Shown: in pieces, positions 1 through 64,000 of the stretch
Numbering within the stretch: position 1 is the stretch's first letter
Layout of the letters: each line of letters opens with the position of its first letter
Origin: Hirudinaria manillensis
Lineage: Eukaryota; Annelida; Clitellata; Hirudinida; Hirudinidae
Length of the DNA stretch: 64,000 nucleotides
Assembly (NCBI GenBank): GCA_034509925.1
Contig: CM067536.1
Location: 5,403,501-5,467,500, forward strand
Direction of reading: 5' to 3'
The notes under the pieces: model-generated
What the model was told of the DNA's origin: nothing
What the model saw: only the letters and a program-made list of their open reading frames with translations
Databases searched by the model: none
Made by a program: the position numbers and the translations under genes

Positions 1-664
1 CAATCATAGCTCACAATAACCACAGTGGACAAAAGAAAATCCCAGTTGATCTTCAAAGCCCTTGTTCTTGAAATGGCTGGCAGCATCCTTGTTGACTTTA
101 GACTTTCCAAGGTTTCCACAAGAATTTATTTGTTCATCAATAAGATTTCATAACTAAAAAGCAGCAAATATTAATCAATATCCTAAATATACTGATAGCA
201 CTGCTTAACTAGTTAAGTTAAATCAATAGTTTCTTAACATATACCTAATTATCCTTTCCACTCGGAGCTTGTGTCGTACTTTTCGTATGTAAATTGTACA
301 GACTTGTACTGGTGGTCTCAGGGACTCTTCAGTTTGATGTTTTAAATAAATAAATATATTAATTAATTAGCTAACTTAGCACTGCTCTTTAGTACATGCA
401 ATACGTTCCACAACGCAGGGTGATGGCCTGGAGTTCAAGAAATGCTTTCTGAAGATCAAGGAGAGTCTGAAGTCAATCATAGACCAAAAAGATCAAGACC
501 AGTCTGTGGCTTGGACGAAGGCATCCAGAAAGGTGCAAAAGAATGACAACAGCAAGGAAATCAAGGACAGTTCATTGAGTGCTTTGGATGATGATACTGA
601 TCAGAAACAAGATGCAGAGGAGGGAAGCACCACCCTGGCCAAATCTCACACAACAACATTTTAA
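1..664 (+). CDS. C-terminal two exons of an unrecognised protein (5' end outside window)
   Basis: Two exons read in one frame. The first ends at 111 with donor AAG|gtttcc and begins after an acceptor AG at 8-9 or 24-25. The second runs 419-664 after acceptor gcag and ends in TAA at 662-664. The junction is phase 0. The encoded segment has a hydrophobic helix (residues like FKALVLEMAGSILVDF), then GDGLEFKKCFLKIKESLKSI, then a charged low-complexity tail rich in D, K, Q and E. I do not recognise the family. It is convergent with the zinc-finger gene downstream. The exon-like composition and matching phase support it; identity is open. Confidence 0.5.
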
Positions 665-1920
665 TATCTTTTTTTTTTTTAAATATTTCTCCTCAGATAT
701 ATCTCGACTTTTTTTTAAAAGTTGTACTTTATATCTCTAACCAAACATTTGGGCTTTGATGAAGGTCCTTAGTGACGCTGTCATTGAACTGGTTGTTGAC
801 CTCAAACCTTTCCAAAATCGTGATCATGTTAGTCATCCTTTTTGCTTGAAACTTTAGCGAAATAAGCGTGCAGCCTATTGATTATCTCACTATTAAAGGA
901 TTGGAAAGTGTTCCATCAGTAATTTTTAAGTTATAAGACTTTCCACCTAAGATGACTTGTAGGTGTCTAATTGAGATGGTGATTAACATGAACAATAGGG
1001 ACGTTCGTTTAAATGAACCTCTTTGGATGTTCAAACCAAGACCTGTAATCTATGGACTTGTTTGTTTTGTGTTTCGTCCGTCATGTGCTTATATTCTTGC
1101 TTATTCTGAGGTCAGGGGTTAATGCCTCGATCTTGGAAATGTGCTTGGAATAAATGATTTCAAAGGGGTTGAGAATAAATCTATAAATCAAGTGAGTTAA
1201 TTAAGTGTATCAATCATATTATTAATGATCAAAGAAAAGGGGCCATAAGTATCTCTGGAGGCGTCTGTGAAACGAAGTCTTTCATTGCATCTGTCAAAGT
1301 AGAAATCCTGGTAATGTTAGTTAGCTGTAGAATCACAAATTAATCTTTACAACTTATAATCGCGCGGCGTGAACGTCAACAAAAGCATTCTTCACGGACG
1401 TTGTGGCATTAGCACACTGTTATTAATGTTCATATCCTTTTCCTTAATTATTTAACATATAAGATGTAAAGCCAATCGATTGAATGACTGGGGCAAACAA
1501 GTCACGAAATATTATTACAGAAAACTTGAAAATGTCTAATGCAGATTTTAAAAAAACACTTAAATAAACTTGAAAATAAATAAATTAGTAGGTAAATTAT
1601 CGAATCTATCCTTTAGTAAATCACAAGTTTGTGAAACTGTACTTAATGAACAACGAGGAAATACCAATCCGATAAGTTGAATGTTCTAGTTGAAGAAGTC
1701 TTTTGCGAACTGGAAACATGTAATAAGAAAGATTACCGCTTACATTTCATAATATAAGATTAGAAATCGATACTGACCAAAAATGAATCGATATGACTGT
1801 GATTTATGAAGGGTGTGCAGTAGGAAATAAGTGTCTTTAGCGGGCTTTTATATAATAATATGTATGAGATATATCGAGATAATATTTGTAATGTCGTATA
1901 TTGAAAGTTCACTAATGTAT
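665..1920. other. Intergenic, convergent gene ends
   Basis: AT-rich sequence between two convergent genes. I see no coding exon or RNA gene. An AATAAA-like signal lies near 1150. Confidence 0.5.
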
Positions 1921-3147
1921 TTAACAAATTAGCTCTGAAATGAATTTACAACAATCGCAGCAAAATGTTGAGGATGAGACAGACCTCTCAGACATACAGG
2001 TGTCTCTAACCTTTGAAAAGAGTGATGGCGCTTTCTGAGTGCTTGGCTTCTTTAGTTGAGATTTGAAGTCTCCCAAAGGAGGAAGCTTAAACGGGTCGCT
2101 TCTTTGGAGCTTGGCCTGACTCAGAGACGGCTCGTTATCTGATGCTTTTGAACTTTGATAGTGTGGAAGGACGGTAGAAGACAGAGAAGCAAGCCTTCTT
2201 CGCATCTTCTTTCTTTCCTCGCAGTTGGACAGATGTTCCATGTAGTTCCTTTCCCTGATTCTCATATCGCACCAGACGCACGATACTGAAATGTTGGTCG
2301 TACAAAAAATATCACTAATAACAACTCTAACACTAACCAACTTTTATGAATATTAGATTTTTGTGATTAAGAACTTTTCAACACCTCTAGCAGAAGTCAT
2401 GCTATTTGGGTTGTTGCTGTTGGCCTTATCAACCATGATCTTCTTTTCAACCTTTTCATTTTTCTTTACCTCAACATTCGTATTTAAAGACTTCTTTGGG
2501 GACTTTTTTGGCTTCTTGATGTTAGTTTTGACGTCTTTCTGTGGATAAGATTCTGATTGTAATGGATGCTGTTGCATGCCATCATGATAACAATATCCAA
2601 AGCATAATTTATTATAACCATATATTTAAGAAATTAACAAACTACTGATGAAATTATGCACCACTTATATAGATGTATTTAAGTTAAAAATTACCTCTTT
2701 ATTTGGAACTTGCTTTGGCGCGGTAGAGGTTTGGGTTTTTACATTAATTGAATTTCCTATATTAAAATTTAAAGTCAAAGTTATTTATCTTATTAACTTA
2801 AGTAAATTGACTAAATAAATGTTACAGAAATTCATCAGCCCAACAAAAAAAAATAAAATAAGGCAAGCAAAATTTACGTCTCACCGGCAAAACCAGCATC
2901 TGGTTTAAGTGGACTCACCCCTTCAAACATTCCGGCCTTGCTTCGTATTTTGACGTTTTCTCTGATGAAAATATAGAAAATATTTAAAGATGGCATACAT
3001 CAGTTGAACGCGCAATGAAATTAATACTACACGATGCCTTACTGAAATTGAGGAGAGCAGTTGCTCAAAATAATAAATTGCTAATCTTATATTGCATCTG
3101 GCATTGCCAACTAGGTTTCGAACAAGATACCTTAATAACGTCGCCAT
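1921..3147 (-). CDS. Uncharacterised C2HC zinc-finger protein, 5 exons, about 224 aa
   Basis: Exons (minus strand): 3131-3147, 2885-2961, 2695-2756, 2385-2538, 1921-2285. Splice phases agree at every junction and the total is 675 nt. The start ATG at 3147 opens a 17-nt first coding exon (MATLL plus two bases of the next codon). The middle exons are Lys/Pro-rich and likely disordered (KKPKKSPKKSLNTNVE). The last exon carries a C2HC-type zinc-binding motif, C-x2-C-x12-H-x4-C (CVWCDMRIRERNYMEHLSNC), followed by a basic stretch, and ends in a second Cys cluster (CCDCC). No family is recognised. Splicing is inferred, so the first exon is the least certain part. Confidence 0.6.
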
Positions 3148-3347
3148 CAATCCAGTGTGCCTAAAGGCAATTGCTCCATCCGAGCATGTTTACTACTAGC
3201 TACTTTCCTTTTGCGATTTAATAATGGATAAGAATGTTTGGCTACCTCAAAAACAATAAACATGTCATCAAAATAAACTAATTACTTTAAAAGCTTCAAA
3301 GTAGTTTATCTAGAAAAATGTCCTTTACAATATAATTATTCATTAAA

Positions 3348-3375
3348 TATAATAATAACAATAATAATAATAATT
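3348..3375. repeat. AAT microsatellite
   Basis: Short run of AAT/AAC triplets between the zinc-finger and J-domain genes. Confidence 0.8.
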
Positions 3376-3414
3376 TACCAAATCAACTATTTCAAATAAA
3401 GTAAAAAAATCCAG

Positions 3415-4375
3415 TCACTTCTTATTCATTCTAATGTTTTTGGAGGCAGACTTATTGCTGTTGTTTTGGGAGAACAAGTCCTCAAAGAAAGTAAACCTAC
3501 GACCGACGATATCGTCGTCGTCATCATTGTCATCGGCGTTATCGTTATTATTATCATCATCACCAGAAATATCATCATTTCCAGGTGGCTTGTCGTCTTG
3601 GAAGAAGGAAAACATACTATCACTCCAACCACCATTCGCATCTTCACTGCAAATAAATCCCTAAATTGTAACTATTAATATTTTCTTGTCAGCTTTACAA
3701 ACCAAATTGATAAAAAAATGATGCAAAGTAAGTTTACCAAAATGGTCCCATGTAGATGACGAATGGTTGGAAGCAATCGCCTGGGTAGCAATTGCTCGTA
3801 AAAAAGTAATTTTCCTTTGTGTTGTCTTTAGCATTACAATATGAACCAATATCATCAAATCTAAAAGTTCAATTTTTTACTTTTGGAAAGGAACTTTTAT
3901 AATTACGAAAGTTTAATTTATTAAAAATAAGCGTTTTTAACAAAAATCTGTTAATAAAATAACTTTTTATAAAACTATCCATGAACCTGAAATAATTTTG
4001 TTTGATATCATAGATCTCCCTCTTTTCTGGATCCATTAAGAATTCGTATGCTGATCTAACTTCCTATTCAAGAAATAAGAGTGAAATCAATGCTGATAAT
4101 ATTACTTGTAAATATTCGTACATTACACATACATTATTAGTACATATTCGTATTATACTTGGCACGTTTTGCTGGCTAGCGTTTCTCAAAACGAAAAATT
4201 AGGAAATTCAGCAAATGCCATTCCAGAGACATACTTTGAATTTTTCCTCCGCATCTTTGTCCATGTTTTTATCAGGATGATACTTCAAAGCTAAACTTTT
4301 ATAGGCTTTCTTTATTTGATCATCCGAAGATGATTTTTCGACTCCAAGTATTTCATAAGGGTCTTGTTTATTCAT
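3415..4375 (-). CDS. J-domain (DnaJ/Hsp40) protein, 4 exons, 190 aa
   Basis: Exons: 4235-4375, 3987-4063, 3738-3860, 3415-3646 (573 nt). Residues 1-66 are a J domain: start [12 protein letters not shown], helix II, the HPD signature (YHPDKN) at residues 33-35, then helix [25 protein letters not shown] domains stimulate Hsp70 ATPase through HPD. There is no Gly/Phe region or zinc-finger, so it is a type C (class III) J protein. After the J domain comes a Cys/aromatic segment (about residues 75-115), then an Asp/Asn-rich acidic tract (about 140-165) and a basic tail. The acidic tract could bind a basic partner, but the specific client or compartment cannot be read. The start is the first ATG before the domain. 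Confidence 0.85.
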
Positions 4376-5145
4376 TTCGTACCCGGGCTAAATAAATTCG
4401 ATCATTACGTTAGAAACAATGTTTTGCAACGAAAACTGACCGGCCTCGGAAATTATAAAAAATAAATTAAAATAAATAATTTGTAAAGAAAGCGAACTTC
4501 CTACTTGAACTCCTCGACGCCAAAATACTGGTGAAAAAGCTCGCTTAGACGGCCGGTAACCTAGGCTTCTGCTTCAGAACGCCGTTAGCTCGTGCCATGA
4601 CTTTTCGAGTTTAGAAACTATTTCAAAAATTTAAAATTGAAATTTGCCAAAAGTTATTAATTGAGCTGATTATAATTAATTTGTTTTGTTCTAGATAGAG
4701 TGAGATTGTAAATTTATAGAATTAATTTTTAGAGGAGCAGACCAAATTAAAACATAGGGCTAGCAAATAGACAAATTTTTGTGGTACAAATTAATATTTG
4801 GTACATCTAGAGCAATTTAACGGGTGATTTTAAATTGGAGAAAAATTTGGCAGAGGATCAGACGCAATAACGCCGTTGAGGTCCAAGGATACATTGGTTG
4901 CCTAAAATCGAAGCCCCAACTACTGTCATCCCTCAAAACTTCCGAAGTTAGAAAATTCTAATGTTCAACTGAGTACCTGCAGTCATCCAGGATCGACATA
5001 GTAAATAACTAAACTTATCCCAAAACAAATGACCAACACCTAAGAGTAACCACAACCATTTAACAGCAAAACATGTCTTTATTCAGAGACATTCAAATCA
5101 ACTAATGAGTCAATGAGTTTTTTGAGAAACAATAAAGTTTTATTT
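4376..5145. other. Intergenic region upstream of the J-domain gene
   Basis: Holds the J-domain promoter and the 3' flank of the proteasome gene. A short minus-strand ORF near 4546-4599 (MARANGVLKQKPR) could be part of a 5' exon, but no in-phase join to the J-domain ATG was found. Otherwise nothing is seen. Confidence 0.4.
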
Positions 5146-6742
5146 TTATTTCTTCTGATCTTTGTAAGCATAGTGAAGATCTGAGACATCATCTTGAGAT
5201 ATCTTTTCCCAACCAGTCTCCTTCATGTGGTACACTAAAAAAATAAATTACCAATCAATCCCCGTCTTTGCAAGCATTCACCAAAGCTCCGCTGCCGAGC
5301 AAGATTTCCACATTTTAACCAAAATCAAATGGAACAGAAACTCACGTGAAACAATTCCACCACTGTAAGCATCTCTGTAGGTGGCATGGTAGATTGCCCT
5401 CCTTCCTAGATCATAGGCTTCCTCGTCACTGAGGTCATAACGGTAGCCACTATCCAAGACTCCATAGGCATAGGTTGATCCTGAACCAACGCTGAACATG
5501 ACGTTGGTGAGTCTGGTTCCATCACTATCGACATAGTACAATCCAGGACCCTAGAAACAGAAACATGTAAATATCAGAGAGGGTTAAATTAAGCATTTGT
5601 TTACATTTTTACAAGTTTGCATTTGTAAACAATGTAATAATAAGAGCAATGTTTTACATATATAGGCTTAAAAAATTGTACTCACCCTCTTGTCCCATCC
5701 AACAATCATTGTTCCCATAGACAAATCCATGCCCTTGTATGAATAAAGAATGTTTGCAAGAAGCTTTGAGGCAGCAGCCACAGAAATTCTTTCCTTGTTC
5801 CTCAGCTCATAAATCCTTAAAATACATTAGAAGCCAAATTAAATTTGCATTGAAAATGAAGCTTTTCTCATCTGCTGAGGTTACCTGCACTTTTCGGCGA
5901 GAACTCTTTGCCAGAAGGAGCAGTCGGCAGCACATCCGGCCATCGTTCCCAGGAGGTATCGATTGATCTCGATGACTTTCTTGACATTCTGGGAAGCAAT
6001 CCAAGCTCCTGCTGTAGCTCTGGAATCCACAGCAACAATGACTCCATTCTGGTATTTGAATGCCAAAGTAGTGGTTCCATGATTAAACTGGATTTTCATG
6101 TCCGATTGGTTGTTCTCTTCGCATGCTTTGTTAAAATGAGCAGCTGGCTGTAGGAACAAACATGGAATTTATAAGTTAAATTGAAGTGATTGTTAGCAAT
6201 ATTGAAGATTTTAATATTCTATCAAATGAGATATTTCTGGCAAACACATATATTATGCCAGATTGGTCTGCAATGATTATATATGAAAGTATATTATTAT
6301 ATTGTAGCCTAATTTAATCTGTTTCACACCACTAAGCAAAATTGTCATTAAAAAAATGATTATAAAACATCAGCCAAAAAGTTTTTTAATTCAATGATAC
6401 TCTACTTACAATGATACTTACTGTTACTTTCCCATTAACTATTATCTTACAATTTTAAGATCAAGTATAGTAAGACCACTAATGATTTTGGAAAACCCTC
6501 AATTTAGCAAATGTTTGTAATACATTTGGAATACTCGCTAATTTAGTTTTTCAACTTGATAATAGCTCTTATTATTGGTGCATTGAATAGAAATAACTCA
6601 CATTGAAGGCTGTAGGCACTTCAAAAGTGCACGATCGCATTAACGCTTCCTCCAAATTTACAAATTCATCATCAACATTCCTGGATCTCTTAGCTAGCCA
6701 GCCACTATTTTTATGTACTCCACAAACAGATTCCAGAGCCAT
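5146..6742 (-). CDS. PSMB5: 20S proteasome subunit beta type-5 (PSMB5/PSMB8-like)
   Basis: Exons: 6602-6742, 5885-6147, 5686-5815, 5346-5550, 5146-5234 (828 nt, 275 aa, close to the animal beta5 length). This is the chymotrypsin-like catalytic beta subunit, made as a propeptide precursor and cleaved at Gly|Thr. The mature N-terminus is in HGTTTLAFK. Catalytic Thr1, Asp17 (in AVDSRATAG) and Lys33 (NVKKVIEI) are all present, as are [15 protein letters not shown] and [14 protein letters not shown]. The C-terminal exon (YHMKETGW) completes the fold. MAGCAADC and DSGYR resemble PSMB8 and other segments resemble PSMB5, as expected for an invertebrate ancestor of both. The propeptide is about 70 residues. 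The start ATG is in MALESVCG. The closest paralogue in its own genome would settle beta5 versus beta5i. Confidence 0.95.
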
Positions 6743-7770
6743 CGTATCGTTTCGCCTTGTATGACTATGCAACAAAACTGTATCGTACACCCAAGATAAC
6801 AGAATCAAAATAAGACACGAAATCATTATATTCTAATATTAAATTTTAAAATTATTCTTTAAAATATTATTAATTTTAATAATTTAATTTAAAATTATAA
6901 AATCTGAAGAAAATGTCACCGAAAACTGCCGTCATTGCGAAATAAAATTTTCACATTAAACTAAATAGAGAATTTGCAGCTAATACTAGTAGCAGAACTA
7001 ATACTAACAATATGTTGAAGTTTAATTGATTCTTTTGCTGGTATTACGCTTGGTAGAGGAAACGGCTTCGATTAAAATATTGGATTTATGGTGAGTCGGC
7101 CTTCCCCTTCCTCTGCTTTTGGTGGGGCATATTAACTCAAGGGGAAAGTTTTTCCCTCTGCTCCCTCCTCAAATTACGTCCTTGATGACGGAGATGGATT
7201 TGTTCAAAAGTAATTGCAACTGCTCGATTATTTGTACTAGTAGGATAGACGTGGCAACCTCTACTTATTAAGCAAATCGAAAGTGGACCCCTTGAGGAAA
7301 TAAGTTTGCTCAATGTAGTTAATACATGGGTTAACAATTAGATTTTGTAATCTTGTTTATAATTTTAAAGTCACGGCCATTTAAAATCATGAACAATGTA
7401 AAATATGAAATAATGCACATTAATTGATATTCCACTTTACGTAGATGCCAATTCGCCCGTCAAGGAAGTAGAGTAATCCGTGAAGCCAACTTACTTGAAT
7501 TATCTTCTTTTTCATGAACTGGGTTTAATTCTGTTCACTATGTTACAGAATCTGGATAACTTAAAAGTTGATGTGGTTTCAACTGGATTGGTACGAAAAC
7601 ACTATTATCCATAACTAAGGATCACGGATTGATCATGAGCTTATAATTCAATTCAATTCAATTATATTATATTATCAATTGTGATTCAACTTATGTTCAC
7701 TTTTAGAATGAAATGACGCCGTCTTGAGTTGAACGTTTTCCTGCATATGTGACTTGCTTTAATATTTCCA
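6743..7770. other. Divergent intergenic region (proteasome beta5 / claudin-like 1)
   Basis: About 1 kb between two divergent start codons, presumably holding both promoters. A very AT-rich stretch lies at 6835-6905. No exon is supported. Confidence 0.4.
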
Positions 7771-9372
7771 ATGTTAAAGTCTACAACAATAAATGCTTTG
7801 GGAGATAAATTTGATGAGAAAACTGGCGCCAATATTTGGAAGAAGATACGAACCAAATTTATACTGAAGGTTACTTTAAACTTTAAGAAGAAAGTTAAAT
7901 TTGTTGTTGCAGTAATAATCGTTGATAATCAAAGTTAAGAGTAATAAATGAAAATAATTTATAAATATCGATTTAAGTTTACATATTGGCACTGGAGTTC
8001 TTATGAGGATAAACGGTACATTAACAATGGAATAAAGTAAATAGTTGATAGTTTTACAAATGGCTGTCTGAATGACTGAATTATTTTAATACCAGAATAT
8101 ATTGTTTTTAAAAATAGGTCAACGTCAACATAAATGCTGCCGAGGGTGTTGGTCTTGCAACAGTATCTGGATGGCTATTCTGGCTGCATAGTGCCGGTTT
8201 GATATTGTGCGTTATTGGCTACATAACCGTGTATTGGTATTACGATGCCGAGATGTGGATGGGCATTTGGAACACGTGCAAACCTGATGGATTTCCTTTG
8301 CAATACGGTTTTACTTATTTTGGACTTTCTTAGTGTTAATATAGAAATATACATATGTATGTATATTTAGTAGTATTTTAGCTAGCTTAAATATGTCATG
8401 GAAGCTTAATTGTAAGATCATAGCTATATGTAAGCTTATGATTATATGTTCTCATAATAATATCATAGAAGTCTTATAAGACTACACTTAACTATAATTC
8501 TACTAGCTTGTAGGGTTAGACGCTATGTGGTTTATTCATTATTTAGTTGAATGCCTTTGATACAAATAGAACTGTTTTCCGAACGATTGAAAGCATTTTC
8601 TATAAATTTATAACAAATGGATTACTGCGAGTTCTGTCAAAATGATGAAATTGTATGCTTTAAACAGGATATTTGACGGCCGTGAGAGTGTTTCTCATAA
8701 CGGGATATATTTTTTATACGTTGGCTTTTGTATCAATCATCATTTATTCCTTTTTCACTGTGGAAGTATGTAGTCCAGAATCTGTGGCAATGTGTACCAT
8801 TGTCTTCAGTTTTTCTTCAAGTGGGTTCTAAATTGATTACTGTATTCTTCGATGCCAAACATGGAGAAACGACGGGCAAGCGGCAACTCATAAGTCTTAT
8901 TTGTTTACCCTTCAGAATCGGGAGATACTTTATGATAAGGCCTGGGCAGCTATGATCTGGGTGATTGGATAATAAAGATACCCTCATGCTTTTGCCTGTC
9001 ACCGCTCCATCTAGTTTTAGCCTTGGCATTTCTCAATTTTTAAAGAACTTGATTTAATATTATTTAATTACTGGTTAATCGCATTATCTGATGTTTGCTA
9101 TATTCGACACTATTATGAAAACAATTGCTGATGTTCAGACATTTGAAAGATAAAAACTAAAATACGTTTTGCGTAAATGCTATCAAGAACTGATGTTATT
9201 AAATTTTTAAATATTAAATTTTATGCTAGGCATTGCTATTATGATGGGGGTAATAATGTACAGCCTTCAAGTGAGGAGGAATCTAGGCATCTCTTTTGGG
9301 ACGGCATTCTTAAGCGGTATGTGTGCAGTTCTTGCAGGAGTGATGGGTATTTGTGTCAAGACTGGAGGATAA
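7771..9372 (+). CDS. PMP22/claudin-superfamily-like tetraspan membrane protein, copy 1
   Basis: Exons: 7771-7869, 8118-8307, 8668-8820, 9230-9372 (585 nt, 194 aa). There is a cytosolic N-tail of about 45 residues (MLKSTTINALGDKFDEK), then four hydrophobic segments. TM1 includes FWLHSAGLILCVIGYITVYW. The first extracellular loop has MWMGIWNTCK, matching the W-GLW-C type signature of the PMP22/EMP/claudin fold. TM2 and TM3 are in exon 3, TM4 in exon 4 (SIAIMMGVIMYS). The second loop Cys typical of claudins is not obvious. It has the same exon number, phases and exon 3/4 lengths (153 and 143 nt) as the gene at 10396, so the pair arose by tandem duplication. Role (junction or membrane organiser) is inferred from the fold only. 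Confidence 0.75.
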
Positions 9373-10395
9373 CAGTTTTTTCTTCAAGATGAACATGATT
9401 TTTCTATGACCAATTTTTCAGTGACTTTAGATTTTTTAATTTTCATGTTTTTCCATTAACGACATTTTTGTAAATGTTTTGATGCTTTTTCAGCAGGCAG
9501 AAGACATTTTTTACTTAATCAACCGCAGAAATAAATGCATAAACACAACAGTTTGTAATGTCATCGACATTGTGAACTGATCGTAAAAAACAAATTTTTA
9601 GAGTTTAATTGGCATTGAAACCCGTATATTACCGATGGGAAATTAAGAATTTGTTTGAAAGAGTGTTTTAAACAATTCACTTTTAGTAAAAACTAGTTGC
9701 ACCTGGCCACGTGTTGCTAAGGCTGGTTAAATGGAAAAGAAAGAAAATAATAATAATAATAATAATAAAATAATATACATAATAACTACATAGAAACATG
9801 AGCGCATTCGAATGCGAGATTGTGTCAAAATTTCAAAATCAGTGAAAAAGTTTATGGAGTTTTACGATTTTGAATAGACTAACATTTAAATTTTTATTTA
9901 TATAAATAAAGTTGACTCGTCTTCATGCTTTGTTTTAATCTGTTGCAGAGGAAATTGAAACTGAAGGCACTTGGATTGTTTTTGGAATTTCTAACTGCAT
10001 TTCTTTCGAAATTAGATGCAAGCATTTTTGTTAGTCTTTAGATTAAGATTTCTGAGTGTATTGTCATGTGGAAACGTAGGACAAAAACAATGAAATTTAC
10101 TGCGTCAAAACTGCCTTGTAGTTAATAGACATACAACAAGTTTCGGCTTCTAATGGCAAACAATAATGTTATGTGATACTTGATCATAAAATTGATAAAG
10201 TAAGTATCATGTCAAAGCAATATAACTTGTCTGCAAAGGAAACTGAAAGAACTAATTTAAAAAATATTAATCTCTAGAGACTAAAAATGTTGCTTGCGAC
10301 ATAGGATGAAGCTTTGTTTCGGGTTCACTTTTCGTAACAAATAATGACGTTTCAAGGAGACTTTCATATTTGTGTTTATAGAAATTGTTTTTCCA
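9373..10395. other. Intergenic between tandem claudin-like genes
   Basis: No coding exon supported. Contains an AAT microsatellite at about 9745-9770. Confidence 0.4.
9745..9770. repeat. AAT microsatellite
   Basis: Run of AAT triplets. Confidence 0.85.
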
Positions 10396-11689
10396 ATGTT
10401 GGAGTCTGTGACCACAAATCAATTGCCCAAAGGTGTTGCTGAAGATATACAGGGGCGGAAAAGAAACGTTTTTTTACGGAAGGTCTGGAGCATCTTTGAA
10501 ATATTTTTAATGTGCTTCCATCGCTTTTTCAGTTGGCCATAAATCACCATTAGGCTTATCAATCCACCCAACCCATCTTCTGATCAAGAAAAAAAATGTA
10601 GAAAATTTCTATAATTTCTATAATTAATCATTAACAATCTTTCTTTCTTAAATTTTCAAAGAAAATGTTTAACCTAACAGATTAACTTCAATGTGAACTC
10701 CAATTTCTCCCTGTCACTGGGCAGTGTGACGGGCTGCATGTTCTGGGCACATTGCTCGGGCCTCATATTTTGCGCTTTCGGAATGGTGACTATATATTGG
10801 GCCGCAAGTGATAGAGGCACTTGGGTCGGATTGTGGAACGTTTGTAAAGCTGATGAGTTCCCAATAGATTCAGGTTTGAATTTGTCTGATAAGATAAGAT
10901 ATTTCATAAACAAAATTGTTGACCTCTTTTAGGTCTTTTTTAATCAAATCCTTTAAATAATCGTAATAGATGAAAGTTTCAATATGATAATTTGGTTCGT
11001 ATGACAATTATCGGATACTTATTTTAATTATCAGAATATCTATTCTACGTCAGGATACTTTTGATAATCGGAATGATTTTTTATTTGCTGGCTGCTACTA
11101 TTGTATGTCTGCACGGATTTGTCAGTTTTGATTCTTGTGGCCCCAAATTAATGACAGGGTCTTGTCTCGCTTTCTGCTCACTTGCAGGTAAGATTTTCTA
11201 GTGATCAGTCATTTTAAAATAAATTCATGCATCTCTGTTTGAGGCCGTAGGTCATCGTTTGCAGTGGTCTGGCTGAGGGGAGGGTATCCCTTTTATTGGA
11301 CATACCTTGAGTTTGTGATTTCTTGGTGGGAAAACATTAAAATCATTAACCTCTCATTTAAAGTTCCCCTACCTCGACCTATTTATAAATCCTGGCTAAG
11401 CCACTAATCACTTGATCTCAAGCTGCAATTGCTCCTATCAAATTATATTAAGGTTTTTTTAATATTCTATATTTTTATTTAAAAAAAAGCAAAACAAAAC
11501 ATTAAATCAATATTTAATTATGAGAGAGGGATCGCTTATTTTGTAGCCGTATTATTAACGATTGGCTTGAGTCTCTATGCATCAGGAGTGAAGAAAGACA
11601 TGGGTTATTCGTTTGGATGTGCGGTTCTCAGCGCTTCATTTGCAGGTCTTGCAATAGTCTTTGGCATTTGTCATTACATGGAAGGCTGA
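10396..11689 (+). CDS. PMP22/claudin-superfamily-like tetraspan membrane protein, copy 2
   Basis: Exons: 10396-10482, 10681-10873, 11035-11187, 11547-11689 (576 nt, 191 aa). Paralogue of the preceding gene: same phases, same exon 3 and exon 4 lengths, matching start (MLESVTTNQ against MLKSTTINA). TM1 includes CMFWAHCSGLIFCAFGMVTI. Loop 1 carries the clearer signature GTWVGLWNVCK. TM2 is in YVRILLIIGMIFYLLAATIV, and TM4 ends GLAIVFGICHYMEG. Exon 3 has extra Cys residues (DSCGPKLMTGSCLAFC) absent from copy 1, which points to divergence after duplication. An AATAAA follows near 11758. Confidence 0.78.
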
Positions 11690-12618
11690 ATGTTATGTTA
11701 TTAACTAATATTATTATTTCTATAAACGCTTTTATGAAATCGTAGCTTTAAACAAATCAATAAAAAGATTATTTATCAGTTTTGTTGAGTGTTTCTGCGG
11801 TTTATGATTTTTCATGTAAACTGATGAGGACTGTGTGACGGATATATAGTCATTACTCTATTTAAATCAAATAATACGTGATTCAAATTTGTCATTTGAA
11901 TCGTGCAATGGATTATTTTTAATTTGTACATCTAAATAAGGTACATAATGCAATTGAAGTTTTGTAAGCAAATCTCTAAAATTTTGAAATAGGCCACATT
12001 TTGGAACCTCTAAATATCTAATGAAATTATTGAAATCCTTGAAAACCGTTGAAATCATTTACTTACCGCTCTTTGCATAGCCTTGCAAAGGATTAGACGG
12101 CATAATTATGTCTCTGTCACTCATTCCATTTCGGAAGTGAACGACCCACAACTCGCTAAATGCTTCACAAAATTCTACCTTCCACTATTTTTTCCTGACA
12201 TCCATTTCGTTAATTATCGCACGAAATCCTGACCATAGCTAGCAAAAGGTCTTCCCTGAGGTTGAAAACCAAGAACAGTTAGAGCTGTGGTGTGACCCCA
12301 ACCAAACGTTGCTCAGTGTTTCATCTGTACGCCCAGTTGACTCAAAAGTCGTCACAATTGAATGCTTTGCATTGACGAGCACTCAGAATAGAACAAAATG
12401 GCAGCTACTGGCCATCAACAAAGGTTATCAAATTTAGTCACCACACAAGAAAAAAAGCAATGCCAACATATCCAGAAATTAAGAGTCAGAGTCACACTTA
12501 ATACATAAAAAGACTACTTAATGATCTCAATTCCCCAAAACAAACAAAAAAAATCCCAATCATCCATTATAAGAATTTTGATCTCTTTCTGTGTGGCTCT
12601 ACAAAAAAAGTATGTTAT
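11690..12618. other. Convergent intergenic region
   Basis: Lies between the claudin-like copy 2 stop and the CARF/ZSWIM-like stop. I see no supported gene. Confidence 0.4.
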
Positions 12619-15600
12619 TTAGACAAAGTTTACTTCATGTAAATGTGCTCCGTGTGTTTTACCAAGTTCTCCAGCATGATCTGAAAAATGCTTCCTCAAT
12701 CTTTGCACAACAGCTTGAAAATCTGCCAAACCGTCGGAGAGTATTTTCAAATCGTCTTCTCCCTCTACCAAATAAGTGTAAGAAGAGATCTCACTGGCAA
12801 TATCTCTGTACAACTGAGGAGCTTGATTCAGTTGTTGGAGAGATACCCTGAGAGAATGAATGTTTCAAACTATTCAAGCAGTAGTTAACAGGTTGAAGAA
12901 ACTAATGCCACCTATTTGATACTAGAGCACTTGTCTGGTCAATGTGATTACAGCCAATAATGTCTTGCAAGCAGGCATCATCAATGGTGAAGCAGGGATG
13001 GTTTCTATATTCCTCAGAAAATAATTTCCAGTCAAACCCACCTATTTTATGAAAGGCGTGAAATTTTTAAATTGAGGAAACCACAACAGTGAGAATTGGT
13101 TGGAAATGTATGGATGGCCAAATGAGTATCGAGTCTCATGCTTTGCAAAACCAAAGTGCCTCCTTCAGATGGCACTATATAAATGGTCAGCATGCAAATT
13201 AGTCAGGATGGTTCCATTCCTGTGTAGGAATGATTGTAATGTGTCATGTTCAAAATCCACAAGTGTCCTCGTGCTATGGATAGAACCTTAAATACTGCTC
13301 AAATGGCAACTTATAAACGACCCAGGTTAGACTCAAGCAAATAAACCCACCATAAAAATAATCCATTACTGCAAGTATATGCTTGCAAGGTAGACCATCA
13401 GATCTGAATCCAAGACATTCACAGAATGGTTGCCTGCTATCCACCGAGTAACCGAGTACAACGAATTTTGTGTCATCCAATCTCGTCACATTGTCTGGCT
13501 CGATATATACAGAATTTAGCCTCTCCTCATTAAAATGTCTGAAGAACTTCAAAGGCCTTCCGACCATGGAGTAAGATACTTTGCTCATCACGGGGTCATT
13601 GTTAACACGGTTCTCCCTAACGTACCTATCCGGCAAAACATTGAACGAGAACCATTGCAAAAGGCATCAAATCAAAGATATCATGAAAATTGACCAATTG
13701 AGCACCATTCCTGCAAACAAACTGTTGTTAAACTTTGCATCAGAACCCAGCCTGCACTTGTTGTATGACTGTATAATTGGTGCAAGTGCTCCAAATGCTC
13801 TTACTTAAAAAGTGTTTATCATAATGTATGCCCTAATTAAATGATGTTTTATAATTTTAATTACACAAATCCACATATCATCAATGGGTAAGTAAATTAA
13901 AGAAAATAATCCACAACAACTGATTATTTGAACCTTCTCCATTGGTCAGGTAGGAAGTTTTCTACAATGGCAGTGAAGACTGTGGACAGAGTTGTGGAGG
14001 GCAGCTTACTAAGATACTGTCTCTTTAGTTGTCTATGGATTGATTCACTCCCACTGCTAGAAGTTAGAACTCTATCCCTTGGAAAAAATGCAATAACCCA
14101 AGACTAAAAAAAAAAAACAAAATACCATTGACAACAGCATGCAAAGATTTTTAAAAGTCCAAGCCTACAGGAAGTAGATCTTCTTTTAGCCATTGCTTCT
14201 CCACATAATTCTGGAACCTCTTGTTGCTATTGTACACAAGACTAGATCTCAATGCAGTGACATATCTGTTAAAATCCTTCTCTGATGAGGCATTTGCTAT
14301 TTTCTGGTCTCAAGTTAATATGTTAACAATTATAAATTCATCAAAATACAGCAAATCGTAATTGACCAACATTTAATCGTAGCATTATTTCCTGCCTGTG
14401 TCTTGAAACACCATTCATATTATGGGAGACCCATTTGACCCAGGACTGCAGCCGATGATATTTGCACAAATACAGAAAGCAATCTAGAATAAATTCACAC
14501 TTTTAAGAACAATGTAATGCAAGATGATGTATGTATTCATGATGCTGCAAAATATTATTAAACAAACCAACTTGGAAATAACTGTTCCAATGCGTCCCTC
14601 TGCATTCTGCATCCATCAATCATGAATGAGCAGGGGTTCCAATTACTGTTAAATTGTTTAATGAAGCTCAGTGCCTCATAAATAGAGGCACTGGTTTTAT
14701 TGGCAACAACAAACAATGCAGCAACACACTTGTTGGCATTTGTGCCAACACATAAAAGGAATATGGAAAGTGAATATTTTGAGACTGTATGATTGGCATC
14801 TAAGAAACATGTGTGATTTCCATATCTGAAAAAAAAATACTTGTATTAAATAAAAACAAAAACTCAGGAAAGATATAATAAGAAAAATGAGATAGAAATT
14901 AAATTATATGATCCAAAACCATAACAAAAAAGAAACAGGATTTATAATTAACCTTTGCAACAGATGCCTCTGGCTTGCATTCTGAAATATCAACATAAAT
15001 CCACCCTCTTGCCCAGGCCTTCGAAAGAAACTTATATCTTCCTCTTTCACACATTCAGAGAGTCTCTGTTCCATAACATCAATGTCCATGAAACCCTCAA
15101 ACATTCTTTTGACATCACAATATACATGATCTGATATTAAGACAAGTTGAAATTATAAATAATAAACGATTAATCAACTAGAGAGATGCTAACTCCTTAT
15201 AGCTTTTCTAGGTGGGTAGAATCTCCTGTCAGTGTATTTCGGAAGAGTTCCATTAGTAAACAACGTCTTCACATATGCCCGAAGACGTTGATGGACCTGC
15301 TCCGTCATTGTGATGTTGTCCTTCACGAGGTCCGTTATTTTTTGTCTCACTCGAACATCTAGCTGAGTTTTCATTCTAATAGTCTACAAATCAGTTTTAG
15401 ATTATTTTTTCCAAGATTATGTTTTGTCACACTTGTACTCACTTTATTGATAGTGTGCTCCATGTGATCACTTGGTTGTGGCAGATGGATTACGAAGACT
15501 CTTGTAGATGGAGCAGGAGACACCCCAGACAAAGCATCACGTACAGAGACCGAAGCCAAATGCATCTTATGCTTGGTGATTGGTTCAATCTGTCGCAACA

Positions 15601-16245
15601 ATAGGAATCTTCAGTTGACTCAATTCATCATTGGATGAACATATAACAAATTAACCTTTTTGGTTGGAAATAACAAAATTTCTTTAATGATAATAGATGC
15701 TTGACAATGCTTTTTTTCATTGATGCCAGTGACATTTTTATTTTCAGCATGTGATTCAGGCTGAATAATGTGATTTATTTATTGTCACCAAAGACAAAAC
15801 AGTGAACTTTGATTAACCATCAATTAAACTTCTATTTAAGTAACTACAAGTCAAATAATTCGGCAAAAAATAATTAATCAACCTTTCGTTTTCTCTCCTT
15901 AGGCCCACCATAGGCACATTTGAATTTAGTGGTACCACGGGTAACAAATGGCATGCCATGAAAAGTAACCTTGTTAACCCCAATCTTCAGGTCAAAATAG
16001 ACCTTTTTCTGTTTCAAGACTTTCGCTACAATTAACCTTGTCAGTAAAAGCGTTGCTAGTGCACGTTGAGAGTGTTTTTACTCACCATTTACTGTACCTG
16101 TATGACATACAAAACTGGAGCATGTCTCGGAACAGTAGAGGCTTACAACTTTCTCCCGCAACGAGTCTACATCTCCGTTGCAATCATCAACAAATCCCAA
16201 AAAATTACCGCTGATTCCTTTCCAATAATTGGTCCAATTGAACAT
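12619..16245 (-). CDS. MULE transposase-derived CARF/ZSWIM-like gene, 12 exons, one frameshift (possible pseudogene)
   Basis: Exons: 16086-16245, 15883-16025, 15443-15589, 15194-15383, 14953-15130, 14572-14825, 14367-14483, 14169-14308, 13934-14103, 13351-13710, 12912-13041, 12619-12847. The N-terminal part (exons 2-5: KVTFHGMPFVTRGTTKFKC, then DRRFYPPRKAIRNHVY) resembles the CARF/ALS2CR8 domain. Exon 6 holds a MULE-type DDE transposase core: FLDANHTVSKYSLSIFLLCV, later FMIDGCRMQRDALEQLFP. Exon 10 has a SWIM zinc finger (CECLGFRSDGLPCKHI, CxCx-n-CxH). The C-terminus is helical, as in FAR1/ZSWIM proteins. All junction phases agree, but within exon 10 the frame shifts by one base near 13661-13666 (upstream frame reads FHDIFDLMPFAM, downstream WFSFNVLPDRYV). 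Without the extra base the protein would be about 738 aa. Many introns argue for a host gene rather than a young transposon; the shift may be decay or a sequence error. Confidence 0.78.
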
Positions 16246-16499
16246 TTTTCTAGCTCTACTATTTAAGTAGGTAAGTAGTATTTAAATAGGTCGAAACAGC
16301 AGCTACGACCAAAAACTGATTTCAAGTTAGAAATTGGAAGCGCGCCCGACCATACAAATTTCGTTGTATTCGTTGTAGTACTCGTGAAGTGACCAACCAA
16401 TCAGGATAAATCAATTCCAATGTGACATTAATTTTCAAATAACAGCCTTAAAGATGTTATCAAGCTATAACCATTTATAATCATTTAAATAATCAATTA

Positions 16500-16610
16500 A
16501 AAAATCTTTAATAGTCTGTACTAGAGAATGGATACTTTTACTCGAGTAGTATTTTAGTACTTTTACTTGGATACTTTTACTTGTACCTCCGGTACTTGTT
16601 CCCAAGGAAT
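16500..16610. repeat. Short imperfect internal repeats (TACTTTTACT type)
   Basis: Several near copies of TACTTTTACT in about 80 bp, beside a GTAC-rich stretch. Could be the end of a decayed DNA transposon; no terminal inverted repeats or target-site duplication identified. Confidence 0.3.
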
Positions 16611-17109
16611 TAAAAAGAACGTCGGTTTGATCAAGCAACGAAGGATGCGCCTTTCAGATCAGCAGGTAATCCGAAACGTACGTGAAAGATTATCAGGTTA
16701 CACTTATCATGTTCACACCATCAAACGGTGACTTTCTTTTTTATTGGGAGAGTTATTTATCGAACCTTTATAAGATCAACCAGCATCGATGATATTAGAA
16801 CAAAATAGCTTATTTTATTATAATTCAGTTTGATTATAGTGGCGTATGTCCAGGTGGGCTTTAAGGCCATTGAGGGGAATGTGGGTGACTTTCCCTGAAG
16901 AGAAAAGTCGCTAGATCGGTGTGAAAGCTGGTTGGGTCTCAGGTCGTCACTGAAGGATTGTCTGTTCCAACGTTGCTTCACAAAAATAACGACAAAAATG
17001 TTAAAAGTGAGTCTCAATGTAATTTTGAAATTTATTTGATTAAATGATTTTTTTAGTGCAGCTGAACTAATAAACTTGAAAAAAAAGGTCTTAGGCATAA
17101 AATAATTCA
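16611..17109. other. Intergenic, no gene supported
   Basis: A 117-codon open frame on the minus strand here (16757-17110) has no recognisable domain and borders the LINE remnant; it may be retroelement flank. Confidence 0.3.
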
Positions 17110-17600
17110 TCGATGAATCTGCCGTCTAGTTTAGCGCGATTGGCGTGTGGGAAGAGGGAGACTCTGGATTTGGACCTGAGGCCACTTCTGCCCTGGACAT
17201 GCGAGCTACGGGTAAATAGTCGGATAGTGCCCGGCCCAGGAACAATTTGAAGACCATCATGGCGATCTTGTATCTGATGCGCTGGTGAATGCGCAGCCAG
17301 TGCAACTCGTAGAGGAGCGGCGACACATGATCACATTCCCTCTTGTTGAAGATGACCTTGGCTGCCCTGGACTTTCTGCAGCTGCTCCAGGCGACAGGAA
17401 GGGTGATCCACAAGTGTAGAATTACCTTAATCGATCAGAGAGGATCAGGGCCGTGTCGATAGTCTTCCTGACCTCGAAGGAGAGAGGAGCAGCAATGCTG
17501 TCGTAATCGAAGGCGACCGAAAGGTCAAGGAGGACGAGCAGCGAGGAGGAAGTCCGAGGTGTCGCGAATTACGGCGGTTTCGGTGGAGTAGGGGGAAAAG
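17110..17600 (-). mobile_element. Decayed non-LTR retrotransposon (LINE) reverse-transcriptase fragment
   Basis: Higher GC than its surroundings. On the minus strand, around 17490-17540, a frame reads LLVLLDLSVAFDYDSI, matching reverse transcriptase motif A (LDLSxAFD). Downstream a second frame (17126-17413) reads CDHVSPLLYELHWLRIHQRI, the conserved segment after the RT domain in CR1/Jockey/RTE-like elements. The two parts are in different frames and motifs B-D are missing, so the copy is dead. It sits between two divergent genes. Confidence 0.65.
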
Positions 17601-17910
17601 TGTCCACCGACAAAAAATTTAAACAATCTCGAGTTTTCATCTTTCTAAAACCTATAGATACACAGTATATTATTGTCAATAGTATGTTGAGAATGCAAGT
17701 TTTTCTTCTGCTCGCGCCTATCGAGTCGCTAGTTCACGATTAAGCGGTCTTCATGAATTACATGACGTCTTTTTTTTTCAGTAATCAATTCAAATTATTT
17801 AGAAAGGACATTTTTATAATTTGGTTAAAAATAATTTGATAATAAACTTTCAAAAATATAAATATGAATCATTAGATAAAATGCCGCGGATTAAATAAAT
17901 AGGATTTCGA

Positions 17911-20843
17911 ATGGATGTTCTATTATCTTGCCGCGACGTTTGCTCTTCTATTAAATTTATTGGTCGCAAATATATTATTTTTGCTTCAAATAGACATCTT
18001 TATGTTTTTGATGCTTTCAAAGAGAAAGCCAAGGTCTGCTAATATAATCTGATTGTAACTAGAGATTTTATTCTATTAAAACATTGGTTGCAGATTTGCA
18101 TCGAGTTGAAAGAAAGTCTAGTTTCTTTTGATTTATTATATACAAAGACAAATTCATATATTTGTTACTCAACAAAAAATGCATCTTTATACATAGCATC
18201 TGCCAATTTTCTTCTGGATCAGAGGTGAATGATTTGATAAAATTATTTTTAAATTAATTTATTGGTGTCTGTGATTGTAGCTTAAATTCAGAAGAGGACT
18301 TTCAGATAATAAGACCAGATTTTCAAAAACAAATATGGAAACCATCACTCCCCCTTGAATTGATTGCTATAGATAGCAACAGTGAGACATGTTGGTTCTT
18401 GGAATCAGTGACAGATTGTGATAAGCAAATCACATTTTATCATATAACCTATGGTGATGGAACATTCACATTAGACTTGCTTTGGATTTGTGATTATAAC
18501 CAAACTGAATTCATTTGCCATGGTTTGGATATCATTGTATTATTTAGCTGTTGACTTTGACTTAATACTTTTTAATCTACCATCTCAGGTGAAGGTCTTA
18601 GAAATACCAAATCATTCTATATCGCTTCAACATCAACCTATGAAAGAATGCCATTCTTGGAAAGAGATGATAAATATATTGCTGTATCAGACTCATTGTT
18701 TGTGAATTTGTTTGGAGCCAAAAATAATTTGGAGTGCCAGCTGATACTTATGATATGTTTTTCAAATGGACTTATTCATTGGCTTCCACATTCCACTCCT
18801 GCAAACTTGTCATTAAATGTATTTTGGAGCTTGCAGGAAGAGATAGTCAACATCCATAGCATCCAAATACGTCTTTTGAACAAGAAAGTTGTGGAGAACA
18901 AAAACTGCTTGGTCATTGTTGGCCAAGCTGGTTCTGTCACTATTTTTGGGTTGGAATGTCATCCAGCCCGTCATCTATTCCAAGCGTTTTGTCAAATTTA
19001 CTCTTCTGATGTCTATGATGACAATTTGTTGTTCTCAACAACGCATGGTGTATATGCACTGAACCTTTCAGATATTTTGAACAATGGGGAAGCAAAGGAT
19101 AAGATAGCTCCAAACCTTGTCAGTGATTTCAATGTCAGTTCATTTAAGGTTAACCATGGCAAATGCACTGAAGGTAATACCCGCCATAAGTTAATGATAT
19201 AAACAATATTAATTAACAGAGATTGCCTAATATTATAGATAGCGTCAGGATATTGGCATGCTTGCCCAATGGCAGAATTGTCCAGTTTTCAATAAACTTA
19301 AGCCAAAGGAAAAGTGGATGGGGAAAGAAAGGTCCAAAGACAATTAAACAAGCTCTGACGTCTATAGAAGCCCTTGAAAATCAAGGCATAGAATTAAAAA
19401 AGTCATCTAGCACTTTATCAAAAGATTTTTCATATTTGTGTATGGCCAAGCACATCTTCAGATCGTTTAAAGAACCTAATTGGAAGAAAATGCTGGAACA
19501 TATAGGATTTACAGATCAATCTGATATAAGTTTTATCATTGAGCCAGAATGTCAGTGTTTATGCACAAAGGAGCAACTTTATAAGGTGACCATAAACTTC
19601 TATTTTGATGATCTGATATTTAAAGACAGCAAATGTTACTCATTCCTAGCACAAATAGTTCCATCTCAGTTCACAGACACATTTCCCAGAAGTCTCTTTA
19701 AGTCAGTAGAAATGAGTGATAATGTGCTATGTGAGGCCAAGTCATCAAGATGTCTATTATCTTTCATATGCACTCTGTCTTCAAGTGTCCTTCCACTGTC
19801 TATTCTGACTTTCCTTTTATTGGAGTTCAATCCAATTAATGGCCTATCTCCTTTATTGATCCCATTGAAGAACTTTGAGACAGGGATTTTAAAATTTGCT
19901 TCATTCATGTATAAGCAGAACCGACACGTATTTAAATCAACCACCAAAATGGGCATCAATGATTTGATTGAAGTCAAACTTAATAGAAGTTCAGTCTGTA
20001 AAGCACAGGATGTTCCAACACAATCTCCATTGCAGTCATGGGAATCTGTCAAGATCTTTCTCAAGCATCATCCCAGCTGTGAGGATACAAGTTTTTAGCT
20101 TAGAATGTTTTTTGTGTATATATGACAAAATTGATTTTGGTTGGATTAAAGAACTATCAAGAATCTAATAGCTAAATTAGACATTTGGTCAAAATCTAGA
20201 TTATTTTCTGGAATGTTATTGCTAATGCTTTTTCATGAATGTTGTAATAGCAGTTTAGCATGACATGTTGTAGCACCAACAGATATATGGAGAAATCTCT
20301 TCAAAGGAAACAATGAAGTTTATCACATCCTTCAAAATTCTGCCACAATCGAGTTATACCACATGCAAAGCATTCCATTCAGATTAGAGGTGTCAAGCAG
20401 TTCGACGGGGAAACCGGTATTAATCCTGTCTAGCACCTCTGTTTGCATTTTGACCTCTGTGCACCGAGAAGTCCTTTTCATTCTTTATGAGGTTGGTCTC
20501 GTTGTGAAGGTTCACAATTTTGGAATTGGCAAGAATTTTCAGTCTGTCGCAACACCCATCACAGAATAACCTCACACCAGTCATTATGATCTTTTAGGCT
20601 GATTATCTTGCACTCCCAGAGAGGTTGATGTTCCCCTTATCAGAGGTTAATTCAGTGCTCTTAGTCATAACCACCATCCTCTTTTCAAGGACAGCCATTA
20701 ACATTTTTAATTCCCAGGTTTCTGAGGAACTCACAAGTAATCAGATTCTCCCTTTGGAGGGAAACATCTCAGAAGATCCTGATCCAAGCCTTGACAAACT
20801 CCATTCTCTGTTTCATTGTTACAAAACAATCAGGAACCTGTAG
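17911..20843 (+). CDS. FAAP100: FAAP100-like Fanconi anemia core complex protein, 7 exons, 799 aa
   Basis: Exons: 17911-18033, 18094-18224, 18281-18522, 18589-19148, 19220-20090, 20283-20509, 20598-20843 (2400 nt exactly). The family scaffolds FANCB and FANCL in the ubiquitin-ligase core that monoubiquitinates FANCD2-FANCI at interstrand crosslinks. The N-terminal half looks like an irregular beta-propeller: MDVLLSCRDVCSSIKFIG, SDSLFVNLFGAKNNLECQLI, CLVIVGQAGSVTIFGL, LLFSTTHGVYALNLSDIL, ILACLPNGRIVQFSINL. Next comes a helical segment (KTIKQALTSIEALENQGIEL) placed as in vertebrate FAAP100, then a beta-sandwich-like C-terminus. Order of segments and length (human about 881 aa) match, but identity is low, so the call rests on pattern. 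Start ATG at 17911; the intron 4 donor (AAG|gttaac) was chosen because it alone keeps frame. AATAAA lies just after the stop. Confidence 0.72.
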
Positions 20844-21473
20844 CTTTATCAATAAAAAATCCTAAGAGAACCTTTGTATTTATTTTTGTATGAAATAAAT
20901 GGCAACCAATTAAGCCAAATTTATTCTAAAACCGCCTAAATCGTCCCTCAAGATCAGTCTTTGAAATTGGCATGGCTTCATTTTTATTACAGATATGGCT
21001 TGTCATTAGTATGCTAGGCAAAAGAAAATGTCTTTAGTAAATTGGAAACCCAAAAAAAAAATCTGAGTTAGTTTCTGAAAGACCTCAAACAACCTCTAAT
21101 GGAATAAGTTTCCTTATCGCTTAAGGTAACAATAAGGACAAATCTCGGATTGTCTAATCAGATTAAATTCTAAATTAAAGCGATGTGGCAGTGGTGTCAT
21201 GCAAACATTCATTGGAGATGATTCATCTGCAAGTGTAATTAAGTTGCTAACGGACAAAATCTGATCCATTGAAAGACCAATGAAAAGGAGTTAAGGTACA
21301 ATTGTTCATCAACAGATCAGCTTTGGGCACTCAAACCCACAATTAACAATGAACTCAAATAACCAGCTAATTGTTCAACACCTTTTAAAGTGGAGATGTA
21401 AGATCTCCATATGGCTGTCTGGATAAGTAATAATGCAAACAACATTACATCGTTACTCTTCATTCATTGTCTC
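20844..21473. other. Convergent intergenic region
   Basis: 3' flanks of the FAAP100-like and TM9SF1 genes. AATAAA at about 20851. No other feature seen. Confidence 0.5.
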
Positions 21474-24400
21474 TCAGTCCATCTTGATATTCATATAAAT
21501 GTACTTGATGAACTTGAGGGATGAGAAAAAGGACACTGTTCCCAGCATAAGGAAGAATATGTAGCAGACCAGGAGGGTCGATCCAAAGAACTCTGCAGTT
21601 TGCAGCAGACCATACATGCTCGAGCGACGAAGATAGTAAAACACTGCATACAGGAACACAAAGACACCTGTCGACCTGAAAGAATATTGGATAATTCGTT
21701 TCATCGATTACATAACAAATTTCCAATAACAAAACTTTTTATATGCATTAAAATAATGACAGATTATGGTTAGACTGAAATCTTGAAAATCATATTTATT
21801 ACTTTTAGGACCTTTTCATCAATTTTTTAAGGATTGACATAACTAAACAACAAATATCAGAAATTAGATGTTTCATAATAATTTCTAGAGAGTAAAGCCT
21901 TAACTTTGTAATAGAAATTAAGAACTCACAATATCAATTCATTTACAAACCTCAAAATTTTTTTTTGAGTTTTTGAATCTATTCAGAAGAAAATCAAATT
22001 CACAACCATATTAAAAAAAAATAAAAAAAAATAACCAAAGCAAATGTTTATATACGAAGCATTGAAACTAATTCAGCCAAACTCAAAGGGCCAGCCTTAA
22101 GGAAGCACCTTTGCTTTTTCTAATTTTAAAATTCTCACATTTTCTTGCTTATGGTGAATTCTTTTTTGGCCCAATGGCTTGGCCAAAAAGAGCCACATTC
22201 CCAATTGTGACTCTTTATGCCCGTGATGTATGAAATTGTAATGTATCCAGGTAAATCTTGGCCTCCATGATCAATAACAGATTTACCACATTTTTAAAAA
22301 TACCTGCTCTTTCAAGATCTTGCCTTCTTGTCGCTAAGCTTTTCTCTTTAATTTTGTTGTTTGGGTAAATGCCTTAGAATCTATAAAAGATGTCCACAAA
22401 AATTTGCAGACTTTTGACTATCCTGTCTCTCCTCATATGAAGTTCCAGATTTTTTTCACAAAAAAAAATTTGAAAATCATACTTTGCTAATTTCCCCTCC
22501 CCCCTACAACTGTATTTTAAGGATGACCCATGCCATGACTCTTGACTATGACATTAGCAAGACTTTGACCATATTTCTCCACTGAAATTTATGGTCCTCA
22601 TATTTCCACAGGGACTTCACAGGGAAAAAATGCATGTCTCTTTTTTTACTAGTTCTAAGAATTAGTCAGAAAGAACTGAAAAATAAATGTACACATAAAT
22701 TGAAAAGTGAAAAGTTTTCTAACCCAGCACTGAAGATTGATCTCCACCACCATCTGTAATCCTCCAGTGACAGCTGGAAATAGGTGAGGGCAGCAGATAT
22801 GCAGGCGGTAACAACCAGAAGGATGATGTAGACAATGAAGAGAATTCCATATAATGTATATTGCTCTCTACCCCATAAGGTGGCAAATATATAATATAGC
22901 TCAACTGATATGGCACTGAAAAAAAAGTAATAAATGGGTTGGTATGGCAACAACATTCAAGTTCCATTTTAATAATGATTATTAGCTAAACCCATTAGTG
23001 CCAGTTGTATCCTATTGCCAGGTGCTGCCATAAAGTCGGTTAAAAAAACTATTCATGCTATTTGGTGATATCGTTTTTATGTTTATTATTTCATTTAATT
23101 TTCTAACTAAAATTATACAATATTTCCTGGAAAACTTGGGCATTAATGGGTTAAGCTGAAATGAAAATATACTAAAACCCATTAAGCAATAAAGACCTTA
23201 AAATAAAGTTTATAAAGTAAGATTTTTTCAAAAAATGTTTATATCACATTCACAGTTTTAAGTTCAATTTAACCTGAATGGTAAGAAACCCCCGATTATG
23301 CAATGAGCCAACGAGCTTTTGTATAAAGGAATGGATGGAATTTCACGAGCAATGTTCTTTGTCCTGCAGGGAGCATCGAAACTTCCTGCATAATTCTTTC
23401 CTAAGATGCCGCTGATGATCGTAAGAGGATATCCCACTAGAAAGGAATTATCCGGAATAAATTATGAACTAAATTATTTCTAAACATTCTTAACCACTCA
23501 AGATTTTGCATAGAATTGCACCCACATATCAACCATAGTGCTCCCAAGAGAATGATGGTACTCCAGGGAAGGGCTTGTGTTGAGCCATAAATCCAGGCGA
23601 GTGTGTTAAGGAAGCTCCACACAATTAGGAAAGGTCCTGATTGAAATGACCAAAACAGTGTTTACCATAAAAGATGAAAAATTACAAATCATCATGTTTC
23701 TTTAAGTGAAGTGCAATAATATAAAACATATATGAGAATAGCACAATCAACCAGTAATACCTGCAAAAAGGAATGATGTGAGATTTATGTTCCACACCCA
23801 ATTCTCTCCACCCATCTTTTTATACATGGTTGATGCAACATAACCAGACACACCTGAACAAGACAAATACGTACACATTTATGCAGGCAAAAAAAGTTGT
23901 TGTGATTTAATTTGCCACTTAAGTTGTATTTCAATAATAACTTCCAATCAATGGAAATCCAAATTTAGTCTCAAATAAAAATCATTTAAAGCTAAATGAC
24001 AATCTCAAACATTGAGCAAAAACTCACAGGAAGTGAGAGCATACAGTATGATGGAGGCAGAGTTTATTGAACCATGCCTGTGAACATTGAAGGCTCCTCC
24101 GACAGCCAACAACAGTATCGAAGTTGCAATGGTCAAGAATTGAGAACCAACACCTGTTTTAAAAGTTAGCCCTTTGCAAAAAAATATGCCCAAACTTTCT
24201 TGCTGAAGACGAATAAAGAATGGACACGAGCAGTTTATCACCAGGCACTTTAATTTATTTACGTGTATTTAACAATGGTTGGAATTAGTTAACCAGCCAG
24301 TCTTTTCCCTTCATCATAAAAATGTAATTAGCATGCTTTAAACATTCATTAAGCATTTTCATTGAACAAATAAGCAGTTTAAATGCAGAACTCCATGACT

Positions 24401-26565
24401 TCAGCAGTGACATAACACAAATGTAAAATATAAATATACATAAAATATTTTACAGAAATCAATAACAAATTGGAAAAGACATTCAGACCCAGGATGGCAC
24501 AGAAGAGGCTCTTATACTGAGGGAACCTGAAGACATCGGCTTGAATGATTTTCCAGCCATTGTCTTCATCTTCCAATCCATCATCATCCTGGAGATTGTA
24601 ACGTGCAAAATCCTTTCTCAGAATCCTGGCCTAGTCAAAATGTAAATTCAACGATTCTATTTTTGTTAATACTGAATATTCAGAAACATGGTTTGTAATG
24701 TAACACATCTAAGATTGTGTTTTCCCAAAAATAAGATTCTCTTACATTAAATCCTGCTCCAAAATAGGCAATATGGTTTAATTTTGGGGTTTTTCCACAT
24801 TAAAATCTAGAGCTTAAATCTATTTTTCACAACAAATGATGTAAACATAATTTCCCAATAAATATCAAAGATAATTATACATTTAATTATGAAAACGTCA
24901 TCGTTATATCTTAAATTTTCAACATAAAAATTTTCAAACTAACCAATATTATGATAACAAAAACTGACAGCAAGAATACCAAGATCATGGAATTGACAAT
25001 GGACAGCCAATGAACCTGTCGTTTGTAAAAATTGATAACATTACTAACAATATTCAACATTCGTAACTAAAGAATCCTGACTTAAAGTTAAAGTCTAAAT
25101 AAATTATTTTAAAAAATTAAATTGAAATTAAATTATTTAAAAAAAAATTATCAAAAAGGAAAACATAAACCTCCAAGTTGTTAGTGAAGAACGAGGACTC
25201 CTTGGCTTTCTTCAATCTCTCTTCTCGTTTCATTCTTAAAACAACGTAAACATGAGAACGTATTCTCCAAATACAATACAAACAACGATGTTTCAGAAAC
25301 TAACAAGGAAGACGTCCATTTGACACCATAGGTGAAGTTTATCACGAGAGGATATTGAGTCACCTCGTCCAAACTTATCTTTGCATTCAGAGATTCACCG
25401 ACAGAAATATTGGCAAAGACGATCTGAAATTGTTAAATGATTTAAACATTTTTTTTAAATTAATAAATACTTTAATACTTTAATAAACAAAACAAATCAC
25501 TCCCACACAACGCGACACTCAGCCAGCTATGCATCCATACAGATTCAACAAAGCATCAGTTAATCACTCAATTTAAGTTAATTAATAATTTAAGTTATTA
25601 AATTAAGTCATCAAATTAACATCAACTAACTTCGTCGTCATTGTACTCGAAGTGGAATTGATGATGAGTGAAAAATGAAATAAAATGTTTGTGGGGCACA
25701 TAAGGACCTTCCTGTAGATCTCCAATGAAACCTCTTACTGGTATCTCATCTGAAAGCATGTCAATATTTAAATTCTTTTAATTCAATTAAAATTTTTACT
25801 TAACAAATCTATTAAATGGAATATTAGAACAGCTTAAATAATAAAATAAAAAAATGCAGTAGAAGCAAGAACTGTCATGTCAAGTCAGGCACGAGTCAAG
25901 AGGACAATTAAAACACTTCTCAACATTAATTGGAGATAAGAGCATTTACTAATATTATTGCTTATCAACATGCAACATAGTCCCCACTCACCAATAACAA
26001 ATTCAAAGTAGTATAAATCTTCAATGGCCTCCTTCAACTTATCTACATCTTCTTTCATTAATGACAGCATACACAAAGACTTCATTTTTTCATTCACTAT
26101 GATGCAATATTTATTTCTTAGAAACAGGCTTTAATAAATAATTTAAAGTCATCACCTCCGAAACGTATCTTGTATTCTGAAAAGGCCATTCTGTCTCCAT
26201 CGAGTAATTCTCCAAGAGTTAGGGACCTACGCTTTATCTGGACAGTGCATATTACTTTGGATTATGAAAAATAATCTACTTTAATTATTACATTTAAAAA
26301 GCGTTTACTTCTTTCGGCCGGCAAACTGGTAGTTCGTAATAATGATATGTTTCGTGAGGATTGTGATATGGTCCGACTTTATTAACGTATACATCAACCT
26401 GATTTTACAAGAACAATCACAAATTGCAGCTATTTTGACAATTTCGTAACTTTGAGGCTTGGGACAAAAAAACGACATTACCTCATCATTTTCCCTGTAT
26501 TTATTTGCTGATATAGTCCATATACAACCAACCAAGCAGACAGCAAAACACCTAAGTATTGCCAT
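21474..26565 (-). CDS. TM9SF1: Transmembrane 9 superfamily member 1 (nonaspanin), 15 exons, 594 aa
   Basis: Exons: 26482-26565, 26309-26398, 26156-26237, 25992-26096, 25631-25749, 25284-25423, 25171-25234, 24944-25015, 24489-24630, 24028-24153, 23761-23853, 23526-23636, 23274-23436, 22724-22915, 21474-21675 (1785 nt). Signal peptide [20 protein letters not shown], then the lumenal nonaspanin domain ([14 protein letters not shown], then [19 protein letters not shown]). Nine membrane spans begin at [20 protein letters not shown]. Subfamily signatures: [60 protein letters not shown], and a C-terminus ending YIYMNIKMD, whose last residues match the KxD/E Golgi-retention motif. These match TM9SF1 rather than TM9SF2-4. 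It acts in endosome/Golgi membrane protein trafficking. The exon 6/7 boundary is the least certain. It is divergent from archease. Confidence 0.95.
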
Positions 26566-27364
26566 TTTATTAACGGAACGGACTTCCGGTGAAAAACAAC
26601 ATATGTTGGAAGGTAGAAATTTAACAGTCATCTCTGATGACTACTTCTATCAGACATTATCAACAAATTTACCGCCGCCACCATTTTGTCTTCCATGGAA
26701 CGTTACATTTCGTGATAAATAAAACATTCAAAGCAAATCTCTAATGGATGCACTTCTAAGAGTCGCACCTCATGAAGTACACTGATCACTAAACATTCTC
26801 ATAAAAATCTCAATCTAAAAAATTCATTGGACTTTCTTTGGGTTTGTCCAAGTTTAATTCAACTGTCTTAGTTTAATTTGTAAATCCGAAGTCGAGATCG
26901 AAATTTTTGGATATACTCGTTCTTAAATTACAACTGTAAAAATAAAAATTATAACGTCTTCTCTATTACATAAATTTGGATCCAGTATTTCATTCGCTTC
27001 AATTAAAAGTTGGGATTATATAATTTTTTTAAAATGGTTGAAACTTTCTTTTTTTGCACAATAAAAATATTCCATATATATCTTAATGATTATTTTGATA
27101 TTTACATAAATTTGAACGTCATGGAAATAATTCATCAGTATGCAAGATAAACTAAATTTGTACATTATATAATATTATTTATAATATTATAAGCTTATTA
27201 AAAAAAATTCAAAATAGCATTAGGCCATAAATTATTTGCTATAAACTTAAGTTTTAGTATTTAAAAATGAATTCATAACAAAGTCGATTCGAGAGGGGTT
27301 GCACAACATTACATCCGTTGAAATCCAGTTGATATCACCGAATTTGTTGGTTAAACCGCTGAAT
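26566..27364. promoter_or_regulatory. Divergent promoter region of TM9SF1 and archease
   Basis: 800 bp between two divergent start codons, very AT-rich. It must hold at least the core promoters; no specific element is assigned. Confidence 0.35.
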
Positions 27365-28707
27365 ATGAGTGACTTCGAAGATTACAGTGAAGAGGGGAAC
27401 TGCAACCAACCCCCTCTAAGGAGTTTGGTTGTTCCTGGTACCAAATATGAATGTGAGTTTAAATCATGCCGCATGTCTTCGTACTTGAATTTAAAGATTT
27501 TGTTTACATATTTTAGATCTTGATCACACAGCAGATGTACAGTGAGTAGGAGTTTTTTTTAAATATGCTATATCTCGCATATTACATAACAAGTGATGTT
27601 TTTAATTTCAGGATACATTCGTATATCCTTTATCCATTTTTAATGAAGTTTATGCATATATTTTGTAATTAAATATAGAAGATATTTTCTTTAACTTATG
27701 TAACACGGGGTGACACTTTGCAAGAGGCTTTTGAACAGGTAAGTCATTTTCATCAATATTTTTTCTTAAGGCTATACTCCCTGCTTTACAAATGTTATCA
27801 ACCTTTACCTTAGTCTAAATGTTATTAAGAAATTTTGAGTGAATGTGCATTACAATGGTTATCTATACATATTTATACATTTTTTTAATGAAAGTGATAC
27901 ATAAACTCAACTGGTGTTCAGAAATTTTGACCTTTACAAATTCAGGCTGCAGAGGCCATGTTTGGTTATATGACAGAGATAAACAAAGTTGATGCTACAG
28001 AAGAGCAAACAATTGAAGCAGAAGGTTTTAATTGATTTATTATAACTGTTAATTCAAACAACGTTTGATGTTGTCTCATCTCTTTGATAACTTCTCAGAT
28101 TTTAAAATGATCAATTATTTGATATTTGCAGGAGACGACTTGCAGTCTCTGTTGTTTCATTTTCTGGATGAATTTCTCTTCTTATTCTCTGCTGAACCAT
28201 TTTTTATTGCCAAAGTATGTTTCACTAACACTGTAATAGTTTGCAATTTGTTAAAATTTCTTACTTATTCCCCCAGAAAGTTAAAATAACTGAGTTTGAC
28301 AAGGAGAACTTTAGAATTAAGGCTACAGGGTTAGAAATAAACAATTTCAAAATGTTTCTATGATTTAATTATCAATTAGATATTGAGATTGATATGAATT
28401 TAGTGTATTTTTGAAATTTCTTTGGTTGGTTGGGCATGAGAAATTTGAATTTCTTTTTTTTTTGTCAGGTATGGAGAAATGTTTGACATCGCAAAGCATC
28501 CTCAGGTTGGTGGTTACAGCTTGTTTTTGTTGTTGATAGGTTGTTGTTGTAGCATTGTGGGTGTTAGTAAAATGGATAGGAAGCCAAAGAATGTTACATT
28601 GTGTTCTTAATTTGTAACAGGGTACTGAAGTGAAGGCCATCACATATTCCAATATGCAGGTGTATGATGACGATAGACATGAAGTTTTTGTCATCATTGA
28701 CATCTAA
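27365..28707 (+). CDS. ZBTB8OS: Archease (ZBTB8OS), tRNA-ligase cofactor, 9 exons, 164 aa
   Basis: Exons: 27365-27452, 27517-27541, 27612-27622, 27707-27738, 27946-28024, 28132-28214, 28277-28329, 28469-28505, 28621-28707 (495 nt; human about 167 aa). Archease activates the RTCB tRNA ligase (guanylylation and turnover) in tRNA splicing and XBP1 splicing. Family signatures: EYLDHTADVQIHSWGDTL, EAFEQAAEAMFGYMT, GDDLQSLLFHFLDEFLFLFS, YGEMFDIAKHPQGTEVKAIT and the terminal VFVIIDI. The metal-binding Asp residues of DHTAD and the terminal IDI are present. Exon 3 is 11 nt long and the next intron has AT-AC ends (see finding). That reading is the only one restoring the conserved HSWGDT. AATAAA follows at about 28758. 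Confidence 0.95.
27623..27706 (+). other. AT-AC U12-type (minor spliceosome) intron in archease
   Basis: 84-bp intron starting ATATCCTTT, an exact match to the AT-AC U12 5' consensus, and ending CAC. A U12-like branch site TTCTTTAAC lies about a dozen bases before the 3' end. Removing it joins TCG T to GG GGT and gives His-Ser-Trp-Gly-Asp, the conserved archease motif. No GT-AG alternative keeps the frame. Confidence 0.88.
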
Positions 28708-29041
28708 TTGGCAGCGTTTTTGTACAATTACTGTGATATTATTTGGATTAACTTTCAAATAAAACTCGTTCAAAGATATTTGATTCCATCAATTATTTAT
28801 TTATTTATTATACAAATTCAAGTGGTCTAGATTTTAAACATTGCAACATCTTAAATTCATGCAATAAAATTCTAAAAAATGATGACTTGGAGGCCTTCTT
28901 CATACATGTCAACAACAACAAATACCAAACATAGCTGGAGAATTACAAATCTATGGCAATTGTCAATACATACTATGGACAATGATACGATTTAGAGTTG
29001 GACTTGAAAGTTAACAAACAAGAGGCTGCCTGACAAGCATC
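28708..29041. other. Convergent intergenic region
   Basis: 3' ends of archease and the TRIM-NHL gene, with AATAAA near 28758. Nothing else seen. Confidence 0.5.
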
Positions 29042-32000
29042 TTAGGCGAGGTACTGAAAGAATTTGACAAGGCCGTGTTGCTCGGCAACAATCAATCTCC
29101 CAAACTCATCGACTATCACGGCCTGTGGCCACTCGATGCCATCTGACTTTCCCACGATGGTTTTGATCAGCCTTCCCTCTTCAGATAGCAGTACCACTCT
29201 GTTGTTCCAAGTATCACTAATGATAATGTGGTTGTACCTGAAATGAATGTTTACTTGTTGTATAAATTCAATTGAAATCAATAATATCAGGGATTCTTGA
29301 ATACAAGATAATATTTAGTAGTGATGATAAGCAGGGTCTTTTGTTACGATGATACGTTGGTATTGGGCTTATTAATGGAGTGACATGCTTAAAGGAAGAT
29401 AATGATAAAGATTAAGTGAGAAAGAAGATTTGAAGTGATACCGACCTGTCTGAACACACTCCATAAGGATGGTCGAGTTGTCCATTTCCAGATCCTCTCC
29501 CTCCATATTGTTTCAAGAAGCGGCCTTTGCTATCGAAGATTTTCACGACATGTTGCTTCCAGTCGCTGACGACAATGTTGCCGTTGGGGCAGCACGTGAT
29601 GTATCCTGGAGCTTCGCACATGATCGGAAAGTTCCTAACTTTCCCGCCATCTTCATCCAGGACTATCACCTCACCAGACATCCACTCTGTTACCAGTATT
29701 TCTCCAGAATCGTTTTGTGCCAATCCGACTGGTTGTTTCAGGCGATCGTTGAAAATCCCGACGAATCTGCCATCCAGTCCTAACAACTTCAAATCTTTCT
29801 CATCCTTGACTAGGATGAGTTCAGAATTCTTTAGAAAGAGACATCTGTTGGGAGACTTGAGATCGGCAGCCTCGTCCGAGAGCACCCTCAGTATTCCTTC
29901 GTGATTGAAAACCTTTATTCTCTTGTTTTCTCTGTCTGTGACAATGATGTTGTTGTCGTTATCTAGACTGATGTCACAGAGTGCACATTCCTTTTCGTCG
30001 TGAGTCCATTTAGCAGAGAAAGCTCGTGCTGCCACAGGCATGCTTCGGGACATAGCCTCTCCTTCAAAAGTCAGCTCGCCAAAGAGCTTGGCGATCAATC
30101 TGTCATCTCCGTCTTCGGGCTCGAGAGCAGCCGAAGGATTGAGCCTTGGTTCTTTCCAGGCAGGTGGCATGGTATCCACGGGCGTTTGGAAATCCTCCAA
30201 CCGGGATTTCACCTCCTTGCTCATGGAAACAAGTTCCTCTGGCCGGTCAAAACTTAGAAGAGCCTCGGAGAATGATCTAGCAGAAACGGCAGCCTGAAGT
30301 CTGTTTTTGCATGCCTCGGTTTCGGTGACAATGTCTTTACGATGCTCTTTTGACATCTCTTCGACTTGAGCCAAAATATTTTCTGCATAATGTTGAATTC
30401 TTCTCACCACGGTCCCCACAACCTTAAAATCAAATTAGTCTTATTGTTTGTTTTAATTGAGTAAAAATTAATAATTTGATATGTATAAATGTAGAATAAT
30501 GGCAAACACCTCTTGAGTTCTGTCATTGATTGCCTTGTGTAGCTTTTTCCTCAGTTGGATGGTGGCTTTTTCTTCAGCTTCCAAGTTTGCAATTTTTTCA
30601 GCTGTGGAGGTTATGAACTTCTTAGCTGAAGGCAATAATGTCCTGCACAATTTAGAAGATTTTTGAATTTCTTTGTTTTTAACTTAGAAAATTATAGTTC
30701 ATTATTTTTTTTTGTGACGAAAGATCTAAGGTTTTTGTCCCAATTTCTCTGATTAATAGATGCTTTTGGATAAATGCATGTAGGAAATGAATTTATGAAA
30801 TCTTATTAGAGTTCACACAGTCAATGCATTTATGAAAAAGATTGAGTTAATTTAATAACCAAGAAAATGTGACATTGCAGAAGTTTTAAATCATGAAATG
30901 TAGTGGAAAGTTTAACTTGCTTGATGTATTTGGCTTCTTTCTTGGCCTGGTTTGTCAACTCAACTGCTTCATGCTGGTCATGAGCAGGAGTCGTTTTGCA
31001 AACAGTGCAAATTGGGGCCTGGCACAGAGGATCACAGCAGTACAATTTCAGTGGTTCACTGTGCTTGCTACAAATCAGAGGCTCAAATTTTTCCTTGATC
31101 AGTTCATCATATTGGCCATTCTCTAGTTCCTCAGGACTCACTAGGTGATGGTCTTTGGTCATTTTAACCTGGATGAGAAGTGGTGCAATAGCAATGGTGA
31201 TATTATTTATTCTTGAATATTATTTGTAATTTCATTTAATATGAAGCTGCTATTTGAAAACAGGTTGTATAAAGTGATGCTAAAAACTAATTAATTAAAA
31301 AACTGTTAAACCATAAATTTTAAGGTTATATTAGAAATGTTTAGGTTAATGTTTATTTTCTTATGTTAATGTTATTCATGGATAGTTTTTGCCAAATTAA
31401 GGCATGTCAAATAAAGACAATTACTTTGCAGAATCTTTTGTTGGACATTTACCCATCAACTAATCAGATGTAATTAGTAAAATGTTCTAGTAACAAAATA
31501 ATTAAACAAACATGAAATATAGCTAGGAGGGTTATATTCCTGCAAGACATTTCAATAAATTGCTCTTTTGCCATGCCAACAGTCCAGCTTATAACACTCA
31601 TGTGGAACCTAAGTAATGTCGTGATTTATAAATCTCCAACACCCTTACAAGTAATGGCATCCTCTAGATCTAACATAAATATACAAGGAAATCAAAGCCT
31701 TATTTAAGATACGAATCAATGACAACAACCTTGGCATGCATGGAGCAGCATTGGTTGCAGAGCCAATCGGTGCATTCAATGCACTTCTTTCGAGCAGGTC
31801 TCCCACTTTCGCATCCTTCGCATTCCTGGTCGTCGTCCAAGGTCTTGCTGTGATAAAACTCCTGCAGTGTGACCAGGAAAATGTTGCTCTTCATGGCTCT
31901 CACACCTCGCGCTGGCACGACGCACTGGGTTTTGCAGATGGGACATAGGAATGCTTCCCCTGGCCCGATACCGTTTTCGGTGAGATTGGAATCCAAACAT

Positions 32001-32116
32001 TCGAAACAGAAGCTGTGCAGACATGGCAACAACTTGGGCTGGTTATACTCCTTCATGCAGCACGGACAGTGAAGGAAATCATCGAAGTCCTCGCCGTTCT
32101 GACCATTGCTCGCCAT
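29042..32116 (-). CDS. TRIM-NHL protein (RING, two B-boxes, coiled coil, NHL beta-propeller), 646 aa
   Basis: Exons: 31730-32116, 30921-31168, 30510-30642, 29446-30422, 29042-29237 (1941 nt). RING finger at residues 18-66 (CPCCMKEYNQPKLLPCLHSF ... CPICKTQC), B-box 1 at about 98-128 (CEGCESGRPARKKCIEC), B-box 2 at about 150-195 (CSKHSEPLKLYCCDPLCQAP), coiled coil at about 205-330, and NHL repeats from about 385 to the end (NIIVTDRENKRIKVF, GEILVTEWMSGEVIVLDEDG, GNIVVSDWKQHVVKIFD, IIISDTWNNRVVLL, RLIVAEQHGLVKFF). No filamin/IG domain is seen between coiled coil and NHL, unlike TRIM2/3/71, so the layout is nearer TRIM32. It is a predicted E3 ubiquitin ligase or RNA regulator. Intron 2 uses a GC donor. 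Its first codons and 5' flank were copied into the neighbouring RNA-gene array. Confidence 0.9.
30643..30920 (-). other. GC-AG intron in the TRIM-NHL gene
   Basis: Donor AA|GCAAGT (G at 30920) matches the strict context of GC-AG introns. The GT two bases further on gives the wrong phase and a stop in exon 3. With GC the join reads AKYIK-TLLPSAKKF. Confidence 0.7.
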
Positions 32117-32797
32117 TTTCCAACGCTAGTTCTTTGTTTTAAATTAGTTTTTATGAAGAAATGGATTATCGTTTTAAAGGAAGTTAAATATTCAAAATAA
32201 CGAAATGACACAACAGACAGATAAATTAATTTCGATCGAAAATGCTGAATAACGAATTGTTGTGATTATCAGCAGGTAGAAAGTTCAGGTGATAATTAAT
32301 ATGGCTAAAGGTATTTTATTAAACATACCGCGACATTTAAAAAATTCTAAATAAAATCGTTTCGTTAATTTCAAACAAATAAAAAATTTCATTCATATAT
32401 ATCCTCATAAATATATCTTCAAATATGGTGACTGAAATAACAAAATGGACATATTTGAATTCATCAGCAATATTTACAAAAAACCAAAACATTGACATCA
32501 TTGAAATAGAACAGGGATAATGAATACAATTATATGAAGACAATCTAGAACTGAAACGACCCAGCGAGAGGCAGCAGAAGTTATCTTTCATTTGAAAGAA
32601 ATGCAATTTGGAAATGAAAGAGGCAATGCATAGTGAATTTGTCATCCCTGAGATGCGGCCTTTCACGAGTTTATTTGAATGAATGAATGAATAACGTGTG
32701 ATAATGATTCGTAAAATGAAGAATTATACTTACTCTAGAACTGACACGAAGCAGAGAGAGGCAGCAGAAGAAGTTATCTTTCATTTAAAAAAAATAA
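32117..32797 (-). promoter_or_regulatory. 5' flank of the TRIM-NHL gene, source of the array spacer
   Basis: Upstream region of the TRIM-NHL start codon, leading into the 3' flank of the first U3 copy. Near-copies occur in every array spacer (for example 34915-35600). Contains the palindrome TTTCGATCGAAA near 32234, which is kept in the copies. Which part initiates transcription is not known. Confidence 0.6.
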
Positions 32798-32989
32798 ACC
32801 AGTCGGATAGCGATTCTCACCTCCCCACCCGTCTGAGACGGGAAGGAGCGTTCATCGATGGGAGGAGCAGTGGACGTCTTCGTTTCCAAAGACGGCCAAA
32901 CCACGCCAACCATTCCTCGCGCTCAGTGAGAGACGCCGGGACTCGTCATCCTGGTTTTGGTACCAGATTCAGTGTTGACTGACGTCCTG
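32798..32989 (-). pseudogene. U3 snoRNA copy, 5'-truncated (array edge)
   Basis: Keeps boxes D, C, B and C' but homology stops at 32989, removing about 40 nt including boxes A' and A, which pair with pre-rRNA. The break joins directly to the upstream flank of a U1 unit (TAGTGTTGATTTCTAG), so it has lost its promoter too. Likely non-functional. Confidence 0.8.
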
Positions 32990-33105
32990 TAGTGTTGATT
33001 TCTAGTAATAAAATTTTAAAAGATCCTGCATACTTTGAAACCAATTAAAAATTTATAGGAGAATTATATCGAAACTCAAATTGAAATGTTATTTTTATTT
33101 AATGA

Positions 33106-33252
33106 GCCGGGAAAGCGCGAACGCATCTCCCTAGACGCAAAATTAATGCGCCCGAGTTACACCATTTGATGTAATCGCAGGAATCAACCACGTGTGGTCT
33201 CCTCCTGGGTGATTCGCCTTCTTGATCGCGTCTCACCTGCGCCAGGTAAGTT
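33106..33252 (-). ncRNA. RNU1: U1 spliceosomal snRNA, copy 1 (reference copy)
   Basis: Read on the minus strand. 5' end AACUUACCUGG pairs with 5' splice sites (canonical AUACUUACCUGG, here one base different at the very 5' end). Helix H: CGCAGG with CCUGCG. Stem-loop 1: CGC-GAUCAAGAAG-GCG, the U1-70K loop with one change from GAUCACGAAG. Stem-loop 2 is reduced to ACCACACGUGGU and lacks the U1A loop AUUGCACUCC. Stem-loop 3: UUACAUCAAAUGGUGUAA. Sm site: UUAAUUUUGCG. Stem-loop 4: GAUGCGUUCGCGCUUUCCC, nearly identical to other animals. Length is about 147 nt against about 164 in human; the deficit maps mostly to stem-loop 2. Exact ends are inferred by alignment to known U1. Confidence 0.93.
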
Positions 33253-33310
33253 AAATTTACGAGGCAAGGTAAACTAGGTTTATGCATCCACCCGAAAAGA
33301 CTATATGGTG
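33253..33310 (-). promoter_or_regulatory. U1 upstream promoter (representative unit)
   Basis: Relative to the U1 start at 33252: CACC at -55 to -58 and GGATGCATAAACC at -26 to -38. The U3 gene has CACC at -56 to -59 and GATTAATAAAACC at -22 to -34. Matching spacing in otherwise different flanks suggests a shared snRNA promoter (PSE position plus TATA-like element). Inferred from two gene types only. Confidence 0.5.
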
Positions 33311-33421
33311 TTGATTTCTAGTAATAAAATTTTAAAAGATCCTGCATACTTTGAAACCAATTAAAAATTTATAGGAGAATTATATCGAAACTCAAATTGA
33401 AATGTTATTTTTATTTAATGA

Positions 33422-33568
33422 GCCGGGAAAGCGCGAACGCATCTCCCTAGACGCAAAATTAATGCGCCCGAGTTACACCATTTGATGTAATCGCAGGAAT
33501 CAACCGCGTGTGGTCTCCTCCTGGGTGATTCGCCTTCTTGATCGCGTCTCACCTGCGCCAGGTAAGTT
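33422..33568 (-). ncRNA. RNU1: U1 snRNA copy 2 (SL2 variant)
   Basis: Private change in the remaining stem-loop 2 (CACACGCGG instead of CACACGUGG), shared only with copy 22. Confidence 0.9.
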
Positions 33569-33737
33569 AAATTTACGAGGCAAGGTAAACTAGGTTTATG
33601 CATCCACCCGAAAAGAGTATATGGTGTTGATTTCAAGTAATAAAATTTTAAAAGATCCTGCATCCCTTGAAACCAATTAAAAATTTATAGCAGAATTATA
33701 TCGAAACTCAAATTGAAATGTTATTTCTATTTAATGA

Positions 33738-33884
33738 GCCGGGAAAGCGCGAACGCATCTCCCTAGACGCAAAATTAATGCGCCCGAGTTACACCATTTG
33801 ATGTAATCGCAGGAATCAACCACGTGTGGTCTCCTCCTGGGTGATTCGCCTTCTTGATCGCGTCTCACCTGCGCCAGGTAAGTT
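33738..33884 (-). ncRNA. RNU1: U1 snRNA copy 3
   Basis: Canonical 5' end. Confidence 0.9.
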
Positions 33885-34054
33885 AAATTTACGAGGCAAG
33901 GTAAACTAGGTTTATGCATCCACCCGAAAAGAGTAAATGGTGTTAATTTCTAGTAATAAAATTTTAAAAGATCCTGCATATTTTGAAACGAATTAAAATA
34001 TTTATAGCAGAATTTTTTGGAAACGCAAATTGAAATGTTATTTTTATTTAATGA

Positions 34055-34201
34055 GCCGGGAAAGCGCGAACGCATCTCCCTAGACGCAAAATTAATGCGC
34101 CCGAGTTACACCATTTGATGTAATCGCAGGAATCAACCACGTGTGGTCTCCTCCTGGGTGATTCGCCTTCTTGATCGCGTCTCACCTGCGCCAGGTAAGT
34201 T
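34055..34201 (-). ncRNA. RNU1: U1 snRNA copy 4
   Basis: Canonical 5' end; last U1 before the first full U3. Confidence 0.9.
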
Positions 34202-34477
34202 AAATTTACGAGGCAAGGTAAACTAGGTTTATGCATCCACCCGAAAAGAGTATATGGTGTTGATTTCTAGTAATAAAATTTTAAAAGATCCTGCATACTT
34301 TGAAACGAATTAAAAATTTATAGCAGAATTATATCGAAACGCAAATTGAAATGTTATTTTTATTTAATGAATGACGTGTGATGATGAATCCTAAAATGAA
34401 GAATTATACTTACTCTAGAACTGACACGAAGCAGAGAGAGGCAGCAGAAGAAGTTATCTTTCATTTAAAAAAAATAA

Positions 34478-34709
34478 ACCAGTCGGAGAGCGATTCTCAC
34501 CTCCCCACCCGTCTGAGACGGGAAGGAGCGTTCATCGATGGGAAGAGCAGTGGACGTCTTCGTTTCCAAAGACGGCCAAACCACGCCAACCATTCCTCGC
34601 GCTCAGTGAGAGACGCCGGGACTCGTCATCCTGGTTTGGGTCCCAGAATCAGTTTTGACTGACGTCCTGGCGAAACCATCTATAAAGATGATCCCTGGAA
34701 GTATGACTT
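34478..34709 (-). ncRNA. SNORD3: U3 box C/D snoRNA, copy 1 (reference copy)
   Basis: Read on the minus strand, about 232 nt (human 217). The 5' domain AAGUCAUACUUCCAGGGAUC continuing AUCUUUAUAG matches boxes A' and A (human ACUAUACUUUCAGGGAUCAU). Then hinge, box C' GGAUGACGAGUCCC (34618-34632; yeast UUGAUGAGUCCC), box B GAGCGCGAGGAAU (34590-34604; human GAGCGUGAAGCC), box C AUCGAUGAACG (34529-34540; human AUUGAUGAUCG) and 3' box D region UCCGACUGG (human UCUGAGUGG). U3 guides early 18S pre-rRNA cleavage in the nucleolus. Box D reads CCGA rather than CUGA. This copy and those at 43423 and 51102 have CUCCGA where others have AUCCGA. Ends are inferred by alignment. Confidence 0.88.
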
Positions 34710-34768
34710 CGAATATACGTAGTTACTCGCGGTTTTATTAATCGGGATAAAGGACACTGACTGAGGTG
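34710..34768 (-). promoter_or_regulatory. U3 upstream promoter (representative unit)
   Basis: CACC at -56 to -59 and a TATA-like GATTAATAAAACC at -22 to -34 relative to the inferred U3 start, paralleling the U1 flank. Confidence 0.45.
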
Positions 34769-35641
34769 GATCAATGAACTATCGAGTCAAAACGTTATGG
34801 AAAGAAAATCGATTGGTAAACTTACTGGTTCTTGATGTGTGAGTAAAAAGAGGCTAGCAAAATGATGCATTTTGGAAATGGAAGAGGCAATGCAGAGTGA
34901 ATTTGTCATGCTTCTGACCGTTGCTGGACATTTTCCAACGCTAGTTGTTTGGTTTAATTTAGTTTTTATGAACAAGTGGACTATCGTTTTAAAGGAAGTT
35001 AAATATTCAAAATAACGAAATGACACAACAGACAGATAAATTTATTTCGATCGAAAATGCTGAAAAACGAATTGTTGTGATTATCAGCAGGTAGAATGCT
35101 CTGGAGAAAATTAATATGGTTTAAGGTATTTTATTAAACATACAGCGACATTTCTAAATTCTATATAAAATAGTTTCGTTAATTTCAAACAAATAAAAAA
35201 ATTCATTCATATATTTCCACTTAAATATGGTAACTGAAATAACAAAATGGACTTATCGAACAACTCTTTTAAATTCATCAGCAATATTTACAAAAAACTA
35301 AAATATTGACGTCATTGAAATAGAACAGTGATAATGAATTCAATTTTACGAAGACAATCTAGAACTGAAACGACCCAGCGAGAGGCAGTAGAAGTAATCT
35401 TTCATTTGTAAGAAATGCAATTTGGAATTGAAAGAAGAAATGCAGAGTGATTTTGTCATCCTTGAGATGCGGCCTTTCACGAGTTTATTTGACTGAGTGA
35501 ATGACGTGTCATGATGATTCCTAAAATGAAGAATTATACTTACACTAGAACTGACACGAAGCAGCAAAAGAAGTTATCTTTCATTTGAAAAAAATAAAGT
35601 TTTAAATTTTTTGGAAACGCAAATTGAAATGTTATTTTTAT
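34769..35641. repeat. Array spacer 1: captured TRIM-NHL 5' end
   Basis: From about 34915 it matches the TRIM-NHL first codons and 5' flank (32095-32690). The start codon context at 34931 is changed to ATGTCC. It ends with a remnant of the U3 3' flank (GAACTGACACGAAGCAG) joined to a U1 unit without an intervening U3. Confidence 0.85.
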
Positions 35642-35648
35642 TTAATGA

Positions 35649-35795
35649 GCCGGGAAAGCGCGAACGCATCTCCCTAGACGCAAAATTAATGCGCCCGAGT
35701 TACACCATTTGATGTAATCGCAGGAATCAACCACGTGTGGTCTCCTCCTGGGTGATTCGCCTTCTTGATCGCGTCTCACCTGCGCCAGGTAAGTT
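35649..35795 (-). ncRNA. RNU1: U1 snRNA copy 5
   Basis: Canonical 5' end; first U1 after spacer 1. Confidence 0.9.
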
Positions 35796-35964
35796 AAATT
35801 TACGAGGCGAGGTAAACTAGGTTTATGCATCCACCCGAAAAGAGTATATGGTGTTGATTTCAAGTAATAAAATTTTAAAAGATCCTGCATCCCTTGAAAC
35901 CAAATAAAAATTTATAGCACAATTATATCGAAACTCAAATTGAAATGTTATTTTTATTTAATGA

Positions 35965-36111
35965 GCCGGGAAAGCGCGAACGCATCTCCCTAGACGCAAA
36001 ATTAATGCGCCCGAGTTACACCATTTGATGTAATCGCAGGAATCAACCACGTGTGGTCTCCTCCTGGGTGATTCGCCTTCTTGATCGCGTCTCACCTGCG
36101 CCAGGTAAGTT
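35965..36111 (-). ncRNA. RNU1: U1 snRNA copy 6
   Basis: Canonical 5' end. Confidence 0.9.
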
Positions 36112-36280
36112 AAATTTACGAGGCGAGGTAAACTAGGTTTATGCATCCACCCGAAAAGAGTATATGGTGCTGATTTCAAGTAATAAAATTTTAAAAGATC
36201 CTGCATCCCTTGAAACCAATTAAAAATTTATAGCACAATTATATCGAAACTCAAATTGAAATGTTATTTTTATTTAATGA

Positions 36281-36427
36281 GCCGGGAAAGCGCGAACGCA
36301 TCTCCCTAGACGCAAAATTAATGCGCCCGAGTTACACCATTTGATGTAATCGCAGGAATCAACCACGTGTGGTCTCCTCCTGGGTGATTCGCCTTCTTGA
36401 TCGCGTCTCACCTGCGCCAGGTAAGTT
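36281..36427 (-). ncRNA. RNU1: U1 snRNA copy 7
   Basis: Canonical 5' end. Confidence 0.9.
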
Positions 36428-36596
36428 AAATTTACGAGGCAAGGTAAACTAGGTTTATGCATCCACCCGAAAAGACTATATGGTGTTGATTTCTAGTAAT
36501 AAAATTTTAAAAGATCCTGCATACTTTGAAACCAATTAAAAATTTATAGGAGAATTATATCGAAACTCAAATTGAAATGTTATTTTTATTTAATGA

Positions 36597-36743
36597 GCCG
36601 GGAAAGCGCGAACGCATCTCCCTAGACGCAAAATTAATGCGCCCGAGTTACACCATTTGATGTAATCGCAGGAATCAACCACGTGTGGTCTCCTCCTGGG
36701 TGATTCGCCTTCTTGATCGCGTCTCACCTGCGCCAGGTAAGTT
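36597..36743 (-). ncRNA. RNU1: U1 snRNA copy 8
   Basis: Canonical 5' end. Confidence 0.9.
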
Positions 36744-36912
36744 AAATTTACGAGGCAAGGTAAACTAGGTTTATGCATCCACCCGAAAAGAGTATATGGT
36801 GTTGATTTCAAGTAATAAAATTTTAAAAGATCCTGCATCCCTTGAAACCAATTAAAAATTTATAGCAGAATTATATCGAAACTCAAATTGAAATGTTATT
36901 TTTATTTAATGA

Positions 36913-37059
36913 GCCGGGAAAGCGCGAACGCATCTCCCTAGACGCAAAATTAATGCGCCCGAGTTACACCATTTGATGTAATCGCAGGAATCAACCACGT
37001 GTGGTCTCCTCCTGGGTGATTCGCCTTCTTGATCGCGTCTCACCTGCGCCAGGTAAGTT
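36913..37059 (-). ncRNA. RNU1: U1 snRNA copy 9
   Basis: Canonical 5' end; adjoins a U3. Confidence 0.9.
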
Positions 37060-37336
37060 AAATTTACGAGGCAAGGTAAACTAGGTTTATGCATCCACCC
37101 GAAAAGAGTATATGGTGTTGATTTCAAGTAATAAAATTTTAAAAGATCCTGCATATTTTGAAACGAATTAAAAATTTATAGCAGAATTATATCGAAACGC
37201 AAATTGAAATGTTATTTTTATTTAATGAATGACGTGTGATGATGAATCCTAAAATGAAGAATTATACTTACTCTAGAACTGACACGAAGCAGAGAGAGGC
37301 AGCAGAAGAAGTTATCTTTCATTTAAAAAAAAATAA

Positions 37337-37568
37337 ACCAGTCGGATAGCGATTCTCACCTCCCCACCCGTCTGAGACGGGAAGGAGCGTTCATCGATGG
37401 GAAGAGCAGTGGACGTCTTCGTTTCCAAAGACGGCCAAACCACGCCAACCATTCCTCGCGCTCAGTGAGAGACGCCGGGACTCGTCATCCTGGTTTGGGT
37501 CCCAGAATCAGTTTTGACTGACGTCCTGGCGAAACCATCTATAAAGATGATCCCTGGAAGTATGACTT
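37337..37568 (-). ncRNA. SNORD3: U3 snoRNA copy 2
   Basis: Full length, AUCCGA box D form. Confidence 0.87.
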
Positions 37569-38567
37569 CGAAGATACGTAGTTACTCGCGGTTTTATTAA
37601 TCGGGATAAAGGACACTGACTGAGGTGGATCAATGAACTATCGAGTCAAAACGTTATGGAAAGAAAATCGATTGGTAAACTTACTGGTTCTTGATGTGTG
37701 AGTAAAAAGAGGCTAGTAAAATGATGCATTTTGGAAATGGAAGAGGCAATGCAGAGTGAATTTGTCATGCTTCTGACCGTTGCTGGCCATTTTCCAACGC
37801 TAGTTGTTTGGTTTAATTTAGTTTTTATGAACAAGTGGACTATCGTTTTAAAGGAAGTTAAATATTCAAAATAACGAAATGACACAACAGACAGATAAAT
37901 TTATTTCGATCGAAAATGCTGAAAAACGAATTGTTGTGATTATCAGCAGGTAGAATGCTCTGGAGAAAATTAATATGGTTTAAGGTATTTTATTAAACAT
38001 ACAGCGACATTTCTAAATTCTATATAAAATAGTTTCGTTAATTTCAAACAAATAAAAAAATTCATTCATATATTTCCACTTAAATATGGTAACTGAAATA
38101 ACAAAATGGACTTATCGAACAACTCTTTTAAATTCATCAGCAATATTTACAAAAAACTAAAATATTGACGTCATTGAAATAGAACAGTGATAATGAATTC
38201 AATTTTACGAAGACAATCTAGAACTGAAACGACCCAGCGAGAGGCAGTAGAAGTAATCTTTCATTTGAAAGAAATGCAATTTGGAATTGAAAGAAGAAAT
38301 GCAGAGTGATTTTGTCATCCTTGAGATGCGGCCTTTCACGAGTTTATTTGACTGAGTGAATGACGTGTCATGATGATTCCTAAAATGAAGAATTAAACTT
38401 ACACTAGAACTGACACGAAGCAGCAAAAGAAGTTATCTTTCATTTGAAAAAAATAAAGTTTTAAATTTTTTGGAAACGCAAATTGAAATGTTATTTTTAT
38501 CCCTTGAAACCAATTAAAAATTTATAGCAGAATTATATCGAAACTCAAATTGAAATGTTATTTTTAT
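37569..38567. repeat. Array spacer 2 (TRIM-derived)
   Basis: Keeps the native TRIM start context ATGGCC. Ends with an extra 60-bp fragment of U1-unit flank compared with spacer 1. Confidence 0.85.
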
Positions 38568-38574
38568 TTAATGA

Positions 38575-38721
38575 GCCGGGAAAGCGCGAACGCATCTCCC
38601 TAGACGCAAAATTAATGCGCCCGAGTTACACCATTTGATGTAATCGCAGGAATCAACCACGTGTGGTCTCCTCCTGGGTGATTCGCCTTCTTGATCGCGT
38701 CTCACCTGCGCCAGGTAAGTT
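38575..38721 (-). ncRNA. RNU1: U1 snRNA copy 10
   Basis: Canonical 5' end; first of a run of 15 U1 units. Confidence 0.9.
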
Positions 38722-38890
38722 AAATTTACGAGGCGAGGTAAACTAGGTTTATGCATCCACCCGAAAAGAGTATATGGTGCTGATTTCAAGTAATAAAATT
38801 TTAAAAGATCCTGCATCCCTGGAAACCAAATAAAAATTTATAGCACAATTATATCGAAACTCAAATTGAAATGTTATTTTTATTTAATGA

Positions 38891-39037
38891 GCCGGGAAAG
38901 CGCGAACGCATCTCCCTGGACGCAAAATTAATGCGCCCGAGTTACACCATTTGATGTAATCGCAGGAATCAACCACGTGTGGTCTCCTCCTGGGTGATTC
39001 GCCTTCTTGATCGCGTCTCACCTGCGCCAGGTAAGTT
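38891..39037 (-). ncRNA. RNU1: U1 snRNA copy 11 (linker variant)
   Basis: One change between the Sm site and stem-loop 4 (GUCCAGGG for GUCUAGGG), shared with copy 33. Confidence 0.9.
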
Positions 39038-39206
39038 AAATTTACGAGGCAAGGTAAACTAGGTTTATGCATCCACCCGAAAAGAGTATATGGTGCTGAT
39101 TTCAAGTAATAAAATTTTAAAAGATCCTGCATCCCTTGAAACCAATTAAAAATTTATAGCAGAATTATATCGAAACTCAAATTGAAATGTTATTTTTATT
39201 TAATGA

Positions 39207-39353
39207 GCCGGGAAAGCGCGAACGCATCTCCCTAGACGCAAAATTAATGCGCCCGAGTTACACCATTTGATGTAATCGCAGGAATCAACCACGTGTGGTC
39301 TCCTCCTGGGTGATTCGCCTTCTTGATCGCGTCTCACCTGCGCCAGGTAAGTT
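39207..39353 (-). ncRNA. RNU1: U1 snRNA copy 12
   Basis: Canonical 5' end. Confidence 0.9.
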
Positions 39354-39522
39354 AAATTTACGAGGCAAGGTAAACTAGGTTTATGCATCCACCCGAAAAG
39401 ACTATATGGTGTTGATTTCAAGTAATAAAATTTTAAAAGATCCTGCATCCCTTGAAACCAATTAAAAATTTATAGCACAATTATATCGAAACTCAAATTG
39501 AAATGTTATTTTTATTTAATGA

Positions 39523-39669
39523 GCCGGGAAAGCGCGAACGCATCTCCCTAGACGCAAAATTAATGCGCCCGAGTTACACCATTTGATGTAATCGCAGGAA
39601 TCAACCACGTGTGGTCTCCTCCTGGGTGATTCGCCTTCTTGATCGCGTCTCACCTGCGCCAGGTAAGTT
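39523..39669 (-). ncRNA. RNU1: U1 snRNA copy 13
   Basis: Canonical 5' end. Confidence 0.9.
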
Positions 39670-39838
39670 AAATTTACGAGGCAAGGTAAACTAGGTTTAT
39701 GCATCCACCCGAAAAGAGTATATGGTGTTGATTTCAAGTAATAAAATTTTAAAAGATCCTGCATCCCTTGAAACCAATTAAAAATTTATAGCACAATTAT
39801 ATCGAAACTCAAATTGAAATGTTATTTTTATTTAATGA

Positions 39839-39985
39839 GCCGGGAAAGCGCGAACGCATCTCCCTAGACGCAAAATTAATGCGCCCGAGTTACACCATTT
39901 GATGTAATCGCAGGAATCAACCACGTGTGGTCTCCTCCTGGGTGATTCGCCTTCTTGATCGCGTCTCACCTGCGCCAGGTAAGTT
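39839..39985 (-). ncRNA. RNU1: U1 snRNA copy 14
   Basis: Canonical 5' end. Confidence 0.9.
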
Positions 39986-40154
39986 AAATTTACGAGGCGA
40001 GGTAAACTAGGTTTATGCATCCACCCGAAAAGAGTATATGGTGCTGATTTCAAGTAATAAAATTTTAAAAGATCCTGCATCCCTTGAAACCAATTAAAAA
40101 TTTATAGCACAATTATATCGAAACTCAAATTGAAATGTTATTTTTATTTAATGA

Positions 40155-40301
40155 GCCGGGAAAGCGCGAACGCATCTCCCTAGACGCAAAATTAATGCGC
40201 CCGAGTTACACCATTTGATGTAATCGCAGGAATCAACCACGTGTGGTCTCCTCCTGGGTGATTCGCCTTCTTGATCGCGTCTCACCTGCGCCAGGTAAGT
40301 T
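40155..40301 (-). ncRNA. RNU1: U1 snRNA copy 15
   Basis: Canonical 5' end. Confidence 0.9.
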
Positions 40302-40470
40302 AAATTTACGAGGCAAGGTAAACTAGGTTTATGCATCCACCCGAAAAGAGTATATGGTGCTGATTTCAAGTAATAAAATTTTAAAAGATCCTGCATCCCT
40401 TGAAACCAATTAAAAATTTATAGCAGAATTATATCGAAACTCAAATTGAAATGTTATTTTTATTTAATGA

Positions 40471-40617
40471 GCCGGGAAAGCGCGAACGCATCTCCCTAGA
40501 CGCAAAATTAATGCGCCCGAGTTACACCATTTGATGTAATCGCAGGAATCAACCACGTGTGGTCTCCTCCTGGGTGATTCGCCTTCTTGATCGCGTCTCA
40601 CCTGCGCAAGGTTAGTT
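40471..40617 (-). ncRNA. RNU1: U1 snRNA copy 16, 5'-end variant (ACUAACCUUG)
   Basis: Two changes in the splice-site pairing segment: U6 to A and G11 to U. The rest of the RNA is as in the reference copy. Predicted perfect partner AAG|GUUAGU. Confidence 0.9.
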
Positions 40618-40786
40618 AAATTTACGAGGCAAGGTAAACTAGGTTTATGCATCCACCCGAAAAGACTATATGGTGTTGATTTCAAGTAATAAAATTTTAA
40701 AAGATCCTGCATCCCTTGAAACCAAATAAAAATTTATAGCACAATTATATCGAAACTCAAATTGAAATGTTATTTTTATTTAATGA

Positions 40787-40933
40787 GCCGGGAAAGCGCG
40801 AACGCATCTCCCTAGACGCAAAATTAATGCGCCCGAGTTACACCATTTGATGTAATCGCAGGAATCAACCACGTGTGGTCTCCTCCTGGGTGATTCGCCT
40901 TCTTGATCGCGTCTCACCTGCGCAAGGTAAGTT
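40787..40933 (-). ncRNA. RNU1: U1 snRNA copy 17, single 5'-end variant (ACUUACCUUG)
   Basis: Only G11 to U; an intermediate between the canonical and double-variant forms. Confidence 0.9.
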
Positions 40934-41102
40934 AAATTTACGAGGCGAGGTAAACTAGGTTTATGCATCCACCCGAAAAGAGTATATGGTGCTGATTTCA
41001 AGTAATAAAATTTTAAAAGATCCTGCATCCCTTGAAACCAATTAAAAATTTATAGCACAATTATATCGAAACTCAAATTGAAATGTTATTTTTATTTAAT
41101 GA

Positions 41103-41249
41103 GCCGGGAAAGCGCGAACGCATCTCCCTAGACGCAAAATTAATGCGCCCGAGTTACACCATTTGATGTAATCGCAGGAATCAACCACGTGTGGTCTCCT
41201 CCTGGGTGATTCGCCTTCTTGATCGCGTCTCACCTGCGCCAGGTAAGTT
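41103..41249 (-). ncRNA. RNU1: U1 snRNA copy 18
   Basis: Canonical 5' end between two variant copies. Confidence 0.9.
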
Positions 41250-41418
41250 AAATTTACGAGGCAAGGTAAACTAGGTTTATGCATCCACCCGAAAAGAGTA
41301 TATGGTGCTGATTTCAAGTAATAAAATTTTAAAAGATCCTGCATCCCTTGAAACCAATTAAAAATTTATAGCAGAATTATATCGAAACTCAAATTGAAAT
41401 GTTATTTTTATTTAATGA

Positions 41419-41565
41419 GCCGGGAAAGCGCGAACGCATCTCCCTAGACGCAAAATTAATGCGCCCGAGTTACACCATTTGATGTAATCGCAGGAATCAA
41501 CCACGTGTGGTCTCCTCCTGGGTGATTCGCCTTCTTGATCGCGTCTCACCTGCGCAAGGTTAGTT
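41419..41565 (-). ncRNA. RNU1: U1 snRNA copy 19, 5'-end variant (ACUAACCUUG)
   Basis: Same double change as copy 16. Confidence 0.9.
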
Positions 41566-41734
41566 AAATTTACGAGGCAAGGTAAACTAGGTTTATGCAT
41601 CCACCCGAAAAGACTATATGGTGTTGATTTCAAGTAATAAAATTTTAAAAGATCCTGCATCCCTTGAAACCAAATAAAAATTTATAGCACAATTATATCG
41701 AAACTCAAATTGAAATGTTATTTTTATTTAATGA

Positions 41735-41881
41735 GCCGGGAAAGCGCGAACGCATCTCCCTAGACGCAAAATTAATGCGCCCGAGTTACACCATTTGATG
41801 TAATCGCAGGAATCAACCACGTGTGGTCTCCTCCTGGGTGATTCGCCTTCTTGATCGCGTCTCACCTGCGCAAGGTTAGTT
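41735..41881 (-). ncRNA. RNU1: U1 snRNA copy 20, 5'-end variant (ACUAACCUUG)
   Basis: Double change; upstream flank also differs (GATATCAAG, shared with copies 37 and 38). Confidence 0.9.
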
Positions 41882-42050
41882 AAATTTACGAGGCAAGGTA
41901 AACTAGGTTTATGCATCCACCCGAAAAGAGTAAATGGTGTTGATATCAAGTAATAAAATTTTAAAAGATCCTGCATCCCTTGAAACCAAATAAAAATGTA
42001 TAGCACAATTATATCGAAACTCAAATTGAAATGTTATTTTTATTTAATGA

Positions 42051-42197
42051 GCCGGGAAAGCGCGAACGCATCTCCCTAGACGCAAAATTAATGCGCCCGA
42101 GTTACACCATTTGATGTAATCGCAGGAATCAACCACGTGTGGTCTCCTCCTGGGTGATTCGCCTTCTTGATCGCGTCTCACCTGCGCCAGGTAAGTT
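42051..42197 (-). ncRNA. RNU1: U1 snRNA copy 21
   Basis: Canonical 5' end. Start of a block repeating 33.1-38.6 kb at an offset of 8945 bp. Confidence 0.9.
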
Positions 42198-42366
42198 AAA
42201 TTTACGAGGCAAGGTAAACTAGGTTTATGCATCCACCCGAAAAGACTATATGGTGTTGATTTCTAGTAATAAAATTTTAAAAGATCCTGCATACTTTGAA
42301 ACCAATTAAAAATTTATAGGAGAATTATATCGAAACTCAAATTGAAATGTTATTTTTATTTAATGA

Positions 42367-42513
42367 GCCGGGAAAGCGCGAACGCATCTCCCTAGACGCA
42401 AAATTAATGCGCCCGAGTTACACCATTTGATGTAATCGCAGGAATCAACCGCGTGTGGTCTCCTCCTGGGTGATTCGCCTTCTTGATCGCGTCTCACCTG
42501 CGCCAGGTAAGTT
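42367..42513 (-). ncRNA. RNU1: U1 snRNA copy 22 (SL2 variant)
   Basis: Carries the same SL2 change as copy 2. Confidence 0.9.
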
Positions 42514-42682
42514 AAATTTACGAGGCAAGGTAAACTAGGTTTATGCATCCACCCGAAAAGAGTATATGGTGTTGATTTCAAGTAATAAAATTTTAAAAGA
42601 TCCTGCATCCCTTGAAACCAATTAAAAATTTATAGCAGAATTATATCGAAACTCAAATTGAAATGTTATTTCTATTTAATGA

Positions 42683-42829
42683 GCCGGGAAAGCGCGAACG
42701 CATCTCCCTAGACGCAAAATTAATGCGCCCGAGTTACACCATTTGATGTAATCGCAGGAATCAACCACGTGTGGTCTCCTCCTGGGTGATTCGCCTTCTT
42801 GATCGCGTCTCACCTGCGCCAGGTAAGTT
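42683..42829 (-). ncRNA. RNU1: U1 snRNA copy 23
   Basis: Canonical 5' end. Confidence 0.9.
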
Positions 42830-42999
42830 AAATTTACGAGGCAAGGTAAACTAGGTTTATGCATCCACCCGAAAAGAGTAAATGGTGTTAATTTCTAGTA
42901 ATAAAATTTTAAAAGATCCTGCATATTTTGAAACGAATTAAAATATTTATAGCAGAATTTTTTGGAAACGCAAATTGAAATGTTATTTTTATTTAATGA

Positions 43000-43146
43000 G
43001 CCGGGAAAGCGCGAACGCATCTCCCTAGACGCAAAATTAATGCGCCCGAGTTACACCATTTGATGTAATCGCAGGAATCAACCACGTGTGGTCTCCTCCT
43101 GGGTGATTCGCCTTCTTGATCGCGTCTCACCTGCGCCAGGTAAGTT
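43000..43146 (-). ncRNA. RNU1: U1 snRNA copy 24
   Basis: Canonical 5' end; adjoins a U3. Confidence 0.9.
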
Positions 43147-43422
43147 AAATTTACGAGGCAAGGTAAACTAGGTTTATGCATCCACCCGAAAAGAGTATAT
43201 GGTGTTGATTTCTAGTAATAAAATTTTAAAAGATCCTGCATACTTTGAAACGAATTAAAAATTTATAGCAGAATTATATCGAAACGCAAATTGAAATGTT
43301 ATTTTTATTTAATGAATGACGTGTGATGATGAATCCTAAAATGAAGAATTATACTTACTCTAGAACTGACACGAAGCAGAGAGAGGCAGCAGAAGAAGTT
43401 ATCTTTCATTTAAAAAAAATAA

Positions 43423-43654
43423 ACCAGTCGGAGAGCGATTCTCACCTCCCCACCCGTCTGAGACGGGAAGGAGCGTTCATCGATGGGAAGAGCAGTGGAC
43501 GTCTTCGTTTCCAAAGACGGCCAAACCACGCCAACCATTCCTCGCGCTCAGTGAGAGACGCCGGGACTCGTCATCCTGGTTTGGGTCCCAGAATCAGTTT
43601 TGACTGACGTCCTGGCGAAACCATCTATAAAGATGATCCCTGGAAGTATGACTT
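43423..43654 (-). ncRNA. SNORD3: U3 snoRNA copy 3
   Basis: Full length, CUCCGA box D form as in copy 1. Confidence 0.87.
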
Positions 43655-44586
43655 CGAATATACGTAGTTACTCGCGGTTTTATTAATCGGGATAAAGGAC
43701 ACTGACTGAGGTGGATCAATGAACTATCGAGTCAAAACGTTATGGAAAGAAAATCGATTGGTAAACTTACTGGTTCTTGATGTGTGAGTAAAAAGAGGCT
43801 AGCAAAATGATGCATTTTGGAAATGGAAGAGGCAATGCAGAGTGAATTTGTCATGCTTCTGACCGTTGCTGGACATTTTCCAACGCTAGTTGTTTGGTTT
43901 AATTTAGTTTTTATGAACAAGTGGACTATCGTTTTAAAGGAAGTTAAATATTCAAAATAACGAAATGACACAACAGACAGATAAATTTATTTCGATCGAA
44001 AATGCTGAAAAACGAATTGTTGTGATTATCAGCAGGTAGAATGCTCTGGAGAAAATTAATATGGTTTAAGGTATTTTATTAAACATACAGCGACATTTCT
44101 AAATTCTATATAAAATAGTTTCGTTAATTTCAAACAAATAAAAAAATTCATTCATATATTTCCACTTAAATATGGTAACTGAAATAACAAAATGGACTTA
44201 TCGAACAACTCTTTTAAATTCATCAGCAATATTTACAAAAAACTAAAATATTGACGTCATTGAAATAGAACAGTGATAATGAATTCAATTTTACGAAGAC
44301 AATCTAGAACTGAAACGACCCAGCGAGAGGCAGTAGAAGTAATCTTTCATTTGTAAGAAATGCAATTTGGAATTGAAAGAAGAAATGCAGAGTGATTTTG
44401 TCATCCTTGAGATGCGGCCTTTCACGAGTTTATTTGACTGAGTGAATGACGTGTCATGATGATTCCTAAAATGAAGAATTATACTTACACTAGAACTGAC
44501 ACGAAGCAGCAAAAGAAGTTATCTTTCATTTGAAAAAAATAAAGTTTTAAATTTTTTGGAAACGCAAATTGAAATGTTATTTTTAT
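43655..44586. repeat. Array spacer 3 (TRIM-derived)
   Basis: Counterpart of spacer 1 at +8945 bp, with the same ATGTCC start-context change. Confidence 0.85.
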
Positions 44587-44593
44587 TTAATGA

Positions 44594-44740
44594 GCCGGGA
44601 AAGCGCGAACGCATCTCCCTAGACGCAAAATTAATGCGCCCGAGTTACACCATTTGATGTAATCGCAGGAATCAACCACGTGTGGTCTCCTCCTGGGTGA
44701 TTCGCCTTCTTGATCGCGTCTCACCTGCGCCAGGTAAGTT
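44594..44740 (-). ncRNA. RNU1: U1 snRNA copy 25
   Basis: Canonical 5' end. Upstream TATA-like element altered (TTCACCTAG in place of AAACCTAG), shared with copy 31. Confidence 0.9.
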
Positions 44741-44909
44741 AAATTTACGAGGCAAGGTAAACTAGGTGAATGCATCCACCCGAAAAGACTATATGGTGTT
44801 GATTTCAAGTAATAAAATTTTAAAAGATCCTGCATCCCTTGAAACCAATTAAAAATTTATAGCACAATTATATCGAAACTCAAATTGAAATGTTATTTTT
44901 ATTTAATGA

Positions 44910-45056
44910 GCCGGGAAAGCGCGAACGCATCTCCCTAGACGCAAAATTAATGCGCCCGAGTTACACCATTTGATGTAATCGCAGGAATCAACCACGTGTG
45001 GTCTCCTCCTGGGTGATTCGCCTTCTTGATCGCGTCTCACCTGCGCCAGGTAAGTT
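44910..45056 (-). ncRNA. RNU1: U1 snRNA copy 26
   Basis: Canonical 5' end. Confidence 0.9.
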
Positions 45057-45225
45057 AAATTTACGAGGCGAGGTAAACTAGGTTTATGCATCCACCCGAA
45101 AAGAGTATATGGTGCTGATTTCAAGTAATAAAATTTTAAAAGATCCTGCATCCCTTGAAACCAATTAAAAATTTATAGCACAATTATATCGAAACTCAAA
45201 TTGAAATGTTATTTTTATTTAATGA

Positions 45226-45372
45226 GCCGGGAAAGCGCGAACGCATCTCCCTAGACGCAAAATTAATGCGCCCGAGTTACACCATTTGATGTAATCGCAG
45301 GAATCAACCACGTGTGGTCTCCTCCTGGGTGATTCGCCTTCTTGATCGCGTCTCACCTGCGCCAGGTAAGTT
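45226..45372 (-). ncRNA. RNU1: U1 snRNA copy 27
   Basis: Canonical 5' end. Confidence 0.9.
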
Positions 45373-45541
45373 AAATTTACGAGGCAAGGTAAACTAGGTT
45401 TATGCATCCACCCGAAAAGACTATATGGTGTTGATTTCTAGTAATAAAATTTTAAAAGATCCTGCATACTTTGAAACCAATTAAAAATTTATAGGAGAAT
45501 TATATCGAAACTCAAATTGAAATGTTATTTTTATTTAATGA

Positions 45542-45688
45542 GCCGGGAAAGCGCGAACGCATCTCCCTAGACGCAAAATTAATGCGCCCGAGTTACACCA
45601 TTTGATGTAATCGCAGGAATCAACCACGTGTGGTCTCCTCCTGGGTGATTCGCCTTCTTGATCGCGTCTCACCTGCGCCAGGTAAGTT
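45542..45688 (-). ncRNA. RNU1: U1 snRNA copy 28
   Basis: Canonical 5' end. Confidence 0.9.
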
Positions 45689-45857
45689 AAATTTACGAGG
45701 CAAGGTAAACTAGGTTTATGCATCCACCCGAAAAGAGTATATGGTGTTGATTTCAAGTAATAAAATTTTAAAAGATCCTGCATCCCTTGAAACCAATTAA
45801 AAATTTATAGCAGAATTATATCGAAACTCAAATTGAAATGTTATTTTTATTTAATGA

Positions 45858-46004
45858 GCCGGGAAAGCGCGAACGCATCTCCCTAGACGCAAAATTAATG
45901 CGCCCGAGTTACACCATTTGATGTAATCGCAGGAATCAACCACGTGTGGTCTCCTCCTGGGTGATTCGCCTTCTTGATCGCGTCTCACCTGCGCCAGGTA
46001 AGTT
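45858..46004 (-). ncRNA. RNU1: U1 snRNA copy 29
   Basis: Canonical 5' end; adjoins a U3. Confidence 0.9.
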
Positions 46005-46281
46005 AAATTTACGAGGCAAGGTAAACTAGGTTTATGCATCCACCCGAAAAGAGTATATGGTGTTGATTTCAAGTAATAAAATTTTAAAAGATCCTGCATA
46101 TTTTGAAACGAATTAAAAATTTATAGCAGAATTATATCGAAACGCAAATTGAAATGTTATTTTTATTTAATGAATGACGTGTGATGATGAATCCTAAAAT
46201 GAAGAATTATACTTACTCTAGAACTGACACGAAGCAGAGAGAGGCAGCAGAAGAAGTTATCTTTCATTTAAAAAAAAATAA

Positions 46282-46513
46282 ACCAGTCGGATAGCGATTC
46301 TCACCTCCCCACCCGTCTGAGACGGGAAGGAGCGTTCATCGATGGGAAGAGCAGTGGACGTCTTCGTTTCCAAAGACGGCCAAACCACGCCAACCATTCC
46401 TCGCGCTCAGTGAGAGACGCCGGGACTCGTCATCCTGGTTTGGGTCCCAGAATCAGTTTTGACTGACGTCCTGGCGAAACCATCTATAAAGATGATCCCT
46501 GGAAGTATGACTT
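46282..46513 (-). ncRNA. SNORD3: U3 snoRNA copy 4
   Basis: Full length, AUCCGA box D form. Confidence 0.87.
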
Positions 46514-47512
46514 CGAAGATACGTAGTTACTCGCGGTTTTATTAATCGGGATAAAGGACACTGACTGAGGTGGATCAATGAACTATCGAGTCAAAACGTT
46601 ATGGAAAGAAAATCGATTGGTAAACTTACTGGTTCTTGATGTGTGAGTAAAAAGAGGCTAGTAAAATGATGCATTTTGGAAATGGAAGAGGCAATGCAGA
46701 GTGAATTTGTCATGCTTCTGACCGTTGCTGGCCATTTTCCAACGCTAGTTGTTTGGTTTAATTAAGTTTTTATGAAGAAGTGGACTATCGTTTTAAAGGA
46801 AGTTAAATATTCAAAATAACGAAATGACACAACAGACAGATAAATTTATTTCGATCGAAAATGCTGAAAAACGAATTGTTGTGATTATCAGCAGGTAGAA
46901 TGCTCTGGAGAAAATTAATATGGTTTAAGGTATTTTATTAAACATACAGCGACATTTCTAAATTCTATATAAAATAGTTTCGTTAATTTCAAACAAATAA
47001 AAAAATTCATTCATATATTTCCACTTAAATATGGTAACTGAAATAACAAAATGGACTTATCGAACAACTCTTTTAAATTCATCAGCAATATTTACAAAAA
47101 ACTAAAATATTGACGTCATTGAAATAGAACAGTGATAATGAATTCAATTTTACGAAGACAATCTAGAACTGAAACGACCCAGCGAGAGGCAGTAGAAGTA
47201 ATCTTTCATTTGAAAGAAATGCAATTTGGAATTGAAAGAAGAAATGCAGAGTGATTTTGTCATCCTTGAGATGCGGCCTTTCACGAGTTTATTTGACTGA
47301 GTGAATGACGTGTCATGATGATTCCTAAAATGAAGAATTAAACTTACACTAGAACTGACACGAAGCAGCAAAAGAAGTTATCTTTCATTTGAAAAAAATA
47401 AAGTTTTAAATTTTTTGGAAACGCAAATTGAAATGTTATTTTTATCCCTTGAAACCAATTAAAAATTTATAGCAGAATTATATCGAAACTCAAATTGAAA
47501 TGTTATTTTTAT
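46514..47512. repeat. Array spacer 4 (TRIM-derived)
   Basis: Same structure as spacer 2. Confidence 0.85.
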
Positions 47513-47519
47513 TTAATGA

Positions 47520-47666
47520 GCCGGGAAAGCGCGAACGCATCTCCCTAGACGCAAAATTAATGCGCCCGAGTTACACCATTTGATGTAATCGCAGGAATCA
47601 ACCACGTGTGGTCTCCTCCTGGGTGATTCGCCTTCTTGATCGCGTCTCACCTGCGCCAGGTAAGTT
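47520..47666 (-). ncRNA. RNU1: U1 snRNA copy 30
   Basis: Canonical 5' end; first of a run of 11 U1 units. Confidence 0.9.
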
Positions 47667-47835
47667 AAATTTACGAGGCGAGGTAAACTAGGTTTATGCA
47701 TCCACCCGAAAAGAGTATATGGTGCTGATTTCAAGTAATAAAATTTTAAAAGATCCTGCATCCCTGGAAACCAAATAAAAATTTATAGCACAATTATATC
47801 GAAACTCAAATTGAAATGTTATTTTTATTTAATGA

Positions 47836-47982
47836 GCCGGGAAAGCGCGAACGCATCTCCCTAGACGCAAAATTAATGCGCCCGAGTTACACCATTTGAT
47901 GTAATCGCAGGAATCAACCACGTGTGGTCTCCTCCTGGGTGATTCGCCTTCTTGATCGCGTCTCACCTGCGCCAGGTAAGTT
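47836..47982 (-). ncRNA. RNU1: U1 snRNA copy 31
   Basis: Canonical 5' end; altered TATA-like element as in copy 25. Confidence 0.9.
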
Positions 47983-48151
47983 AAATTTACGAGGCAAGGT
48001 AAACTAGGTGAATGCATCCACCCGAAAAGACTATATGGTGTTGATTTCAAGTAATAAAATTTTAAAAGATCCTGCATCCCTTGAAACCAATTAAAAATTT
48101 ATAGCACAATTATATCGAAACTCAAATTGAAATGTTATTTTTATTTAATGA

Positions 48152-48298
48152 GCCGGGAAAGCGCGAACGCATCTCCCTAGACGCAAAATTAATGCGCCCG
48201 AGTTACACCATTTGATGTAATCGCAGGAATCAACCACGTGTGGTCTCCTCCTGGGTGATTCGCCTTCTTGATCGCGTCTCACCTGCGCCAGGTAAGTT
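48152..48298 (-). ncRNA. RNU1: U1 snRNA copy 32
   Basis: Canonical 5' end. Confidence 0.9.
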
Positions 48299-48467
48299 AA
48301 ATTTACGAGGCGAGGTAAACTAGGTTTATGCATCCACCCGAAAAGAGTATATGGTGCTGATTTCAAGTAATAAAATTTTAAAAGATCCTGCATCCCTGGA
48401 AACCAAATAAAAATTTATAGCACAATTATATCGAAACTCAAATTGAAATGTTATTTTTATTTAATGA

Positions 48468-48614
48468 GCCGGGAAAGCGCGAACGCATCTCCCTGGACGC
48501 AAAATTAATGCGCCCGAGTTACACCATTTGATGTAATCGCAGGAATCAACCACGTGTGGTCTCCTCCTGGGTGATTCGCCTTCTTGATCGCGTCTCACCT
48601 GCGCCAGGTAAGTT
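48468..48614 (-). ncRNA. RNU1: U1 snRNA copy 33 (linker variant)
   Basis: Same GUCCAGGG linker change as copy 11. Confidence 0.9.
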
Positions 48615-48783
48615 AAATTTACGAGGCAAGGTAAACTAGGTTTATGCATCCACCCGAAAAGAGTATATGGTGCTGATTTCAAGTAATAAAATTTTAAAAG
48701 ATCCTGCATCCCTTGAAACCAATTAAAAATTTATAGCAGAATTATATCGAAACTCAAATTGAAATGTTATTTTTATTTAATGA

Positions 48784-48930
48784 GCCGGGAAAGCGCGAAC
48801 GCATCTCCCTAGACGCAAAATTAATGCGCCCGAGTTACACCATTTGATGTAATCGCAGGAATCAACCACGTGTGGTCTCCTCCTGGGTGATTCGCCTTCT
48901 TGATCGCGTCTCACCTGCGCCAGGTAAGTT
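48784..48930 (-). ncRNA. RNU1: U1 snRNA copy 34
   Basis: Canonical 5' end; the following unit is 315 bp. Confidence 0.9.
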
Positions 48931-49098
48931 AAATTTACGAGGCAAGGTAAACTAGGTTTATGCATCCACCCGAAAAGACTATATGGTGTTGATTTCAAGT
49001 AATAAAATTTTAAAAGATCCTGCATCCCTTGAAACCAATAAAAATTTATAGCACAATTATATCGAAACTCAAATTGAAATGTTATTTTTATTTAATGA

Positions 49099-49245
49099 GC
49101 CGGGAAAGCGCGAACGCATCTCCCTAGACGCAAAATTAATGCGCCCGAGTTACACCATTTGATGTAATCGCAGGAATCAACCACGTGTGGTCTCCTCCTG
49201 GGTGATTCGCCTTCTTGATCGCGTCTCACCTGCGCCAGGTAAGTT
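49099..49245 (-). ncRNA. RNU1: U1 snRNA copy 35
   Basis: Canonical 5' end. Confidence 0.9.
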
Positions 49246-49414
49246 AAATTTACGAGGCAAGGTAAACTAGGTTTATGCATCCACCCGAAAAGAGTATATG
49301 GTGTTGATTTCAAGTAATAAAATTTTAAAAGATCCTGCATCCCTTGAAACCAATTAAAAATTTATAGCACAATTATATCGAAACTCAAATTGAAATGTTA
49401 TTTTTATTTAATGA

Positions 49415-49561
49415 GCCGGGAAAGCGCGAACGCATCTCCCTAGACGCAAAATTAATGCGCCCGAGTTACACCATTTGATGTAATCGCAGGAATCAACCAC
49501 GTGTGGTCTCCTCCTGGGTGATTCGCCTTCTTGATCGCGTCTCACCTGCGCAAGGTTAGTT
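49415..49561 (-). ncRNA. RNU1: U1 snRNA copy 36, 5'-end variant (ACUAACCUUG)
   Basis: Double change as in copy 16. Confidence 0.9.
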
Positions 49562-49730
49562 AAATTTACGAGGCAAGGTAAACTAGGTTTATGCATCCAC
49601 CCGAAAAGAGTATATGGTGCTGATTTCAAGTAATAAAATTTTAAAAGATCCTGCATCCCTTGAAACCAATTAAAAATTTATAGCAGAATTATATCGAAAC
49701 TCAAATTGAAATGTTATTTTTATTTAATGA

Positions 49731-49877
49731 GCCGGGAAAGCGCGAACGCATCTCCCTAGACGCAAAATTAATGCGCCCGAGTTACACCATTTGATGTAAT
49801 CGCAGGAATCAACCACGTGTGGTCTCCTCCTGGGTGATTCGCCTTCTTGATCGCGTCTCACCTGCGCAAGGTTAGTT
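49731..49877 (-). ncRNA. RNU1: U1 snRNA copy 37, 5'-end variant (ACUAACCUUG)
   Basis: Double change; flank as in copy 20. Confidence 0.9.
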
Positions 49878-50046
49878 AAATTTACGAGGCAAGGTAAACT
49901 AGGTTTATGCATCCACCCGAAAAGAGTAAATGGTGTTGATATCAAGTAATAAAATTTTAAAAGATCCTGCATCCCTTGAAACCAAATAAAAATTTATAGC
50001 ACAATTATATCGAAACTCAAATTGAAATGTTATTTTTATTTAATGA

Positions 50047-50193
50047 GCCGGGAAAGCGCGAACGCATCTCCCTAGACGCAAAATTAATGCGCCCGAGTTA
50101 CACCATTTGATGTAATCGCAGGAATCAACCACGTGTGGTCTCCTCCTGGGTGATTCGCCTTCTTGATCGCGTCTCACCTGCGCAAGGTTAGTT
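50047..50193 (-). ncRNA. RNU1: U1 snRNA copy 38, 5'-end variant (ACUAACCUUG)
   Basis: Double change; flank as in copy 20. Confidence 0.9.
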
Positions 50194-50362
50194 AAATTTA
50201 CGAGGCAAGGTAAACTAGGTTTATGCATCCACCCGAAAAGAGTAAATGGTGTTGATATCAAGTAATAAAATTTTAAAAGATCCTGCATCCCTTGAAACCA
50301 AATAAAAATGTATAGCACAATTATATCGAAACTCAAATTGAAATGTTATTTTTATTTAATGA

Positions 50363-50509
50363 GCCGGGAAAGCGCGAACGCATCTCCCTAGACGCAAAAT
50401 TAATGCGCCCGAGTTACACCATTTGATGTAATCGCAGGAATCAACCACGTGTGGTCTCCTCCTGGGTGATTCGCCTTCTTGATCGCGTCTCACCTGCGCC
50501 AGGTAAGTT
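50363..50509 (-). ncRNA. RNU1: U1 snRNA copy 39
   Basis: Canonical 5' end. Confidence 0.9.
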
Positions 50510-50678
50510 AAATTTACGAGGCGAGGTAAACTAGGTTTATGCATCCACCCGAAAAGAGTATATGGTGCTGATTTCAAGTAATAAAATTTTAAAAGATCCT
50601 GCATCCCTTGAAACCAATTAAAAATTTATAGCAGAATTATATCGAAACTCAAATTGAAATGTTATTTTTATTTAATGA

Positions 50679-50825
50679 GCCGGGAAAGCGCGAACGCATC
50701 TCCCTAGACGCAAAATTAATGCGCCCGAGTTACACCATTTGATGTAATCGCAGGAATCAACCACGTGTGGTCTCCTCCTGGGTGATTCGCCTTCTTGATC
50801 GCGTCTCACCTGCGCCAGGTAAGTT
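50679..50825 (-). ncRNA. RNU1: U1 snRNA copy 40
   Basis: Canonical 5' end; adjoins a U3. Confidence 0.9.
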
Positions 50826-51101
50826 AAATTTACGAGGCAAGGTAAACTAGGTTTATGCATCCACCCGAAAAGAGTATATGGTGTTGATTTCTAGTAATAA
50901 AATTTTAAAAGATCCTGCATACTTTGAAACGAATTAAAAATTTATAGCAGAATTATATCGAAACGCAAATTGAAATGTTATTTTTATTTAATGAATGACG
51001 TGTGATGATGAATCCTAAAATGAAGAATTATACTTACTCTAGAACTGACACGAAGCAGAGAGAGGCAGCAGAAGAAGTTATCTTTCATTTAAAAAAAATA
51101 A

Positions 51102-51333
51102 ACCAGTCGGAGAGCGATTCTCACCTCCCCACCCGTCTGAGACGGGAAGGAGCGTTCATCGATGGGAAGAGCAGTGGACGTCTTCGTTTCCAAAGACGGC
51201 CAAACCACGCCAACCATTCCTCGCGCTCAGTGAGAGACGCCGGGACTCGTCATCCTGGTTTGGGTCCCAGAATCAGTTTTGACTGACGTCCTGGCGAAAC
51301 CATCTATAAAGATGATCCCTGGAAGTATGACTT
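51102..51333 (-). ncRNA. SNORD3: U3 snoRNA copy 5
   Basis: Full length, CUCCGA box D form. Confidence 0.87.
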
Positions 51334-52332
51334 CGAAGATACGTAGTTACTCGCGGTTTTATTAATCGGGATAAAGGACACTGACTGAGGTGGATCAATG
51401 AACTATCGAGTCAAAACGTTATGGAAAGAAAATCGATTGGTAAACTTACTGGTTCTTGATGTGTGAGTAAAAAGAGGCTAGTAAAATGATGCATTTTGGA
51501 AATGGAAGAGGCAATGCAGAGTGAATTTGTCATGCTTCTGACCGTTGCTGGCCATTTTCCAACGCTAGTTGTTTGGTTTAATTAAGTTTTTATGAAGAAG
51601 TGGACTATCGTTTTAAAGGAAGTTAAATATTCAAAATAACGAAATGACACAACAGACAGATAAATTTATTTCGATCGAAAATGCTGAAAAACGAATTGTT
51701 GTGATTATCAGCAGGTAGAATGCTCTGGAGAAAATTAATATGGTTTAAGGTATTTTATTAAACATACAGCGACATTTCTAAATTCTATATAAAATAGTTT
51801 CGTTAATTTCAAACAAATAAAAAAATTCATTCATATATTTCCACTTAAATATGGTAACTGAAATAACAAAATGGACTTATCGAACAACTCTTTTAAATTC
51901 ATCAGCAATATTTACAAAAAACTAAAATATTGACGTCATTGAAATAGAACAGTGATAATGAATTCAATTTTACGAAGACAATCTAGAACTGAAACGACCC
52001 AGCGAGAGGCAGTAGAAGTAATCTTTCATTTGAAAGAAATGCAATTTGGAATTGAAAGAAGAAATGCAGAGTGATTTTGTCATCCTTGAGATGCGGCCTT
52101 TCACGAGTTTATTTGACTGAGTGAATGACGTGTCATGATGATTCCTAAAATGAAGAATTATACTTACACTAGAACTGACACGAAGCAGCAAAAGAAGTTA
52201 TCTTTCATTTGAAAAAAATAAAGTTTTAAATTTTTTGGAAACGCAAATTGAAATGTTATTTTTATCCCTTGAAACCAATTAAAAATTTATAGCAGAATTA
52301 TATCGAAACTCAAATTGAAATGTTATTTTTAT
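51334..52332. repeat. Array spacer 5 (TRIM-derived)
   Basis: The TRIM start fragment opens a 25-codon frame, MASNGQKHDKFTLHC onward, ending in TAG; codons 1-6 are those of the TRIM-NHL gene. Confidence 0.85.
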
Positions 52333-52339
52333 TTAATGA

Positions 52340-52486
52340 GCCGGGAAAGCGCGAACGCATCTCCCTAGACGCAAAATTAATGCGCCCGAGTTACACCATT
52401 TGATGTAATCGCAGGAATCAACCACGTGTGGTCTCCTCCTGGGTGATTCGCCTTCTTGATCGCGTCTCACCTGCGCCAGGTAAGTT
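52340..52486 (-). ncRNA. RNU1: U1 snRNA copy 41
   Basis: Canonical 5' end; the only single-U1 block within the window. Confidence 0.9.
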
Positions 52487-52763
52487 AAATTTACGAGGCA
52501 AGGTAAACTAGGTTTATGCATCCACCCGAAAAGAGTATATGGTGTTGATTTCAAGTAATAAAATTTTAAAAGATCCTGCATATTTTGAAACGAATTAAAA
52601 ATTTATAGCAGAATTATATCGAAACGCAAATTGAAATGTTATTTTTATTTAATGAATGACGTGTGATGATGAATCCTAAAATGAAGAATTATACTTACTC
52701 TAGAACTGACACGAAGCAGAGAGAGGCAGCAGAAGAAGTTATCTTTCATTTAAAAAAAAATAA

Positions 52764-52995
52764 ACCAGTCGGATAGCGATTCTCACCTCCCCACCCGTCT
52801 GAGACGGGAAGGAGCGTTCATCGATGGGAAGAGCAGTGGACGTCTTCGTTTCCAAAGACGGCCAAACCACGCCAACCATTCCTCGCGCTCAGTGAGAGAC
52901 GCCGGGACTCGTCATCCTGGTTTGGGTCCCAGAATCAGTTTTGACTGACGTCCTGGCGAAACCATCTATAAAGATGATCCCTGGAAGTATGACTT
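52764..52995 (-). ncRNA. SNORD3: U3 snoRNA copy 6
   Basis: Full length, AUCCGA box D form. Confidence 0.87.
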
Positions 52996-53992
52996 CGAAG
53001 ATACGTAGTTACTCGCGGTTTTATTAATCGGGATAAAGGACACTGACTGAGGTGGATCAATGAACTATCGAGTCAAAACGTTATGGAAAGAAAATCGATT
53101 GGTAAACTTACTGGTTCTTGATGTGTGAGTAAAAGAGGCTAGTAAAATGATGCATTTTGGAAATGGAAGAGGCAATGCAGAGTGAATTTGTCATGCTTCT
53201 GACCGTTGCTGGCCATTTTCCAACGCTAGTTGTTTGGTTTAATTAAGTTTTTATGAAGAAGTGGACTATCGTTTTAAAGGAAGTTAAATATTCAAAATAA
53301 CGAAATGACACAACAGACAGATAAATTTATTTCGATCGAAAATGCTGAAAAACGAATTGTTGTGATTATCAGCAGGTAGAATGCTCTGGAGAAAATTAAT
53401 ATGGTTTAAGGTATTTTATTAAACATACAGCGACATTTCTAAATTCTATATAAAATAGTTTCGTTAATTTCAAACAAATAAAAAAATTCATTCATATATT
53501 TCCACTTAAATATGGTAACTGAAATAACAAAATGGACTTATCGAACAACTCTTTTAAATTCATCAGCAATATTTACAAAAAACTAAAATATTGACGTCAT
53601 TGAAATAGAACAGTGATAATGAATTCAATTTTACGAAGACAATCTAGAACTGAAACGACCCAGCGAGAGGCAGTAGAAGTAATCTTTCATTTGAAAGAAA
53701 TGCAATTTGGAATTGAAAGAAGAAATGCAGAGTGATTTTGTCATCCTTGAGATGCGGCCTTTCACGAGTTTATTTGACTGAGTGAATGACGTGTCATGAT
53801 GATTCCTAAAATGAAGAATTATACTTACACTAGAACTGACACGAAGCAGCAAAAGAAGTTATCTTTCATTTGAAAAAAATAAAGTTTTAAATTTTTGGAA
53901 ACGCAAATTGAAATGTTATTTTTATCCCTTGAAACCAATTAAAAATTTATAGCAGAATTATATCGAAACTCAAATTGAAATGTTATTTTTAT
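52996..53992. repeat. Array spacer 6 (TRIM-derived)
   Basis: Two single-base deletions in A or T runs compared with spacer 5. Confidence 0.85.
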
Positions 53993-53999
53993 TTAATGA

Positions 54000-54146
54000 G
54001 CCGGGAAAGCGCGAACGCATCTCCCTAGACGCAAAATTAATGCGCCCGAGTTACACCATTTGATGTAATCGCAGGAATCAACCACGTGTGGTCTCCTCCT
54101 GGGTGATTCGCCTTCTTGATCGCGTCTCACCTGCGCCAGGTAAGTT
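54000..54146 (-). ncRNA. RNU1: U1 snRNA copy 42
   Basis: Canonical 5' end; start of the regular 1978-bp composite units. Confidence 0.9.
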
Positions 54147-54315
54147 AAATTTACGAGGCGAGGTAAACTAGGTTTATGCATCCACCCGAAAAGAGTATAT
54201 GGTGCTGATTTCAAGTAATAAAATTTTAAAAGATCCTGCATCCCTTGAAACCAATTAAAAATTTATAGCAGAATTATATCGAAACTCAAATTGAAATGTT
54301 ATTTTTATTTAATGA

Positions 54316-54462
54316 GCCGGGAAAGCGCGAACGCATCTCCCTAGACGCAAAATTAATGCGCCCGAGTTACACCATTTGATGTAATCGCAGGAATCAACCA
54401 CGTGTGGTCTCCTCCTGGGTGATTCGCCTTCTTGATCGCGTCTCACCTGCGCCAGGTAAGTT
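54316..54462 (-). ncRNA. RNU1: U1 snRNA copy 43
   Basis: Canonical 5' end. Confidence 0.9.
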
Positions 54463-54741
54463 AAATTTACGAGGCAAGGTAAACTAGGTTTATGCATCCA
54501 CCCGAAAAGAGTATATGGTGTTGATTTCAAGTAATAAAATTTTAAAAGATCCTGCATATTTTGAAACGAATTAAAAATTTATAGCAGAATTATATCGAAA
54601 CGCAAATTGAAATGTTATTTTTATTTAATGAATGACGTGTGATGATGAATCCTAAAATGAAGAATTATACTTACTCTAGAACTGACACGAAGCAGAGAGA
54701 GGCAGCAGAAGAAGTTATCTTTCATTTAAAAAAAAAAATAA

Positions 54742-54973
54742 ACCAGTCGGATAGCGATTCTCACCTCCCCACCCGTCTGAGACGGGAAGGAGCGTTCATC
54801 GATGGGAAGAGCAGTGGACGTCTTCGTTTCCAAAGACGGCCAAACCACGCCAACCATTCCTCGCGCTCAGTGAGAGACGCCGGGACTCGTCATCCTGGTT
54901 TGGGTCCCAGAATCAGTTTTGACTGACGTCCTGGCGAAACCATCTATAAAGATGATCCCTGGAAGTATGACTT
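54742..54973 (-). ncRNA. SNORD3: U3 snoRNA copy 7
   Basis: Full length, with a longer A run just downstream of the 3' end. Confidence 0.87.
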
Positions 54974-55971
54974 CGAAGATACGTAGTTACTCGCGGTTTT
55001 ATTAATCGGGATAAAGGACACTGACTGAGGTGGATCAATGAACTATCGAGTCAAAACGTTATGGAAAGAAAATCGATTGGTAAACTTACTGGTTCTTGAT
55101 GTGTGAGTAAAAAGAGGCTAGTAAAATGATGCATTTTGGAAATGGAAGAGGCAATGCAGAGTGAATTTGTCATGCTTCTGACCGTTGCTGGCCATTTTCC
55201 AACGCTAGTTGTTTGGTTTAATTAAGTTTTTATGAAGAAGTGGACTATCGTTTTAAAGGAAGTTAAATATTCAAAATAACGAAATGACACAACAGACAGA
55301 TAAATTTATTTCGATCGAAAATGCTGAAAAACGAATTGTTGTGATTATCAGCAGGTAGAATGCTCTGGAGAAAATTAATATGGTTTAAGGTATTTATTAA
55401 ACATACAGCGACATTTCTAAATTCTATATAAAATAGTTTCGTTAATTTCAAACAAATAAAAAAATTCATTCATATATTTCCACTTAAATATGGTAACTGA
55501 AATAACAAAATGGACTTATCGAACAACTCTTTTAAATTCATCAGCAATATTTACAAAAAACTAAAATATTGACGTCATTGAAATAGAACAGTGATAATGA
55601 ATTCAATTTTACGAAGACAATCTAGAACTGAAACGACCCAGCGAGAGGCAGTAGAAGTAATCTTTCATTTGAAAGAAATGCAATTTGGAATTGAAAGAAG
55701 AAATGCAGAGTGATTTTGTCATCCTTGAGATGCGGCCTTTCACGAGTTTATTTGACTGAGTGAATGACGTGTCATGATGATTCCTAAAATGAAGAATTAT
55801 ACTTACACTAGAACTGACACGAAGCAGCAAAAGAAGTTATCTTTCATTTGAAAAAAATAAAGTTTTAAATTTTTTGGAAACGCAAATTGAAATGTTATTT
55901 TTATCCCTTGAAACCAATTAAAAATTTATAGCAGAATTATATCGAAACTCAAATTGAAATGTTAATTTTAT
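54974..55971. repeat. Array spacer 7 (TRIM-derived)
   Basis: Carries a one-base deletion near 55393 not seen in the other spacers. Confidence 0.85.
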
Positions 55972-55978
55972 TTAATGA

Positions 55979-56125
55979 GCCGGGAAAGCGCGAACGCATC
56001 TCCCTAGACGCAAAATTAATGCGCCCGAGTTACACCATTTGATGTAATCGCAGGAATCAACCACGTGTGGTCTCCTCCTGGGTGATTCGCCTTCTTGATC
56101 GCGTCTCACCTGCGCCAGGTAAGTT
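55979..56125 (-). ncRNA. RNU1: U1 snRNA copy 44
   Basis: Canonical 5' end. Confidence 0.9.
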
Positions 56126-56294
56126 AAATTTACGAGGCGAGGTAAACTAGGTTTATGCATCCACCCGAAAAGAGTATATGGTGCTGATTTCAAGTAATAA
56201 AATTTTAAAAGATCCTGCATCCCTTGAAACCAATTAAAAATTTATAGCAGAATTATATCGAAACTCAAATTGAAATGTTATTTTTATTTAATGA

Positions 56295-56441
56295 GCCGGG
56301 AAAGCGCGAACGCATCTCCCTAGACGCAAAATTAATGCGCCCGAGTTACACCATTTGATGTAATCGCAGGAATCAACCACGTGTGGTCTCCTCCTGGGTG
56401 ATTCGCCTTCTTGATCGCGTCTCACCTGCGCCAGGTAAGTT
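56295..56441 (-). ncRNA. RNU1: U1 snRNA copy 45
   Basis: Canonical 5' end. Confidence 0.9.
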
Positions 56442-56718
56442 AAATTTACGAGGCAAGGTAAACTAGGTTTATGCATCCACCCGAAAAGAGTATATGGTGT
56501 TGATTTCAAGTAATAAAATTTTAAAAGATCCTGCATATTTTGAAACGAATTAAAAATTTATAGCAGAATTATATCGAAACGCAAATTGAAATGTTATTTT
56601 TATTTAATGAATGACGTGTGATGATGAATCCTAAAATGAAGAATTATACTTACTCTAGAACTGACACGAAGCAGAGAGAGGCAGCAGAAGAAGTTATCTT
56701 TCATTTAAAAAAAAATAA

Positions 56719-56950
56719 ACCAGTCGGATAGCGATTCTCACCTCCCCACCCGTCTGAGACGGGAAGGAGCGTTCATCGATGGGAAGAGCAGTGGACGTCT
56801 TCGTTTCCAAAGACGGCCAAACCACGCCAACCATTCCTCGCGCTCAGTGAGAGACGCCGGGACTCGTCATCCTGGTTTGGGTCCCAGAATCAGTTTTGAC
56901 TGACGTCCTGGCGAAACCATCTATAAAGATGATCCCTGGAAGTATGACTT
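56719..56950 (-). ncRNA. SNORD3: U3 snoRNA copy 8
   Basis: Full length. Confidence 0.87.
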
Positions 56951-57949
56951 CGAAGATACGTAGTTACTCGCGGTTTTATTAATCGGGATAAAGGACACTG
57001 ACTGAGGTGGATCAATGAACTATCGAGTCAAAACGTTATGGAAAGAAAATCGATTGGTAAACTTACTGGTTCTTGATGTGTGAGTAAAAAGAGGCTAGTA
57101 AAATGATGCATTTTGGAAATGGAAGAGGCAATGCAGAGTGAATTTGTCATGCTTCTGACCGTTGCTGGCCATTTTCCAACGCTAGTTGTTTGGTTTAATT
57201 AAGTTTTTATGAAGAAGTGGACTATCGTTTTAAAGGAAGTTAAATATTCAAAATAACGAAATGACACAACAGACAGATAAATTTATTTCGATCGAAAATG
57301 CTGAAAAACGAATTGTTGTGATTATCAGCAGGTAGAATGCTCTGGAGAAAATTAATATGGTTTAAGGTATTTTATTAAACATACAGCGACATTTCTAAAT
57401 TCTATATAAAATAGTTTCGTTAATTTCAAACAAATAAAAAAATTCATTCATATATTTCCACTTAAATATGGTAACTGAAATAACAAAATGGACTTATCGA
57501 ACAACTCTTTTAAATTCATCAGCAATATTTACAAAAAACTAAAATATTGACGTCATTGAAATAGAACAGTGATAATGAATTCAATTTTACGAAGACAATC
57601 TAGAACTGAAACGACCCAGCGAGAGGCAGTAGAAGTAATCTTTCATTTGAAAGAAATGCAATTTGGAATTGAAAGAAGAAATGCAGAGTGATTTTGTCAT
57701 CCTTGAGATGCGGCCTTTCACGAGTTTATTTGACTGAGTGAATGACGTGTCATGATGATTCCTAAAATGAAGAATTATACTTACACTAGAACTGACACGA
57801 AGCAGCAAAAGAAGTTATCTTTCATTTGAAAAAAATAAAGTTTTAAATTTTTTGGAAACGCAAATTGAAATGTTATTTTTATCCCTTGAAACCAATTAAA
57901 AATTTATAGCAGAATTATATCGAAACTCAAATTGAAATGTTATTTTTAT
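56951..57949. repeat. Array spacer 8 (TRIM-derived)
   Basis: Typical composite-unit spacer. Confidence 0.85.
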
Positions 57950-57956
57950 TTAATGA

Positions 57957-58103
57957 GCCGGGAAAGCGCGAACGCATCTCCCTAGACGCAAAATTAATGC
58001 GCCCGAGTTACACCATTTGATGTAATCGCAGGAATCAACCACGTGTGGTCTCCTCCTGGGTGATTCGCCTTCTTGATCGCGTCTCACCTGCGCCAGGTAA
58101 GTT
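57957..58103 (-). ncRNA. RNU1: U1 snRNA copy 46
   Basis: Canonical 5' end. Confidence 0.9.
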
Positions 58104-58272
58104 AAATTTACGAGGCGAGGTAAACTAGGTTTATGCATCCACCCGAAAAGAGTATATGGTGCTGATTTCAAGTAATAAAATTTTAAAAGATCCTGCATCC
58201 CTTGAAACCAATTAAAAATTTATAGCAGAATTATATCGAAACTCAAATTGAAATGTTATTTTTATTTAATGA

Positions 58273-58419
58273 GCCGGGAAAGCGCGAACGCATCTCCCTA
58301 GACGCAAAATTAATGCGCCCGAGTTACACCATTTGATGTAATCGCAGGAATCAACCACGTGTGGTCTCCTCCTGGGTGATTCGCCTTCTTGATCGCGTCT
58401 CACCTGCGCCAGGTAAGTT
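58273..58419 (-). ncRNA. RNU1: U1 snRNA copy 47
   Basis: Canonical 5' end. Confidence 0.9.
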
Positions 58420-58696
58420 AAATTTACGAGGCAAGGTAAACTAGGTTTATGCATCCACCCGAAAAGAGTATATGGTGTTGATTTCAAGTAATAAAATTTT
58501 AAAAGATCCTGCATATTTTGAAACGAATTAAAAATTTATAGCAGAATTATATCGAAACGCAAATTGAAATGTTATTTTTATTTAATGAATGACGTGTGAT
58601 GATGAATCCTAAAATGAAGAATTATACTTACTCTAGAACTGACACGAAGCAGAGAGAGGCAGCAGAAGAAGTTATCTTTCATTTAAAAAAAAATAA

Positions 58697-58928
58697 ACCA
58701 GTCGGATAGCGATTCTCACCTCCCCACCCGTCTGAGACGGGAAGGAGCGTTCATCGATGGGAAGAGCAGTGGACGTCTTCGTTTCCAAAGACGGCCAAAC
58801 CACGCCAACCATTCCTCGCGCTCAGTGAGAGACGCCGGGACTCGTCATCCTGGTTTGGGTCCCAGAATCAGTTTTGACTGACGTCCTGGCGAAACCATCT
58901 ATAAAGATGATCCCTGGAAGTATGACTT
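58697..58928 (-). ncRNA. SNORD3: U3 snoRNA copy 9
   Basis: Full length. Confidence 0.87.
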
Positions 58929-59927
58929 CGAAGATACGTAGTTACTCGCGGTTTTATTAATCGGGATAAAGGACACTGACTGAGGTGGATCAATGAACTA
59001 TCGAGTCAAAACGTTATGGAAAGAAAATCGATTGGTAAACTTACTGGTTCTTGATGTGTGAGTAAAAAGAGGCTAGTAAAATGATGCATTTTGGAAATGG
59101 AAGAGGCAATGCAGAGTGAATTTGTCATGCTTCTGACCGTTGCTGGCCATTTTCCAACGCTAGTTGTTTGGTTTAATTAAGTTTTTATGAAGAAGTGGAC
59201 TATCGTTTTAAAGGAAGTTAAATATTCAAAATAACGAAATGACACAACAGACAGATAAATTTATTTCGATCGAAAATGCTGAAAAACGAATTGTTGTGAT
59301 TATCAGCAGGTAGAATGCTCTGGAGAAAATTAATATGGTTTAAGGTATTTTATTAAACATACAGCGACATTTCTAAATTCTATATAAAATAGTTTCGTTA
59401 ATTTCAAACAAATAAAAAAATTCATTCATATATTTCCACTTAAATATGGTAACTGAAATAACAAAATGGACTTATCGAACAACTCTTTTAAATTCATCAG
59501 CAATATTTACAAAAAACTAAAATATTGACGTCATTGAAATAGAACAGTGATAATGAATTCAATTTTACGAAGACAATCTAGAACTGAAACGACCCAGCGA
59601 GAGGCAGTAGAAGTAATCTTTCATTTGAAAGAAATGCAATTTGGAATTGAAAGAAGAAATGCAGAGTGATTTTGTCATCCTTGAGATGCGGCCTTTCACG
59701 AGTTTATTTGACTGAGTGAATGACGTGTCATGATGATTCCTAAAATGAAGAATTATACTTACACTAGAACTGACACGAAGCAGCAAAAGAAGTTATCTTT
59801 CATTTGAAAAAAATAAAGTTTTAAATTTTTTGGAAACGCAAATTGAAATGTTATTTTTATCCCTTGAAACCAATTAAAAATTTATAGCAGAATTATATCG
59901 AAACTCAAATTGAAATGTTATTTTTAT
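58929..59927. repeat. Array spacer 9 (TRIM-derived)
   Basis: Typical composite-unit spacer. Confidence 0.85.
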
Positions 59928-59934
59928 TTAATGA

Positions 59935-60081
59935 GCCGGGAAAGCGCGAACGCATCTCCCTAGACGCAAAATTAATGCGCCCGAGTTACACCATTTGATG
60001 TAATCGCAGGAATCAACCACGTGTGGTCTCCTCCTGGGTGATTCGCCTTCTTGATCGCGTCTCACCTGCGCCAGGTAAGTT
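59935..60081 (-). ncRNA. RNU1: U1 snRNA copy 48
   Basis: Canonical 5' end. Confidence 0.9.
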
Positions 60082-60250
60082 AAATTTACGAGGCGAGGTA
60101 AACTAGGTTTATGCATCCACCCGAAAAGAGTATATGGTGCTGATTTCAAGTAATAAAATTTTAAAAGATCCTGCATCCCTTGAAACCAATTAAAAATTTA
60201 TAGCAGAATTATATCGAAACTCAAATTGAAATGTTATTTTTATTTAATGA

Positions 60251-60397
60251 GCCGGGAAAGCGCGAACGCATCTCCCTAGACGCAAAATTAATGCGCCCGA
60301 GTTACACCATTTGATGTAATCGCAGGAATCAACCACGTGTGGTCTCCTCCTGGGTGATTCGCCTTCTTGATCGCGTCTCACCTGCGCCAGGTAAGTT
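60251..60397 (-). ncRNA. RNU1: U1 snRNA copy 49
   Basis: Canonical 5' end. Confidence 0.9.
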
Positions 60398-60673
60398 AAA
60401 TTTACGAGGCAAGGTAAACTAGGTTTATGCATCCACCCGAAAAGAGTATATGGTGTTGATTTCAAGTAATAAAATTTTAAAAGATCCTGCATATTTTGAA
60501 ACGAATTAAAAATTTATAGCAGAATTATATCGAAACGCAAATTGAAATGTTATTTTTATTTAATGAATGACGTGTGATGATGAATCCTAAAATGAAGAAT
60601 TATACTTACTCTAGAACTGACACGAAGCAGAGAGAGGCAGCAGAAGAAGTTATCTTTCATTTAAAAAAAATAA

Positions 60674-60905
60674 ACCAGTCGGATAGCGATTCTCACCTCC
60701 CCACCCGTCTGAGACGGGAAGGAGCGTTCATCGATGGGAAGAGCAGTGGATGTCTTCGTTTCCAAAGACGGCCAAACCACGCCAACCATTCCTCGCGCTC
60801 AGTGAGAGACGCCGGGACTCGTCATCCTGGTTTGGGTCCCAGAATCAGTTTTGACTGACGTCCTGGCGAAACCATCTATAAAGATGATCCCTGGAAGTAT
60901 GACTT
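60674..60905 (-). ncRNA. SNORD3: U3 snoRNA copy 10
   Basis: Full length, with one private change near 60751 (plus-strand GTGGATG for GTGGACG). Confidence 0.87.
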
Positions 60906-61837
60906 CGAAGATACGTAGTTACTCGCGGTTTTATTAATCGGGATAAAGGACACTGACTGAGGTGGATCAATGAACTATCGAGTCAAAACGTTATGGAAAG
61001 AAAATCGATTGGTAAACTTACTGGTTCTTGATGTGTGAGTAAAAAGAGGCTAGTAAAATGATGCATTTTGGAAATGGAAGAGGCAATGCAGAGTGAATTT
61101 GTCATGCTTCTGACCGTTGCTGGCCATTTTCCAACGCTAGTTGTTTGGTTTAATTAAGTTTTTATGAAGAAGTGGACTATCGTTTTAAAGGAAGTTAAAT
61201 ATTCAAAATAACGAAATGACACAACAGACAGATAAATTTATTTCGATCGAAAATGCTGAAAAACGAATTGTTGTGATTATCAGCAGGTAGAATGCTCTGG
61301 AGAAAATTAATATGGTTTAAGGTATTTTATTAAACATACAGCGACATTTCTAAATTCTGTATAAAATAGTTTCGTTAATTTCAAACAAATAAAAAAATTC
61401 GTTCATATATTTCCACTTAAATATGGTAACTGAAATAACAAAATGGACTTATCGAACAACTCTTTTAAATTCATCAGCAATATTTACAAGAAACTAAAAT
61501 ATTGACGTCATTGAAATAGAACAGTGATAATGAATTCAATTTTATGAAGACAATCTAGAACTGAAACGACCCAGCGAGAGGCAGTAGAAGTAATCTTTCA
61601 TTTGTAAGAAATGCAATTTGGAATTGAAAGAAGAAATGCAGAGTGATTTTGTCATCCTTGAGATGCGGCCTTTCACGAGTTTATTTGACTGAGTGAATGA
61701 CGTGTCATGATGATTCCTAAAATGAAGAATTATACTTACACTAGAACTGACACGAAGCAGCAAAAGAAGTTATCTTTCATTTGAAAAAAATAAAGTTTTA
61801 AATTTTTTGGAAACGCAAATTGAAATGTTATTTTTAT
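60906..61837. repeat. Array spacer 10 (TRIM-derived)
   Basis: Short spacer form like spacers 1 and 3, with several private substitutions. Confidence 0.85.
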
Positions 61838-61844
61838 TTAATGA

Positions 61845-61991
61845 GCCGGGAAAGCGCGAACGCATCTCCCTAGACGCAAAATTAATGCGCCCGAGTTACA
61901 CCATTTGATGTAATCGCAGGAATCAACCACGTGTGGTCTCCTCCTGGGTGATTCGCCTTCTTGATCGCGTCTCACCTGCGCCAGGTAAGTT
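61845..61991 (-). ncRNA. RNU1: U1 snRNA copy 50
   Basis: Canonical 5' end. Confidence 0.9.
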
Positions 61992-62160
61992 AAATTTACG
62001 AGGCGAGGTAAACTAGGTTTATGCATCCACCCGAAAAGAGTATATGGTGCTGATTTCAAGTAATAAAATTTTAAAAGATCCTGCATCCCTTGAAACCAAT
62101 TAAAAATTTATAGCAGAATTATATCGAAACTCAAATTGAAATGTTATTTTTATTTAATGA

Positions 62161-62307
62161 GCCGGGAAAGCGCGAACGCATCTCCCTAGACGCAAAATTA
62201 ATGCGCCCGAGTTACACCATTTGATGTAATCGCAGGAATCAACCACGTGTGGTCTCCTCCTGGGTGATTCGCCTTCTTGATCGCGTCTCACCTGCGCCAG
62301 GTAAGTT
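62161..62307 (-). ncRNA. RNU1: U1 snRNA copy 51
   Basis: Canonical 5' end. Confidence 0.9.
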
Positions 62308-62584
62308 AAATTTACGAGGCAAGGTAAACTAGGTTTATGCATCCACCCGAAAAGAGTATATGGTGTTGATTTCAAGTAATAAAATTTTAAAAGATCCTGC
62401 ATATTTTGAAACGAATTAAAAATTTATAGCAGAATTATATCGAAACGCAAATTGAAATGTTATTTTTATTTAATGAATGACGTGTGATGATGAATCCTAA
62501 AATGAAGAATTATACTTACTCTAGAACTGACACGAAGCAGAGAGAGGCAGCAGAAGAAGTTATCTTTCATTTAAAAAAAAAAAA

Positions 62585-62816
62585 ACCAGTCGGATAGCGA
62601 TTCTCACCTCCCCACCCGTCTGAGACGGGAAGGAGCGTTCATCGATGGGAAGAGCAGTGGACGTCTTCGTTTCCAAAGACGGCCAAACCACGCCAACCAT
62701 TCCTCGCGCTCAGTGAGAGACGCCGGGACTCGTCATCCTGGTTTGGGTCCCAGAATCAGTTTTGACTGACGTCCTGGCGAAACCATCTATAAAGATGATC
62801 CCTGGAAGTATGACTT
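62585..62816 (-). ncRNA. SNORD3: U3 snoRNA copy 11
   Basis: Full length; the T in the downstream A-rich run is lost. Confidence 0.87.
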
Positions 62817-63815
62817 CGAAGATACGTAGTTACTCGCGGTTTTATTAATCGGGATAAAGGACACTGACTGAGGTGGATCAATGAACTATCGAGTCAAAAC
62901 GTTATGGAAAGAAAATCGATTGGTAAACTTACTGGTTCTTGATGTGTGAGTAAAAAGAGGCTAGTAAAATGATGCATTTTGGAAATGGAAGAGGCAATGC
63001 AGAGTGAATTTGTCATGCTTCTGACCGTTGCTGGCCATTTTCCAACGCTAGTTGTTTGGTTTAATTAAGTTTTTATGAAGAAGTGGACTATCGTTTTAAA
63101 GGAAGTTAAATATTCAAAATAACGAAATGACACAACAGACAGATAAATTTATTTCGATCGAAAATGCTGAAAACGAATTGTTGTGATTATCAGCAGGTAG
63201 AATGCTCTGGAGAAAATTAATATGGTTTAAGGTATTTTATTAAACATACAGCGACATTTCTAAATTCTATATAAAATAGTTTCGTTAATTTCAAACAAAT
63301 AAAAAAATTCATTCATATATTTCCACTTAAATATGGTAACTGAAATAACAAAATGGACTTATCGAACAACTCTTTTAAATTCATCAGCAATATTTACAAA
63401 AAACTAAAATATTGACGTCATTGAAATAGAACAGTGATAATGAATTCAATTTTACGAAGACAATCTAGAACTGAAACGACCCAGCGAGAGGCAGTAGAAG
63501 TAATCTTTCATTTGAAAGAAATGCAATTTGGAATTGAAAGAAGAAATGCAGAGTGATTTTGTCATCCTTGAGATGCGGCCTTTCACGAGTTTATTTGACT
63601 GAGTGAATGACGTGTCATGATGATTCCTAAAATGAAGAATTATACTTACACTAGAACTGACACGAAGCAGCAAAAGAAGTTATCTTTCATTTGAAAAAAA
63701 TAAAGTTTTAAATTTTTTGGAAACGCAAATTGAAATGTTATTTTTATCCCTTGAAACCCAATTAAAAATTTATAGCAGAATTATATCGAAACTCAAATTG
63801 AAATGTTATTTTTAT
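62817..63815. repeat. Array spacer 11 (TRIM-derived)
   Basis: Typical composite-unit spacer with one extra C near its end. Confidence 0.85.
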
Positions 63816-63822
63816 TTAATGA

Positions 63823-63969
63823 GCCGGGAAAGCGCGAACGCATCTCCCTAGACGCAAAATTAATGCGCCCGAGTTACACCATTTGATGTAATCGCAGGAA
63901 TCAACCACGTGTGGTCTCCTCCTGGGTGATTCGCCTTCTTGATCGCGTCTCACCTGCGCCAGGTAAGTT
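63823..63969 (-). ncRNA. RNU1: U1 snRNA copy 52
   Basis: Complete RNA, but the window ends 31 bp upstream of its 5' end, so its promoter is cut off. Confidence 0.9.
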
Positions 63970-64000
63970 AAATTTACGAGGCGAGGTAAACTAGGTTTAT

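Follow-up and report, generated by a model that had tools for sequence, protein, structure and literature searches.

Truncated U1-like array genes and recurrent changes in the donor-reading end of U1 in Hirudinaria manillensis

Six U1-like genes of Hirudinaria manillensis with a doubly altered 5' end are probably alleles of an array of truncated U1 genes, within a genome-wide set of U1 paralogs that has been re-coded repeatedly. The window, which is the whole 64,000-nucleotide stretch analysed, contains 52 RNA genes of the U1 type (Rfam RF00003), all on the minus strand and interspersed with 12 U3 genes. All 52 exceeded the RF00003 gathering score of 69.5 bits, which was taken as the threshold of membership, with 83-91 bits (83.2 bits for the six variants). 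The array extends past the window. A pattern search of the genome gave 134 array copies, on contig C11 for all among the matches listed, and 90 further U1 matches.

In U1 numbering, U6 lies opposite donor position +3 and G11 opposite donor position -3. The 5' end of the window genes is ACUAACCUUG (U6A and G11U) in six cases, ACUUACCUUG in one and ACUUACCUGG in 45, and direct reading of the letters gave ACTAACCTTG in 6, ACTTACCTTG in 1 and ACTTACCTGG in 45. The canonical donor-reading end ACUUACCUG is present in 45 of the 52 genes and absent from the six variants. The initial annotation had described six re-coded copies and one copy with G11U only, with the changes falling opposite donor +3 and -3. 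Both sets of sequences and the pairing positions were confirmed, and the start positions given for the copies proved to be one base low.

33107..63970, minus strand: tandem array of 52 U1-like genes, 316-bp unit (RF00003 83-91 bits, tandem repeats)
40472..40618, minus strand: U1-like gene, 5' end ACUAACCUUG, U6A at 40613, G11U at 40608, A3 = 40616
40661..40676 (approximate), minus strand: PSE-like promoter element (ACACC...) of the first double-variant gene, starting 60 nt upstream of A3
40788..40934, minus strand: U1-like gene, 5' end ACUUACCUUG, G11U only (RF00003 and direct reading)
41420..41566, minus strand: U1-like gene, 5' end ACUAACCUUG (RF00003 and direct reading)
41736..41882, minus strand: U1-like gene, 5' end ACUAACCUUG (RF00003 and direct reading)
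49416..49562, minus strand: U1-like gene, 5' end ACUAACCUUG (RF00003 and direct reading)
49732..49878, minus strand: U1-like gene, 5' end ACUAACCUUG (RF00003 and direct reading)
50048..50194, minus strand: U1-like gene, 5' end ACUAACCUUG (RF00003 and direct reading)

The RNA body had been described as unchanged, and the body with a short 3' flank is indeed identical in 46 of the 52 genes, but the body of the array genes departs from the standard U1 form. Copies in the array scored 83-91 bits, versus 113-157 bits for U1 genes scored elsewhere, with the exception of one decayed gene (72 bits). Alignment of one array variant showed the U1-70K loop GAUCAAGAAG of stem-loop I and an Sm-like site. 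The U1A-binding loop of stem-loop II (CAUUGCAC) is present in the other U1 clusters, except in C8:614899, and 15 of 17 model positions in this loop region are missing from the array RNA. The array is therefore composed of truncated U1.

The six double-variant genes are near-copies in one tandem array, and are not independent. Reading of 94 array units placed the double variant on 4 different upstream haplotypes; G11U without U6A was present in 3 of these units, on 3 haplotypes. In five RNA columns the minor count is at least 2, and two of these columns lie inside the 9-nt pairing segment (chance about 0.03, calculated by hand and post hoc). This gives some support to the earlier claim that the joint re-coding goes beyond random decay, but the six copies are duplicates and the change was stepwise, because G11U occurs alone in the array and on contig C9, and U6A occurs alone elsewhere. 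The recurrence of U6A outside the array is stronger evidence than this clustering of columns.

The dispersed set consists of 26 full-length U1 genes on other contigs, selected from 46 rows after 12 partial copies and 8 full-length copies from the C8 array had been set aside. Fifteen are canonical, seven carry U6A, four carry C9U (one shared with U6A), and one carries G11U; positions 3, 4, 5, 7, 8 and 10 are unchanged in all 26. The U6A genes are spread over three contigs other than C11, on different bodies, and the C9U genes lie on contigs C5, C8 and C9. Six of the seven U6A genes scored 113-151 bits; the seventh, C8:614899, reached 72 bits and is decayed, its Sm site having been lost. Within the C8 array, four partner copies with the U6A-like end AAACTAACCC were seen, and these too are decayed. 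On a tree of the RNA bodies, the U6A label has to change 6 times, at least 4 of these times on well supported branches, and clustering of the label on this tree was not above chance (108 of 500 shuffles were as low). As a counterpoint to an isoform view, the bodies may have been converted. No box variants of U6 were found, its conserved segment being matched exactly 3 times, and the variation found is therefore in U1.

Promoter-like elements accompany these genes at a fixed distance. Of the 29 U1 genes read on contigs other than C11, 26 have the motif [AC]CACC at 58-59 nt upstream of A3; in most of the array forms examined, the distance is 60 nt. All seven dispersed U6A genes have the element at about 58-59 nt, with a diverged promoter core in three C8 U6A genes, one of which has the decayed body. 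As in the vU1 and U1C types, a changed donor-reading base is combined with a retained U1 body and promoter-like element in the U6A, C9U and G11U genes.

Donor sites were examined in 28 introns solved by hand, with junctions backed by homology and phase checks.

5235..5884, minus strand: three PSMB5 introns (5816-5884, 5551-5685 and 5235-5345) with +3 A, G and G, donors in the sample
21676..22723, minus strand: TM9SF1-like gene intron, donor TGG|GTTAGA (+3T), homology-checked
22916..23273, minus strand: TM9SF1-like gene intron, donor CAG|GTTAAA (+3T), homology-checked
24631..24943, minus strand: TM9SF1-like gene intron, donor TTG|GTTAGT (+3T), homology-checked
31169..31729, minus strand: TRIM-NHL gene intron, donor AAG|GTTGTT (+3T, -3A), with TRIM28 spanning the junction without a gap

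The sample contained 27 GT introns and one GC intron, GT or GC being what was sought. Four introns (ATG|GTTTGG, GAG|GTCGGG, CCG|GTGAGA and ATG|GTACGT) had been dropped beforehand, since they rested on phase only or their length was in doubt, and so had a fifth near 19150 that was ambiguous. Ab initio gene prediction, trained on long ORFs, was discarded after producing junk introns in repetitive sequence, and PRPF8 failed as an intron source, its PROCN part lying within one open frame of 526 aa. The TM9SF1-like protein had no relative among solved structures.

The +3 base was T in 7, A in 7, G in 11 and C in 3 of the 28 introns (8, 8, 12 and 4 of 32 with the four dropped introns restored). In animal donors, the share of +3T is roughly 3%, and 7 of 28 is far above that level. 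A -3A was found in 1 of the 7 introns with +3T, versus 3 of the 21 with other +3 bases. Split by +3T and -3A, this small sample suggests a common +3T and shows no clear link to -3A.

The same annotation had proposed AAG|GTTAGT as the exact target of the double variant, which finds little support here. With only one of the seven +3T donors does the double variant pair better than U6A alone, and AAGGTTAGT showed no clear enrichment in genome-wide 9-mer counts. The odds ratio for genome words was 1.46 (by hand, with U1 genes removed) and 0.93 for reversed words, such words not being assignable to donors; the 9-mer counts are too noisy to speak either way on the +3T class, as the order 2 and order 3 expectations disagree. 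AAG|GUUAGU is unlikely to be a dedicated target of the double variant.

Since U6A recurs on different bodies and +3T donors are common in the sample, U1 isoforms that could pair with +3U donors are plausible. The specialised isoforms proposed earlier gain from U6A in 7 of 26 dispersed genes and +3T in 7 of 28 introns, and lose from the duplicate nature of the six genes, their stepwise origin and the decay of one U6A gene. A redundant U1 family subject to drift and gene conversion is a real rival explanation, which we regard as possible. In this view, single members of a family of over 200 U1 genes would drift. Unequal crossing-over and gene conversion would spread U6A, C9U and G11U as tolerated changes; the C11 array would be near-satellite and the relaxed +3 would have another cause. 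The 134 array copies and 90 further matches are consistent with this, as are the several upstream haplotypes bearing variant ends, the U1A loop missing from array RNA, the decayed U6A gene with its decayed partners, and a different change, C9A, in three C8 array copies. However, the 26 dispersed genes change only at positions 6, 9 and 11, never facing +1, +2, +4 or +5, six of the seven U6A genes retain a good U1 body, and within the array fewer columns vary in the RNA (11 of about 146) than upstream (37 of 168).

It is very unlikely that the array RNAs act outside donor choice, for example in shielding transcripts from early polyadenylation, with this role setting their 5' ends. The missing U1A loop would suit such a role, and parts of two published accounts describe a small deletion in the U1A site of human vU1.8 (PMC13172311) and an effect of fly U1 gene deletions on 3'-end formation (PMC10645366). 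The U6A genes outside the array, except for the decayed one, keep the U1A loop letters, and loop loss therefore does not track re-coding.

In the preferred reading of a repeatedly re-coded paralog set, the array would evolve concertedly, with the six double-variant genes as its alleles. The double variant would have arisen stepwise in the array, with unequal crossing-over or gene conversion then producing its further copies. Across the genome, the donor-reading end would have been re-coded mostly at position 6 (U6A, facing +3U), and further at positions 9 (C9U, facing -1A) and 11 (G11U, facing -3A). The variant genes would be transcribed and their RNAs would enter snRNPs, where U6A U1 may restore one base pair with +3U donors and thereby help to define them. 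Against this, one review states that, of the measures considered, U1 pairing energy predicted donor efficiency least well (PMC11732430). We consider it doubtful that these genes form a set akin to tRNA isoacceptors, in which canonical, +3U-reading U6A, -1A-reading C9U and -3A-reading G11U isoforms in several chromosomal clusters let donors relax at exactly these positions.

The nearest known systems are the human vU1s and planarian U1C (C9U), and what is new is the recurrent re-coding of position 6 beside relaxed +3 donors. The following comparisons draw on portions of the cited accounts. Schmidtea mediterranea U1C1/U1C2 are likewise paralogs of an animal U1 in which one base of the donor-reading motif is changed, and their C to U change facing -1 is the C9U seen here on C5, C8 and C9; the planarian change described is at -1 only (PMC6312358), whereas here changes are most frequent at position 6 (+3) and also affect position 11. 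Stem-cell enrichment was measured for U1C (PMC6312358), while the present variants are described from gene sequence. Human vU1.3/.4 are also U1 paralogs with a changed donor-reading domain, knockouts of human vU1s alter splicing, and the U1A-site deletion of vU1.8 parallels the loop loss in the array (PMC13172311, PMC5159530). The vU1.3/.4 change is said to permit AT donors (PMC13172311, PMC5159530), whereas here GU pairing is intact and +3, -1 and -3 are faced, and the re-coded bases recur across clusters. Drosophila and mouse likewise have several variant U1 genes, differentially expressed in development (PMC10645366, PMC4291461), but the fly variants G134U and G123C map to the Sm site or its vicinity and not to the donor-reading end (PMC10645366). 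Larvacean tunicates are another animal lineage with relaxed donors, in which the U1 end is described as conserved and changes in U2AF and m6A are invoked (PMC13326754), whereas here U1 itself varies.

These observations bear on the question of whether U1 variants with altered donor-reading ends steer donor choice. If the variants are silent, relaxed donors would clearly coexist here with a redundant U1 family. With re-coding that recurs in several U1 clusters and matching donors in roughly one in four of the few introns checked, this genome would make the co-evolution of U1 and donors testable by ordinary RNA sequencing.

The window (C11:5403501-5467500, in a genome of 148 Mb on 23 contigs) has among its protein-coding genes PSMB5, a TM9SF1-like gene and a RING/B-box/NHL gene, a content suggestive of an animal. 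U1-like genes in tandem 316-bp units, interspersed with U3 genes and all on the minus strand, occupy the rest of the window from ~33 kb onward. Two further features of the window are:
13274-13666, minus strand, an open frame encoding a SWIM zinc finger (Pfam) that may belong to a transposase gene
32798-62817, minus strand, 12 U3 snoRNA genes within the U1 array, 11 scoring 98-99 bits and the first 74 bits

This part of the array holds 52 U1 and 12 U3 copies. The U1 5' end reads ACUUACCUGG in 45 copies, ACUAACCUUG in six and ACUUACCUUG in one, which bears out the initial annotation of six copies with both U6A and G11U (the double variant) and one with G11U alone. A 24-base 5'-end pattern matched the genome at 134 places, of which the 100 listed all lie on C11, and the 94 array units that were read, the last near C11:5511195, comprised 85 canonical, six double-variant and three G11U-only copies. 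The RNA body had been described as unchanged, which is true only relative to the neighbouring copies. In the RF00003 (Rfam U1) alignment the array body keeps the 3' stem-loop, an Sm-like site and stem-loop I, the last with GAUCAAGAAG, and 15 model positions are missing from stem-loop II, to which U1A binds. Array copies score 83-91 bits, below U1 elsewhere apart from one decayed gene: the 42 genome matches that were scored, out of 2171 candidates, gave 127-157 bits (C5, C6, C8 and C9), two more C8 genes gave 113 bits each, and another, decayed, gave 72 bits.

Across the 94 units, variable columns numbered 37 of 168 upstream and 11 of ~146 in the RNA, where positions 6 and 11 were the two most variable. 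A minor count of at least 2 is seen in five RNA columns, two of which fall in the 9-nt pairing segment, a weak enrichment (chance ~0.03, by hand) chosen after the fact. The double variant occurs on four upstream haplotypes and G11U alone on three. The simplest account would be stepwise base change, followed by spread through unequal crossing-over or gene conversion.

Searching 18 loci around other U1 clusters with a U1-body profile that excludes the 5' end returned 46 rows; setting aside eight full-length C8 array copies and 12 partial copies left 26 dispersed full-length genes. Fifteen were canonical, seven carried U6A (one also C9U), three C9U alone and one G11U. Positions 3, 4, 5, 7, 8 and 10 were constant in 26/26, with a possible bias against badly changed ends because the RF00003 model used to choose the loci covers the 5' end. 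A pattern leaving positions 6, 9, 10 and 11 free and fixing the rest matched 90 places in the genome, seven with U6A, and missed the C9U gene at C8:612462. Among the 90 are three C8 array copies with C9A (ACTTACATGG; C8:575570, 581076 and 585349). At loci L052 and L060 (C8:560064-570540) the C8 array has canonical U1 in tandem at ~607-bp spacing.

In a tree of 30 U1 bodies, built without the 5' end, the U6A label needs six changes, and well supported branches require at least four of them. Most U6A genes group with their cluster-mates, and the label is no more clustered than expected by chance (108 of 500 shuffles were as low). The array joins two U6A-bearing C8 genes (support 91/86, not starred). 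The tree would fit either repeated origin of U6A or conversion of bodies with 5' ends retained.

Donors were read from 28 introns solved by reading frames and homology: four in TRIM-NHL, three in PSMB5, three in GCSH, seven in the TM9SF1-like gene and 11 in four FG-GAP-like paralogs. The spliced PSMB5 and GCSH products align without gaps to human-type proteins. The TM9SF1-like product matches 322 residues to 322 positions of Pfam EMP70 across its seven junctions, as judged from the equal spans. The TRIM-NHL product fits homologous exons, its first two junctions being gapless there against TRIM28, and the four paralogs are mutually consistent, with some gaps near one junction. A GC-AG intron with the donor CAA|GCAAGT lies in the TRIM-NHL gene (window 30643-30920, minus strand). 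The FG-GAP-like tandem family (L066-L073, C1:2000001-2080000, ~54-70 kb along, both strands) shares intron positions and has fast-changing donors.

Donor position +3, which faces position 6 of U1, was G in 11, A in seven, T in seven and C in three; elsewhere we counted +4A 16, +5G 18, +6T 11, -1G 21, +2T 27 and +2C 1. T at +3 occurs in ~3% of animal donors. The 7/28 found here gives p = 1.5e-5 against 3%, 3.6e-4 against 5% and 0.018 against 10%, in a sample effectively smaller than 28 since paralogs share history and genes were picked where letters were to hand. By construction, U6A U1 is the better pairing partner for each of the seven +3T donors, and -1A, which C9U would read, occurs in four of 28. 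GTRAG donors made up 7/28 (by hand); a review puts the human share at 53.6% (PMC11732430).

Genome-wide counts of six words are tabulated below.

Counts of six words in the genome (both strands), counts of the same words read backward, and observed/expected ratios from Markov models of three orders built from 113 kb. Backward controls are poor here, five of six being opposite or similar.
Word; count; backward count; observed/expected
CAGGTAAGT; 890; 1705; 1.1-2.1
CAGGTTAGT; 560; 1578; 0.9-1.6
CAGGTGAGT; 1523; 657; 1.9-2.8
CAGGTCAGT; 786; 569; 1.0-1.4
AAGGTAAGT; 892; 3385; 0.9-2.1
AAGGTTAGT; 1053; 2923; 1.0-2.4

After removal of U1 genes by hand, ~688 CAGGTAAGT, 554 CAGGTTAGT, 888 AAGGTAAGT and 1047 AAGGTTAGT remained. 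A short tandem repeat at C1:1483634-1483902 carries CAGGTAAGT at 20-base spacing and inflates its count. The -3A/+3T odds ratio was 1.46 in genome words and 0.93 in reversed words, which leans toward the proposed pairing of the two changes, but the words are not assignable to donors.

The initial annotation took the array copies for specialised U1 isoforms matched to AAG|GUUAGU. As the exact target of the array variant this is weak. Of the seven +3T donors, AAG|GTTGTT is the only one with stronger pairing to the double variant than to a U1 with just U6A. The isoform reading is plausible for U6A genome-wide, and its main rival is drift in a redundant U1 family. Scores are 113-151 bits for six of the seven U6A genes and 72 for the seventh, C8:614899, in which the Sm site and U1A loop are lost. 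The stretch of the C8 array examined also has decayed U1-like copies interleaved with the full ones, four of them, in locus L052, reading AAACTAACCC at the 5' end. U6A is thus not retained everywhere. [AC]CACC, a putative snRNA-gene proximal sequence element, is found 58-59 nt upstream of A3 (position 3 of the RNA) in 26 of the 29 U1 genes that were read on contigs other than C11; TACCG or GCACCG takes its place in the remaining three, all of them U6A genes on C8. In most array units the element is 60 nt upstream of A3, and in some it reads GCACC. A search for the 21-base conserved segment of U6 RNA gave three exact matches and no box variant, one 3-mismatch match being at control level.

Variant U1 genes are of a known kind. 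Human vU1.3/.4 carry C-to-T within the domain that reads donors, the U1A site of vU1.8 bears a small deletion, and knockouts of either alter splicing (PMC13172311); planarian U1C1/U1C2 carry C-to-U facing -1 (PMC6312358), the same change as C9U here; and larvaceans, whose splice sites are relaxed, are described as conserving the U1 end (PMC13326754). No position-6 change was found in the literature searched, as far as its available text goes, and measured against it the novelty lies in the changed position, in how it recurs and in the relaxed state of +3 donors. Putative specialised U1 isoforms acting through U6A across the H. manillensis genome are a plausible reading.
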